In this document: piece after piece, positions 1 through 64,000 of the stretch
How the letters are laid out: each line of letters begins with the position of its first letter
Position numbering within the stretch: the stretch's first letter is position 1
Assembly (NCBI RefSeq): GCF_964355755.1
Contig: NC_092673.1
Span: forward strand, 18,421,001-18,485,000
Length of the DNA stretch: 64,000 bases
Source of the DNA: Antedon mediterranea
Taxonomy: Eukaryota > Echinodermata > Crinoidea > Comatulida > Antedonidae
Direction of reading: 5' to 3'
Notes under the pieces: model-generated
The model's input: only the letters and a program-made list of their open reading frames with translations
What the model was told of the DNA's origin: nothing
Database searches by the model: none
Position numbers and translations under genes: made by a program

Positions 1-574
1 TGAGCGGTAAAGTGACACGCGGACGTAAAGTGTTGCAGAACCAAGACCGGCCACGGCAGCTGTGGTCGCGTGAAAATTGAAAAAGTTATGGGTTTTGATG
101 CTTCAATCCAGCCTAGGGCATGTTTTCGATTATTAATCTAGGCTTTACACTAAAGAAACATTAAATTAAATTGTTTTTATATTATAATTATTTTGACTTA
201 CACTTAAACATTGTTGTGTTTTTAAAAATTCAAGAATTGTCAGCGCGTACATATTTTTTCACAAACTGTGATGACGTGATTTGTGAACTATTTGATTGGT
301 CAGTTGAAGTTGAACTTGGTTCAATAATTAAAGATTTTAACGATTTTTAATGTTTTTACCTCATCTTCCTGTAAAATTGTTGTATGTAAATGGGTGGCGT
401 GTCAATGACATTTAAAAGAATATACAACCCCCTAACCCCCCCCCCCCCCCCCCAATTTTCCCCTGTGTACAACTTCCCAAGCAAATAGTATAATGCAAAG
501 CAATACATAATATTTGAGCAGTTAACTTATTGAAAAATTGAGCTCAATAATACTATAGAGTACAAACAGAATAA
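1..574. other. No gene seen; contains a poly-C tract
   Basis: No open frame, splice-bounded exon or RNA gene was recognised here. The only clear structure is a run of 18 C at about 436-453. The DNA is AT-rich and resembles intron or intergenic sequence. Confidence 0.5.
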
Positions 575-1253
575 TAGAATATTATACAGATATTGCCTGC
601 TTAGAGGTTAAATATAAGATTTGACATCCCCGAGGGAATGTTCGAGGGAATATATATTTCCCGAAGCGCTAGTTCTCGAGAACATAATATCATTCCCAAG
701 GGGTTGTCAAATCTTATATTTTACCGATATAAAAGGCGATATCTGTTATATTTATAGCCAACAACAAGTTGAATATCTACTGCTGGGTTGGATGTAGCAA
801 GGCCTCCTTTGTAATAAGCCTGCCTAGTTTGTGTTGCATTCACCTTACCTTGCGAAGAATAATATACAGATAATTACTAATTAGTGATTCCTTGGCAATA
901 AAATATTCACTTAGGCCTATGTCATTTAAATTAACAGTTGAATTCCATCAATAAGCCTACATTACTGATAATAATATTATTATCAGGTAGGCCGAATAAA
1001 TCATAATTCGTCTTCTTCGAGGAGCCGAATCACCGGATGTTCAGCGCGCCGTTGTATTGTGAAGATGGACAAATTATCGCGAGTTCAAGTCTCAGTAGAT
1101 GACTTTTGTTTATTTATCGCCAAACGCGAGTGTTGCCACACGAAAATTACACAGTCAATATCATCGTACTCGAGGATATATACAATTTATGATCCTGGCA
1201 GCGGTAGTCATGTTTCAACCAATCACGTGAACGTATTTACATAGGCTATGTAA
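575..1253. repeat. Dispersed repeat family F1, copy A, with foldback head
   Basis: The copy starts at the 'cagatattgcctgcttagagg' region and ends at a stretch shared with copies at 1254-2435 and 45985-47545. Its first part (about 608-750) is a foldback: the left arm 'aatataagatttgacatccc' recurs as its reverse complement near 705-725, separated by about 80 bases. Copies A and B lie head to tail. Bases 608-611 (TTAA) match the position where another element has inserted into copy C. A short open frame inside (1059-1244) is not considered a gene. Confidence 0.75.
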
Positions 1254-2435
1254 TGTTATACAGATATTGCCTGCTTAGAGGTAAAATATAAGATTTAACA
1301 TCCCCGAGGAATGATATTCCCTCGAACAAAATATCTTTCCCCGAGGGATGTCAAATCTTATATTTTACCGATATAAAAGGCAATATCTGTTATATTATAT
1401 ATAGCCAACAACAAGTTGAATATCTGCCTAGTTAGGCGTTGCATTCACCTTACCTTGCGAAGAATAATATACAGATAATTACTAATTAATGATTTCTTTG
1501 GCAATAAAGTATTCACTTAGACCAGGTTGTTTAAATTAACAGAAAAATTTCCATCAATAAGCCTACATTAATTATAATAATAATAATATTATCAGGTAGG
1601 CCCAATAAATAATAATTCGTATTCTTCGAGGAGCCAAGTCGCCGGATGTTCAATTGATCAATCACAAACGGTCTTTCTTCGCCTCTGGAGAAGGCTAATA
1701 ACAAATGAGGGCGCTTTGTATGCATAGTTTAAATAGTTGATTAATTTCTTCAAGCAAGTTGCGTAGCGCTGCGGGTAAAACGTCGTCTCGTGATGATGTG
1801 GGCTAATCTTCGCGAGTTCAAGTCTTAGTAGATGACACGAAAATTACACAGTCAATATCATCATACTTGAGAATTTTATTTATTTTATTTTTATTTTATT
1901 CAGTTGACAACCAACAGCAATGAAACCGCCACTAACAGGTTGAATCTAAACATAATAAACTATAATAATACCCAAATAAGCAACAATAACATAAACAAAG
2001 ATTGGAACATTATAGAGATTTTTAATTAACCTGCAAACAAAAATGTAACTTACTACGCCAATAAGGTTGATGTTTATATGCCACAACTCTACAGATCACA
2101 CATAGACCGATGTAATGCGAATAATGTATTTTAATAACTGTCAATAACTCAATACAACAACATGGAAATCAAAGCAACAACGAACGAACAACGCCAGCCC
2201 ATGAGGGCGCACTGGCGCTATCAATCAAAACTCCTAAATCCCTTTGAAAATTTACACGGATTTTATATGTTTAATGACAGGGACACGATAATTACTCGAA
2301 AATTACTCCGTCAATATCATCATACTCGAGGATACAGTATATACCATTTACAATCCTTGCAGTGGTACTCATGTGATGCAGTTTCAACCAATCACGTTCA
2401 CGTATTTACATACATTACACATGTAATATAAATAA
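1254..2435. repeat. Dispersed repeat family F1, copy B (interrupted)
   Basis: This is a second, diverged copy of F1, directly following copy A. The foldback head is at about 1260-1397, and the body matches 46800-47540. It is broken by foreign sequence of about 390 bp (about 1873-2262), which is absent from the same point of the copy at 45985-47545. The tail, with 'gatgcagtttcaaccaatca', is recovered near 2370. Confidence 0.7.
1873..2262 (-). mobile_element. Insertion inside F1 copy B, probably a retroposon
   Basis: This segment is missing from the equivalent place in F1 copy C. Its left edge is a T/A-rich tract (ttttatttattttatttttatttt). On the minus strand that reads as an A-rich 3' tail, which suggests a minus-strand retroposon fragment. 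No protein domain was recognised and the ends are approximate. Confidence 0.4.
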
Positions 2436-3119
2436 ATATTTAGCCTTGCCTTGGTGGTACTGTTACTAGTACTAACTAAAAAGGGAACCATACCTGAATG
2501 TGAAAGTTGACAAACTTTTATAGGCTAAAACCAATCATATATTACACTTAAGTCCAATTATGCGCAATTGCAGTTGAGTTTTACAAGTAGTGTTAAATGC
2601 AATTCAACTTCAGTGGAAATAGAATGTACTGCACTTAAGTCAAATATATTGCACTTAAGTCAAATGTAGTATACTTAGTTGAATACAATTGTACTTCAAT
2701 GCAATGTATTGTATCAAGGTAAATTCAAGGTATTTGTCTTAAGTTTAACTTGGAGGTAACTGATAAAATTGCTTGCCATAGCAGTGATGCTTCATCTTTG
2801 GTTCGCAGATTGTTATACTGAATTCTATGTGTATAATGTTAATATATGTTGTGAATTTTCAATTATGTATACAGTTCAAATATGAGTGGGATATTGTTGT
2901 TTTTGTATACTGGTCCCCCTTCCACAATACTTGACCCCTCTCAAATTTAGCATTAGATGCGCCCCTGCTTCAATAGGATCAAATCCCCCTTGTCATTCCC
3001 CCTCTCCAATGATCTGAGTCATGAATATTTTAAAGTGTTGCCAAGCTGACGTGAAATTTTATATAGTTCTTTTATAAACAAAATTATATGTAATTGTTTT
3101 GTTTTTGGTAATTTTTCAG
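2436..3119. other. Intergenic or intron sequence, nothing recognised
   Basis: No gene was seen. Around 2545-2710 there are several degenerate copies of a 'gcacttaagtcaaat' word, a decayed short tandem repeat. The last bases form a pyrimidine tract and AG acceptor for the exon at 3120. Confidence 0.4.
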
Positions 3120-3176
3120 ATTTAACAAGTCCTGTTAGTGATCAATTTGAGAAACTAAAGGTTGAAAAACAGAATG
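3120..3176 (+). CDS. Candidate small N-terminal exon of the ZU5-DED gene
   Basis: The exon is 57 bases, preceded by 'atttttcag' and followed by 'gtgagt', with phase 1 on both sides. It would add 19 residues (DLTSPVSDQFEKLKVEKQN) in frame before the ZU5 exon. It is separated from that exon by a 9.3-kb intron holding the large satellite. It could equally belong to another transcript. The match of phase and the good splice sites are the only support. Confidence 0.45.
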
Positions 3177-6100
3177 GTGAGTTTAAGAATCATCATCAGA
3201 ATTTACTTTTCCCTGAATTATCAAGTATTCTACTATCTTTCTAAACAGGACTGTCTGTATGTCAACCAATGCATATCTGTAGATACCTTGGCTTACTACT
3301 AGTAACAATTTCTCACTGAAAGTTCATTTATTGGGCACCAGACATTTGCAAATGCTAAGTAACTAATTGATAATATAATAATGTTGATTAAAAATCCAAT
3401 AAATCCAATATGCAAAAAAAATAAATAAACAAAGCAGAAACTGTTGGCCTACACTGTAGCTATCCACAGAATAATAGAGTATTTCAAAAAAGAGTTTGAG
3501 GGGAAAAAGTGCTTAATCAATTCAATTTCTTTTATTTCATTCTTAAATTTCATCCATACCAACAAACGTACAAACAGAAAAAAGAAAATTTGCAAACTCT
3601 AAGCTTAAATATATATGATATTTCTCCATCTACAATACATATGTTTGCAAACACAAGCAACAAGAATTTTACAACTATTCAACATACATTGCATGAAACC
3701 TTAGATAGATTTTTGCATATACTCATTAAGGGAAAGGACACTATGTTCAATAAACATCATACTGATGGCACTACTGATTCTAGAGACATTCAGTATATGG
3801 CGCAGAGCATTATTTTAGCATACATTAAGAGATCTAAATGTCTTAGATGGTCACACCAAAGGGCAGCACAATAAAGATTAATACAATAAGATCTAAAGAG
3901 GCAACATAACATTATATTAGTAATTTGCGATTGAGTGAACCCCACCCTGTCTAACTCCATTAGATACTGTAAATGGAATATATATGTTGCACAGGAGAGG
4001 GGACATAACCCCACCCTGTCTAACTCCATTAGATACTGTAAATGGAATATATATGTTGTACAGGAGAGGGGACATAACCCCACCCTGTCTAACTACATTG
4101 GATACTGTAAATGGAATATATATGTTGTACAGGAGAGGGGACATAACCCCACCCTGTCTAACTCCATTAGATACTGTAAATGGAATATATATGTTGTACA
4201 GTAGAGGGGACATAACCCCACCCTGTCTAACTCCATTAGATACTGTAAATGGAATATATATGTTGTACAGGAGAGGGGACATAACCCCACCCTGTCTAAC
4301 TCCATTAGATACTGTAAATGGAATATATATGTTGCACAGGAGAGGGGACATAACCCCACCCTGTCTAACTCCATTAGATACTGTAAATGGAATATATATG
4401 TTGTACAGGAGAGGGGACATAACCCCACCCTGTCTAACTCCATTAGATACTGTAAATGGAATATATATGTTGTACAGTAGAGAGGACATAACCCCACCCT
4501 GTCTAACTCCATTAGATACTGGTAAATGGAATATATATGTTGCACAGGAGAGGGGACATAACCCCACCCTGTCTAACTCCATTAGATACTGTAAATGGAA
4601 TATATATGTTGCACAGGAGAGGGGACATAACCCCACCCTGTCTAACTCCATTAGATACTGTAAATGGAATATATATGTTGCACAGGAGAGGGGACATAAC
4701 CCCACCCTGTCTAACTCCATTGGATACTGTAAATGGAATATATATGTTGCACAGGAGAGGGGACATAACCCCACCCTGTCTAACTCCATTAGATACTGTA
4801 AATGGAATATATATGTTGTACAGGAGAGGGGACATAACCCCACCCTGTCTAACTCCATTAGATACTGTAAATGGAATATATATGTTGTACAGTAGAGAGG
4901 ACATAACCCCACCCTGTCTAACTCCATTAGATACTGTAAATGGAATATATATGTTGTACAGGAGAGGGGACATAACCCCACCCTGTCTAACTACATTAGA
5001 TACTGGTAAATGGAATATATATGTTGTACAGGAGAGGGGACATAACCCCACCCTGTCTAACTCCATTAGATACTGTAAATGGAATATATATGTTGTACAG
5101 GAGAGGGGACATAACCCCACCCTGTCTAACTCCATTAGATACTGGTAAATGGAATATATATGTTGTACAGGAGAGGGGACATAACCCCACCCTGTCTAAC
5201 TCCATTAGATACTGTAAATGGAATATATATGTTGTACAGTAGAGAGGACATAACCCCACCCTGTCTAACTCCATTAGATACTGTAAATGGAATATATATG
5301 TTGTACAGTAGAGGGGACATAACCCCACCCTGTCTAACTCCATTAGATACTGTAAATGGAATATATATGTTGTACAGGAGAGGGGACATAACCCCACCCT
5401 GTCTAACTCCATTAGATACTGTAAATGGAATATATATGTTGTACAGTAGAGGGGACATAACCCCACCCTGTCTAACTCCATTAGATACTGGTAAATGGAA
5501 TATATATGTTGTACAGTAGAGAGGACATAACCCCACCCTGTCTAACTCCATTAGATACTGTAAATGGAATATATATGTTGCACAGGAGAGGGGACATAAC
5601 CCCACCCTGTCTAACTCCATTAGATACTGTAAATGGAATATATATGTTGTACAGTAGAGAGGACATAACCCCACCCTTTCTAACTCCATTAGATACTGGT
5701 AAATGGAATATATATGTTGTACAGGAGAGGGGACATAACCCCACCCTGTCTAACTCCATTAGATACTGTAAATGGAATATATATGTTGTACAGGAGAGGG
5801 GACATAACCCCACCCTGTCTAACTCCATTGGATACTGTAAATGGAATATATATGTTGTACAGGAGAGGGGACATAACCCCACCCTGTCTAACTCCATTAG
5901 ATACTGTAAATGGAATATATATGTTGTACAGGAGAGGGGACATAACCCCACCCTGTCTAACTCCATTAGATACTGTAAATGGAATATATATGTTGTACAG
6001 TAGAGGGGACATAACCCCACCCAGTCTAACTCCATTAGATACTGTAAATGGAATATATATGTTGTACAGGAGAGAGGACATAACCCCACCCTGTCTAACT

Positions 6101-9100
6101 CCATTAGATACTGTAAATGGAATATATATGTTGTACAGGAGAGGGGACATAACCCCACCCTGTCTAACTCCATTAGATACTGTAAATGGAATATATATGT
6201 TGTACAGGAGAGGGGACATAACCCCACCCTGTCTAACTCCATTAGATACTGGTAAATGGAATATATATGTTGTACAGGAGAGGGGACATAACCCCACCCT
6301 GTCTAACTACATTGGATACTGTAAATGGAATATATATGTTGCACAGGAGAGGGGACATAACCCCACCCTGTCTAACTACATTGGATACTGTAAATGGAAT
6401 ATATATGTTGCACAGGAGAGGGGACATAACCCCACCCTGTCTAACTCCATTAGATACTGGTAAATGGAATATATATGTTGTACAGGAGAGGGGACATAAC
6501 CCCACCCTGTCTAACTACATTGGATACTGTAAATGGAATATATATGTTGCACAGGAGAGGGGACATAACCCCACCCTGTCTAACTCCATTAGATACTGGT
6601 AAATGGAATATATATGTTGTACAGGAGAGGGGACATAACCCCACCCTGTCTAACTCCATTAGATACTGTAAATGGAATATATATGTTGTACAGGAGAGGG
6701 GACATAACCCCACCCTGTCTAACTCCATTAGATACTGTAAATGGAATATATATGTTGTACAGGAGAGGGGACATAACCCCACCCTGTCTAACTCCATTAG
6801 ATACTGGTAAATGGAATATATATGTTGTACAGGAGAGGGGACATAACCCCACCCTGTCTAACTACATTGGATACTGTAAATGGAATATATATGTTGCACA
6901 GGAGAGGGGACATAACCCCACCCTGTCTAACTCCATTAGATACTGGTAAATGGAATATATATGTTGTACAGGAGAGGGGACATAACCCCACCCTGTCTAA
7001 CTCCATTAGATACTGTAAATGGAATATATATGTTGTACAGGAGAGGGGACATAACCCCACCCTGTCTAACTCCATTAGATACTGTAAATGGAATATATAT
7101 GTTGTACAGGAGAGGGGACATAACCCCACCCTGTCTAACTCCATTAGATACTGTAAATGGAATATATATGTTGTACAGTAGAGAGGACATAACCCCACCC
7201 TGTCTAACTCCATTAGATACTGTAAATGGAATATATATGTTGTACAGGAGAGGGGACATAACCCCACCCTGTCTAACTACATTAGATACTGGTAAATGGA
7301 ATATATATGTTGTACAGGAGAGGGGACATAACCCCACCCTGTCTAACTCCATTAGATACTGGTAAATGGAATATATATGTTGTACAGGAGAGGGGACATA
7401 ACCCCACCCTGTCTAACTCCATTAGATACTGTAAATGGAATATATATGTTGTACAGGAGAGGGGACATAACCCCACCCTGTCTAACTCCATTGGATACTG
7501 TAAATGGAATATATATGTTGCACAGGAGAGGGGACATAACCCCACCCTGTCTAACTCCATTGGATACTGTAAATGGAATATATATGTTGCACAGGAGAGG
7601 GGACATAACCCCACCCTGTCTAACTCCATTAGATACTGTAAATGGAATATATATGTTGTACAGGAGAGGGGACATAACCCCACCCTGTCTAACTCCATTA
7701 GATACTGGTAAATGGAATATATATGTTGTACAGGAGAGGGGACATAACCCCACCCTGTCTAACTACATTAGATACTGTAAATGGAATATATATGTTGTAC
7801 AGTAGAGGGGACATAACCCCACCCTGTCTAACTCCATTAGATACTGTAAATGGAATATATATGTTGTACAGGAGAGGGGACATAACCCCACCCTGTCTAA
7901 CTCCATTAGATACTGTAAATGGAATATATATGTTGTACAGGAGAGGGGACATAACCCCACCCTGTCTAACTCCATTAGATACTGGTAAATGGAATATATA
8001 TGTTGTACAGGAGAGGGGACATAACCCCACCCTGTCTAACTCCATTAGATACTGTAAATGGAATATATATGTTGTACAGTAGAGAGGACATAACCCCACC
8101 CTGTCTAACTCCATTAGATACTGTAAATGGAATATATATGTTGTACAGTAGAGGGGACATAACCCCACCCTGTCTAACTCCATTAGATACTGTAAATGGA
8201 ATATATATGTTGTACAGGAGAGGGGACATAACCCCACCCTGTCTAACTCCATTAGATACTGTAAATGGAATATATATGTTGTACAGTAGAGAGGACATAA
8301 CCCCACCCTTTCTAACTCCATTAGATACTGGTAAATGGAATATATATGTTGTACAGGAGAGGGGACATAACCCCACCCTGTCTAACTCCATTAGATACTG
8401 TAAATGGAATATATATGTTGTACAGTAGAGAGGACATAACCCCACCCTGTCTAACTCCATTAGATACTGTAAATGGAATATATATGTTGTACAGGAGAGG
8501 GGACATAACCCCACCCTGTCTAACTCCATTAGATACTGTAAATGTAATATATATGTTGTACAGGAGAGGGGACATAACCCCACCCTGTCTAACTCCATTG
8601 GATACTGTAAATGGAATATATATGTTGTACAGGAGAGGGGACATAACCCCACCCTGTCTAACTCCATTAGATACTGTAAATGGAATATATATGTTGTACA
8701 GGAGAGGGGACATAACCCCACCCTGTCTAACTCCATTAGATACTGTAAATGGAATATATATGTTGTACAGGAGAGGGGACATAACCCCACCCTGTCTAAC
8801 TCCATTAGATACTGTAAATGGAATATATATGTTGTACAGGAGAGGGGACATAACCCCACCCTGTCTAACTCCATTAGATACTGTAAATGGAATATATATG
8901 TTGTACAGGAGAGGGGACATAACCCCACCCTGTCTAACTCCATTGGATACTGTAAATGGAATATATATGTTGCACAGGAGAGGGGACATAACCCCACCCT
9001 GTCTAACTCCATTAGATACTGTAAATGGAATATATATGTTGTACAGGAGAGGGGACATAACCCCACCCTGTCTAACTCCATTGGATACTGTAAATGGAAT

Positions 9101-12100
9101 ATATATGTTGCACAGGAGAGGGGACATAACCCCACCCTGTCTAACTCCATTAGATACTGTAAATGGAATATATATGTTGTACAGGAGAGGGGACATAACC
9201 CCACCCTGTCTAACTCCATTAGATACTGTAAATGGAATATATATGTTGTACAGTAGAGGGGACATAACCCCACCCTGTCTAACTCCATTGGATACTGTAA
9301 ATGGAATATATATGTTGTACAGTAGAGGGGACATAACCCCACCCTGTCTAACTCCATTAGATACTGTAAATGGAATATATATGTTGTACAGGAGAGGGGA
9401 CATAACCCCACCCTGTCTAACTCCATTAGATACTGTAAATGGAATATATATGTTGTACAGGAGAGGGGACATAACCCCACCCTGTCTAACTCCATTAGAT
9501 ACTGTAAATGGAATATATATGTTGTACAGGAGAGGGGACATAACCCCACCCTGTTTAACTCCATTAGATACTGTAAATGGAATATATATGTTGTACAGGA
9601 GAGGGGACATAACCCCACCCTGTCTAACTCCATTAGATACTGTAAATGGAATATATATGTTGTACAGGAGAGGGGACATAACCCCACCCTGTCTAACTCC
9701 ATTAGATACTGTAAATGGAATATATATGTTGTACAGGAGAGGGGACATAACCCCACCCTGTCTAACTCCATTAGATACTGTAAATGGAATATATATGTTG
9801 TACAGGAGAGGGGACATAACCCCACCCTGTCTAACTCCATTAGATACTGTAAATGGAATATATATGTTGTACAGGAGAGGGGACATAACCCCACCCTGTC
9901 TAACTCCATTAGATACTGTAAATGGAATATATATGTTGTACAGGAGAGGGGACATAACCCCACCCTGTCTAACTCCATTAGATACTGTAAATGGAATATA
10001 TATGTTGTACAGGAGAGGGGACATAACCCCACCCTGTCTAACTCCATTAGATACTGTAAATGGAATATATATGTTGTACAGGAGAGGGGACATAACCCCA
10101 CCCTGTCTAACTCCATTAGATACTGTAAATGGAATATATATGTTGTACAGGAGAGGGGACATAACCCCACCCTGTCTAACTCCATTAGATACTGTAAATG
10201 GAATATATATGTTGTACAGGAGAGGGGACATAACCCCACCCTGTCTAACTCCATTAGATACTGTAAATGGAATATATATGTTGTACAGGAGAGGGGACAT
10301 AACCCCACCCTGTCTAACTCCATTAGATACTGTAAATGGAATATATATGTTGTACAGGAGAGGGGACATAACCCCACCCTGTCTAACTCCATTGGATACT
10401 GTAAATGGAATATATATGTTGTACAGTAGAGGGGACATAACCCCACCCTGTCTAACTCCATTAGATACTGTAAATGGAATATATATGTTGTACAGGAGAG
10501 GGGACATAACCCCACCCTGTCTAACTCCATTAGATACTGTAAATGGAATATATATGTTGTACAGGAGAGGGGACATAACCCCACCCTGTCTAACTCCATT
10601 AGATACTGTAAATGGAATATATATGTTGTACAGGAGAGGGGACATAACCCCACCCTGTCTAACTACATTAGATACTGTAAATGGAATATATATGTTGTAC
10701 AGGAGAGGGGACATAACCCCACCCTGTCTAACTCCATTGGATAATGTGGATTGGAAACAGAGTTACCCCAATGTATCACAAAACTTTGTTTCTCATACCA
10801 ACATTTGAGCAATTTAACAATACAAAGATTCATACCATTGTTAATGAGCTTACTATGAAGAGTCCACATTGATTGACTTGATCAAAAGCCTTACTGGCAT
10901 CTAGAGAGCAGGCAAAAACTGGACTACCATTTCTATTGTAGTAGTCAATGACATGTTTTAATACAAAGATACAAGTATCAGTCAAGTGTTTTGCTTTAAA
11001 TGCAAATTGGTAGTCGCTGGATTCAAATGAGTTACCACAGTGACTGATCAAAATAAATTTAAAAAACTTAGATAATACAGAAGCTAAAGCATAGGGGTAT
11101 AATTGTTGTTATTAGTAATATCACCTGATTTACTCTTAACAATCGGCACTAATAACTAGAATAACACATGACCATGACACAGCATATCATTAAAGCATAT
11201 ACTCAATAAGATATTAACCCTTTAAAGACATGGCCCGCATCCATACGGGGTAATTTACTGTCCCAGGACATGCAATCAGGCGCAGGATTGGTTAAGGCAA
11301 ATAACAGAATAGGCAAATTGGTTGGTTTTTTCATTGGAAAGCAGCAAATAAGCCTATCCTACAACACTGCTAAAAGCAGTCCCACTGTCCATTTGACCAA
11401 TTCTGCGCTTTTTTAAAGACATGAGGCCCGTATATGTACGGGTTGACTTTTTGGGGTCACTAAATTGCACTTTTTGAGCATTTGACCTTTGAACTAGGCA
11501 AAACAAAAATTTTTTGGAAGGCCAAAACATTTCACATAATAAATCCAACAATTGCAGAAAGTTATATAGTCATAAAAATGGATTTTTTCATTTTTCCTAA
11601 ACCTATTAAAAATACCTTATTTAGCCTCAGTCACTTGGGGTAGAAGAAACCTTGCGTCTTCAAATGGTTAAGTCCTTTACTAGCATATTTAATGTGTGCA
11701 CAATAATAATTTATTATTATACTGTATGACACACTCATCAATGTAAACAATTAACCATTACAGTGTGTTATATGCATAGATATGAATGCAGATGTAGAAA
11801 ATGTGTAATGGAATAATAGGAATAAAGATTGTATGAAATTGTCTGTTAATCCTGGAAAGTTCAATTCAATTTCAATATTATAACATAAAAAACATAAAAC
11901 TAGTTTGTTAATAAATATAATTGCATATAAATACAATGAAAAGTAGTTCAGTCATGAGGGTAGAGAGTAATGTAAGTCAGAAGATATAACATTAAATACA
12001 AAAAAGAAAAAGAAATACATGAACTAATAGTATATATTTAAAAAAAACAAAGCCACAATTTCTATTTAAACCACTTTATCCGATCTTAACAGGTCTTATT

Positions 12101-15100
12101 ATAATATATATATTTAATGTTCATCATATCTAGAAAGTAAAAGACTAAACATTAATTTAGAAACACAGTGTAAATATTTACAATAGAATGAGTATTGTAT
12201 ATTCTGTATAATATATTGTATATAATTATTAATAAGCTGGTGTAGTATTGATACCACAGCAGAAACTGGCCACAATAAAAAATGAATGAAAATGAAATAT
12301 AACTATTCTATAAATATAACCATTGAGAAATAATTTCTTCATGATATAAATAAACACATGTGTATGATAAATCAGGTTGAAATAAAATAATTTGCATTGT
12401 GTAATGAAGACAATTGTGGCAATGGCTATTTATCAAATACCAATATCTTACATTAGATTTTTATTTTTCAGATCAAATTATGGAAGTAATTGTGGGATCT
12501 GCTGGTGAAACACTTCATCTTAAGGATGAAGACATCAAGTTGGAGATACATTCTGAAGCAATTGAAGGGGAAACAGTTAAAGTATCGCTAGAAAATTTTT
12601 CTGAGGAAACAGGCATGCCTGTACTTCATTCTCATGAATCAATAATATCACCTATTGTTAAATGTGGACCAGAAGGCACCAGCTTCAAAAAGCCCATTTT
12701 ATTGTCATTTCCACACGATGCTGTAAATGAAGAGAATTGGAAATTCACTCTACTTGTTAAAGATCGCATTCAAGATGAATGGAAACAAATAGCATTGACA
12801 AATGATAGAAAGGACGTTCATTTTACTTTAAACAACGGTCGATGTTATGTAACTTTAAAACATTTCTGTTTTTATACACTAATGGGTCATCTAAGGAATT
12901 TGTTTGGTAAGAAAAAAATGTTGTTAGGAGTTTTTGGAAAGATGCTTTCAAATGATGATTATCAACTTCTAACAAGATTTTGTAAGCCATCAGATAAAAA
13001 GGTAATTGCTATAATTTGTTTTTAAACTGTATTTGAATAATGTACTAATAAATTGGATAATTTAATACCTCAATAAATTCCTGCTATTTGATTGGATGAT
13101 TGTGGGTCACATGGTGTGCAATAGTACATAAATAATCAATGTTTATAAGTGTAATGGTAGAAACAATGAGATGATTGATGAAAGGTTATGATTCAAAGCC
13201 GAGTTGAACATAACATTTCATTATTCACCAAATGCCATTATTTGTACAATTACACGAATCTAAAACATGCATCTATATATTAATGCTACTAAATTAGTTT
13301 CATAATTTTACGTATCTCCCTCGAAAGCGCTGAATGGTATATGCTCATATTTGACTGATGTTTCTTGATGAGATGCACACGATAGGCTATAACTCTTTCC
13401 TCAACTTGAAGCAAAAAGTAACAGTAATTTGAGAGCCATGTTTCATGAGTTGTTACATCACGTATCAACTATGCAACCTCCTCTGTTGTGTAACGTAATG
13501 GTTGGATCTACAAATACTATGCAGAGCCACCAAATTACAGTGTTTAGTCTCGACAGCCGGCCAACCGTATCAACTGATTGCGTTTAATTAATCACACTTA
13601 TTCGTGGAACATAATAAATTTTGTAAATCATGGCTACCTTGGTGATTAAAACACTTTGGTCAATGATATTTTTAGTATATTCAAGTTTGAATTCATGAAA
13701 TGTGTAAATAATAATTATCACCGCTTAATGGCAAAAATCGAAACTAGACAGGCCTAATCCAACCCCCACCAAAATTCATCAGTGGCAGGAATTCGTTCAC
13801 CTAAGTACCATTTTGAGAGAGATAGTGCTCTTAATATTAAAAAAAACCTTAAGTAACTGTTCTATTAAACCTGATATTGCTCATTTAAAAAAATAAATGA
13901 AACCTTTACTACTTCAAATCAAGAGATTGGTGATTTGTTTAATAAGCCTTTTCAATCAGTTTTAATCCAGGAAAAATGTAACAACATCTCAAAACCAAGA
14001 TTGAAAATATTAAATTTCAGTGTTCAATATCTCCAATCCTGAGGGCCCATTACACACAAGGTCACTTATATATTTACGAATTGACAACATTTTTTTATGC
14101 AAGAGTGATAAAACTCTGGAACAAACTTCCCTCAAATGGTTTCATGCACTACGTTCCATATTTTTAAGAACACCTCTGCAAAGAGTGAAGTTACTGTTAC
14201 TTTTCAGTTGATTAACATTACTGTACTTACAGTTAAAATTATTTTAAAAATTAAGGTATTGATAAATCATGTAATTGAATTGATCTGTTAATAATTATAA
14301 AATATGCTGTGAAGAAGTGATGATTGCCATGTACACTTCCCTCAAATAATTAAGAGACAAAAAAAACTACAAATATATCTGTATATTACTACTATAAGTA
14401 TATACATATTTCAGATGATTGAAGAAGACCACATAAAAATTGGTGAGCAGCCTTTAATAGTACCTGAAAATATACTTGTCATGTATAAGGACATGAAAAT
14501 CACTGTAGCATTATCAAATCAGGAATGGAAAGTTCAGAAGGATGAAGAAGTAAGAATATTTTTTTTATAATTTTATAATTTTATGAATAATCATAATATT
14601 TTTAGTACTGAAAGTTGCCATGGTAAAGAATATGCATTAAATTTGCAGTAATACGACATAACTTGATCATTAATAACCAAAAATCCATTGCTATCCAATT
14701 AAGCATACTGGTCCATGATACTAAGTTCTTGGAATACAAAATTGTGATTAGTTCTTTGGAGGATACACACACATTTTTTTAGATTTCTTATTGAGAGAAA
14801 AAATGAAAGCATTACCAGTATAAAAAAAATATTTAAAAAAATATATATAAATAAATAGTATAATATTTATTCACCACAGCAATCAATTTAACTACAATGC
14901 CTTATAATATAATATAATAGTAATAATAATTTAATATAATATAATTTATCTTAGCATGACTTCATTGTTTCCCTAGAATGTCAAGGCGGAAAACCTATGG
15001 CGTACAGGACCATCCAAGAAATTTCTTTTAAGAAGAAGTAATTCTTCAGCAAAAGTCCTAAAGGCAACAGTATTACTTTCACAAGAGTCAAATGATATTG

Positions 15101-18100
15101 ATCCAGTGGAAGTGAATTGTAAGTATATAAAATGCTAACAGTAAGTCTAAATTTAGAAAGATGATTGTAATAAATAAAATGTAGTATTCAAATACGGTAA
15201 TCAGACATTAACCATCCATGACAATAACCACCCATTATTGACTGTACCATAGTTAGAATATGGGTTGGAAACAATGTAACGCCCGTATTCTTAAACCGGA
15301 CTTTAGTCGTAGTTCGAAGTTCGACTTGAAAAAGTCGTAGTTCGAGCTATTACTTCAAATTCGATTCAAAAACGAAGTAGTCGAAGTTTGCAGTTCGACT
15401 TAATGAAGTCGAGCTTTTAGTCGAGTTGCACACGTCTGGGTAACAAAGGCTATACATTGGCCAATGACAAGAGAGTATTTGAGGAGCAGAAGAAATTTTG
15501 CGCATTGATATTACTTTCCATTTCTTACAACACTTTTTACGCATCAGGACTATATATATGAAAAATAATTTTAATCGTTAATTATTAGAACAAGATCAGT
15601 ATTAATTTAACAGTGAAGTATATTTGATTAACAACAAATAAAATCTTCAAAATATATTTAGGAACCACGGCGGTACGGTAACTTTTATATTAGGCCCCCA
15701 ACAAAGTATGATCGCGACGAACCACGCACTTCATAGCGTGACAAGAAAGCGCTAGGCCCCCTAAACATTCCATCGCGTGGTGAATTGCCGCATCTCCCAT
15801 TGTCGCTATGGCGTGACGTAGCTCAAGTCGGACTTGCGTGAAGAAAATAATGTAATTTGTATACAGTTCTAAATAAAGATGATTTTCATTATTATAACTT
15901 ATACCAATGTATATTTAATTAAGCTAATATAAATATAGATATTTCATTCTTCAATATCTGGCCAATATAACAACTCAATGACTGTTACGTTTTTTATAAA
16001 CATCGTTTAAAAACCATTTAGTCGACCATTTAGCCTGCCCCCTTCAGGACTAAAAAAATCGATCAAAATCCGTCTCGATTTAGTCGAGGTTAGCCTGAAT
16101 TAGTCGGCGATTTAGTTGAAGTTCGGTTTATGAATTAAAATGACGTCATTTTTTTAGTTTTAGCTCGAACTACGACTAAAGTCCAGTTTAAGAATACGGG
16201 CGTAAGTGTTGGCTTGTTTTTTATCTAGCACTACAATACACTTTGGTTACATTGCTATAAATCCTAAAACACCTTAATTCTTCCTATATCAAACGGAATA
16301 TTCTTATTCCGAATATCGGTTGGGTAGTTTTTTTTTCTCATTCTCTCAGATTTCCTCATTGAAATTTTTTTTTTTTATTATTTAATTTCCAGGATAATAT
16401 CACTGGTCGAGTTTTTCTATACATATATATAAATCTGGTTTCTTTTTTTATTGAAATAATAATTATATATTTTATTTGTTATAGGTAATGTTGAGACATC
16501 AAGACCAAATCTAGGTATGTTATAATTTTAATTATGGTAATGATGTAGATTAAGTCTGTTTTCACCTTGACTAAAAGAACAGCATGAGCCAATACGTCTG
16601 AGGCAGATAATAGATGCAGCGGCTGCCATAATGGTCAGCCTCTGTGTTGATTTCAAATGCCTGATGGAACCCCAGCTTCATATATACAGCACTGATATTC
16701 CTAGATGGTCTCCCATCCAAGCTCCAACCAGGTCCAACATTGCTTACCTTAACTGATCAGACAAGAAAACCAGTGTTTCAACATGACAAGGTCATATTAT
16801 ATGTAGTGAACAAACATTACCAGACTACAATTTTAGAATTTAATTAATTACAATATAGGTTAAATTCCGGCCAATGTGAAAAGTTTTATGGTAAGTTCCG
16901 GCAAAGTTGCAGGCATCTATAACTACTAACTGCTAGCACGCCTATGAGAAAAGGACTTTTAAACCACGATACTTTATAGCAAATATATTTACTGTAATTT
17001 TTAGCTAATTTGTTTCATCTCATGCCAGTACAGGTGTTTCTTCTGGTATTGGTGTGTCTTCTGGTACAGGTGTGTCTTCTGGTGCAGGTGTGTCTTCAGG
17101 TGCAGGTGTGTCTTCAGGTGCAGGTGTGTTTTCTGGTGCAGGCACATCTTCTGGTGCAGGTGTGTCTTCCGGTGTAGGTGTGTCTTCAGGTGCAGGTGTG
17201 TCTTCTGGTGCAGGTGTGTCTTCAGGTGCAGGTGTGTCTTCAGGTGCAGGTGTGTCTTCCAGTACAGGTGTGTTGTCTGGTGCAGGTGCATGGAACCGAG
17301 GTATTAGGCAAGGTAATAATACTCTTTAGTAGTACTTAGAAAATATATATAATAAATTTAGGTTTTTTTAATACAGATACAATGCAAAGTTTTCACCGGA
17401 AATGCCGTCTTGAATATGTGACCTACTATTCCCTCCTATTCTACTCACAGACTAGAATCGTCATGGTCAATAAAAAAAATAACATCGTTGTATTGTCACG
17501 ATATTATTGCTCTTACTGACCATGACGTCATTTGATTGCACGTGTGAAAGTATTATTTTCATCAAAGGCAGCATATATGGTTATCCTATAGTTCTAGTAT
17601 TAAAACTTTTTAGATTTTCTTTGTTTTATGTATGAAAAATGCATATTTATTCATGTGTAAATCAGGCCCGTAGCCAGAATGCATCAGAGGGGGGGTTTTC
17701 TTGACCCCAATTATATTGCGAGCGCAGCAAGCCACTGTAGGCTGGGGGCCGGCAAGGGGGCCAGGGGCCTTGGAAGCTTTGGCTCTCAGAGCAATTTCGG
17801 TTGTTTTAATCAGCTTACAGAGACATCGGACACTATATTCGATCGATTTAAACATAGTCAATAGAAGTAAAATGACCAAAAAATCTGCTATAATTGATAA
17901 TTAATTGCACGATTTTGGAAGTGGGGCCTTTGTTTTTCAACAGTGGTGGCGCCAGCCTTATACTTAGGCGGGGGGCCTAAAATGTACGTTTCACTGTAGG
18001 CTCGCCTACTGTAGCCTACATTATTAAACAAAAACATGCCATTTTCGTTTAGCCAACATCTTATTATAGCTAAGTTATTACATTTCCAATGTCCTGTATG

Positions 18101-21100
18101 TCATGAACTCCTCATTGTACATCGAAAGTCCAGATGGTATGCACGCATGTTATATAAATAAACTTATTTCCCCGACGGAAAAGGGTCTACGCTTGCGGAC
18201 GCATTCCCCTCCAAATAAAAGGCAAAAAGAGCCAGTTTTTTAGGCCTAGGCCTGATATTTTTTAAGTATTTAAGTGTATTTTGAAGACCTGCAGCTCCAG
18301 TTTTCAAACTTTTCTTAGCTCAGCCCCAATTATAGAGCTGGTCATTCTTATTTCGAAGTACAATACAGTCAGTGCATTGTCTGGGGACCTAGAACTCTTT
18401 TAAAAAATTTTTTTATAACTCCGTCCCAACCATGGTAGTGCTGGTTCTGGAGACTTACCGGTATATATTTTGTATAATAAGTCCAATTTCCGGAACCTAG
18501 CAACTCTAGCTCCAACCCAACCATGGTTGGCTGGTCCTGTAGACCTATAATTTCGTTTCTTATTTCAATGTTTTGCCGGAACCTAGCAGCTCTATTTTTC
18601 ACAATTTCCTTATCTCCACCATCCATGGCGGGCTAGTCCTATAGACTTATAATTTTGTTTCACTTATCAATAGGGGCCTCTTTCCAGGGACCTGACAGTT
18701 TTATTTTTCACAATTTTCTTAGCAGCTCAACCCTAATGGTAGGGCTGGTCCATACTTATATATTTTGTTTCTTTTTTCGAAATACTATAATCCAATTTCC
18801 AGATTCCTAACAACTCTATTTTTCTAAATGTTCTTAGCTCCATCCCAACCAAATCAAAATTGTTTAACCGATCAGCCCATGGGTGTTAGTTTCGCGCATT
18901 TACATTTTTCGCACCCCCAGACAGTCTCTGTCTCTGCGATTAACGATATACTTCTTGGCCCGTGGGTAGGTTTTGCGTTCGCGTATATTTTCTATTTAAT
19001 AGGCATATTGAACTTCATTTTTAAAATTGAAAGAATGTATTTACACAGTCATCGCAACGGACTTCATGCAATGTGTTTTTCACACAGTATTTTATTTATG
19101 TACCATAAAAAATGGAACAAGTTGGATACCCTAAATCTTATTAAAACGGCCTCAAATTACGCTATAACGCGTTGCTCCCGGGGGGCGGCCATTTTAATGT
19201 AACTATTCATATCTTGCTTTATTTTAAAATTTTACATAATTTAATTTAATTTAAATGAAAAATTGATTTAATTTCCATCATTGTTTATATACTATACAAG
19301 TTGATAATGTATTGATTATTTTATTAGGTGATCATTTTTAGGTGATCATAGAATAAAATGATCACCTATTGTTATTGTACAAAATCTTTTATTTATTAAA
19401 CTGATTATGTATAGGCAATGGTGGAAAGAAAGAGAATGAGATTACATCATCAGGTCAACAATGTGAACCATCGTCAAGTCAACAATGTGAACCATCGTCA
19501 AGGCAACAACAGAAACCATCATCAAGTCAGCAACGGAGATCATCATCATTTCAACAACGGACAATATTGTTCAGTCAAGAACAGAGACTATCATCAAGGA
19601 GTCAGCAATGTGAACGAAGTGAAGGTAAGTTACTCATAACATTTTATAGAATGGGTAGGGAGAAAAACATAAGAAAGGGTAAAATGAAAGATTATAATAG
19701 GATTATTGTGATGATGATCGAAGATGATAATGACAAGGAAGTGATGGATAATATGATAGATAGTATTTATTGTCATTTTAACAACATTAAAATATAATTA
19801 GGCATATGAAAACAATAACAAAATATATATCAGAAGAATGAGCAATCTGCGATTTTTGCTTTGGTAATTTGTATCACTAACAGCATGCCTGGATGCATGG
19901 ATGTATACAGAAAGAAAACTTGATTTAAATAGATCATGTCACATTAAATAGAATTATGATAATATAATTACTTTAAAATACATATTATTAATAGGCTACA
20001 ATGTTAAATTTAATTAATATTTATATTTTCTACAAGAAACAACACCTAACTGTTCATGAACACGCGCCAACAACAACATGCCCGGTTGTTGATGCGAACT
20101 GTCTATTCGACAGTTTTTTACTAAATAAATTGCATAAAATGAACAATTAAATATCCAAATAGCATGATATTGCCATGTAGTTTTATAACTTTTTTTACCA
20201 TAAAACCTCTTCTGGTTGTCCGGGCTTACTGTAGATTAGTATGCAAAAGTCCCAACGTAAACGGCGCCCTACCGCATAGAAAACATTACTGTTGCAGGGA
20301 AAACTGTGGATTGCTCATTCTTCTGATATATATTCTTTGATACAATACATAAGCGTCGTAACCAGTGATAGTCTAAGGAGATCTTACAAACTTGCTGTTA
20401 AATACATGAATTGAATTATAAACAAATGATTGTCGGCAGCTTGTCATAAACACAAAAATATGTTGAGGAAGAATAAATTAATAGTGGGTTGTATTTGGAC
20501 AACTGATTATAGATATAGACAATTTATACTGTAATCTTTGTTTAATCTGTCAATTTAATAATACATTATTATTTCTATGATTATTATAAATATACTACTG
20601 AATTTATTACATAATATACAAATAATGAATGTTTATGAGTGTAATGGTACAAATAATGGCACGAGGTGAATGATGAAAGGTTATATTTCAACGAGGCGAT
20701 GAGCCGAGTTGAAATATAACCTTTCATCATTCACCAAGTGCCATTATTTGTACCATTACACGAATACAAAACATTCATTATTTGTTTTATATAACATCTA
20801 AATAAATTCTAGTTATTTGAATCAAATAAAAGGTAGCCCTAGCCAAAGTTTACTACATTTCATTCACACACATTGATTAAAAACAGTAACATTTTGTTTT
20901 AAATAATTTTATATTAAATGTTATATTTATATGGATTTCGTAAACACACCTACTTTTGTGTTAATTATGTCAACAAACGACCAAACAATCCTAGGCCTAG
21001 CAAGGCTAAAACGCCTAGGCTAGGCCTAGCCTAATACTAGCATGGCCTAGGCTAGACCTAGTAGCCTAGTACTAGCTTGGCTGAAAGGCAAAACTTCGAC

Positions 21101-23367
21101 AGACAATTGGAACTTATCTAAGCTAATTATGGTTTTTCCAACAATTCCACGTCCTGTAGGGATGTCCCCATTAATTAATCAAAATCCTAAAAACGATCTA
21201 AAGCTAATTTAAATGCCTTTTTGAATGAAATTAGTACATAATGTCCAAATCGTACACAAATATCTGCTGCTGTTGCATATCTCGCGGTGGTGTTTACAAA
21301 TGAAACTCAGACCAGACGACAGGTGGCGCTGTTGTATTTCACAGTACATAGCCATATCATAGGATAATTTGTGTACTAGATTTTTTTTCATCCGCGAGAC
21401 GTTTTTTTTTTCGTACACAAAAATGTTTCAAAAAGTACTATTTAACGATCGTTGAATAGTGCGTACTATTGCACGCCATGTGACCCACATTCGTCCAATC
21501 AAATGACAGGAATTTATTTAGGTGTTATATAATATTTGATATTTGCTTCTCTTCAACTGTGTAGCTCTCTCGAAGGGTGACTTTAAACAGTTGATTGCAG
21601 ACTTTGCAAAATGGTTTGATGACCATGGACTCCTCAACAGCCTAAAAGTTCTTTTCTTAGAATGGTTAGGTGTTGAAGTATTGAAAAGGGTTACAAGTAC
21701 AAGAGAACTATTAGATCATTTAATCAATTCTGATCTATTGAATCAACAACATCTTGCTGTCCTGTATGACACAATAAAAGTAACTGGACAATTTGACTTT
21801 CAGTCATCTGTCACAAAAAAGCTTTCTTCTTTCAAGAATATCAAAAAGTGTAAGGTAGTGTCACTACACACAGTCAATCTTTTTGATTGGGGAAAATCCC
21901 TCAGTGATCAGGATATAAAGGATCTTGACATACAATACAACTACCCTTTCCTTAAGAAGTATGCAGACGGTTGGAGTTTGACTTTGGATTTTGAAGCTCG
22001 AGGGTTGTTGGAAAGACAGAATCAAATCAGTTAAGAAAATAGACTTTTAGCTTTAACTTGCGATGTAATATGCTTGAACTCTTGGTTTAATTACCCACCA
22101 TATTGTACAGTAGATAGCATCTGATGATCTTGTAGGTATGGAAGGCAACAATCCACTGGCAAAAACCACTTTACAAATGTCTTCATGGCCTCTTTGAGAT
22201 AGCCCTGTTAAATTGAATTTTGAATAATTTCAACTATATTATTACAGAACCCCTATTAAGGGGACACCTTTGCGACCCAAACAGTTGTTCCCTTAATAGG
22301 GGTTTTTGGGGAGAAGAATTGACAATTTAGCAGCCCACTTTTCACCAATGAAAACTGTCCAGCCAGAGAAAGTATCATAATTTTTATCATAATCATTATG
22401 ATATCCATTTTTTGATATACAGTAAATGAATAAGTTTGGTATTTTTTTTGTAATGGGGAAGAAAATTGTTGTTCCCTTAATAGTAATAAAAAAAACATTT
22501 TGCACTATCAAACATGTCCCTGTCCGCTTAGTATTTCATGAGAAAGTGTCCCCTAAACATATAATATTTCCCCTTGTTTCATGAGAAAGTGTCCTCTAAA
22601 CATATAATATTTCTCCTTGTTTCATGAGAAAGTGTCCTCTAAACATATAATATTTCCCCTTGTTTCATGAGAAAGTGTCCCCTTAATATGGCTGTGTCCC
22701 CTTAATAGGGGTGTGTTCCAAAGGAGGGGTTCTACTGTATAAAGATTTTATGTTATAATATTTCAGTGTAATAAACGGTACATGCTTCAATAGTATGCAT
22801 AATAATAACATGTTTTTTTGTTTTTTTAAAATTAAAGTACTATCCAAGAGTAACTATCGAAAACTACTTGTGGAAGTGTCATCATGGTGGAAAGAACATA
22901 AGAAGATCAATTTACTGAAATTCATCCTTTTAATGTTCGAACAAGTTACTCTAACCGACATAGAGAGAGAAGATGATCCAGTCAAACTCTTTGAGTTACT
23001 TGGAGCTCCTGGAATAATTAGCCCGTCAAATGTGGATGTTCTACTTGAAGCTGTTGTAATCGGAGGAATGGGGGGTGTGGACGAGGAAAAGATCAAGCAA
23101 TTGATACCAAGCTTTCCTGGATTCAGTCAAATAAAAATTCCTGACTTCTGGGATAAGTGTCAAAAGTTGATCGGATTTGGACGTAAGATAGGTATTGATG
23201 AGCAAACCAACATTGGACATGTGTGTGGAGTGAAAAGTAAACCTAATGATGTTTGGGCTTTGATGTTTGAACTTGAAAGGCAACGACTTTTCACTGAAGA
23301 AAGGACAAAATTCATTCAACTGCTAAAAGACATTGACCTGGATAGACATGCAGCATTATTAGAATAG
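3120..23367 (+). CDS. ZU5-UPA-DED protein gene (5' end uncertain)
   Basis: Proposed exons: 3120-3176, 12472-13001, 14415-14549, 14977-15118, 16485-16514, 17034-17312, 19415-19624, then either 21565-22034 or 22838-23367. Every junction has GT/AG borders and compatible phase. The protein reads ZU5 domain, UPA-like region, GVSSGA-repeat linker, Ser/Gln-rich linker, then a death-effector-like C-terminus, about 620-640 residues with the first exon included. ZU5-UPA modules followed by a death-fold domain are known from UNC5, ankyrin and PIDD-type proteins; here a DED-like fold takes the place of the usual death domain. The family role (adaptor in apoptosis or immune signalling) is inferred. The start is unsure: either upstream of the window or the ATG at 12480, which has a purine at -3 and G at +4. 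No transcript evidence is available. Confidence 0.65.
3675..3935 (-). pseudogene. C-terminal remnant of a LINE reverse transcriptase
   Basis: Read on the minus strand just past the satellite, one frame gives LFRSYCINLYCAALWCD. Adjoining frames give NALRHILNVSRIS and further residues with stops and frameshifts. From family knowledge this is the region C-terminal to the polymerase core of CR1/Jockey-like LINEs, where a conserved 'LFRSYC..LYC..LW' block precedes a 'YN..LR.IL...R' block. The catalytic FADD-box region that should lie between this and the NIYI motif is absent. With the N-terminal part at 10743-11100 it brackets the 69-bp array in correct order and strand. Confidence 0.65.
3936..10742 (-). 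repeat. 69-bp satellite array (about 98 copies) made from a reverse-transcriptase motif
   Basis: About 98 head-to-tail units fill 6.8 kb. Most are 69 bp; 15 units are 70 bp, with an extra G (ctGgtaaatgg), all left of about 8330. Because 69 is a multiple of 3, several frames on both strands stay open for long distances, up to about 890 codons. On the minus strand one frame reads PFT-VSNGVRQGGVMSPLLYNIYI per unit, which is the conserved motif region of LINE reverse transcriptases (RQGxxLSPLLFNIYI type). The flanks on both sides are the adjacent parts of such an enzyme. The array is not considered protein-coding. Variants (CAC/TAC, AGG/AGT, tCCatt/tACatt) recur in blocks, suggesting higher-order duplication. 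Confidence 0.95.
10743..11100 (-). pseudogene. N-terminal part of LINE reverse transcriptase, broken
   Basis: The minus-strand translation contains FAFKAKHLTDTCIFVLKHVI, then SLDASKAFDQVNQCGLF, and, after a frameshift, LLKCWYEKQSFVIHWGNSVS, running into the first satellite unit (SNGVRQGG). These are the consecutive motifs (fingers, the first catalytic Asp region as DASKAFD, then the region before RQG) of non-LTR retrotransposon RTs. Upstream in the minus direction the match continues weakly to about 11100. At least two frameshifts make it a pseudogene. It lies antisense in the intron of the ZU5-DED gene. Confidence 0.8.
11214..11671. mobile_element. TTAA-flanked MITE, piggyBac-like
   Basis: TTAA is present at 11214-11217 and 11668-11671. 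The ends are imperfect terminal inverted repeats: 'ttaaccctttaaagaca' on the left and the complement of 'tgcgtcttcaaatggttaa' on the right. TTAA targets and TTAACCC-type ends are characteristic of piggyBac-superfamily elements. The 450-bp interior has no transposase frame, so it would be non-autonomous. Confidence 0.6.
11672..12471. other. AT-rich intron sequence, nothing recognised
   Basis: This 800-bp stretch leads to the ZU5 exon. It contains only simple AT-rich sequence and ends in the acceptor tract 'ttatttttcag'. Confidence 0.5.
12472..13001 (+). CDS. ZU5-domain exon
   Basis: The exon starts after 'tttttcag' in phase 1 and ends at 'aag|gtaatt' in phase 0, giving 177 codons. The protein has the ZU5 pattern: a glycine-rich start (IVGSAGETLHL), an acidic/aliphatic strand (IKLEIHSEAIEGETVKVSL), the hallmark 'SPIVKCGPEGTSFKKPILLSFPH' (seen at about residues 60-82), a strand with W (DEWKQIAL) and a final 'VTLKHFCFYTLMG'. 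ZU5 is a beta-rich scaffold found with UPA and death domains in UNC5, PIDD and ankyrins. The exon's last 35 residues (from LLGVFGKML) begin the UPA-like region. An in-frame ATG at 12480 could serve as start. Confidence 0.85.
13068..13275. repeat. Repeat family F2, short copy
   Basis: It contains 'attgtgggtcacatggtgtg', the reverse complement of the right end of the F2 copy at 20600-21530, followed by the foldback core (agtgtaatggtag ... ccattatttgtacaattaca). It is therefore an internally deleted or rearranged copy. It lies 66 bases after the ZU5 exon. Confidence 0.6.
13880..14190 (+). pseudogene. Internally deleted LINE fragment
   Basis: The plus strand encodes TSNQEIGDLFNKPFQSVLIQ (near 13915-13975), which resembles the 'K...LN..F.SVFT' block before the RT domain. 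About 100 bases later it encodes FYARVIKLWNKLPSNG (near 14090-14140), which resembles the 'R....WN.LP' block at the very C-terminus of CR1/Jockey-like ORF2. The whole polymerase core is missing between them. It is an intronic relic of the ZU5 gene. Confidence 0.55.
14415..15118 (+). CDS. UPA-like region, two exons (14415-14549, 14977-15118)
   Basis: The first exon is 135 bases, phase 0 at both ends, starting MIEEDHIKIGEQPLIVPENI. The second is 142 bases, phase 0 to 1, and contains NLWRTGPSKKFLLRRSNSS. Together with the end of the ZU5 exon, this has the layout of the UPA domain that follows ZU5 in UNC5 and PIDD. In those proteins the layout is a '...PL.....L.I.....W' strand pair, a '..IW.....F.L.R' segment and a closing strand. 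The similarity is by pattern only. The intron between the exons carries no recognisable element. Confidence 0.6.
15280..16202. mobile_element. TIR element with TAA target duplication (Harbinger-like MITE)
   Basis: The left end 'cgcccgtattcttaaaccgg' and the complement of the right end (cgcccgtattcttaaactgg) match for about 40 bases, continuing through 'actttagtcgtagttcga'. TAA flanks both sides (15277-15279, 16203-16205). A 3-bp TWA duplication is typical of PIF/Harbinger elements. No transposase is encoded. It lies within an intron of the ZU5 gene. Confidence 0.7.
16485..16514 (+). CDS. Ten-codon linker exon of the ZU5-DED gene
   Basis: Thirty bases between 'ttgttatag' and 'gtatgt', phase 1 at both ends. 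It encodes CNVETSRPNL and joins the UPA region to the glycine/serine linker without disturbing frame. Confidence 0.5.
   Translation, partial: VMLRHQDQI
16565..16768 (-). mobile_element. 5S-rRNA-derived SINE (or 5S pseudogene with tail)
   Basis: The minus strand from 16768 to about 16683 matches the second half of eukaryotic 5S rRNA. It has 'tctgatcag', then 'cctggttggagcttggatgg', 'gagacc' and 'ggaatatcagtgctgta', which cover the internal A-box, intermediate element and C-box promoter. The 100+ bases after it (to about 16565) are not 5S. A 5S head joined to an unrelated body fits SINE3-type elements, which are known from sea urchin and fish. It is intronic. Confidence 0.65.
17034..17312 (+). 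CDS. GVSSGA hexapeptide-repeat linker exon
   Basis: The acceptor is 'tgccagtacag|gtg' and the donor 'caag|gtaata', phase 1 at both ends, 279 bases. Nearly all of it is an 18-bp repeat encoding about 14 variants of G-V-S-S-G-A (with IG, TG, FSGA and LSGA variants), ending GAWNRGIRQ. This is a flexible low-complexity spacer between UPA and the C-terminal death-fold region. An AG at 17027-17028 is an alternative acceptor but gives the wrong phase. Confidence 0.6.
17655..17900. repeat. Dispersed repeat with 'cccgtagccagaat' head
   Basis: The words 'caggcccgtagccagaatgc', 'gggggggttttcttgacccc' and 'gcgagcgcagcaagcc' are typical of an abundant repeat class seen across marine invertebrates, as I recall. 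No second full copy was found in the window. Open frames on both strands here are not taken as genes. Confidence 0.35.
18270..18850. repeat. Degenerate ~110-bp tandem repeat
   Basis: Five or more decayed units repeat the order 'gacctagcagctct', 'ttcttagctc', 'aacccaaccatggttgg', 'ctggtcc.gtagac.tataatt'. The reverse complement of the same unit is found at about 55780-56010 in the Roc-COR gene. Confidence 0.6.
19415..19624 (+). CDS. Gln/Ser-rich linker exon
   Basis: The acceptor is 'tatgtatag' and the donor 'gaag|gtaagt', phase 1 at both ends, 210 bases, 70 codons with no stop. The product starts GNGGKKENEITSSG and continues in repeats of the type QQCEPSSSQQ. It is low complexity and probably an unstructured spacer before the death-effector-like exon. 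A decayed relative of this exon and its flanking introns is found at about 55395-55700. Confidence 0.6.
19826..20339. mobile_element. TIR element (MITE)
   Basis: The left end 'atatatcagaagaatgagca' recurs as the reverse complement 'tgctcattcttctgatatat' at 20312-20331. The ~510-bp interior has no protein frame. No clear target duplication was identified. Confidence 0.6.
20600..21530. repeat. Repeat family F2, long copy, with foldback core
   Basis: The core (about 20620-20785) folds back: 'aatgaatgtttatgagtgta' and 'aaaggttatatttcaac' recur as reverse complements ('tacacgaatacaaaacattc' with a mismatch, 'gttgaaatataacctttc'). The body, rich in 'aggcctagcctaatactag', matches 51480-52225. It ends with 'gccatgtgacccacattcg', just before the acceptor of the DED exon at 21565. 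Confidence 0.75.
21565..22034 (+). CDS. Terminal exon A: death-effector-like domain
   Basis: The acceptor 'caactgtgtag' is followed in phase 1 by ALSKGDFKQLIADFAKWFDD. The next helices read LKVLFLEWLGVEVLKRV, then TRELLDHLINSDLLNQQHLA and VLYDTIKVTGQFDF. This order (LxxLLxxxL helix 2, short helix 3, 'LL..L...DLL...HL..L' helices 4-5) is the DED pattern, though the RxDL motif of helix 6 is absent. A second helical segment follows (YADGWSLTLDFEARGLLE). The stop is at 22032-22034, about 17 residues earlier than in exon B. It is alternative to the exon at 22838-23367, with the same acceptor phase and its own stop. Confidence 0.6.
22244..22740. mobile_element. TIR element with 43-bp internal tandem repeat
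   Basis: The left end 'acagaacccctattaagggg' and the complement of the right end (acagtagaacccctccttt) match imperfectly. 'cccttaataggggt' words recur on both strands, so it can fold back. Inside, at about 22535-22685, a 43-bp unit with 'tttcatgagaaagtgtcc' is repeated about three times. A degenerate relative lies at about 42470-42580. It separates the two alternative DED exons. Confidence 0.55.
22838..23367 (+). CDS. Terminal exon B: death-effector-like domain
   Basis: The exon follows a strong pyrimidine tract and 'attaaag', in phase 1. It begins VLSKSNYRKLLVEVSSWW, parallel to ALSKGDFKQLIADFAKWF in exon A. Next come LLKFILLMFEQVTLTDI, then KLFELLGAPGIISPSNVDVL and LEAVVIGGMGG, again DED-like. 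A second helical stretch reads DVWALMFELERQRLFTEERT and FIQLLKDIDLDRHAALLE. That stretch resembles helices 3-6 of another death fold, so the exon may encode a tandem pair. The stop is at 23365-23367. It arose by exon duplication with exon A and the DED exon at 54199-54738. Confidence 0.6.
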
Positions 23368-24569
23368 ACATATTGAATAGAAATTGAAAAAAGACTAATA
23401 CAGTTTAGGAACTTAAGAGGTTTTTCATTGAACTTAGGTGACAATTCAATGTTAAGACATTATAAACATATATATGTAGACAACTATGTTTATTCCAAGT
23501 ATGTTTTAACAACAGAAATATGGAAATCATCAGCGATTCATAGTACTTTGTTATGTTTTTTACAAACATACCTTGCATAAAGCTACTGCTAAAAAATAGA
23601 AAATCATTTTTAAAAGGGTTGACAGGGGAAGAAACAAAACAGAAAATGTGAACTGAAACAATATATAAACAAGAGCAATCGGATTACATATGTACCTCCG
23701 GATAGGACTGACCTCCAAAATTAAAAATGATTGAGCCCGTTTTAAAATTTCTATAAATATTTGTAATATGATGTTATATAAAAATTAGATAGTTTTCCTC
23801 CTCAATTTATTAGCGTGCCATTTTAGATATCCTGGATCTGTTTGGCTCACCACCTTTGACCTTTTCCATGAATTGACAGAGCAGCTGCATAGTTTGGGAG
23901 TTTGGTTTATTTTATTATCATGGAATAGAACTTCTCTGCTATTTTGTATACATTTTCATTACGGTGATTTTATATTATACCATATTTTAACTTCTTTGCT
24001 ATTTTGTATACATTTTCATTACGGTGATAATATTATACCATATTATAACATAAAATGTGAATAAGATTTTTTTGTATAAAGGAAATGTAATAATAAATTT
24101 TATATTTTGATTAATTTGATTTATTGTTGGTGTGTAAAACAAAATAAAGAATTATTTGTGTGTTAAAAAAAATACTATAGAAATCAAATACTGGAATGTT
24201 TTTACTCTGAAACATAGTGATATAAAACATAGTGATATAAAACAAAACTTTCTCTGATTTTGCATACTTTGGGCAGCTTTATGTAAACAGTCAGTGAATG
24301 CTATTTTTTGCTGCGCAGTGGGACATGTAACAGTTTTCAGTTAATATTTAATACAGTAGTAAAAAATAAGTTTAAAAATAAAAGCAATACTGGATAGGGC
24401 ACTTTACGAAATAAAAGACGCTAAAGAAAAATTTTGCTGTGTGAATATTAATCGAGGGTGCACCAGAAAGTGACAACGTGCATGAGAGAATACGTCTTGA
24501 TGCACCGTCGTCTGTCTGTTTCCATTTGTTTGCAGAATTTTTGTGAAGCCACAGACAACATGTTTAGTC
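23368..24569. other. 3' flank of the ZU5-DED gene
   Basis: No gene was seen. AATAAA at 24092-24097 is a candidate polyadenylation signal for exon B, which would give a 3' UTR of about 750 bases. At 23930-24030 a stretch of about 60 bp is directly repeated twice (tgctattttgtatacatttt). Confidence 0.4.
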
Positions 24570-24665
24570 TAGTCGCGTACGTGCAACGCGACTCTGTAGC
24601 TCACTATGTTGGTCGGTCGGTCGGTAAACATTAACTTGAATTTGAGCACGCGACTGCAGCCATGT
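24570..24665. repeat. Dispersed repeat pair with 33470-33545
   Basis: The segment containing 'agctcactatgttggtcggt' and 'gagcacgcgactgcagccat' is found again, slightly diverged, at 33470-33545 (agctcactatgtaggttggt, gagcacgcgtctgcagccat). The origin is unknown; it may be the end of a retroelement. Confidence 0.6.
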
Positions 24666-24819
24666 TTAGGCCTATAGATATTCCGAGATGCTTTTTGCGG
24701 GAAACATTTCTGATCTACCCGCCTTACTATGCCTTTTTGGGTGCTATTAGTGACCACACTTTCACAGAACTTACAATAAGAATTTTTCAGTTGTTTCAAG
24801 ATATGTTCGTTTTCCTACT

Positions 24820-25047
24820 AGCAGCCAACCGCCTGTCATCGATATCTGGCAACCCCCATGATAAAGCTGAGCATCTCGATGATCAGCCAAGCCGCTTGAT
24901 TAAAGACTTCGCACCTGTCTGAGTATACCTATCAGTAAAATTGTTAACAATTCACTTAATGAACTTCCTAATTTGTGGAAAAAGGCGAATGTACCCAAGG
25001 TTAAGATTGTTGCTTCGTTGAATGATCTTCGGCCAATCTCACTGAGA
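24820..25047 (+). pseudogene. LINE reverse-transcriptase fragment
   Basis: The plus strand reads DQPSRLIKDFAPV, then after a frameshift ISKIVNNSLNELPNLWKKAN and VPKVKIVASLNDLRPISL. This is the start of a LINE RT domain ('..I.N.SL....P..WK.A.V.PV.K......DLRPISL'). The rest of the element is missing. Confidence 0.65.
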
Positions 25048-26889
25048 TGAAACTATTTTACTATAAAAATCCATAATATCTTTCATGATTTCTTAACAAA
25101 ATAGATCTCTCATTCACGTAAATTTCTGCCGCCACATATTTTGGATTGCTTTTAATTTTTTTTAAATGGGCCTATTCAATTATCAAATCAAGTAGTATAT
25201 TAACCGGTGAAGAAGTACAGCCTATAACCAATCAACACAACAAATCGTAACATAATAATAATAAGCCACAGAAAAAGAAGCCAAGGCAAATTTCATATTT
25301 CAATGAATAGATTGTATCATAGGCTATAACAATAGTAATAGGTTACAAATACAAATTGTTACGGTGTAAGCATGGAGTAAAGAATATCTAGCTTGTCTTG
25401 AAAAATTAGTGAAACAGTGTGGTGATGTGAGATTCCGTTTTTCGAACTTTTTTTCTGTTGTTGGTCAATTTATTCAGTTTTCTATTTTCATTTTCACACT
25501 TGCATAGAGACTACTTGTATTTTGCGCTATATAAATTTAAAACCATTATATTGAATAAACAGTAGCCAAAACATGGTATTTTGGTAAATCTAATCCAGCA
25601 GAAGTACTGAATTATGTTTTTTTCAGCCTTTTATAGTAATTTTACCGACTTTTAAACAATTTTGACTTAAAATCATGTCATACGAGCACTTCGAATTGGA
25701 CAATTCGCGTCGTTTTTATGAAAAAGTACAAAAATGCGTCAAAATTATGCCTTTTTTTTAACAGTCATAGTTTCTAAACTACATGGTGCAGTTTATTTTT
25801 ATTACATATTCTGGAAGTAGATGCGTTGTGACGTCATCGTATGGCCACTTGAATATAAAATATAGGATTTTTGTCATAGCTCATCACATTTAATAGAGCG
25901 CATCTCCACTTATCCGTATTCCATTTCCCCCCATTTTTTTATATTGTCTAGGTCAATCAATTATCTTTCGCATGATTTACCATTTTTTAAATTGTGATGA
26001 CGTCATCTTGTTCACAAAAAAATTGTAAAAATTGGATGAAAAGGCGGGTCCCGTTATTTTCACATATTCTGCACTGTATGTAGTACGTATAAAATATATA
26101 GTGACGTATACTGTATATACTTAGACGTGACACACAATAGAGAGCACACTAACATTTTTTCAATGGCTTAATTGTTTTTCTTTGGGCAATAATTATTCTA
26201 ACGTATGATGTGCACATGGTGTTTGCGCGGCGGATAACCTAACTCGTCTATTTTTAGTGCTGCAACTGCAATATTTTAAAATAAACCTTGAATATAAATA
26301 ATAATAATTAACTACAAGAAAGGCTGGTTTTTATTTTTTAAAATTATTTTATTATTTATTATTTTACTGTGTTTGTTTTCAATTTCTGTAAATAAATAAT
26401 AAATAAATTATATTAAATTAAATAAAGACACCTTGATTATATATCTTTTCAAGAGGATTTTATGGAAACAAACATACTTTTTTTTTTTCCTTTTTTTCTT
26501 GTTTACATTCTACATTATTTTTTAAAAATTGTATAAAATATGTTTGCTGGCGATTTGATGTTGGAAAAAAGCCACTGCAATCCATTTATCCATCCAACAT
26601 TGTCATATTGTAGTAACACGGTATGTACGTATAAGGTAATCCGGAGTTTTCACCACTTATTTTTACCAACTAGACAATCAAGCTGTAACAATGTTATGAA
26701 CACCTTTGTATTTCCTTTTTACTTTAATTGAAGACGGTTTAATCTATCACTAGGCCTATATTTATAATTGACTGAATTACAATTATACTTTTGATGGTGA
26801 TCCTTGAAATGCTTATCTCTGAACACTGTGTACCTACCTATTCATTACTTAATCCACATAAGTTGTAATAAGTGTTATTTGTTTTTGTG
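25048..26889. other. AT-rich intergenic sequence, nothing recognised
   Basis: There is no supported gene between the LINE fragment and the next LINE. Several 'gtgatgacgtcat' words (about 25838, 25995) hint at decayed TIR or repeat DNA, but no element could be delimited. Confidence 0.4.
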
Positions 26890-29655
26890 TTTGTGTTTGT
26901 TGCACATTGCATTGGCCTATGATTAATTGTAATACATGTTTTAAACAAATTCATAGCCAGCAGCCCAAAACTCTCTGTTCACTGTGTAAAATGTACTATC
27001 ATAATAGATGTATTTATCCGAACCTTGATATAAAAGAAAACTGGTTTTGCTTTAATTGTACTGGAGAGATATTACCTTTTAACCATTTTGTAGATGACAA
27101 TGAATTTAAATTTGCTTTGTATTGTTTTGATAACACAATTGACTACAATAAAATGTTAAGCTTGAAACTTAACCCGTTCTTGTATGAAGACGCTATCCAC
27201 TCTGCTATCCACCACGACAACTTAAATATGTCAAATACCGATTATAACACTAGCTGTAAATACCTATGTGATTTAACCTGTAAAATAGAGTATCCCAGTG
27301 ACAATTTTTCTATTTTGCACTTGAACACACGTAGTTTTAACCAGAATCAGGAAGGTATAATGCATTTTCTTTCAAATCTTAAACATAATTTCACTATCAT
27401 TGCCCTCTCTGAAACGTGGTTTAATGTTGAACAAAGTAATTTAATACATATTGAGGATTATACGCTGGTTAACACCCCACGTCGTGACAGAAGAAGTGGA
27501 GGAGTGGCTTTATATATTCATAATTCTATTTCTTTTAAAACCCGAGCAGATCTAAATTTAATTAAAAATAACCTAACTAATAACGATCATTCTGAATCGA
27601 TATTTGTGGAAATCATTAATCCTGACTCTAAAAATATAATTGTTGGAAATGTGTACCGCGCACACAGGACAGACACAGACTTATTTATTTCAGATCTTAA
27701 TGATACCTTATTAAAAGTAACAGAAGAGAACAAGAAATGCTATGTATCCGGGGACTTTAATTTTGATTTACTTTGTGTTAATATGAATAAAACAATTAAT
27801 GACTTTTTAAATATGTTCTACATGAACAATATGTTTCCCCTTATTGATAGACCAACACGAATAACGCATAGATCAGCCACTCTTCTTGACAATATCTTTA
27901 CTAATGTAATCACACATCCTATCCAATCTGGTGTGTTTATATGGGATGTTACAGACCATTACCCTGTTTTTCAAATCACAAATTCCCTGAAAGTTAAACA
28001 CAAAAGTAATATTGGATACACACAATCACGGTCATTTAAACAACAAAATATATATCGCTTCATAGACACGATACAAACAACTGAATGGAACAATGTACTT
28101 CAAGAACAATCGCCTGAAATAGCATATAATATATTTTCAGACAAGATTACAAACACATACAATACATGTTTTCCTATACAATCTAAGCACAAAAAATCTA
28201 AATATAATCGCATTCCTCGAAATCCATGGATTACTAAAACCATTATAAAATCTATAAATCGTAAAAATAAGCTCTATAAAAAGTATATTTCATCGCCAAC
28301 CTTCACAAATAAAAATAAATTTACTCGCTATCGTAATATACTTACCTCAATACTCAGAAACGCAAAGTAGTTTCTGATAAAAATATTAAACAACTCATTA
28401 CGACAGTAAATCAAGAACTAAATAAAGTTTCCTCCTGGCTTAAATCTAATAAATTATCACTTAATATACTTAAAACAAATTACATTATGTTTAAAAATAA
28501 GCATAGTAGACGACAATATCACAATATTCAAATTATGATTGACAATACTACTATTTCACAGTCTCTAATACTAAATTTTTAGGTGTAATTATAGATGAAG
28601 CACTAACATGGTTTAATCACACAGAATATATATCCAACATTATTTCTAAATATACTGGCATTTTATTTAGACTAAAACATGCTCTCGCACCGAATATTTT
28701 ATTTTCTTTATATCGCACATTAGTTCTCCCATACTTATATTATTGTAATCTTATTTGGGCAGATGCAAACAACTGCAATTTGAAAACCATTCATTTAAAA
28801 CAAAAGAAAATAATTAGACTCTGTACAAACTCATCCTGGCTGGCCCATACTGCACCCTTATTTTTAAAATTAAAAACTTTAACAATCTATGATATTCATA
28901 AATTACAAAAAGCAAATTTTATGTTTAATTTTGTTAATAATAATCTACCAAGTAATTTCAATACTTTTTGGGCTAGGGTAAAAGAAACACATTTTCATAA
29001 TACAAGAACATTAAATGATTTGCGTCCGCATAATTTCAGAACAGACCTGGGAATGAATACCATTAAACGGCAAGGACCTATATTGTGGAATGATATAAGC
29101 AATTTTATTAAGAACCAATGTACCTTAAGTTTATTTAAGAAGAAATTTATTCACAGTTTATTATCAACGTATCAGTAATATTATGTTATATTATTTAATT
29201 AGTAGAGTAACATTATTTAAGTTTACTTAAACAACATACATATATATGTGTGTGTATGTAAATCTATTACATTTTTTATCTAAAAGATGATATTCAGATT
29301 TTATTACCATGTACTAGTAAAAATAAAAATAACTATATGTAATCTTCATGTTAACCTTCTTCAAAAGTAAGTTAAAAATTATCATTTTATGATCAAAAAG
29401 AAATATACTATCTAATTTTCTCCTTTATATAAATATATTATTTTATCCAAGGGGTTGCAAACACAAGTGTTCACATGTCTTGTTATGTATTGCACCTTTG
29501 TCTTGTCTTTATGTTGTCTGTAATGTCACTGCACTAACGGGTGACCGGCTAACAAGCTTCGCTCTTACGGTTATCCATCCATATAAGTTGTTTATCTTAT
29601 GTTCATAAATTGAAATGGAAAATAAACTGAAACTGAAACTGAAACTTATCCTTTT
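26890..29655 (+). mobile_element. CR1-like LINE with intact endonuclease and deleted RT core
   Basis: An open frame at 26907-28370 (487 codons) begins with a PHD-type zinc finger: CNTC, CSLC, H and C, then CFNC, within residues 8-50. An APE-type endonuclease follows, with motifs LSETW, RRSGGVALYI, SGDFNFDL, LLDNIF and the final DHYPVF. Shortly after RNILTSILRNAK the frame stops. The next sequence, shifted in frame, is SDKNIKQLITTVNQELNKVS and SSWLKSNKLSLNI, which in full elements lies just after the FADD catalytic box. The polymerase core is therefore deleted. The C-terminus resumes (WADANNCN..., GPILWNDISNF) to a stop at 29178. The 3' end is a CTGAAA repeat at about 29625-29645. It is non-autonomous. 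Confidence 0.85.
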
Positions 29656-32600
29656 GTAAATGTTACAATAAATACTTGTAAAGAACCAATTAACAACATT
29701 TTATGTCAAGTGCAGAGCAGAACCAATAGTTTTTTATGGCTGGATGTTATTTTTTGTATTGATCATCAACACTGATAAAATCAGTGATGATAAATGTTCA
29801 AAATCTACAAATTATATACTGTACATGAATTTTTCCCAAAAAATAAAATCATATTCACACCCAATTTATGAAAATAATAATGATTTATATTGCAATGTTA
29901 ATTGTGAATGTGTTACAAGAGGATTATCTGTTATATAATTGGTATGTCATTAAAAATATGGTCGGGGGTAAAAGCTAGACCAGTTTTGGCTATATTGGTG
30001 GCCAAAACGAGTCCACCACTGCCAAAATCGGTCCACGTTTTTCTTCTATCAATTTTATTTAAATTACTAGACTTACGACATGTTTTTTTTTTTTTTTGGC
30101 TGGAAAAATATCTAGTTATCTGATAAATACTACAAACAAATTTATTTTTTCTCTGCCTGGCACACATGGACATGAACATTATTATCAGCTAGATTTTATT
30201 TTTAATAAACAATAGATACAGTAGATACTAATACAGGTCCTTTATTTTCTCAGCCTAATCAATATTGGTATAATTGCTTTATAATTAATGTAAGCCTTCT
30301 TTTAAACTGTTTTGAAAGATACTGTACATTATAACCAGTTTTGCGCACCATATATTTGTAAGCCTGGACCATATTTGGCAGCCAAAAACAGTCTTAATAA
30401 CCAGACTGATTTAATCAAGACCAAACCAGTTTTGCTGGTCAAAATTGTTCCGTCCCGACAGGTTTTGGCAGCCATTGATCCCACAGATCAATGTTGGCAT
30501 TAAATACCCATTATAGTCATGTTCTTTGGACAAATTAGCTCATGGTTTTCAAGATATACTTATCACTCCAGATGTGTGTAATAATAAATGTATATTTAAT
30601 TTGTTGTTATGATTGTGCATTTTTTATCTGTATAATTATTAGATGGCAATGGTGCTTATATTCAAAATCACCAGTTATTTTTATAGCATTAATCATGTGA
30701 AAATAAATATGTAAGTGTGCTGAACTAAGGCTACTGTCAGATCTGCTGTTATGTGCTCCTGTATATAACACCTTCAGTTTCCAGTAACCTTTGGACCATA
30801 AAATACAGGTACACTTTTGTTTGTCATTTAACATTAATATTTACAATACAATTTAGGAAACAACCTCCTAAGAGGAATTTGGATGGGTTCAGAAATGGTA
30901 ACTTGTAATAGGTGAATACATAATATAATTTAGTAAATAAATAATATGTTGGTATTAAATGGTGTGTGCTTAGCTTTTGTTAACTGTGTGTAGGGCCTAT
31001 TGCTCTTATTGATTGTAGAATCAACTTGACTGGAAAATGTCCAGATGTTTGTATGTTAATATGAAAAACTCACAGTGTATAATTCTATTAAATAGGGTGA
31101 CATGCAAGATTGATTGGCAAGTGATGTGACACAGAGAACTCAGCAAAAAGGGTGTTGGCACTTTGCATAACAATAAACACCTCCTAGGCTGGTAGCGTCC
31201 TTTGATGTCTGTTCAGTCAGACTGGAGCAGGCAATGAAGGATCATTTCCATGTATAACCTAGAAGGGTAATTTTATGTTTACCAACAATTCTGTTGTTCA
31301 GATTCTGTTGTAGTGTGAGTTTTTATATTATTTAATTTGGCTTATAGAATTACACCAGTACAATATACTGTAATACTTTGTTGTTGGTGGTAGAGATGGG
31401 ATTTTTACCATTTTTTTCAGAGAAATTGTTTGTATTTTAAGTAACTAATTTGGTACTACTTTATGCTACTAAGTGTGTCTGTGCCATTTGATTGGCTGAC
31501 TTCATACTACAATCCATGCATTACCAATTTAAATGACTAAGGTAATATTGCACTATTAACTTTTTAAAAACATTTTGAGAATTTAGGGTGAACTAAGCTC
31601 GTAAATGTGAATTTTCTTAAAGCCTATTCAACTAGGCGCTGCCTCATTGAATAGAACAGTAATTTTTATAACACTCATGAAACTAAATAAAAACAAATAA
31701 GTAAATTTAATATGCAACTGTTGGCAAAACTGTGCTGTCTGTCATGCAAATTAATAGACGATGGCATCATCCATCTGCTAAAAACTCGCTAATGTACATT
31801 GGTTATACTCTATGCAAGCTTTAGTTGTGTTCTTGATTGACTACAGTGTACTTTTTTTTTTATTCAATTTATTACACAGAGGCACCTCACAAGGTGGAAC
31901 CACCTTAGCATCAAGGCGCCTCAGACAACAAATACAACATTTTAAAACAAAAAACTAACCGAAACATCAATCAAATCTTTCAGAATTAACAAGAAATTGT
32001 TGTACATAATAAAACAATAAAGCAATAAAGCATTTGCACAATTCGAAAGAAGATCTGATCCAAAAACAAAAATTTCACTTCAAAATTTAAAATTATACGT
32101 TAAAGAAAAATCCTTGGCTAAGATATCCTCAATGTGTACTTTGTTTGCATTTGTTGGAAAATTTATTGAATTGAAAAGTAGAGAGTTATTGCAAACATTT
32201 CCTTTCAAAACCATGACAAATGCATCCTTTTATTTTCTCACCCTGTTATTGTGTGATTCAATGGAATTGTTTTTATTGTTTGTTTTATTGCAAGCTTTCT
32301 TGATTTGTATTCATCATAAATGTTTGTGTTTCACCAATTTGTTTGTGTTTTTAAAAACTAGGGCAGTTTTTGTATTGTCATTTTCAGGTCAATGATTCGT
32401 ACCATAAAATAATAGTACAAATTCTGTTTAACAGAAACATTTGAAAGTCAATGTAAAACCTGTGATTGTTATGCATTATTTATATATGATATTATTGTAG
32501 TCAATGCGGTAAAATGCAGTTTGGAAGGCATATAGTCAAGTAAAAAATCACCCTCACTGTGGCATAAGCTTGTAGGCTACCCTAATGAAATTCACACAGT

Positions 32601-34061
32601 ATGTTCAGAATATTTTTGAAAGATCATTTCTTGATTTTGCGTTGTGCCAAATCTGGGATTGAGCGAGAAAATGAGAGTTTTATACAAAATTTTTACCTAC
32701 AGTACCTCATGTCGTAATTTGTTTACTGCGAATGCGACGAAGTATGACCGAAATTACGATACACCATTCGTTCGTTTCTATTTCACATTGCATCACACTT
32801 GATAAGTTGTTACAGATTAATTCAAAGTATTAAATAAAAGATGCAAAGCCTGGAATAGAGCTTTAAGCCTGGTTTCACCAGAACAAAATAAACTAATAAT
32901 TCTATCAAATACAAATAAACAATGCTTAATCTTAACTTAAGATCAGAAAAATATATTTTAAAAAAAATGTATACAATTACGCTACCGTTAGCGCCCGTAA
33001 ACAAATATATTAATAAAGCTATGAAACCTATGGTAATTAACTGTTTATAGCATAAATTTAAGTATAGTTTACAATAAAATATAATATAATGAAATACATA
33101 ACATATAAAGATATCCAAATATAAACTATAAAATTTACAGATACGTGTTTAAAAATGTCGAAATAAAAATTTTATTTATTTATTTATTCAGGTATATAAA
33201 AAACTTTACAAAAAGCAGAACAAGTCTGAAATTATTGTAGTACATATAACAGCTAAACATTACAGAAAAAACAGATCCGTAAAATGAAGTATGCCCTCAT
33301 TCGTCATACTTTTATCAAACTTGTGAATTTTTAGTTATAATACGGAACACATACAATTTGTTAGTTATTGCCTCTTTTCTATTTTATATCCATTTTTTTA
33401 ATCATAGAAAATAATGTTTTTCTATCTTCTAACACATCCAACATCTAGTATACCATTATGATGGATTTTAGTTGCGTGCAACAGCTCACTATGTAGGTTG
33501 GTTGGTTGGTAAACCCTAACTTGAGCACGCGTCTGCAGCCATGTACTGTATATGGCCTTGTTTAGTGGCATACTGCATATGACCTGTAATGATCTCCTGG
33601 TCTGGTTTTATTCTGAACATTCTTTTTTCTTCAACAGCATTATTGCCTGGATATCAGAGTGCATTGCATATTTTAAACTATCATTCAGAAAATATTTTCT
33701 GATTCAGACAAATCCCAAACTTTCGGTGGTACGCTCTTAATGTTTGAAAAAGTAAAGGTAGCATCTATCATAGAAGCAAAATGGATTATGCTCATTTAAA
33801 TTATGGTTTTCTTCTTACTGTAATTGACATTGACCAATCTCGAATACAGGAATATAAACACAGGTACATGAATTAAATGTCCACTACCCACAATAGAAGT
33901 GGAAAATAACCTTAGTAAATACTATTCTGACAAATAACTTTAGTTTAAAAGAATTCTGCCTACTTACAAATTCATAAACATGTTTAATGATTCTTCCTCT
34001 TTGGTTATATTATGTTACACAAAAACATGGAAATTAATCTAATGCAATTTATTCTTTACAG
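29656..34061. other. Intergenic region or 5' intron of the Roc-COR gene
   Basis: No gene was recognised. About 31850-32100 and 33165-33290 start with T-rich tracts and read like the 3' ends of minus-strand retroposons ('ttatttatttattcag', 'ttattcaatttattacacag'). The second copy of the 24570 repeat is at 33470-33545. Short open frames here (for example 32114-32395, 32822-33118) have no recognisable domain. The promoter of the Roc-COR gene may lie here, since its first coding exon has an upstream splice acceptor. Confidence 0.4.
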
Positions 34062-34099
34062 ATGACAGCGTAAATAAAGTGAAATGGCAGATTCACAAG
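34062..34099 (+). CDS. First coding exon (MADSQ) with 5' UTR
   Basis: The acceptor 'ctttacag' precedes the exon, so a further 5' non-coding exon must lie upstream. The upstream 22 bases contain stops in the reading frames. The ATG at 34084 has purine at -3 and G at +4. The donor 'caag|gtaatg' leaves phase 1, which matches the acceptor at 34533 and gives MADSQ-VENDPSAIVARG. Confidence 0.6.
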
Positions 34100-37000
34100 G
34101 TAATGCTCAGATGATTATAAAATTCAAATCAAAATCAGACTTCCATTCATAAAATTAATGATATAGAATTCTATTAAGTCGGTTTTATAGTCTTGGTACT
34201 AAAGAAGAAATGAGTATTATAAAATAGTTGACGATTTAATTGATAATTGATAAATAATTTTGAAAATTAAAGGAGTAACAAAATACAAAATTGGCTACCA
34301 AATAAATGTCATTCTTAGGTCATTGAATATTAATGATAGGATAATCTTGAAGATCATTGCATTCACCATTTTAGCCTAATTTGGTACATTTTTTATTATT
34401 TTAATTAATAAAAGAAAATAAAACAAATCTATTTAAATCAGTGCATATAACCTATAATTCGTCATAGTGACGAACTAAATCTGGTTTTATTTGAGTTACT
34501 GAAAAATATACTTTGAAATCTTATTTAATCAGTTGAAAATGATCCATCTGCTATTGTTGCTCGTGGTACAGATGTTAAGAAAGCATACAATGAAGCCTTG
34601 ACAGGGGGATCCGTCAAAGTCAATCTTGGAACGTTTAAAGTGATTGGACAGGAAGGAGTAGGTAAAACATGCCTCATAAAAGCCTTACTTGGAAAGGAGT
34701 AAGTACTATTTAAGTACAGGAAAATTAACATAAAGAAAGTTAACTAAAGAATACAAACTAGCCATTTTCTTTCATTTCACAGGAGAAGATCTTGGATATT
34801 TTAAATGGAACATATAATATTGATAGTCTGTCATGTCATGATATCAAAAAGTTCATAATTTTATCTTAACTGTTAAAAGGGGGAGTGCACACCCCTAGTC
34901 CCTCCCCCTTGTTTCTGCACCTGTTTCAATAAACCACTTGTATTAAAGTGTCACAATTTGAATACTGATTTCAAATAATAATAATACAGTAATAATATTT
35001 ATTCGGCAAAAGTTCTTAAAAGTACGTTTTACATTTCATCTTGCCAGGAGCAAGTAATTGGCATGAGCCCAAGCCGAAAACTGCTGTTACTCCATCAATG
35101 ATTTTCACTTCAGATTTAACACCAAACATGATGTTACAGATGGAATAGCACTGATAAGAACTGTAAGCACAAAATGGACAGAAGATTATGACGATAGTGG
35201 TAAACATGAATATATTTACATTATTATTATCATTATAAACACTGACAGCATAAGTGAATAAAGATCTCACAGTAAAACAGTATACTACTTATTGAAACAT
35301 AAATTGAAAATAGTTTTGGATATTAATTTGCATATTAGCATTAGATTAACCTGAATAATGTACATAGAGACTGATTGTCAACCATCTAATTTTTTAAATT
35401 TCATTTCTTATGCATACTTTGTTACATTGATTGGTGAATGAACAAAATTGGTGAAATGTTTTAAATATTATAGATATTTATTAATATTTAACTATTAAAA
35501 ATCTATTGTCCCTAATTCCCAAAAAAATAAAAATTTTGAAAAAAAGCGGGTCATTTTGAAGTACTTTCACCAAAAATTAGTCGAAAAAAAAATCATTTAA
35601 CTGAAATACAGACGGTTTTTTGTTCAAAAAATAACTTTGACTTCCAGTCAAAGTTTTTGATCAAAACATATCTCATTATGCAACGCGCTTGTTTGGCTAC
35701 TCTGTATGCATAATCATAAAACTTCCTCGCGATCTGTGTGAAAACACCTTCTCAACCGTGACAAGTTGTAAACAATCCTAATTAGCATCATGCATAATGC
35801 ATACTCATGGTTTGAAATCTTTGTTTCGCTGGCGACGATTTTCCAGACTAAATGTAATCAAATAAATTCACCTGTTAATTACGTAAACTTGTTGTTTTTG
35901 GCTCGAATTTTCGACTTGAAGTGAATAACTTTAATATTACTTTGATATGGCCAATTTAAATTTAGAATATTTTGATTTGTGTTTCAAGGGACAATACATC
36001 TTTAATAAAACCAATATGATTATATTTTTCTACAGGTAATCCTTCAAAACAGTATACAAAAATGGTCGCTGATAAACTGAGAGAAATGGTAAGTTCATTT
36101 AAATAGTGCCTAGATGACAATTCTAATACTGCTAAATTATATAAGTCTTAAACCAAACAGCATTGAATGATTAGAATTATGTAGACAATGCTTAATATCT
36201 TGTTTTTTTCTTGTGCCAGGTTGACAAGGAATCTCTAGCAGAAGGTAGGCCTATGGAATTCCTTTAAATTTAGTTTCTTGTCAATAATACTTGAAGATAA
36301 GAATATCTAAGAATTTTAATGTATTAATGTTATGCTGCTGCACAACTTGTTTTAAACATTTGCAGTTCTAAGAGACATAAATTAACGTTTTTATATTAGC
36401 TGAGTTTGAGTAAAGTTTAATTCCCTTGCTGGTAAAGTTCTCGTTTCAGTTTAGCCTTATAATTCCTGTGATTTAATGTTCTGCTCTAATAGACAATTTT
36501 GTTTTGTAATAATAAAACTTTCAGTTACTATTATAATTTGTATTACTGTATTTTGTAACTAGAATAATACCAATTATTTACAAAAATTATAATTTTTCTC
36601 ATAAGTTATTGACAATGCACAACCATTTAGAATAATCTGATATTTAAAAAATGTATTTTCCCAATCTAAAGTAGCTAAAGAAACATAAAAACTCCATTGT
36701 GGTTATTTAATCAATTAACCAATCTGTATAACACTTTTATAAATCTACTATGACACTGATATTGACTTTAATGATAAAAATAAAATATTGATTACTACTA
36801 CAAAAATGACAACAACAGTGATGATAATGAATACAACAATGATAATGAGATCAATGGAAATGATTAGAATGATAACTGATGAGCAATGATGATAATAATA
36901 ATGATGATAATATTAATGATGCTATACATTTTAAGTGTTGAGTGTGACCAAAATAAATATTTCACTGCAGGTACTGAAGCTATTCCATTTGATACAGAAC

Positions 37001-40000
37001 AGCAGTTAGATAAAGATGTAATTCAGGCTATTGAGGAAAATAAGGAGGAAACCTTGAAAGACACGTTTAACATCTGGGATCATGGGGGACAATTGATGTA
37101 CCATGGTCTACAGCGTGTAAGTTATGATTGTATTTGCTTTGAATAAAGTCCATAGACATATAGTATTCTTCTATTCTTCAATATAATAACAACATTGATT
37201 ATTTACACAGTGCTCAAATAAAGGTTGTAAGTCCATAGACATTTTATTCTTCTATTCTTCAATATAATAACAACATTGATTATTTACACAGTGCTTAAAT
37301 AAAGGTTGTAAGTCCATAGACATTTTATTCTTCTATTCTTCAATATAATAACAACATTGATTATTTACACAGTGCTCAAATAAAGGTTGTAAGTCCATAG
37401 ACATTTTATTCTTCTATTCTTCAATATAATAACAACATTGATTATTTACACAGTGCTTAAAAACTTATTTTACAATTTGTTAAAAATATTTATTTAATAC
37501 ACTATTAATTTTTAATAGAGAACAATTACACTTGACAAAAAGATCTCAATGTTTGAGTATTGACGTTTTATCTGAGAAACTTCCTTTTAGGGACCAATTA
37601 CAGAGGGAAATAATATTTGTACATATTTCTTTTTTCCTAGATGTTCATGACATCGGAAGCCCTTTATATCGTAGTGTTTGATCTCAGTGTGAACCTTCAG
37701 GATCGTGCTATCTTCAGTGCTTCAAATGGAGTAAGTATTTAAAGACAATGTAAGGTAAAGGTATTTGTGATTAAAAAATACCTACCAGATGAGTGAGACG
37801 ATTAAGAAAAACATATAATAATTATTTTATTTTAATCAAATAAAGATATAAAGTGTAGTGTCTTTTTTTTCCAGGTTAAACGTGAAAATCATTGTACCAA
37901 TCTCCAGTTCATATTATCTTACATCCAGACAGTTGATTCTCATAGTCGTATTGTGAGAAAAAACAAAGAAAAGGGAGTTCACGAACCAACTATCCTTATT
38001 GTGGGTACACATAAGGGTAAGCTTGGTAAGACTGAAGAAGAACAAAATGTTGAGGTTAATACTTCCATTATTAAAATTAATCAATCAATTTCTGTTCTAA
38101 AAGCTAATGTAAAGTAACTATGACTACTAGAATACTGTATCGAATACATTTTTATCAGAAATTCTCATATGAATGTATTTAATACAATAGTCTTGTAGTC
38201 TGTGAAGTATTTATATATCATTTAAAAAACATGTTTTCATTTTTTTAAATTGTTTACAACCAGGCAAAGAAGGCCTTTAAACAGATTCGAGATGCACTTA
38301 AACATAAAGTGTATGAAAAACATGTCTACCACCAATATTTTGCCATTGAAAACAGCCAACCAACTACAGATAAGAGCTTTAGTGATCTCAAACAAGTTAT
38401 TGATACACTTATGAAAGCATTAGAACAGCCTTTTCCTTTAAAGTGGATGCGTTTTCGATGTGATCTACATGATCTAAGGAGGAAAAAACATTTTTCTTTG
38501 TGTCCAGTTAAAGAGGTGAGTTTAATCATCATTTGACTCGTTGACTGAGGTAAATTTAATTGGCATCATTCCTGAGTGTTTTGTTTTCAGATTAGAAATA
38601 TGTTGGAAATAATAATATTTAAAAAAGTATAAACAAAAAACTCCACTCACTATTATATATTACTATATATATATAACTACTATATAATAATAGGGACCAC
38701 AGTGGAAATAAGTTGCTTTTTGTACTTTTCTGTGTTTTTATCCTTGTTTGATCCACTTGATCAACAAAATGAATAAATAAAATATTAAAATTATTTAAAA
38801 TTGAAAACTGATTTTTAAAATGGTTTTTGTCATTCATTCATTCAGTTTGTCATATAGAGATAGCAATATTTTTGTCATATTTTACATCTTGCTCTAAATC
38901 TAAATGGTAAAATAAATGTTAATGTGATAATCCTATCCATGCTGGTATGGTTTCCTATCTGAAAAAATCATAAGAGCATCACATCGGCCTAGTATTTTTT
39001 ATGGAATATTTGTCGCAAGATTGACAAGGCATTCTGTGAGAAAAATCGCAGTATACGTTTCCCCCATCCTGAGAGTGACATTTTCCTTCAGATCCAACAT
39101 TATGCAGTAAATGTTATCAATTAAACAAACAAATTTCTTTTGTACTTCAAACCATTTCAGGCTGTAAAGGACAAAACTAATATTATAAATGTATACCTAC
39201 CTATGGTTTCATATTTCTTATATTTTATTTGTATCTGAATAGTAAACAATTTCTTTCTTTAGCTCAAAATGCTGGCAAGTAAGAATGGTATTGCAGATGA
39301 AAAACAACAATCCTTTCTTCTTAACTTTTTGTACGATCTTGGTGAAATTGTTTACAGGCCTGACAGCAAATTATTGAAAGATAAAGCGGTGTTGGATCCG
39401 ATGCGGCTAGTGGAAATTGTCACTGCTTTTGTAACAGTCATTCCACCAGAATTTCAAGTAAGTAGGTTCATAAAAATGTTAATTCAGTGTTCCTTGGGGA
39501 ATTAATAGAGGTATATGTGAATTTCTATAGGCACTGTAGTATCAAAAGCAATGTCTGACAGTTACATTTAGTGGTAAATTGTATATTAGATGTGTAATGG
39601 ACTAAACTATGTCATTTCATCTCTAAGTATTTATCCATATTCTGGTATTTTTTCTCAACATAATTTCTGCATCCCCTTCAGATTCTAACACAAAATTATA
39701 AGTATGCCTAGTTAGTGGTGTTTTTTTTAGCTTCCTATGTTTAGGATGGCTTTTGATAATCTTGACAAAGGCATACTGGAGGAAGACTTATTGCGTGAAT
39801 TATGGAAAGAGCGTAAAGTTGACGAAGGAAAGAATTTTGAGTTCCTTGTCGCACTGATGATTCAATTAGGTTTCATTTGCAAGAAAGAGACCACCAGCAG
39901 CCATGTGACATCTACAGTAGGTTTTGTTAAATTATCTTTTCTAACATGTTTTGCATTTAATATTATGTATAAAAAATGGTTTTTAGTATGATAAACACAC

Positions 40001-43000
40001 TCATTTCATTAGTGAAATTTTACATAAAATTTAAAAACATTTTTAGGATTCGTACATATTTTGATTTAACTTTCTGCTGAAGATGTTTTAAACATGTACA
40101 GGAAATGATCTTTTTTTCATTAAAAGAAATCTAAATGGCATTTTTACAAATCAACAATTTCAGGGATCTGTTGGAAAGCGATCATTCTTTGTGCCACTAC
40201 GCCTTGCTTTCAAGACAGAAACTGAAGTGAAATCAATGCCTGATGATCTACATTCTATCAGTATCTATTACGACTTTAAGGGATATCTGCCAGATGTATT
40301 GTTTCCATATATGATTATTGATTTCCTCAAAAAATTTCAAAAGGAAGGCGTTGACCCAATACTGTCATATAACCATGCTGCACTTTACTTCAACAAAGAT
40401 CATCATCTGACCATATCTCTTGTCAAATTTGCTACTAAGGAGAATGAGAGAAAGTTTTTGTTAAAGGTACTGTGTTGTACAATCTCTTGTGAATTTTCAA
40501 TAAATATTTAAACCAACTTATTTTGAATTGATAGAAGTTGATTAGTCAAACACAAAACAATGCTGAAACCCGCTGCAAATTATCATTTAGTTTGTAACAC
40601 TTATTACAATTGCCTGTATTATCCTAATCTTTCTTTTACTTATTTTTGTTGTTAAATATTAAGTCAGAATTTACTCTACATGTGCATAATAATTCAAATG
40701 CAGATATCAAAATATCAACTACTGTACTTTCTTTTTTTCCAGGTGACTATTAAAAGAATAAATGCTTTTAATGAAACTAATGAGGAACCTTCATCTGAAG
40801 CATGTAGAGAGGTATGTTATCATATTATTTGATAAACCATGAGCACTATCTAAGATTGTTTATAGATAATAATTTTTACTAAATATTTATAATTAAAGTT
40901 TAAAAATTATTTTGGGGCAGTGTAATCAAAATAGTGGTTAACAATTATTTTCATTAAATAAAATTTCTTTTGAACAACCAAAAATAGTATAAGCGAACTT
41001 ACAGTACGTTTCGAAACTTGAGTTGAGAATGAAACCTGATAGGTTTCGAAACGTACTGTAAGTTCGCTTATACTATTTTTGGTTGTTCAAAAGAAATTTT
41101 ATTTAATACCTATTCCACGACCAGATGAAATTCTTCCAAAATTATTTTCATTATCAGTCAATTTCAATGTATTTGACCTTATAATTCTGTAAATTTGTAA
41201 TTTCAATAATAGAAAAACACATGATGCTTAGATGACACAAGTCTCCCCAACATTTCCAACTATCAAAGAAAATATCAAAAAGATATCTTTTCACACATAA
41301 AATCGAAGATATTAAAACCATTTTAACTTTTTTTTTAAACTATAATATTGTAAATGTGAGTGAATAAATGTGTGCAGCGGATTCAAAAGGTAATCAAGTT
41401 TTTGTTATTGATTGTGTCTTAATTTGGTATTTGTAGTTGGATTTATTTATGTGATTGGAAAACAATATTCAATGTATATTTTTAGGTTTTGTTAACAATC
41501 CAGAAGTCATTTGAACCTTCTCAAGATGGTGGTAGAAGAGGGATTAAATTTGAGAGATGCATACTTTGTGGTGTATGTAGTGATACATCAGAAAAGAAGC
41601 ACATTCAAAATCTTGAAAATTTCCAGTATGTGAAGTTGCCATGCTTCAAAACTGGCAAGTCTGTTACGATGGATGTTAAACGTTACAAGCGGCTATTTGG
41701 AGGTAAAAAACATAAACATAAGGATACAAAGTATATCTTTTTAAAGACTAACACTATTTTGTTTATATTTAAATGAATTCTATGAATAGGATTGGTACAG
41801 TATTATAGTTTATTACTATTTATCTTAAATCCTGTTGAACCAAACTTTTAGAACATAATATTGTGGCTACTGTAAATAACTATAAAAACAGTACTATGGG
41901 TAGATTTAGACTTCCAAGGAGTGAGTGGCTTATATTGATTAATTATCTCCTATACAGTACCATGTTGACTGTATGATAAAAGTCTCGTGGTTAGTGTTCA
42001 ATTTTACTTTTTCACAGACGTCCAAGATGATAGAGAGTTACTGCAATCTGTCAATATTCTTAAATAAAAGGCTTGACCTGTAATCTGATTGGCAAACACT
42101 AGACTTTATTGTTTTCATAATCTAGCAATCATTATTATTCAGATCTAAAAAATTAACAATTCAGTTATCATATTAAAATAATATATTGTTATCAACTAAA
42201 AAAATAGCCACTGATCCCATAGTTTTACAACTCGTTTTGCAATGCAGATCTGTTTATTTCTTGAAATGTTGTGTAGAATATCGGTTATATTTTGTTTTAA
42301 AAACCTAGTACTTTTGGATTATTGTACCTTACTTTCTTCCACCTTCTTAGACTGTACACAAGGCCGTGATTATGAAAATGAAATTATTTGTACCATTCCA
42401 CGAATATAAAACATTCATTATTGGTTTTATATAACATCTAAGTAGACATGCATTTCATGTAAATTGTCATCTTAATAGGAGTGTCCACTGAGTAGGGGTT
42501 GGCCGTAGTGGTAAAACATATATTGCCTCTGTTGTGCAGGAAAGTGTCTGCTTACCAAAAGAGGGGCTCTGCTATTATACATTAAATGAATTCTTGCTGG
42601 ATTAATTGCCATTTGAAGTCATTGCATTAATTGATTTAAACAAATTTTAATTTATAGATAATTATTTATCACAAAAGAAAACAGTTATTGATTTTTTATT
42701 TCTTAGCCTTATATGGCATGGTTGGTTTTTATATAATAAAATTATATTTTATCAGATGAGAATATTCCATCTGCTATTACTGCTCATGGTACAGATGTTC
42801 AGGAAGTGTACACTAAGGCATTGACTGAGGGATCTGTCAAAATCAATCTTGGAATGCTTAAAGTGATTGGGCAGGAAGGAGTAGGTAAAACATGCCTCAT
42901 AAATGCTGGTCTTGGAAACAAGTAAGTACTAGTTAAAGGACAGTGAAATGAACTATGAAATATGTGAGTTAACTATTAAAGAAATATGATTCATTTTAAA

Positions 43001-46000
43001 AACCAATTCCCTAATATTGCAGCCTTAAAAGTAACTCAAGTTCACTAATGGTTTCAAATAATTTTCACTTCAAATTTAACTCCAAGCATAATGTTTACAG
43101 CACTTAAAAGTGACCCAAGTTCTTTATTGGTTTCAAATGATTTTCACTTCAGATTTAACCCCAAACATGATGTGACAGATGGCATAGCAGTGATAAGAAC
43201 TGTAAGCACAACATGGACAGAAGATTATGACGATAGTGGTAAACATAAATTAATTTAGCTTTTCATCCCTCTTGCAGTGAATTATGATAAACTATTGAAA
43301 GATAATTGGAGATCAATACCACTACTGACATACAGTAGTATATTATTGGATACTATGTTAATGTTGATATGAACAGTCGTGTAACTGGCTGATTTCTGCA
43401 TGATTTTTTTTTTTTTACTTATTAAATATTGTTACTCCTGATCTTTTCTGATGCAAAACATTTGATGGTTTGCTACTTTCAGGATTGTATTTCATGCAAT
43501 TAACATTATCAAGTAGTTTGAAAGTGGTAACCTAATAATCAAATATTATTCACTTAAATCAACACAAGGACCTACAGAAAAAATAACTTTGTTTGTTATT
43601 TTCAGGTGATCCCTCAAAACAGTTTACGAAATTTGTCGCTGACAAAATGAGAACAATGAAAACTGAAAAGGTATGTCAACAACATTTTATTTAAAACATT
43701 AAAATAATACAAAGAGCATTTATACTTCTTTTATTTTGGGAAAGATATCAATCTAGTCCACTGGACTTACTTACTAACGTAAGTTCAGTGAACTAGATTG
43801 ATATCCTTCCAAATAAAAATTACACTACCTGGATGAGAATATTCATATCCGCATTTATACTATTATTACTAGCCTAAACTGAGGGGTTTGTTTTCTTAAT
43901 GTAAATCAATGATTCTTTAACAAGCAAATCAAAAATAATGTGGTTTGGAAAGTAAATGTATTTTCTATTTAGGTAAAAATATAAAGAATATTTAAATCAA
44001 TATCGCTCATCGGCGATGAGCTATGCTCGACGCGATTATGAGATCATGTTTCGAATATGAGCACTGTTTCAATAATTTAACAGTATGATTTATAAAGAAT
44101 ATTTAACTATTTATAAGGTTTGTTTTCATTATATGAGTTAGGTTGTCCAGAAACCACCTAAAGATGATGATGAGTCTGGAAATATTGAGGGCCATGATGA
44201 TGATATTAATGACAAACACACCAGTAGGAAAGACAACCACAGCAAAAATGATGATCATGACAACCATAGCAAAGATGATGATCATGACAACCACAGCAAA
44301 GATGATGATCATGACAACCACAGCAAAGATGATGATCATGACAACCACAGCAAAGATGATGATCATGGCAACCACAGCAAAGATGATGATCATGACAAAC
44401 AGAGCAAAGATGATGATCATGACAACCACAGCAAACAGAGCAGTGATAATGATCATGACAAACAGAGCAGTCATGGTAATGATTATTTTTTGTAACTTTT
44501 AAAATTCTGTTTTTTTAAACAATAGTATTAAGAATTATGTAATATTAATGATGAACCTTTTTAATGACTGTAACATAACATGTGCAATCCTGAGATTTGA
44601 TCCCATTCACAATATAGTGGAGTTTATACTGTACCGTGATCGTACCATTTTACAACAATTAAATTGGAAGGTAATACTGTATCTGCTATATTAATTAATT
44701 ATTTGCAGTTATAAATTAATTGTTGTTTTTCTAATAGAAATATTTTCAAACTTGACTAAAGAACTTTTAGACATTTTATTGTATATTTATATGATTAAAT
44801 GTGAGTAAAATAATTTAAAAACTACTATATAATTTATAAAGATAATGACTAAAACAATGACAACTCAAACATTGACTATAATGATTATGTATACAAAAAC
44901 AATGATGAGAATGATTGTTATGAGTATATATATTGTTGACAATTACAATGATGATGATGACAATGATTATGACAAAAACTACAACATTCATGATAAAGAA
45001 GATGAAACTACAACATTGATAATGATGATAATAATGATGAAAACTACAACATTGATAATAATGAAGATGAAAACTACAACATTGATTATAATAACAAACA
45101 ATAACAACAACAATGATGAATTTTTAATGACTATATAATGATGATAGTGATGATAACTATGATAATGAGATTACTACAATGGTGCTTTTTGGAGTATTAC
45201 AAAAAAAAATCTGTTTTAACTACAGGTACTGACATTCAATTTGATACAGACCGGCAGTTAGATAAAGATGTGATCAAGAAAGTTAAGGAAAATAAGGAAG
45301 AGACATTGAAAGAAACATTCAACATCTATGATCATGGTGGACAATTGATATACCATGGTATTCATCGTGTAAGTTATTTTAAGTGATGTTTTATTGGGGA
45401 GGTGTTTATTCAAATAAATACCATCCTAATTGGTATAATTAATACATTATTTTAGTTTAAACATCTTTTGAAACTAACTTCCGTGATACAGTGGGCCGTT
45501 TTGGCCTAAGACGGAAAGAAGTTTTAGACGGCTTTCAACATGGGAAGAAGTATATCCTATGGTCCTAATGAGACACAGATATTGAAAAGTTATACAGACC
45601 TGCCAGCTTATTAAACAACTCGGCTATTGGGATTCACTTGATTTTAAACAAAAGGTCTTATCATCAGTTCTCCTGATGTAATTTTATATACTATTCCCCA
45701 CAATATACTCCAATGCTTTATGAATATATTTAACTACTATACTTTCACACCCGCGGTCCGAAAATAAACAAAAAACTAAAATGGGTAACGGCCAACTTAG
45801 TTACAAGATGTTGACTCACCTTGAACCCGGAACTAACTTTACCACCGACACTTAAAAATCTACCGATGCAACCAAACATTTCGTTTTAAAACCCTCCATG
45901 ATATCTTCCTAAGAGAGAAATATGGAGCAATATCGTATAGGCCTGCTAAAATGTTGTAGAATATACCTATCGCAGTACACATATATTGACTGCTTAGAGG

Positions 46001-49000
46001 TTAAAGACCCCTTCCCTGCAATTTTGGACGTTTTTTGGAAAATAATACATATATATCACTTTAAAAACATTAAACCATGTCATTTCTTGTCTTAAATGTA
46101 CGTTTTATGGTAAATTATGATAAAAAGTGAGAAACAATGCACTACCTAAGTAGCTCGCGGCGATCGACCTCTCGTGGACGGTCTTAGGCCTAGCCTAGCA
46201 GCTAGCTAGGCTTAGTTTTGTAGGCCTAGCTGGTAAACATCGGTAACGTACGAACATCGTACGCGAGCTATATACCTAGCCTGACGTTGTATAGTTGCTG
46301 CATTAATTGTCTTTCTATTTTTGCCAGACTCCGTTGATACAAATTGGGGAAAACCCGGTATTTTCGCTGAAAAGTTAGGAGTCTTTCATTTGTTTTGGCC
46401 TCACGATCGATCGAAAAGTGGGCGAATTACAGGTGAAAAACAAAAATATCAATCCGCGCGCAATGCATTTTGGGATTTATAGCGGGCCGCTATAATTATT
46501 AGAATCGACTTATTTTTCACATTTTTAACCATTTAAAGACGAAAAAAGTTATCGCAATAGGACCATATAGTATTATTTTTACATTAAATATAGTTTGTGA
46601 TCTTAAATTAGATCTAAAAAACGTAGGGAATGGGGCTTTAAATATAAGATTTGACATCCCCGAGGGAATGATATTATGTTCGAGCATGGAGAAATTTCGA
46701 GGGAATATATATTTCCCGAAGCGCCAGCTGAGGGAAATATATAATTCTCGAGAACTTAATATCATTCCCGAGGGGATGTCTAATCTTATATTTTACCGAT
46801 ATAAAAGGCGATATCTGTTATATTACATAGCCAACAACAAGTAGAATATCTGCTGGGTCGGGTAGCTAGGCTAGGCCTCCTTTTTGTATTGTATGTAAAC
46901 AGGCTGCCCATTCACCTTACATTTCGAAGAATAATATACAGATAATTACTAATTAATGATTCCTTGGCAACAAAATATTCACTAGCCTAGGTCGTTTAAA
47001 TAATAACATAATAATTTCCATCAATACATTATAATAATATTATCAGGTAGGCCGAATAAATAATAATTCGTCTTCTTCGATCGAGCCGAATCACCTGCCA
47101 GATGTTCAGTGCGTCGCGCGCATACCGGTTACTATTGTGAGTATTAACCAATCACAAACAGTCTTTCATCACATCTAGGGAGGATTAATAACAAATGAGG
47201 GCGCTATGTATGCATAGTTTAAATAGTTTAGTTGATTAATTTCTTCCAGCAAGTTCTGTGGCGGAGCGCATGAAGCGTTGTCTTGTGATGGAGGGACAAT
47301 TTCATCGCGAGTACAAGATCCAGTAGATGACTTTTGTTTATTTACGAAAATTACACAGTCAATATCATCGTACTCGAGAATTTATATGATTAATGACAGG
47401 GAAACGATAATTACGCGAAAATTACTCAGTCAATATCATCGTTCTTGAGTATATATACGATTTACGATCCTCGCAGCGTTAGTCATGTGATGCAGTTTCA
47501 ACCAATCAAGTTTGCGTATTTACATAGATGTAATATATAATAATAGTCTTTATTTATGTTAGGGACCACTACCGAATAAATGGTACTTGTTCATAGGCCT
47601 TTAAGAATATTAATAAAATATTTGAATAACAAGCACATTATTTTTTCCAGATCTTCGTAACATCAGAAGCACTTTACATCGTAGTGTTTGATCTCAGTGT
47701 GAACCTTGAAGATCGTGCTATCGTCATTGATTCTAATGGCGTAAGTATTGTAAGACTAATTAAGGTATTGTAGTAGTTGTGCTGGAACAAGAAAACAATT
47801 TTATTTTTGTTTTTTTGATATTTTTTGGTTTTTTTTTCAGAAAAAGCGTCAACATCATTGGACCAACCTCCAGTTCATATTATCTTACATCCAGACAGTT
47901 TATTCTCATAGTCGTATTGTGGAAGAAGACAAGAAGAATGAAGTTCACAAACCAACTATCCTTATTGTGGGTACACATAAGGGTAAGCTTGGTAAGACTG
48001 AAGAAGAACAAAATGATGAGGTAGTACTAAATATATTTCTATAGCTACAGTACCTTAAAAATAACCATAATCAAAAACATATTACTGCTCCAAAAACACC
48101 TTATTAACCAACTTCATATAGACATATAGTATCAATCAATCAATTTTTAAATATTTTAAATAAATGACAATATATGACTACAGTAATATGCTCATTACAT
48201 AATATATTTTTTCTACATATTTATAAACTATTTACAACCAGGCAAATATCATTTTTGAGAAGGTTCAAGATGCACTTAGAGGGAAACTGTATGAAGAACA
48301 TATATATCAATATTTTTCCATTGAAAACAGCCGAGAAACAACAGATAAAAGCTTTAGTGATCTCAAAGAGGTTATTGATGATCTTATGAAAGCTTTAGAA
48401 AAAGATAAACCTTTAAAGTGGATGCGTTTTCGATGTGACCTTCATGACCTCAGGACGAAAACACATTTTTCTTTGTGTCCTTTAGAAGAGGTAAACTTTA
48501 TTTTGTAACCACATTAATAATCTTACTTTGAGCATTAGAACTTAATTAATACTTTCATTAACCATATTTTGCCAAATCAGAGGAACTCCACACCCAAATG
48601 TATAGAAAACTCGGATTTCAAAATCTGAGTTTACTACAGTAGTTTCATTCTGACCACTGAAATGGACCGATCCATTATTAATCGGGGGGATTAAAAAAAT
48701 ACTTTATACCTTACGTTGGTAAATGTATCTCTACCATGCTATAAAAACTGAATATGATTTCCTATTTAATAATTATGTTTTAAAAATCTAATATTATAAC
48801 CATTATTTCTAGCTCAAAATACTGGCAACTAAGAATGGTATTGAAAAAGAACAATCAATCCTTAACTTCCTGTATGATCTTGGTGAAATTGTTTACATGC
48901 ATGACAACAAATTATTAAGAGATAAAGCGGTGTTAGATCCGATGCAGCTGGTTGAAATTGTTACTGCTTTTGTAACAGTCCTTCCACCAAAGTTTCCAGT

Positions 49001-52000
49001 AAGTACAGTAGGTAGGCCCATGTATATTCCAAATTGTAAATATGTGTTTCTGCTGTCACCCCTATGAAAGTTCGGTGCAGTTCCTTGTTCCTTGTGAAAA
49101 AATTGTTTTTGATCATAGAGGTACTTCTTTTTTTGGTTTAGAAGCCCATTTTTAAGAAAGCTTTTGTTAAACTTGACAAGGGCATACTGGAAGAAAAGTT
49201 GTTGCGAAAATTGTGGAAAAAGCGTAAAGTTGACAAAGGAAATAATTTTGAGTTCCTTGTAGCACTGATGATTCAATTAGGTTTCATTTGTGAGAGAAAG
49301 ACAACCAGCAGCCAAGATGTGGCAAGTACATCTACAGTAGGTTTTGTTGAGTTATATTTTATAACATATTTTGCATACAAGATTGTGTAATTTAATGGTG
49401 AAATTTTACATCAAATTTCAAAATATTTGTAGGGTTATGACATTTTGGTTAAACTTTCAGCTGAAGATGTTTAACATGTACAGGTAATGATCTTAATTTT
49501 CTTAATCTAAATGGCATTTTATAAATCAATAATTTCAGGAATCTGTTGAAAAGCGATCATTTTATGTTCCACTACGCCTTGCTTTCAAGACAGCAAGTGA
49601 AGTGACAGAAACGCCTGATGAATTTCCAGCTATCAGTATCTATTACGACTTTAAGGGATATCTGCCAGATGTATTGTTTCCATATATGATTATTGATTTC
49701 CTCAACAAATTTCAAAAGAAAGGTGTTGATCCAATACTCTTGTATAATCATGCTGAACTTTACTTCGACCAAGATCATCATGTGACCTTATCTCTTGTCA
49801 AATTTGTGACTATGGAAGATGAAAGAAAGTTCTTGTTAAAGGTACTGTATCATATAATTTGTTGTGAACAAGTCATAATTTAATCTAAACATAAACTCAA
49901 ATTCAAATATCACATCACTTTTCTTCTTTTTTTTCAGGTGACTATTAAAAAAACTCCTGCTTGTAATGAAACAAGTAAGGATGAACCCTCTTCTGACGTT
50001 TGTAAAGAGGTTTGTTATTTCATATATTCAAGGGGGATCCAAGGGTTTCCCACAGGGTCAGGAACCCCCCCCCCCCCTTCCAATGTTCAAAGTGCCCTTT
50101 TTTAGAGTTTCAATATTTTATTTGTGTGACATGTTTGTGTGTTTGTTAGTATTCACAGCGGCAAAACAATAAAAGAAATTTCCCAAGATGTGAGCTTCAT
50201 TGCTGGACGGCCCTAAAAAATTGTTGTTGAAATAAATAAAATCAAATAGAAATTTCCGATTGCTGATCAGAAGCAGCATGATACCTCTAGTAAACTGTCT
50301 AGTTTCACATACTACAGAGGGCCACACACCACATTGTGGGGAATATGCCTATTAAGTCTAATACTTGAGACGATCTCTTAAATTCAATTGCATTACTTAC
50401 GCTCTGTTACGCATGCGTATTTGTGAGAATAACTTGCACGTGAAACCATTATAAATAAGATTAAAAATAGTAGCGAAAGATATGATTTATGTAACAAAAA
50501 ACAAAAACAATTTTTTGGGGGCCTTATTAGCGTTTAGAATAATCATATCGGAAGTACCTGTATCAGGGCTTGCCCTGACGTTCGCATTGAACGCAAAAAA
50601 TGTTATATATTGGGTGAAGGTGGAAAGAATGGGATCGTTTTGCTTTTTGCTAGCGCGCTCAGTGGAATGTCATTTCCGGCAAACTAAAGGTGCCATATAT
50701 CATGAATTTTTCCAGCCATCTAGGGGTATCTTTAAACAAAATTCCCTTCACCACATCTGACTATTAAGGGGGAGTGGGGGTGGGGGCTTATGGTTCAAAT
50801 ACTCATTCTCGGAAGTGCCCTTTCCTTCTGGGAACCGAAAATGTCTAGATCCGCCCCAGATATCAGAATTGAAAACTATTAATTATTGCTAAGATCTATT
50901 ATTTATAAACTTTATTGATTTCGGTCAACATTATTAATTAATTATTATACCAAATCATTACCTCAATGCTTGCAATTGAAACTTTAATGAAGTATTTTTT
51001 GGTTAGGTGCCAAATCTTTGGATTTATAACATTTGAGGCATGTCATATTTTGAAAGTGATAATTCAGATTTTTATTTTAGATTTTTATCTCTTTTTTTTA
51101 TTTCTTATTGGTTTAATTTTCCCTTTTCTTGTATTGTGAAACTTTTGTGTTTTTATTGTCATATTGTATTTGTAGGTTTTGTTAACGATCCAGAAGTCAT
51201 TTGAACCTACTAAAGATGGTGGTAGAAGAGGGATTCAGTATGAGAGATGCATACTTTGTGATGTATGTAGTGATACATCAGAAAAGAAACACATTCAAAA
51301 TCTTGAAAATTTCCAGGACGAGAAGTTGACATGCACCAAAACTGGCAAGTCTGTTACGATGGATGTTACACGTTACCAGCGGCTATTTGGAGGTAAGAGT
51401 AATATAGATACAAATTTATTTTCATTTATTTATTTGACCAAAAAACAACAAATGAATGAACAATATGATTATTACATAATGTAATTACAGAAAAATATAC
51501 AAATAATGAATGTTTATGAGTGTAATGGTACAAATAATGGCATGAGGTAAATGATGAAAGGATATATTTTAACGAGGCGAAGTCGAGTTGATATATATAT
51601 ATAACCTTTCATCAATCACCAAATTCCATTATTTGTACCATTACAAAAATATAAAACATTCATTATTTGTTTTATAACATCTAAATAGAATCCTGTCATT
51701 TGAATCAAATAAAAAGTAAGCCTAGCCTAATGCCTACATTTGATTCACATTGATTAAAACAGTAACATTTGTTTTTTTATAATATATTAAATATTAAATA
51801 TTATATTTATATGGATTTATAAACACACCTACTGTATTCTTAATTATGTCAACAAACAACCAAACAATCCTAGGCATAGAAAGGCTAAAACGCCTAGACT
51901 AGGCCTAGCCTAATACTAACAGGCCTAGGCCTACTCTTACTCTAGCTAGGCTGAAAGGCAGCAGACACTTCGACAGGCAACTGGAACTCATCTAGGCTAA

Positions 52001-55000
52001 TTATGTTTTTTCCAATGATTCCACATCTTGTAGAGATGTTCCCATTAATTGATCAAAATTCTACAAACAATCTAAAGCTAATTTAAATGCCTTTTTGATC
52101 CAAATGCAAATTATTTTTTTTTGTACACGAAAAAAAGTACTATTAAACAATCATTTTAATAGTGCCTACTATTGCACTCCATGTGACCAACAATCAACCA
52201 ATCAAATGACAGGGATTTATTTACATTGTTACAACATGGTTTTATTAGCTGTGATATCTTCATTCCTCAGTAGTAGCACTATCAGAATCATTATTGATAA
52301 TCTATACGTTGTTACAACATGCTGCTATTAGCTATGATATCTTCATTCCTCTTACCAGTAGTAGCACTATCAGAATCAGTATAGATAATCTATACATGCT
52401 ACTATTAGCTGTGATATCTTCATTCCTCTTACCAGTAGTAGTACTATCAGAATCATTATTGACAATCTATACATTGTTACAACATGCTGCTATTAGCTGT
52501 GATATCTTCATTCCTCTTACCATAGTAGTACTATCAGAATCATTATAGGTAATCTATACATTGTTACAACATGCTACTATTAGCTGTGATATCTTCATTC
52601 CTCTACCAGTAGTAGTACTATCAGAATCATTATTGACAATCTATACATTGTTACAACATGCTACTATTAGCTGTGATATCTTCATTACTCTTACCAGTAG
52701 TAGTACTATCAGAATCATTATTGATAATCTATACATTGTTACAACATGATGCTATTAGCTGTGTTATCTTCATTCCTCTACCAGTAGTAGTACTATCAGA
52801 ATCATTATTGACAATCTATACATTGTTACAACATGCTACTATTAGCTGTGATATCTTCATTACTCTTACCAGTAGTAGTACTATCAGAATCATTATTGAC
52901 AATCTATACATTGTTACAACATGCTACTATTAGCTGTGATATCTTCATTCCTCTACCAGTAGTAGTACTATCAGAATCATTATTGATAATCTATACATTG
53001 TTACAACATGCTGCTATTAGCTGTGCTATCTTCATTCCTCTACCAGTAGTAGTACTATCAGAATCATTATTGATAATCTATACATTGTTACAACATGCTG
53101 CTATTAGCTGTGATATCTTCATTACTCTTACCAATAGTAGTACTATCAGAATCATTATTGATAATCTATACATGCTACTATTAGCTGTGATATCTTCATT
53201 CCTCTTACCAGTAGTAGTACTATCAGAATCATTATTGATAATCTATACATTGTTACAACATGCTGCTATTAGCTGTGATATCTTCATTCCTCTTACCAGT
53301 AGTAGTACTATCAGAATCATTATTGATAATCTATACATTGTTACAACATGATGCTATTAGCTGTGATATCTTCATTCCTCTTAACAGTAGTAGTACTATC
53401 AGAATCATTATTGATAATCTATACACTGTTACAACATGCTGCTATTAGCTGTGATATCTTCATTCCTCTTACCAGTAGTAGTACTATCAGAATCATTATT
53501 GATAATAGCTGTGACATCTTGTAAAGTGGATAAATATTTTTATTTTATTTGCAGACGAAAGTGGGCCAAAAGAAAGGAAAGGAAGAAAAACGGATCAAGG
53601 TAATTGATTGAAATATGTTGGAAAATAAGAGAGAGAAAATAAAACAAATTGAATATTTACAGCATCTCAAACTGGTTTTGGTCAGAATTGGGGGAAACAA
53701 TAATGATATATATCTCTTGGTATCTTTATTTTATTTTATTCCAATCCAAAAAAGCTGAATTGGAGATTTTTTCCAAAGGCTAAATTTTTACAAATTATAA
53801 ATTTCACATACTTTTTCAAATAAATATTATAAATTTTAAACAGTTTAAGAATTACACATAAAACAAGAAGAAAAAAAAACATTTAAAGTCATTATTATTT
53901 AAGAATTAAGCAGACAAGTGAGATATAGAAGAAGCGGTCATTTATTATATCTGGATAATGAGACACCAAATTGTCCATATGCATTTTATCATATTTTAAC
54001 TTTTAATCGCTTTTTAAAGATTTTGTGCAATAATGTATGTGTTCTATATTTTAATTTTTTGTTTATATTATATATTATATATATCGGTTTTTTATCGTAC
54101 TAATATTTGCCAATCTTTAAGAAGAATTTCTATTGTTATGTTATTATGATAATGGACAAATGAAGCTTTTCAATATTTCATTAATTTTTCATTTGCAGGA
54201 AATACAATGGCAGATTCTGAAACTTTGAACAGTTTCCAAGACCTAAAAGGTGGTCTCAGTGGGTACTTTGATGGTGAAAGATACCATTGGCTGAGGTTCC
54301 TACTATTTGATCAATTGGATGTCGGGGACCTTACAAATAAAGATTTCAATGGACATGACTTACTCAATACACTTGAAGACAAAGGTTTCATCTCACCAAC
54401 CAATGTTAACTTGCTGTTAGAGATTACAAATACATCTGAAATCCAACAGGCCAAAGATCTTGTATCAAAGTATATGAGAGACAACAACATTCAGGATAGA
54501 CATACTGGTAAAGCTAAGTTGTCACCTTACAGAAAGCGACTGTTTAAGGCCCTGAAACAAGTTGACCGAGATGCATTACGTAATGTTACTGCTTACTATG
54601 ACTTGACAAAATATAACTTCTCCAATGTATGGGATGCAGTTCTCTATCTGGAGAATGATAAACAATTAGTAGATGATTTTGACAAAATACAGAGGTTTGC
54701 AGAACGTCTTGGTGGAATAGCAAGCAACACACTACTTGGTAATGGTATTTAAAGACCCCTTCCCTGCAATTTTGGACGTTTTTTGGAAAATAATACATAT
54801 ATATCACTTTAAAAACATTAAACCATGTCATTCCTTGTCTTAAATGTACGTTTTATGGTAAATTATGATAAAAAGTGAGAAACAATGCACTACCTAAGTA
54901 GCTCGCGGCGATCGAACTCTCGTGGACGGTCTCAGGCCTAGCCTAGCTAGGCTTAGTTTTGTAGGCCTAGCTGGTAAACATCGGTAACGTACGAACATCG

Positions 55001-58000
55001 TACGCTAGCTATATACCTAGCCTGACGTTGTATAGTTGCTGCATTAATTGTCTTTCTATTTTTGCCAGACTCCGTTGATACAAATTGGGGAACACCCGGT
55101 ATTTTCGCTGAAAAGTTAGGAGTCTTCCATTTGTTTTGGCTTCACGATCGATCGAAAAGTGGGCGAATTACAGGTGAAAAACAAAAATATCAATCCGCGC
55201 GCAATGCATTTTGGGATTTATAGCGGGCCGCTATAATTATTAAAATCGATTTATTTTTCACATTTTTAACCGTTTAAAGACGAAAAAAGTTATCGCAATA
55301 GGACCATATAGTATTATTTTTACATTAAATATAGTTTGTGATCTTAAATTAGATCTAAAAAACGTAGGGAATGGGGCTTTAATATTCTTACAAAACTATT
55401 CCAAAGTTAATTGTAATGTAACTATTCATATCTTTCATTTGTTTTAAAATTTTACATGATTTAATTTCAATCATTGTTTATATACTATACAAGTTGATAA
55501 TGTATTGATTATTTTATTTATTAACTGATTATGTAATAGTGGGAAGAATGAGACTGATGAATATGACAAGATAGTGATAATAAAGACATTGCAATACTAA
55601 TATAGGATAATGTCATAAACACAAAAATATGAAGAATTTGGAATTTTGTAATTTGGAAAACTGATTATAGATATAGAAAATGTAACTCAAAATTGTGTTT
55701 GAAAATTGTAAATACTGGACTAACTAACAACAACAACCCCCCCCCCCCCCCACCTTTGGCTGGCTGACCCTCCCCTGGGGGTAATCTATAAGAAATTTAG
55801 AAAAATGAAGCTGCTAGGTCTCTGGAAATTGCACTTATACATTGATATGATACAAAATTACCATGGTTGGGGGTGAGCTAAGATAAGAAAATTTTGAAAA
55901 TTAGAGCTGTTAGGTCTCCGGAAACTCTATGGTTGGGTCTGAGCTAAGACAATTTTGAAAACTAGAGCTGCAGGTCTACAAAAATTACAATCATACATTG
56001 AAAATGGTGGAGGGAAAATTTGAAAATATGAAAAATTCATATTATTAAATTATCTGTTTTAAAAACAAATTCACTGAAATAAATGTAAATGTTTGTGTAT
56101 AATAAATGATAAATAATTTATTGCCATCTGTCACAATTTAAATCCCCATGTTATTAAAATAATACTAATGACAATGGCAGTAAAATAAGAAATAATTGAT
56201 TATACTTACTTGGATAAAACATGCAAAATTGTATTATTTCACAAGATTCCAAAAAAAACCCTACTTTTTTCACAGATGTGCAAGATGGTTCAGTGACCTC
56301 TGCATTACCACAGTCTGATATCCAAGGCAGTCAACAAGGTAGGATCCACTGGTTAATTCCAGAGGTTAATCATCTAAGTGGTTACATTTTAAAATAAAAC
56401 TTAATAGACATATTATAATATAACTGTAGCACATTTTGAGTTATTCAAACTGTATACATTTTAGATGAAAATGTATAGTTATGTTACTCTCCAAAATGAA
56501 CATAAAATGTATAGTTATGTTACTCTCCAAAATGAACATAAAATGTATAGTTATGTTACTCTCCAAAATGAACATAAAATGTATAGTTATGTTACTCTCC
56601 AAAATGAACTTAAAATGTATAGTTATGTTACTCTCCAAAATGAACATAAAATGATGAACATAAAATGATGAACATAAACAGTCATTTATTTGTGTGTCAC
56701 GCATACAAAATAAAAAGCTTTGTCATTAAAATGTGTAATGTATAACTGTCTTTTTTGTATTTTTGTTGAACAGAATTAACAAAGCTATTAGCATCAGATT
56801 CACCAGTTACTGTTAATGAGGAATTAAAAACACAAATGAAGAAAGTGATGATTGAGGAACAGGAAAGAAAACTTGAAGCAGAGAGTGGTGAGTTAAGGAT
56901 CATAAATTAATTTACTTTTTATTTCGTCACCACTCAACAGTGACACAAGTCAAGTCAATTGCAAAGTTCAACAATAGAAAATGATGAACATATTTAAACA
57001 TAATTATATAAACAAAATCCAAAGCTCTGTCTTAAGCTGGCCTTTAATATACTGTTCAACGTATACTAACAATAACTGTCTTTTCTGGATTTTTTTATTG
57101 AACAGAAGTGACAAAGCAGTTTCCATTGGATTCATCAGATACTCTTAGTGATGAATTTCAAACACAAGTAGAGGAAGAGGAAATTAAACCTGAACCAGAG
57201 AGTGGTGAGTCTCATAAAATATTAGTTCAGTTATTAATATGGTTAAAATAACTTTAAATGTGATTTTATAGAATGGATTTCAGCTAAATTCTTTTTCATA
57301 TCCTTTTTTTTATTTCAACATTTATTCAAAAAAAGAAAGTCTTTATAAACAGAAATATAAAGTGGTATTAGCTTTTAATTTTGTTCATACTTATTAGGCT
57401 AACATCATAATTTCATTCATTCATTTATTGCCAGGAAAAAACTACAAAATGACATTAACAATAGGAGGTTTAAAAAATAGAGAACATATAATGTAGTACT
57501 GTATATAAAAAACAAATACATTTTTATTTATATTGGTTGATCAGGTTATAGTTTAAATTGTGTTTTAAATAACCAAATGTTTATTTTGTTCACAATATTT
57601 AATTCTTATTATTTCAGATCCAGAGCAACCACAAAATCAAGGGTAAATGTTTATTGAGTTACACCAAAAATTTGACATTTATCATTATTTGTTTTAACAA
57701 TAAATTTACAGCAATACTTAACTGCTTTGTACTTTTAACCAAATTAATTATGTGTATAATTAATAATAAAACAGACAAAGTTCTTGTTTCTGCCTCAAAA
57801 TAAAATATACCTGATGATGACCTATGGTCGAAAATACTAGTACAATAAATATTTTATTTTGATGCAGAAAACAAGAAATTTGTCTGTTTTATACATGATC
57901 TTGCCTATGCAGCACCTTTTTTTTCCCTAATTATGTGTATACTCTGGTATTAACTTCACTCAGTAACTTCATTTTTCATTCAGTACAAACACACTGCCAA

Positions 58001-58886
58001 TTGGCTGCTGGTGTTGTATGTTTATACCAGAGAACTCCCTGTTTATACCATAATCAATCAATAAATAAGTATTGCGCGTATGCATGTAAATTGGTAAACA
58101 AAGATACAATTGTAGCAATGTTAACTTACTGGAAATCTAATGATTTTTTTCACTGATTTAGAATAAACTAATGTTTTAAATGGTTATTTATGTTTATTCA
58201 ATTTATTGATCGAAAATTAATAGCAAGAAGGAGTCTGAAAAAAGTAACTTTAAGATTAATTATAACATTTTAATAATTGTTAGTTAGAATTTTAATAATA
58301 ATTTGTGTACATTTTTAGTTCTAGACCGAGCCGAAAGAAATGTTTGTTGAAGTTTTTAAAAGGTATTTAACTATTCTATATTTCAGAGTCTCAAAAATTG
58401 TTTTTAAATTCAAGCATTGTTTTCAACCTTCTGTAGTTTCAATTTGTAAAAATTATTTTTGTATACCTTTTACCTATAAATATTTTTTTTTTGTCAATAT
58501 AAAAAGTCAATAAAAACAAATATATTGATAGGTAGAAATTGTGTAATTTTAAGAAAAATTCTTAATATAATTGTAAGAACCTTGAAACCTCTCAAGAATA
58601 TATTTAAAACAAGATAAGGATTTATGACAAATTTTCTCTTTTAGATTACCGGTGGATAGTTTTTGCATTTTGGTTAATTCTATTGGCAGCCTTTGTCATC
58701 TTAATTATTATACATGATGGCTTAGCAGCAAGAATTGGCATTGGTATTGGATTGTTGGTAACTGTTGTTGGTGGCTGTATCTGGTGTGTACATAAGAAAG
58801 TCACCAAGTCTTGTACTCAGTCAACAAACGCAGCAGCAGACGGACAGAGAGCACGCTATTCAGAAATTTCCCAACAAGAGCAATAG
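34084..58886 (+). CDS. Tandem double Roc-COR / DED / two-transmembrane protein
   Basis: The ATG at 34084 (MADSQ) begins a 35-exon model. Exons to 41702: 34062-34099, 34533-34698, 35114-35199, 36036-36088, 36220-36244, 36971-37116, 37641-37730, 37875-38054, 38264-38515, 39263-39457, 39731-39916, 40164-40466, 40743-40811, 41486-41702. Second module: 42756-42921, 43153-43238, 43606-43670, 44142-44475, 45226-45368, 47651-47740, 47841-48020, 48242-48490, 48813-48998, 49142-49336, 49539-49841, 49938-50009, 51176-51392. Tail: 53555-53599, 54199-54738, 56276-56338, 56774-56887, 57106-57204, 57618-57642, 58319-58362, 58645-58886. The sum is 5442 bases, 1813 residues. All phases agree. Roco proteins normally have one Roc-COR unit; two in one chain plus DED and membrane helices is unusual. 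It has no LRR or kinase. Immune or death signalling at a membrane is inferred. Confidence 0.75.
34533..38054 (+). CDS. Roc GTPase domain 1 (eight exons)
   Basis: The G1/P-loop is GQEGVGKT in exon 34533-34698. It is preceded by 'ARGTDVKKAYNEALTGGSVK', a segment typical of MFHAS1-like invertebrate Roco proteins. G2 is the Thr in HDVTDGIA (exon 35114-35199). G3 is DHGGQ (exon 36971-37116). Strand 4 is ALYIVVFDLS (37641-37730). The G4 position is GTHKGKLG (37875-38054), where the usual Asp of THxD/NKxD is Gly. The exon at 36220-36244 is a 25-base microexon (VDKESLAE). Exon order and lengths mirror Roc 2. Confidence 0.8.
35490..36000. mobile_element. MITE with ATTGTCCCT ends
   Basis: The left end 'aaatctattgtccctaatt' and the complement of the right end (aagatgtattgtcccttga) form short imperfect TIRs. 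The interior is non-coding. It sits in the intron between Roc-1 exons 35114-35199 and 36036-36088 and has no counterpart in the duplicate module's intron. Confidence 0.5.
37146..37462. repeat. 81-bp tandem repeat, four copies
   Basis: Four near-identical units start with 'agtccatagacat' (the first one has 'atagtattcttctatt'). Each contains 'ttgattatttacacagtgct'. They lie in the intron right after the G3 exon. Confidence 0.85.
38264..40811 (+). CDS. COR domain 1 (five exons)
   Basis: Exon 38264-38515 finishes Roc and enters COR at 'PLKWMRFRCDLHDLRRKK'. Exon 39263-39457 has the COR hallmark LLNFLYDLGEIVYRP, then LKDKAVLDPMRLVEIVTAF. Exon 39731-39916 has a winged-helix-like ILEEDLLRELWKER, then LVALMIQLGFICKK. 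Exon 40164-40466 carries FVPLRLAFK and ISIYYDFKGYLPDVLFPYMI. Exon 40743-40811 is a short acidic connection. COR follows Roc in all Roco proteins and mediates dimerisation. All exons are phase 0. Confidence 0.8.
40953..41107. repeat. Long near-perfect inverted repeat (65-bp arms, 25-base loop)
   Basis: The left arm is 40953-41017 and the right arm 41043-41107. By eye the right arm is the exact reverse complement of the left. The arms include 'aagcgaacttacagtacgtt' and 'ttcttttgaacaacca'. It lies in the intron between 40811 and 41486 and would form a long hairpin in the pre-mRNA. It is absent from the matching intron of module 2. Confidence 0.9.
41486..41702 (+). CDS. Cys-rich module 1 after COR
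   Basis: 217 bases, phase 0 to phase 1. The product contains ERCILCGVCSDTSEKKH and later KLPC, a C-x2-C-x2-C...H...C spacing that could bind zinc. Similar Cys/His stretches follow COR in other invertebrate Roco proteins (recalled, not checked). The donor 'gag|gtaaaa' can join either the terminal exon at 42018 or the module-2 exon at 42756; both acceptors are phase 1. Confidence 0.65.
42018..42067 (+). CDS. Alternative terminal exon giving a single-module isoform
   Basis: The acceptor 'ttttcacag' is followed in phase 1 by DVQDDRELLQSVNILK and TAA (42065-42067). Joined to 41702 it ends the protein at about 677 residues, after one Roc-COR-Cys module, with no DED or membrane helices. The exon start and its acceptor resemble those at 56276 (DVQDGS...), so it is probably the decayed counterpart of that exon in module 1. 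Confidence 0.6.
42063..42068 (+). terminator. AATAAA signal overlapping the stop codon
   Basis: The TAA stop at 42065-42067 lies inside AATAAA. A U/GU-rich stretch (tttattgttttcat) follows about 40 bases later. This would make an intronic polyadenylation site with a very short 3' UTR for the short isoform. Confidence 0.5.
42380..42580. repeat. Fragments of repeat family F2 and of the 22244 element
   Basis: 42385-42445 matches the right half of the F2 foldback core (attatttgtaccattccacg). 42470-42580 resembles the end of the element at 22244-22740 ('gtgtctgcttaccaaaagag', 'ggggctctgctattata'). Both are decayed. They lie in the intron joining the two Roc-COR modules. Confidence 0.5.
42756..48020 (+). 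CDS. Roc GTPase domain 2 (seven exons)
   Basis: The acceptor 'ttatcag' is in phase 1; no start codon exon is seen before it, so it is read through from module 1. G1 is GQEGVGKT (42756-42921). G2 lies in HDVTDGIA (43153-43238). The next exons are 43606-43670 and the long 44142-44475. G3 is DHGGQ (45226-45368), strand 4 is ALYIVVFDLS (47651-47740), and the G4 position is again GTHKGKLG (47841-48020), lacking Asp. Protein and intron similarity to module 1 is high, so the duplication looks fairly recent. The long intron 45369-47650 is filled by repeats. Confidence 0.8.
43729..43818. repeat. Inverted repeat, ~40-bp arms
   Basis: The left arm contains 'gatatcaatctagtccactg' and the right arm 'cagtgaactagattgatatc', with a small loop around 43771-43778. 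The arms have a few mismatches. It is intronic. Confidence 0.8.
44142..44475 (+). CDS. Asp/His-rich nonapeptide-repeat exon inside Roc 2
   Basis: The acceptor is 'atgagttag', phase 0; the donor is 'catg|gtaatg', phase 1; 334 bases. It starts VVQKPPKDDDESGNIEGHDD and then repeats a 27-bp unit encoding DNHSKDDDH about seven times, ending with DKQSSH. It replaces the 25-base microexon (36220-36244) of module 1, so the switch region of Roc 2 carries about 100 extra acidic/His residues. The other frame (starting MSRNHLKMMM) is also open but is in the wrong phase. Confidence 0.65.
45985..47545. repeat. Repeat family F1, copy C, split by a TTAA MITE
   Basis: The head 'tattgactgcttagagg' (45985-46000) continues after the insertion as 'atataagatttgacatcccc' at 46642, and the body matches copies A and B to about 47545. 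It has the same foldback as copies A and B. It lies in the Roc-2 intron 45369-47650. Confidence 0.8.
46001..46641. mobile_element. TTAA-flanked MITE, copy 1 (piggyBac-like)
   Basis: TTAA is at both ends (46001-46004, 46638-46641). The ends 'ttaaagaccccttccctgc' and the complement of 'gtagggaatggggctttaa' are imperfect inverted repeats. A copy at 54749-55382 is nearly identical across its length. The site before insertion is preserved at 601-630 in F1 copy A, where a single TTAA joins the same flanks. No transposase is encoded. Confidence 0.85.
48242..50009 (+). CDS. COR domain 2 (five exons)
   Basis: Exons 48242-48490, 48813-48998, 49142-49336, 49539-49841 and 49938-50009, all phase 0, mirror COR 1. 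Motifs are PLKWMRFRCDLHDLR, LNFLYDLGEIVYM, LRDKAVLDPMQLVEIVTAF, LVALMIQLGFICER and ISIYYDFKGYLPDVLFPYMI. Differences from module 1 are small substitutions and 1-3 codon indels. Together with COR 1 in one chain it could form an intramolecular dimer, since COR domains normally dimerise (inference). Confidence 0.8.
50010..51175. other. Intron with decayed repeats
   Basis: The intron between COR 2 and Cys module 2 holds poly-C (about 50067-50080) and sequence with 'gtgccctttccttctgggaa' and 'tctagatccgcccc' near 50810-50860, reminiscent of a dispersed repeat. No gene was recognised; open frames at 49966-50172 and 50482-50760 are not supported. Confidence 0.4.
51176..51392 (+). CDS. Cys-rich module 2
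   Basis: 217 bases, phase 0 to 1, colinear with 41486-41702. It carries ERCILCDVCSDTSEKKH, and then KLTC in place of KLPC. It joins in phase to a small basic exon at 53555-53599 (DESGPKERKGRKTDQ). Confidence 0.65.
51480..52225. repeat. Repeat family F2, second long copy
   Basis: It matches 20600-21530: foldback core at 51495-51660 ('aatgaatgtttatgagtgta', 'gtaccattac'), then 'aggcctagcctaatact', ending 'ccatgtgaccaacaatcaac'. It lies in the intron after Cys module 2. Confidence 0.75.
52232..53518. repeat. 88-bp minisatellite, about 15 copies
   Basis: Units contain 'ttagctgtgatatcttcatt', 'accagtagtagtactatcag' and 'ataatctatacattgttaca'. Some units are shortened by loss of the last part. 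The repeat leaves long open frames in the plus direction, which are not considered coding. It lies in the intron 51393-53554, directly after the F2 copy. Confidence 0.9.
53555..53599 (+). CDS. Basic linker exon before the DED exon
   Basis: The acceptor is 'atttgcag' and the donor 'caag|gtaatt', phase 1 at both ends, 15 codons, giving DESGPKERKGRKTDQ. It links Cys module 2 to the DED exon and could act as a basic patch. Confidence 0.5.
54199..54738 (+). CDS. Death-effector-like exon of the Roc-COR gene
   Basis: The acceptor is 'atttgcag', phase 1, and the donor 'ctacttg|gtaatg', phase 1, 540 bases. The product has YHWLRFLLFDQLDVGDL, then LLNTLEDKGFISPTNVNLLL and EITNTSEIQQAKDLVSKY, the DED order of helices and the closest to canonical of the three DED exons in the window. 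A second helical part reads YRKRLFKALKQVDRDALRNV, then NVWDAVLYLENDKQLVDD and IQRFAERLG, matching the second half of exon B of the ZU5 gene (DVWALMFELERQRL). It contains its own ATG in good context at 54207 (MADSE), resembling the gene's start MADSQ. Confidence 0.65.
54749..55382. mobile_element. TTAA-flanked MITE, copy 2
   Basis: Nearly identical to 46001-46641, with TTAA at 54749-54752 and 55379-55382. It begins only 10 bases after the 5' splice site of the DED exon. The few differences from copy 1 suggest recent activity of both. Confidence 0.85.
55395..56010. repeat. Decayed duplicate of the ZU5-gene linker region
   Basis: 55405-55530 matches 19196-19420 (shared 'tatatactatacaagttgat', 'tgtattgattattttatt'). 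The relic of the Gln/Ser linker exon follows (gtgggaagaatgagactgat). 55610-55690 matches 20447-20530 (gtcataaacacaaaaatatg). After a poly-C at about 55737-55750, 55780-56010 is the reverse complement of the tandem repeat at 18270-18850. No open exon remains. Confidence 0.6.
56276..57204 (+). CDS. Acidic linker exons (56276-56338, 56774-56887, 57106-57204)
   Basis: All three are phase 1 at both ends. The first encodes DVQDGSVTSALPQSDIQ. The second (ELTKLLASDSPVTVNEEL) and third (EVTKQFPLDSSDTLSDEF) are duplicates of each other: both end AES or PES before 'gtgag' and both have the acceptor 'ttgaacag'. The content is acidic, with an EEQERKLEAE stretch that may be helical. They form a stalk between the DED and the membrane helices. 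Confidence 0.6.
56462..56655. repeat. 36-bp minisatellite, five copies
   Basis: Units carry 'atgtatagttatgttactct' and 'ccaaaatgaac'. It lies in the intron between two linker exons. Open frames on both strands are a by-product of the 36-bp period. Confidence 0.9.
57618..58362 (+). CDS. Two small exons before the membrane exon (57618-57642, 58319-58362)
   Basis: The first has phase 1 to 2 (DPEQPQNQ), the second phase 2 to 1 (GSRPSRKKCLLKFLK). The second is strongly basic with one Cys, a typical juxtamembrane segment on the cytosolic side. The donor 'gg|gtaaat' of the first is the only one that keeps frame. Confidence 0.5.
57767..57893. repeat. Inverted repeat, ~43-bp arms
   Basis: The left arm 'taaaacagacaaagttcttg' and the right arm 'aagaaatttgtctgtttta' are complementary with few mismatches. 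The central part holds 'cctgatgatgacctatggtc'. It is intronic. Confidence 0.8.
58645..58886 (+). CDS. C-terminal exon: two-helix membrane anchor and tail
   Basis: The acceptor is 'ctcttttag', phase 1, and the stop TAG is at 58884-58886. The product has two hydrophobic helices: WIVFAFWLILLAAFVILIII, then a short turn HDGLAARI and GIGIGLLVTVVGGCIWCV, followed by basic HKKVTKS and a polar tail with YSEI near the end. The hairpin layout would put both the large N-terminal part and the short tail on the same, cytosolic, side. YSEI fits a YxxPhi sorting signal (inference). Confidence 0.75.
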
Positions 58887-59276
58887 ATCACAAGGAAAGA
58901 CACTGTAAACAGCCCTTGTATAAAGAATATCAAAGATAGATGTAAAATGAAAAATATGTGAAACAAAATGGGAGTTTTTTTCACGATGATGAATGACTAG
59001 AGGTTTAGAGGGTGTTACTGTAAATTAAAGATGGCCATCCAAGGGTCAATATCACAATCCACACTCCATTCAAAATTATTTTCCGCTCAAGGAATTCAGC
59101 CTTGCTTGTCAAATCAAACTGCAACATTGATTTAAGGATTTGTTTTTGTAAAATACAATCAACTTTTTAAAATCAGAACTCTCATTAGAATTTTACAAAT
59201 TTCAGTTTTTTTAACGTTCCGAATTCTATTATTGATTTTATGAAAAGATTAAAATTAAAATTAGACTTTTTAGTTT

Positions 59277-59282
59277 AATAAA
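59277..59282 (+). terminator. Polyadenylation signal of the long transcript
   Basis: This AATAAA lies about 390 bases after the stop at 58886, followed by T-rich sequence. It is a reasonable end of the 3' UTR, just before a minisatellite. Confidence 0.5.
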
Positions 59283-59341
59283 GTGGGTAATGCAATGCCA
59301 GTATTATGTATGTAAATAATATTAGTTTTATTAAGCTTAAC

Positions 59342-59960
59342 ATGCTGTAGTAGACAGTTGTAAACATATTGAAGCTGTAACTCAGTTGTCAATTGTGTAC
59401 TCAATGCTGTAGTAGACAGTTGTCATCATATTGAAGCTGTAACTCAGTTGTCAATTGTGTACTCAATGCTGTAGTAGACAGTTGTCAACATATTGAAGCT
59501 GTAACTCAGTTGTCAATTGTGTACTCAATGCTGTAGTAGACAGTTGTCAAAATTGAAGCTGTAACTCAGTTGTCAATTGTCTACTCAATGCTGTAGTAGA
59601 CAGTTGTCAACATATTGAAGCTGTAACTCAGTTGTCAATTGTCTACTCAATGCTGTAGTAGACAGTTGTCAACATATTGAAGCTGTAACTCAGTTGTCAA
59701 TTGTCTACTCAATGCTGTAGTAGACAGTTGTCAACATATTGAAGCTGTAACTCAGTTGTCAATTGTCTACTCAATGCTGTAGTAGACAGTTGTCAACATA
59801 TTGAAGCTGTAACTCAGTTGTCAATTGTGTACTCAATGCTGTAGTAGACAGTTGTCAACATATTAAAGCTGTAACTCAGTTGTCAATTGTCTACTCAATG
59901 CTGTAGTAGACAGTTGTCAACATATTGAAGCTGTAACTCAGTTGTCAATTGTCTACTCAT
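59342..59960. repeat. 62-bp minisatellite, about 10 copies
   Basis: Units contain 'tgctgtagtagacagttgtc' and 'gaagctgtaactcagttgtc'. The main variants are gtgtactc/gtctactc. It lies just past the gene's polyadenylation signal. Confidence 0.95.
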
Positions 59961-60156
59961 TTATTTGTCATTTCATATTGAAAAACAATTGCTCTTACTA
60001 TTTGAAAATGGACAGATAGACATGCTTACTATTTTTATATGATTACAGTTTAGATATCTGAAGTTACATAATTAGCATACACATTTTGATTGGATATAGG
60101 AACAAAAAGTGGGTTTTTCAAATATTGATACTGTATTTAGTTAGATGGACAATTAA

Positions 60157-60686
60157 ACCCCTTTCACACCAAAAGCAAAACTCCGGAGACACCCCGGAGA
60201 CACCCCGGAGTTGACGCCCCGCTGTTTGGTGTGAAAGGTAAAATCAAGCAACTCCGGAGTTTAAAACTGCGGGGTTGAACAGCTGAACATTCTCCGAAGA
60301 GCGAACTGCGGGGACACCCCGGTGTTTTGGTGTGAAAGGTACCAACATCAAACTCAGGAGTGTTTTGGGTCAAACGGTCATCCTCACACGATCACTCATT
60401 GCTTTAGTTTTATTTCAAAATACTTTAAATATTTGTACAAAATATATAGCGGGTCTAGAAAATGATATGTAGTATCAATAAAACATTATATTACTTCTGA
60501 GACTTTTGAAAGTAATTATTAAATTTAAAATATTATTAATTAAAATGATTCTAATGATCGTCGCTATGTAAACAAACAAACTAGAGGGCGACATTTACAA
60601 TTTTATTTTATGAACCCTGGTGTGGCTAGGTTGGTGTGAAAGGGGTGTCTCCGGAGACACTCCGGAGTTTTTGGTGTGAAAGGGGT
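60157..60686. mobile_element. MITE with perfect 18-bp TIRs
   Basis: The left end 'acccctttcacaccaaaa' is exactly complementary to the right end 'ttttggtgtgaaaggggt'. Internal 'actccggag' and 'ggtgtgaaaggta' words are repeated several times in both orientations. No transposase is present and no clear target duplication was found. The minus-strand frame at 60164-60373 is not considered a gene. Confidence 0.8.
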
Positions 60687-60689
60687 ATA

Positions 60690-60745
60690 GGTTACTACCG
60701 TGAGTATTGACCAATCACAAACTGTGTTTCATCACATTAGAGATG
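60690..60745. repeat. Short fragment of repeat family F1
   Basis: 'gttactaccgtgagtattga' and 'ccaatcacaaactgtgtttc' match F1 copy C near 47125-47175. It directly adjoins the MITE, which may therefore have inserted into an F1 copy. Confidence 0.6.
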
Positions 60746-60865
60746 CCCCTACAATCTTATTGTTTCAAAGTGTATATTGCAGCTATAAACATGTAAAATA
60801 ATATGTTGATAAATGAAGGAAATTAAAATTAATTAGGGGATGGGGTATGGGGGCAGCAAATAGAT

Positions 60866-61065
60866 GTTTGATAGTAATATAATGATACTGATGATAATAA
60901 TGTTGTTTGATAGTAATATAATGATACTGATGATAATAATGTTGTTTGATAGTAATATAATGATACTGATGATAATAATGTTGTTTGATAGTAATATAAT
61001 GATACTGATGATAATAATGTTGTTTGATGGTAATATAATGATACTGATGATAATAATGTTGTTAT
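60866..61065. repeat. 39-bp minisatellite, five copies
   Basis: Each unit is 'tttgatagtaatataatgat' plus 'actgatgataataatgttg'. The plus-strand frame across it is an artefact of the 39-bp period. Confidence 0.95.
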
Positions 61066-61194
61066 TTGTTTTGTATTAATAACTACAGTAGTTATGATTA
61101 ATGATGCTAAATTGTATTTTAAATCAAGAAATCATGTAATAATTAGACTCATAACAATCTAAATGTATTGTGACCAAGACAATAATATTTTCCA

Positions 61195-62030
61195 CTCAAC
61201 AACACAATTTGTTGATAAATCTAAAAGCTGTAGGAATCACTGTATTTATAGTACAGGGATTTTAACAACACAATTTGTTGTGGATAAATCTAAAAGCTGT
61301 AGGAATCACTGTATTTATAGTACAGGGATTTTAACAACACAATTTGTTGTGGATAAATCTAAAAGCTGTTGGAATCCCTGTATTTATAGTACAGGGATTT
61401 TAACAACACAATTTGTTGTGGATAAATCTAAAAGCTGTTGGAACCCCTGTATTTATAGTACAGGGATTTTAACAACACAATTTGTTGTGGATAAATCTAA
61501 AAGCTGTAGGAATCCCTTTATTTATAGTACAGGGATTTTAACAACACAATTTGTTGTGGATAAATCTATAAGCTGTAGAAATCACTGTATTTATAGTACC
61601 GGGATTTTAACAACACAATTTGTTGTGGATAAATCCAAAAGCTGTGGGAATCACTGTATTTATAGTACAGGGATTTTAACAACACAATTTGTTGTGGATA
61701 AATCTAAAAGCTGTAGGAATCACTGTATTTATAGTACAGGGATTTTAACAACACAATTTGTTGTGGATAAATCCAAAAGCTTTAGGGATCACTGTATTTA
61801 TAGTACAGGGATTTTAACAACACAATTTGTTGTGGATAAATCCAAAAGCTGTAGGAATCACTGTATTTATAGTACAGGGATTTTAACAACACAATTAGTT
61901 GTGGATAAATCCAAAAGCTGTAGGAATCACTGTATTTATAGTACAGGGATTTTAACAACACAATTTGTTGTGGATAAATCTATAAGCTGTAGGAATCCCT
62001 GTATTTATAGTACAGAAATTTTTACAAAAA
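61195..62030. repeat. 69-bp minisatellite, about 12 copies
   Basis: Units carry 'aacaacacaatttgttgtgg', 'ataaatctaaaagctgtagg' and 'tgtatttatagtacagggat'. Because 69 is divisible by 3, a plus-strand frame stays open through all copies (TTQFVVDKSKSCRNHCIYST per unit). There is no start context or splice evidence, so it is treated as non-coding. It abuts the broken end of the BEL/Pao remnant. Confidence 0.9.
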
Positions 62031-62059
62031 ATGACCAAATTGATAATGATAACTGTAAG

Positions 62060-64000
62060 ACACAAAAAAGAATACACTGCGTCCTCACTCTATCATCAGT
62101 ACTTTGGTATGTTTCTGTTACCCTGCCTAATCTCCATTTACCTCTAACTGCATTACTATCTTGTATCAACACAACGTCACCAGTCTTCACATCACGTCTT
62201 ATGGTATGCCATTTCTGTCTTATAATCAATGAAGGAAAATAATCCCGCGTCCACTTCTTCCAAAACCCATTTACCAAGCATTGTATGAACTTCAGTCGAT
62301 CCTTAATGCTTACGTTATCACCTCCATGGTTCATCTGGTACCTTTCCAGTAGATCTGCCCAACAATAAATCATTTGGAGACAGATATGACCCATCCTGTG
62401 GATCTGTAGGATGCTTTCCAATCGGCCTCTCATTTGTTAAATTCGCTACTTCAAACATAACAGTCTGAAGTTCACTGAAGGCAAGCACCTGTCCACCGAT
62501 TGCATGACTAAGCGCTTTCTTAATCCCTCTAATCAGACTCTCAGTCACTCCATTCTGCCAGGGAGCATCAGGTGTAGAAAACTTCCACGTTGTGCCATGG
62601 TTTACCCCAAAACTCTTCAACTGTTTGGCTGCTGCACTCAGCTGTGTCCCAGCATCGCTGTATATTTCTTTGGGGTATCCTCGAAGTGAAACGAACTTTC
62701 TGAACACTTGCAGGAACGCGTCTGTACTATAGTCAGTGGCTATGTCGATGTAGACTGCTCTCGTCACAAAACAATCAAAAACTACACCGTATGCCTTTCC
62801 TCGAGCTCGCTTGTTAACTTCACCTCTTGTTGTGAATGGCCCAAATAAATCAACCCCTATATACATCCATGGTGGTGATGGTTTCAGTCGAGTAATTGGT
62901 AACGGTCCCATTTTCTGAGCTGCAGTGTTTTTCTCAAACCGCCTACAAGTTACACAATGGTACTTAATGCTTTTGACCATTCTCTGTACGTCAATTATCC
63001 AGTATTTCGATCGAATCTTGGCAACGGTTGACTGCACTCCCAAATGCCCTTTACTATGGATTTCTTTAGCGTATAGTTTCGTAAAAGCGTTATCGTATGG
63101 CAACAAAGGTACTTCTTGCTTATTGTAGCTGAAATGTACGTTTCGACTTATTCTTTCTCCCACAACAATTACTCCATCTTCACGAATCTTAGGCCCCAAG
63201 CGAGCGTATGTCTTGTCAAATTTAGTTTTATCTTTGGATAATAGATTTATCATTATTTTCTGCGATTCCTTTATCCAGAAATGTTCCGCACCTTTAGTAT
63301 CCTTGACCTCGATCTCTTCTAATATACTCTTTAGTCTCCTTTTCTCATACACTTTGAGAACTCTGGCAGTCACCCTTAACAACTTCTGATACTTGCTCTG
63401 CCGTCTAATTATTCTATCAGCTAATGAGTCTTCTTCTTCGATGTTCACTGCCATGACTATCTTCACTCGTTCTGGAAGGGTCTTTATATTACAACTTTGT
63501 TCAATTGGCCAATTCTCAACTGGCTGTCGCAAAAACTCTGGTCCCCTTTGCCACTCACTATTTGGCCCAATCTGGGATGGATTCATTCCTCGTGTGATTG
63601 CGTCCGCTATATTAACCTCTCCTCTACACCACCACCAATCTTGAGGTTCCGTGTCTTGTTGTATCTCCCCGATTCTTGTGGCGGCAAATGTTTTGAACCC
63701 ATAGCTTTGTTTTTGTACCATGGCTCGTACAATCTCGCTGTCTACAATATAAAAAACTTGGTCAAACTTAATTCTCGTCTCATTTATGATATATTGTGCC
63801 AATCTCTTACTCATCACCGCTGCACTAAGCTCCAATCGCACCACGCTAATAATCTCTATTGGAGCAACCCTGCTTTTACTGGCAACGATTTGAGATGAAA
63901 ATTGTCCGTCCCACTGTTCGTAACGGACGTATGCCACTGCGCCTAACGCCTTCTCGGACGCATCAGAAAACATAATCAAACTTGGTAATATGCCCGGCTT
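62060..64000 (-). pseudogene. BEL/Pao-type pol remnant (RNase H, integrase, C-terminal domain)
   Basis: A minus-strand frame enters from the window edge and stays open to 62318. RNase H has MFSDASEKALGAVAYV, LELSAAV, YIVDSEIV and NIADAITRG. Integrase has HSKGHLG with CVTCRRF (HHCC finger), YIGVDLFGPF (D), IYSDAGTQL (D) and APWQNGVTESL (E). The frame ends at 62318, but the C-terminal region (KDRLKFIQCLVNGFWKKW, then TGDVVLIQDSN and RGKWRLGRV) continues in another frame from about 62335. A frameshift has therefore broken it. It is cut off at about 62060, where the minisatellite begins. No LTR is visible. This is an old LTR-retrotransposon copy, extending beyond the window. Confidence 0.85.

Follow-up and report, generated by a model that had tools for sequence, protein, structure and literature searches.

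The window, a stretch of 64,000 nucleotides of the Antedon mediterranea genome, contains at positions 3938-10747 a 69-bp tandem array of 98 full units and a boundary unit, for which Tandem Repeats Finder reports a period of 69, 98.5 copies, 97% matches and a score of 12974, so that a chance origin is excluded. The initial annotation had counted about 98 such units, at 3936-10742, and had recognized the block that they encode: on the minus strand the consensus unit translates as MSPLLYNIYIPFTVSNGVRQGGV, i.e. PFTVSNGVRQGGVMSPLLYNIYI in the register of the parent LINE, which corresponds to the conserved RQG..SPLL block of LINE reverse transcriptases. On the plus strand, a putative exon at 3120-3176 is followed by GTGAGT at 3177-3182, with splice signals identified by eye only and conserved in L049, a paralogous locus. 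The next recognizable coding part of this paralogous gene family is an open reading frame with a ZU5 domain at 12408-13025 on the plus strand (Pfam, E 7.5e-17), matched in L010, L011 and L049. The array thus appears to be intronic, with the LINE in antisense orientation to the putative gene. No RNA families were detected within the window at Rfam gathering scores.

L049 contains neither LINE nor array: the sequence matching positions 2243-3183 joins directly to that matching 11758-11959, and the segment at 3184-11757, which comprises LINE, array and adjoining sequence, has no match there. L049 may also have lost the insert, rather than never having had it.

The source of the unit is a non-LTR retrotransposon, of which the copy at locus L018 retains a 640-aa ORF with an RVT_1 domain (E 2.2e-24). 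The 23-residue block occupies residues 375-397 of this ORF, and its N, G, Q, G, S and P are invariant in 121 of 121 sequences when the ORF is aligned with 120 relatives. Searched against PDB sequences, the ORF matches R2 and LINE-1 ORF2 proteins. A domain search of the L018 ORF revealed no APE-like endonuclease domain; Exo_endo_phos (PF03372) is found by precomputed annotation on many of the 120 relatives listed, and judged from these relatives the source element is a LINE of the endonuclease type. It has the RVT_1 domain in common with endonuclease-type non-LTR retrotransposons, but is present in the window as a broken fragment. Ten distinct copies (L018, L019, L020, L025-L030 and L032) carry the block once, with the LINE continuing on both sides over the 40 bases printed. 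The array unit is 90-97% identical to the blocks of these ten copies, none of which contains the exact 18-base unit junction. They represent the distinct loci among 14 rows of a search run without the array loci, in which L024, L005, L008 and L004 correspond to L018, L020 and L019 cut differently; two LINE fragments, L006 and L007, have no block match within the stretch examined. All LINE copy numbers are lower bounds, with 40 of 177 and 40 of 51 first-look candidates scored; at least 42 genome-wide matches are listed for positions 10736-11160 of the window.

Both sides of the array are formed by decayed, minus-strand sequence of this LINE. The right flank (10748-11217) corresponds to the 5' side, i.e. 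the reverse transcriptase sequence preceding the block; aligned with L018 from 10685, it shows 87.8% identity over 550 columns, and the similarity stops near 11217. The left flank (3517-3937) corresponds to the 3' part of the element, i.e. the C-terminal region past the catalytic motif together with the tail, according to the similarity to L018 (77.1% over 454 aligned columns for 3517-3938) and the junction alignment. The initial annotation had assigned the flanks to the parts of the enzyme before and after the block, and minus-strand LINE sequence is indeed present on both sides, but on the left some 400 bp that should follow the block, among them the YADD motif, are lacking (400 bp by comparison with L018, 399 with L020 and 364 with L019). 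No clear target-site duplication of the LINE was seen by eye.

Both joints between LINE and array are common to four loci, which fall in a 1.1-Mb region of a single contig and comprise the array in the window (W, 98.5 units) and those at L009 (125 units), L017 (4.5 units) and L011 (3.5 units), with sizes from 0.24 to 8.7 kb. The left joint is at the same place in all four, with one base substituted in L009; beyond it the LINE continues in W, L009 and L011, while L017 retains only its first 10 bases; there, the array begins 23 bases past a sequence resembling a splice acceptor. On the right, the LINE is kept at all four loci, and the array runs into it in register, with the source block as the first unit. 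The boundary unit on this side (10715-10747 in the window) carries in every case the same 4-bp deletion (ATTT), as seen in the unit and junction alignments. A unit-junction pattern searched against 354 Mb gave 228 matches on the forward strand and none on the reverse, with no control matches, and a scripted count places them in the four loci without remainder (98+123+3+4). A second, 40-bp junction pattern gave 125 matches genome-wide (83+35+3+4), none on the other strand, and neither pattern revealed a fifth array locus anywhere in the genome.

Satellites that stem from LINEs have been described, such as the chicken HinfI satellite (CR1) and PROsat (L1 ORF2), both listed in PMC9659126, and an independent satellite might in principle have landed in, or been captured by, a LINE copy, its resemblance to reverse transcriptase being inherited from an older LINE-derived satellite. 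This is highly improbable: the array is in register with the right part of the LINE at four of four loci, and the two junction counts, in which all 228 and all 125 matches fall within these loci, contradict it in this assembly and lead us to reject it. With the block single in ten other LINE copies, LINE on both sides of the array and the unit junction confined to four loci, an origin in place, inside a LINE copy, as the initial annotation had proposed, is strongly supported. The many LINE-free unit loci that the initial annotation had named as a refutation are not seen in these counts. Confined to four loci on one contig, the array is not satellite DNA in the strict sense, for which many loci or a megabase scale would be expected. 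It has the properties of a minisatellite derived from a transposable element (TE): its unit has a homologue in an element dispersed through this genome, and it sits within a copy of that source element, the LINE on the left resuming past the deletion.

The initial annotation attached importance to the unit being an exact multiple of three. The 98 full units of W comprise 83 of 69 bp and 15 of 70 bp, so that the frame is repeatedly broken, and in L009 88 of 125 units are 70 bp long and 91 differ from 69 bp; since 70-bp units are frequent in one array and dominant in the other, the multiple of three is incidental. The same frame breaks bear on the idea of a selected repeat, either a 23-residue protein repeat or an array of binding sites. 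Long stop-free frames on the minus strand (813 and 895 aa) might be taken in its favor, as might the distinct unit substitutions at the four loci, of which 15 are synonymous, 20 change a residue and none creates a stop, versus 52, 148 and 7 of the 207 possible. However, the synonymous excess stems partly from transitions (22 of 69 possible transitions are synonymous, as are 30 of 138 transversions), the putative gene is on the opposite strand, and the copy number varies from 3.5 to 125 among paralogues. We regard selection on the repeat as extremely unlikely, and its coding version is rejected by the constant breaks of the frame.

Within W, the 30 units nearest to the right boundary (8645-10714) are the most homogeneous: they differ pairwise by 1.0% on average, whereas the 68 units at 3938-8644 differ by 2.7%, and we read them as the youngest growth of the array. 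Variant types in W show a five-unit periodicity matched by only 1 of 500 shuffles; in L009 no lag stands out, the best being reached by 201 of 500 shuffles, and strong higher-order structure is rejected because the signal is confined to W. Adjacent units are barely more similar than distant ones. The periodicity in W counts in favor of the growth scenario given below, its absence in L009 and the weak similarity of adjacent units against it.

The relationships among the loci depend on where they are examined. By its flanks W is nearest to L011 (1.4% difference on the left and 3.5% on the right, versus 2.5% and 4.0% from L009); the informative sites group W with L011 in five of five cases in the left segment, and with L009 at the single such site in the right segment. 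Among the unit variants, some are private, such as 58G>T (18 of 98 units) and 53T>C (15 of 98) in W, both absent from the 125 units of L009, and 52G>A (7 of 125) and 55C>A (6 of 125) in L009, both absent from the 98 units of W. Five others are common to W and L009, respectively: a G insertion at unit position 31 (15 and 85 units), 20C>A (9 and 5), 25A>G (14 and 5), 63G>A (10 and 5) and 11T>A (1 and 20). That these five are common to W and L009, despite the flanks that unite W with L011, indicates either a larger ancestral array followed by shrinkage at L011, or exchange of units between loci; a simple scenario of independent growth, starting from 3-4 units, is not established. The former alternative, in which a large array predated the duplication of the locus, W and L009 stayed close to the ancestral size, and the arrays of 3.5 and 4.5 units are collapsed remnants, would also account for the occurrence of 20C>A in the unit beside the right boundary in W, L009 and L011, as expected if old ends were kept and the middle was lost. 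It is possible but rather doubtful, as it requires two independent collapses, in L011 and L017, and fits poorly with the private state of several frequent variants and with the homogeneity of the right 30 units of W.

Genome assemblies frequently misjudge the length of tandem arrays. The array lengths come from one assembly, and the copy numbers or even the duplicated loci might be haplotype or collapse errors. However, flank differences between loci range from 0.4 to 7.7% in the compared segments (one value is omitted, 12.7% for L011-L009 in the left four-locus segment, as it is inflated by unequal slice lengths), larger deletions distinguish the loci when matches inside the array are excluded, and many unit variants are locus-specific; the loci are therefore not copies of one locus, and an artefact is very unlikely.

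In pairwise comparisons, the loci are for the most part 97-99.6% identical up to about 2 kb from the array, although individual 250-bp bins fall to 90.6%; farther out most bins have lower values, e.g. 77-93% between W and L011 beyond 12.75 kb. The bins were computed from the best match per base. The high identity near the array, and the variants that W has in common with L009 while its flanks are closest to L011, would fit an array that serves as a recombination site, by which its own neighborhood is spread and homogenized among paralogous introns. On the other side, the identity of W and L009 recovers to 94.7-98.3% in the bins from -2000 to -1250, and collinearity was not checked. We consider this reading unlikely at present; if true, a dead reverse transcriptase fragment would shape gene conversion in a cluster of ZU5-domain genes.

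As a whole, the data are very probably best explained by the following series of events. A LINE would have inserted in antisense orientation next to an exon of a gene with a ZU5 domain, on the present contig C4, and in this one copy the 69 bp coding for the RQG..SPLL block would have been tandemly duplicated. About 400 bp downstream of the partial unit would have been deleted, simultaneously or afterwards; the duplication cannot be later than the deletion, because the stretch that was lost includes the latter half of the unit. Together with its flanks, the small array would then have been copied into four paralogous loci, stayed or become short at two of them, and grown to 98.5 and 125 units at the others, probably by unequal exchange and/or slippage, perhaps with the help of gene conversion between loci. 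The array codes for nothing, and its growth would be that of a neutral, intronic minisatellite. The source, the flanks in place, the common joints, the four loci, the insert-free paralogue and the partly private unit variants are directly documented, whereas the mechanism of exchange, the direction in which each array changed in length, the intron and the neutrality are inferred.

Two mechanisms have been considered for the start of such arrays. In one, duplication begins between direct repeats that are 5-20 bp long; the other is slipped-strand mispairing, which is recognized by a terminal unit shortened by up to 10%. According to PMC3389668 they explain only 6% of the human TE-derived tandem repeats. 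No in-register direct repeats of 5-20 bp were found at the ends of the duplication: the longest in-register match within 20 bases is 1-3 bases in all ten single-copy LINEs, which argues against the direct-repeat start, and we reject it for this case. A match of 5-6 bases does exist near the ends in these LINEs, but out of register. The boundary unit on the LINE side, which lacks 4 of 69 bases, could count as a short terminal unit, while the left end has been cut far deeper by the 400-bp deletion; a slipped-strand start is still conceivable.

The initial annotation regarded an array with its source motif and flanks in place as unusual. This was overstated, as 23% of human minisatellites and satellites are reported to derive from TEs (PMC3389668), and its interpretation is supported in part. 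Since TE-derived minisatellites are a known and common class, the array is a well-documented new member. As in the human cases described in PMC3389668, it was formed in an individual TE copy and grew by local duplication, and like most of those counted there it has no in-register direct repeat of 5-20 bp. However, the human cases with no known start mechanism have mostly two units, as opposed to about 98 and 125 here, and a single crinoid genome adds the insert-free paralogue, single-copy relatives and four sister arrays. Chicken HinfI (from CR1 ORF2/3' UTR), PROsat and Pvc20 (both from L1 ORF2) likewise have monomers related to LINE coding sequence, but they are listed in PMC9659126 as satellite families, whereas our array is limited to four paralogous loci and is still surrounded by its source copy. 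The retrotransposon-derived satellites of Lathyrus sativus, as described in PMC7004042, also began as short arrays within retrotransposons and expanded at some loci; there, LTR retrotransposons themselves carry short arrays, whereas here the ten sister LINE copies have one block each.

The kind of event is therefore known, and it is the series of stages that is unusually complete. How tandem repeats begin is difficult to investigate, as their initial state has generally been lost, while this one genome contains the unduplicated source LINEs, the insert-free paralogue, and two very short and two long arrays with common joints. Such a series makes directly addressable the step of the first duplication, which in the present case is at odds with the direct-repeat mechanism, as well as the polarity of growth and the divergence of array length relative to point mutations in the flanks.

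The tandem array occupies positions 3938-10747 of the window, in the minus (LINE-sense) orientation, and comprises 98.5 copies of a 69-bp period with 97% matches. Cut at a fixed anchor, it yields 98 full units, 83 of them 69 bp and 15 of them 70 bp long, and 45 of the 98 are identical to the consensus, which reads PFTVSNGVRQGGVMSPLLYNIYI in the LINE sense. The mean difference is 1.0% among the right 30 units versus 2.7% among the left 68, and this low divergence suggests that the right end underwent a late burst. A five-unit lag is enriched in this array (reached by 1 of 500 shuffles), and no lag stands out in the sister array of locus L009, where 201 of 500 shuffles reach the best one.

Both flanks of the array match one repeat family of the same genome (354 Mb in 18 contigs, with the window on contig C4): the left flank at at least 40 places (40 of 177 first-look candidates scored) and the right at at least 42 (40 of 51 scored), in match lists that count the window and its sister loci too. 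The weaker right-flank matches have 67-70% identity only. L018, a LINE copy elsewhere in the genome, contains a 640-aa open frame with an RVT_1 match (E 2.2e-24) and 1288 relatives in a large protein search; endonuclease domains are present in many of the 120 relatives listed of these 1288, and its PDB relatives by sequence are R2 and LINE-1 ORF2 proteins. The block encoded by one unit, i.e. the 23-residue RQG..SPLL part of the reverse transcriptase, is single in this frame (residues 375-397, flanked by SN and STLNC), and six of its residues (N380, G381, Q384, G385, S389, P390) do not vary across the 121 proteins aligned. It is single, with LINE sequence on both sides, in the ten distinct LINE copies outside the array loci in which a block match was found, and the exact unit junction is absent from all ten. 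Two further LINE fragments, L006 and L007, exhibit no block match within the stretch examined.

The joints strongly support an origin of the array in place within a LINE copy, and not its capture. At the right end the repeat register continues into the LINE, and the first unit carries a 4-bp deletion that is common to all four array loci. At the left end a partial unit stops at GGGGT and is followed by LINE sequence from 400 bp further on relative to L018 (399 bp relative to L020 and 364 bp to L019, two other LINE copies); the position of this joint is common to 4/4 array loci, with one substitution in L009 and just 10 bases of LINE remaining beyond it in L017. The missing stretch includes the YADD-equivalent motif, 26 residues past the block in L018, and also the latter half of the unit, and the first duplication must therefore be older than the left deletion or the same event. 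The ends of the 69-bp stretch match in register by just 1-3 bases in the ten single-copy LINEs.

A 40-bp unit-junction pattern (up to 3 mismatches) has 125 matches genome-wide and a 31-bp pattern 228, all of them forward; the 31-bp pattern has zero control matches. Counts within the loci equal these totals (83+35+3+4=125 and 98+123+3+4=228), and by these patterns the array is therefore present at four places only, all on C4: L017 (17.339 Mb, 4.5 units), L009 (18.056 Mb, 125.4 units), L011 (18.117 Mb, 3.5 units) and the window (18.425 Mb, 98.5 units). In the fifth paralogue, L049, the left side matches the window at 82.5% and the right side at 74.5-88%, with no match to window 3184-11757; that it never had the insert is a simpler reading than its loss. 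At L017 (4602-4633), a deletion sets the array 23 bases past a splice-acceptor-like TTTTTCAG, and units could therefore be exonised in this paralogue.

The window differs from L011 by 1.4% in the left flank (3129-3937) and 3.5% in the right (10748-13044), and from L009 by 2.5% and 4.0%, respectively. In the left four-locus segment 5 of 5 informative sites join the window with L011; the single informative site of the right segment joins it with L009. This comparison puts the window with L011, and the nearest flank relatives therefore hold 98.5 versus 3.5 units. Collapse of the L011 array is one possible explanation of this disparity. Independent growth at the loci is another, on which bear the unit variants private to the window (58G>T, 53T>C) and to L009 (52G>A, 55C>A). 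Exchange of units between loci is likewise possible; five variants are common to the window and L009 (a G insertion at 31, 20C>A, 25A>G, 63G>A and 11T>A), of which 20C>A is present in L011 too and 25A>G in L017 too. We favour growth in two loci, together with some exchange between loci.

Near the array, the window is for the most part 97-99.6% identical to the other loci (single bins of 90.6-94.8% at 3000-3250), and farther away identity drops in most bins, to 77-93% beyond 12.75 kb and 86.5-97.8% left of 1.75 kb in the comparison with L011, all bin values having been computed by script without a collinearity check. The L009 bins at -2000 to -1250 (94.7-98.3%) argue against a simple identity peak at the array. 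Either plain block duplication within a gene cluster or array-centred conversion could underlie the pattern. The same paralogous region contains an 18-bp array (CAGGTGTGTCTTCTGGTG) that likewise varies in copy number, with 14.3 copies in the window (17031-17288), 7.4 in L011 (6636-6768) and 23.6 in L017 (6800-7224). Arrays of 88 and 36 bp lie at window 52394-53506 and 56468-56653 and in L012 (3119-3693 and 1-111), which adjoins L011, and larger parts of the cluster are therefore common to both surroundings. A ZU5 match, together with three weak matches to the death-effector domain that fall below the Pfam cut-off (window 12408-13025, 21540-22034, 22759-23367 and 54153-54752), suggests a putative cluster of death-fold genes.

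Other elements were also observed in the window. A TTAA-bounded segment with similar ends (by eye) at the LINE 5' edge (~11215-11672) is perhaps a small nested DNA transposon. A different LINE-like stretch (26862-29178, plus strand) has an Exo_endo_phos match (E 6.2e-6) and, by eye, a PHD-like start; the ORF that follows has no Pfam match. A second period-69 array (61198-62027, 12.1 copies, 95%; AACAACACAATTTGTTGTGG...), unrelated in sequence by eye, is traversed by a 359-aa plus-strand frame. A 560-aa minus-strand frame (62318-64000) resembles, by eye, a retrotransposon polyprotein with an integrase part, putatively BEL/Pao-like.

The frame is broken in 15 of 98 units in the window and 91 of 125 in L009, copy number ranges 36-fold between the paralogous loci, and the strand opposite to the LINE sense carries the putative host exons. 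The array needs no function to be explained, and we infer neutral intronic growth.

The array is a real, in-place LINE-derived minisatellite. According to PMC3389668, TE-derived minisatellites are common and 23% of human minisatellites/satellites are TE-derived; PMC9659126 records LINE-coding monomers in chicken HinfI, PROsat and Pvc20 (HinfI and PROsat are also tabulated in PMC6947457), and PMC7004042 describes short arrays inside retrotransposons of Lathyrus, known to expand. In the published literature, covered in part, no report was recognised as the present 69-bp array, which is weak evidence. While this kind of array is already known, the comparison states around this LINE-derived minisatellite form an unusually complete series.
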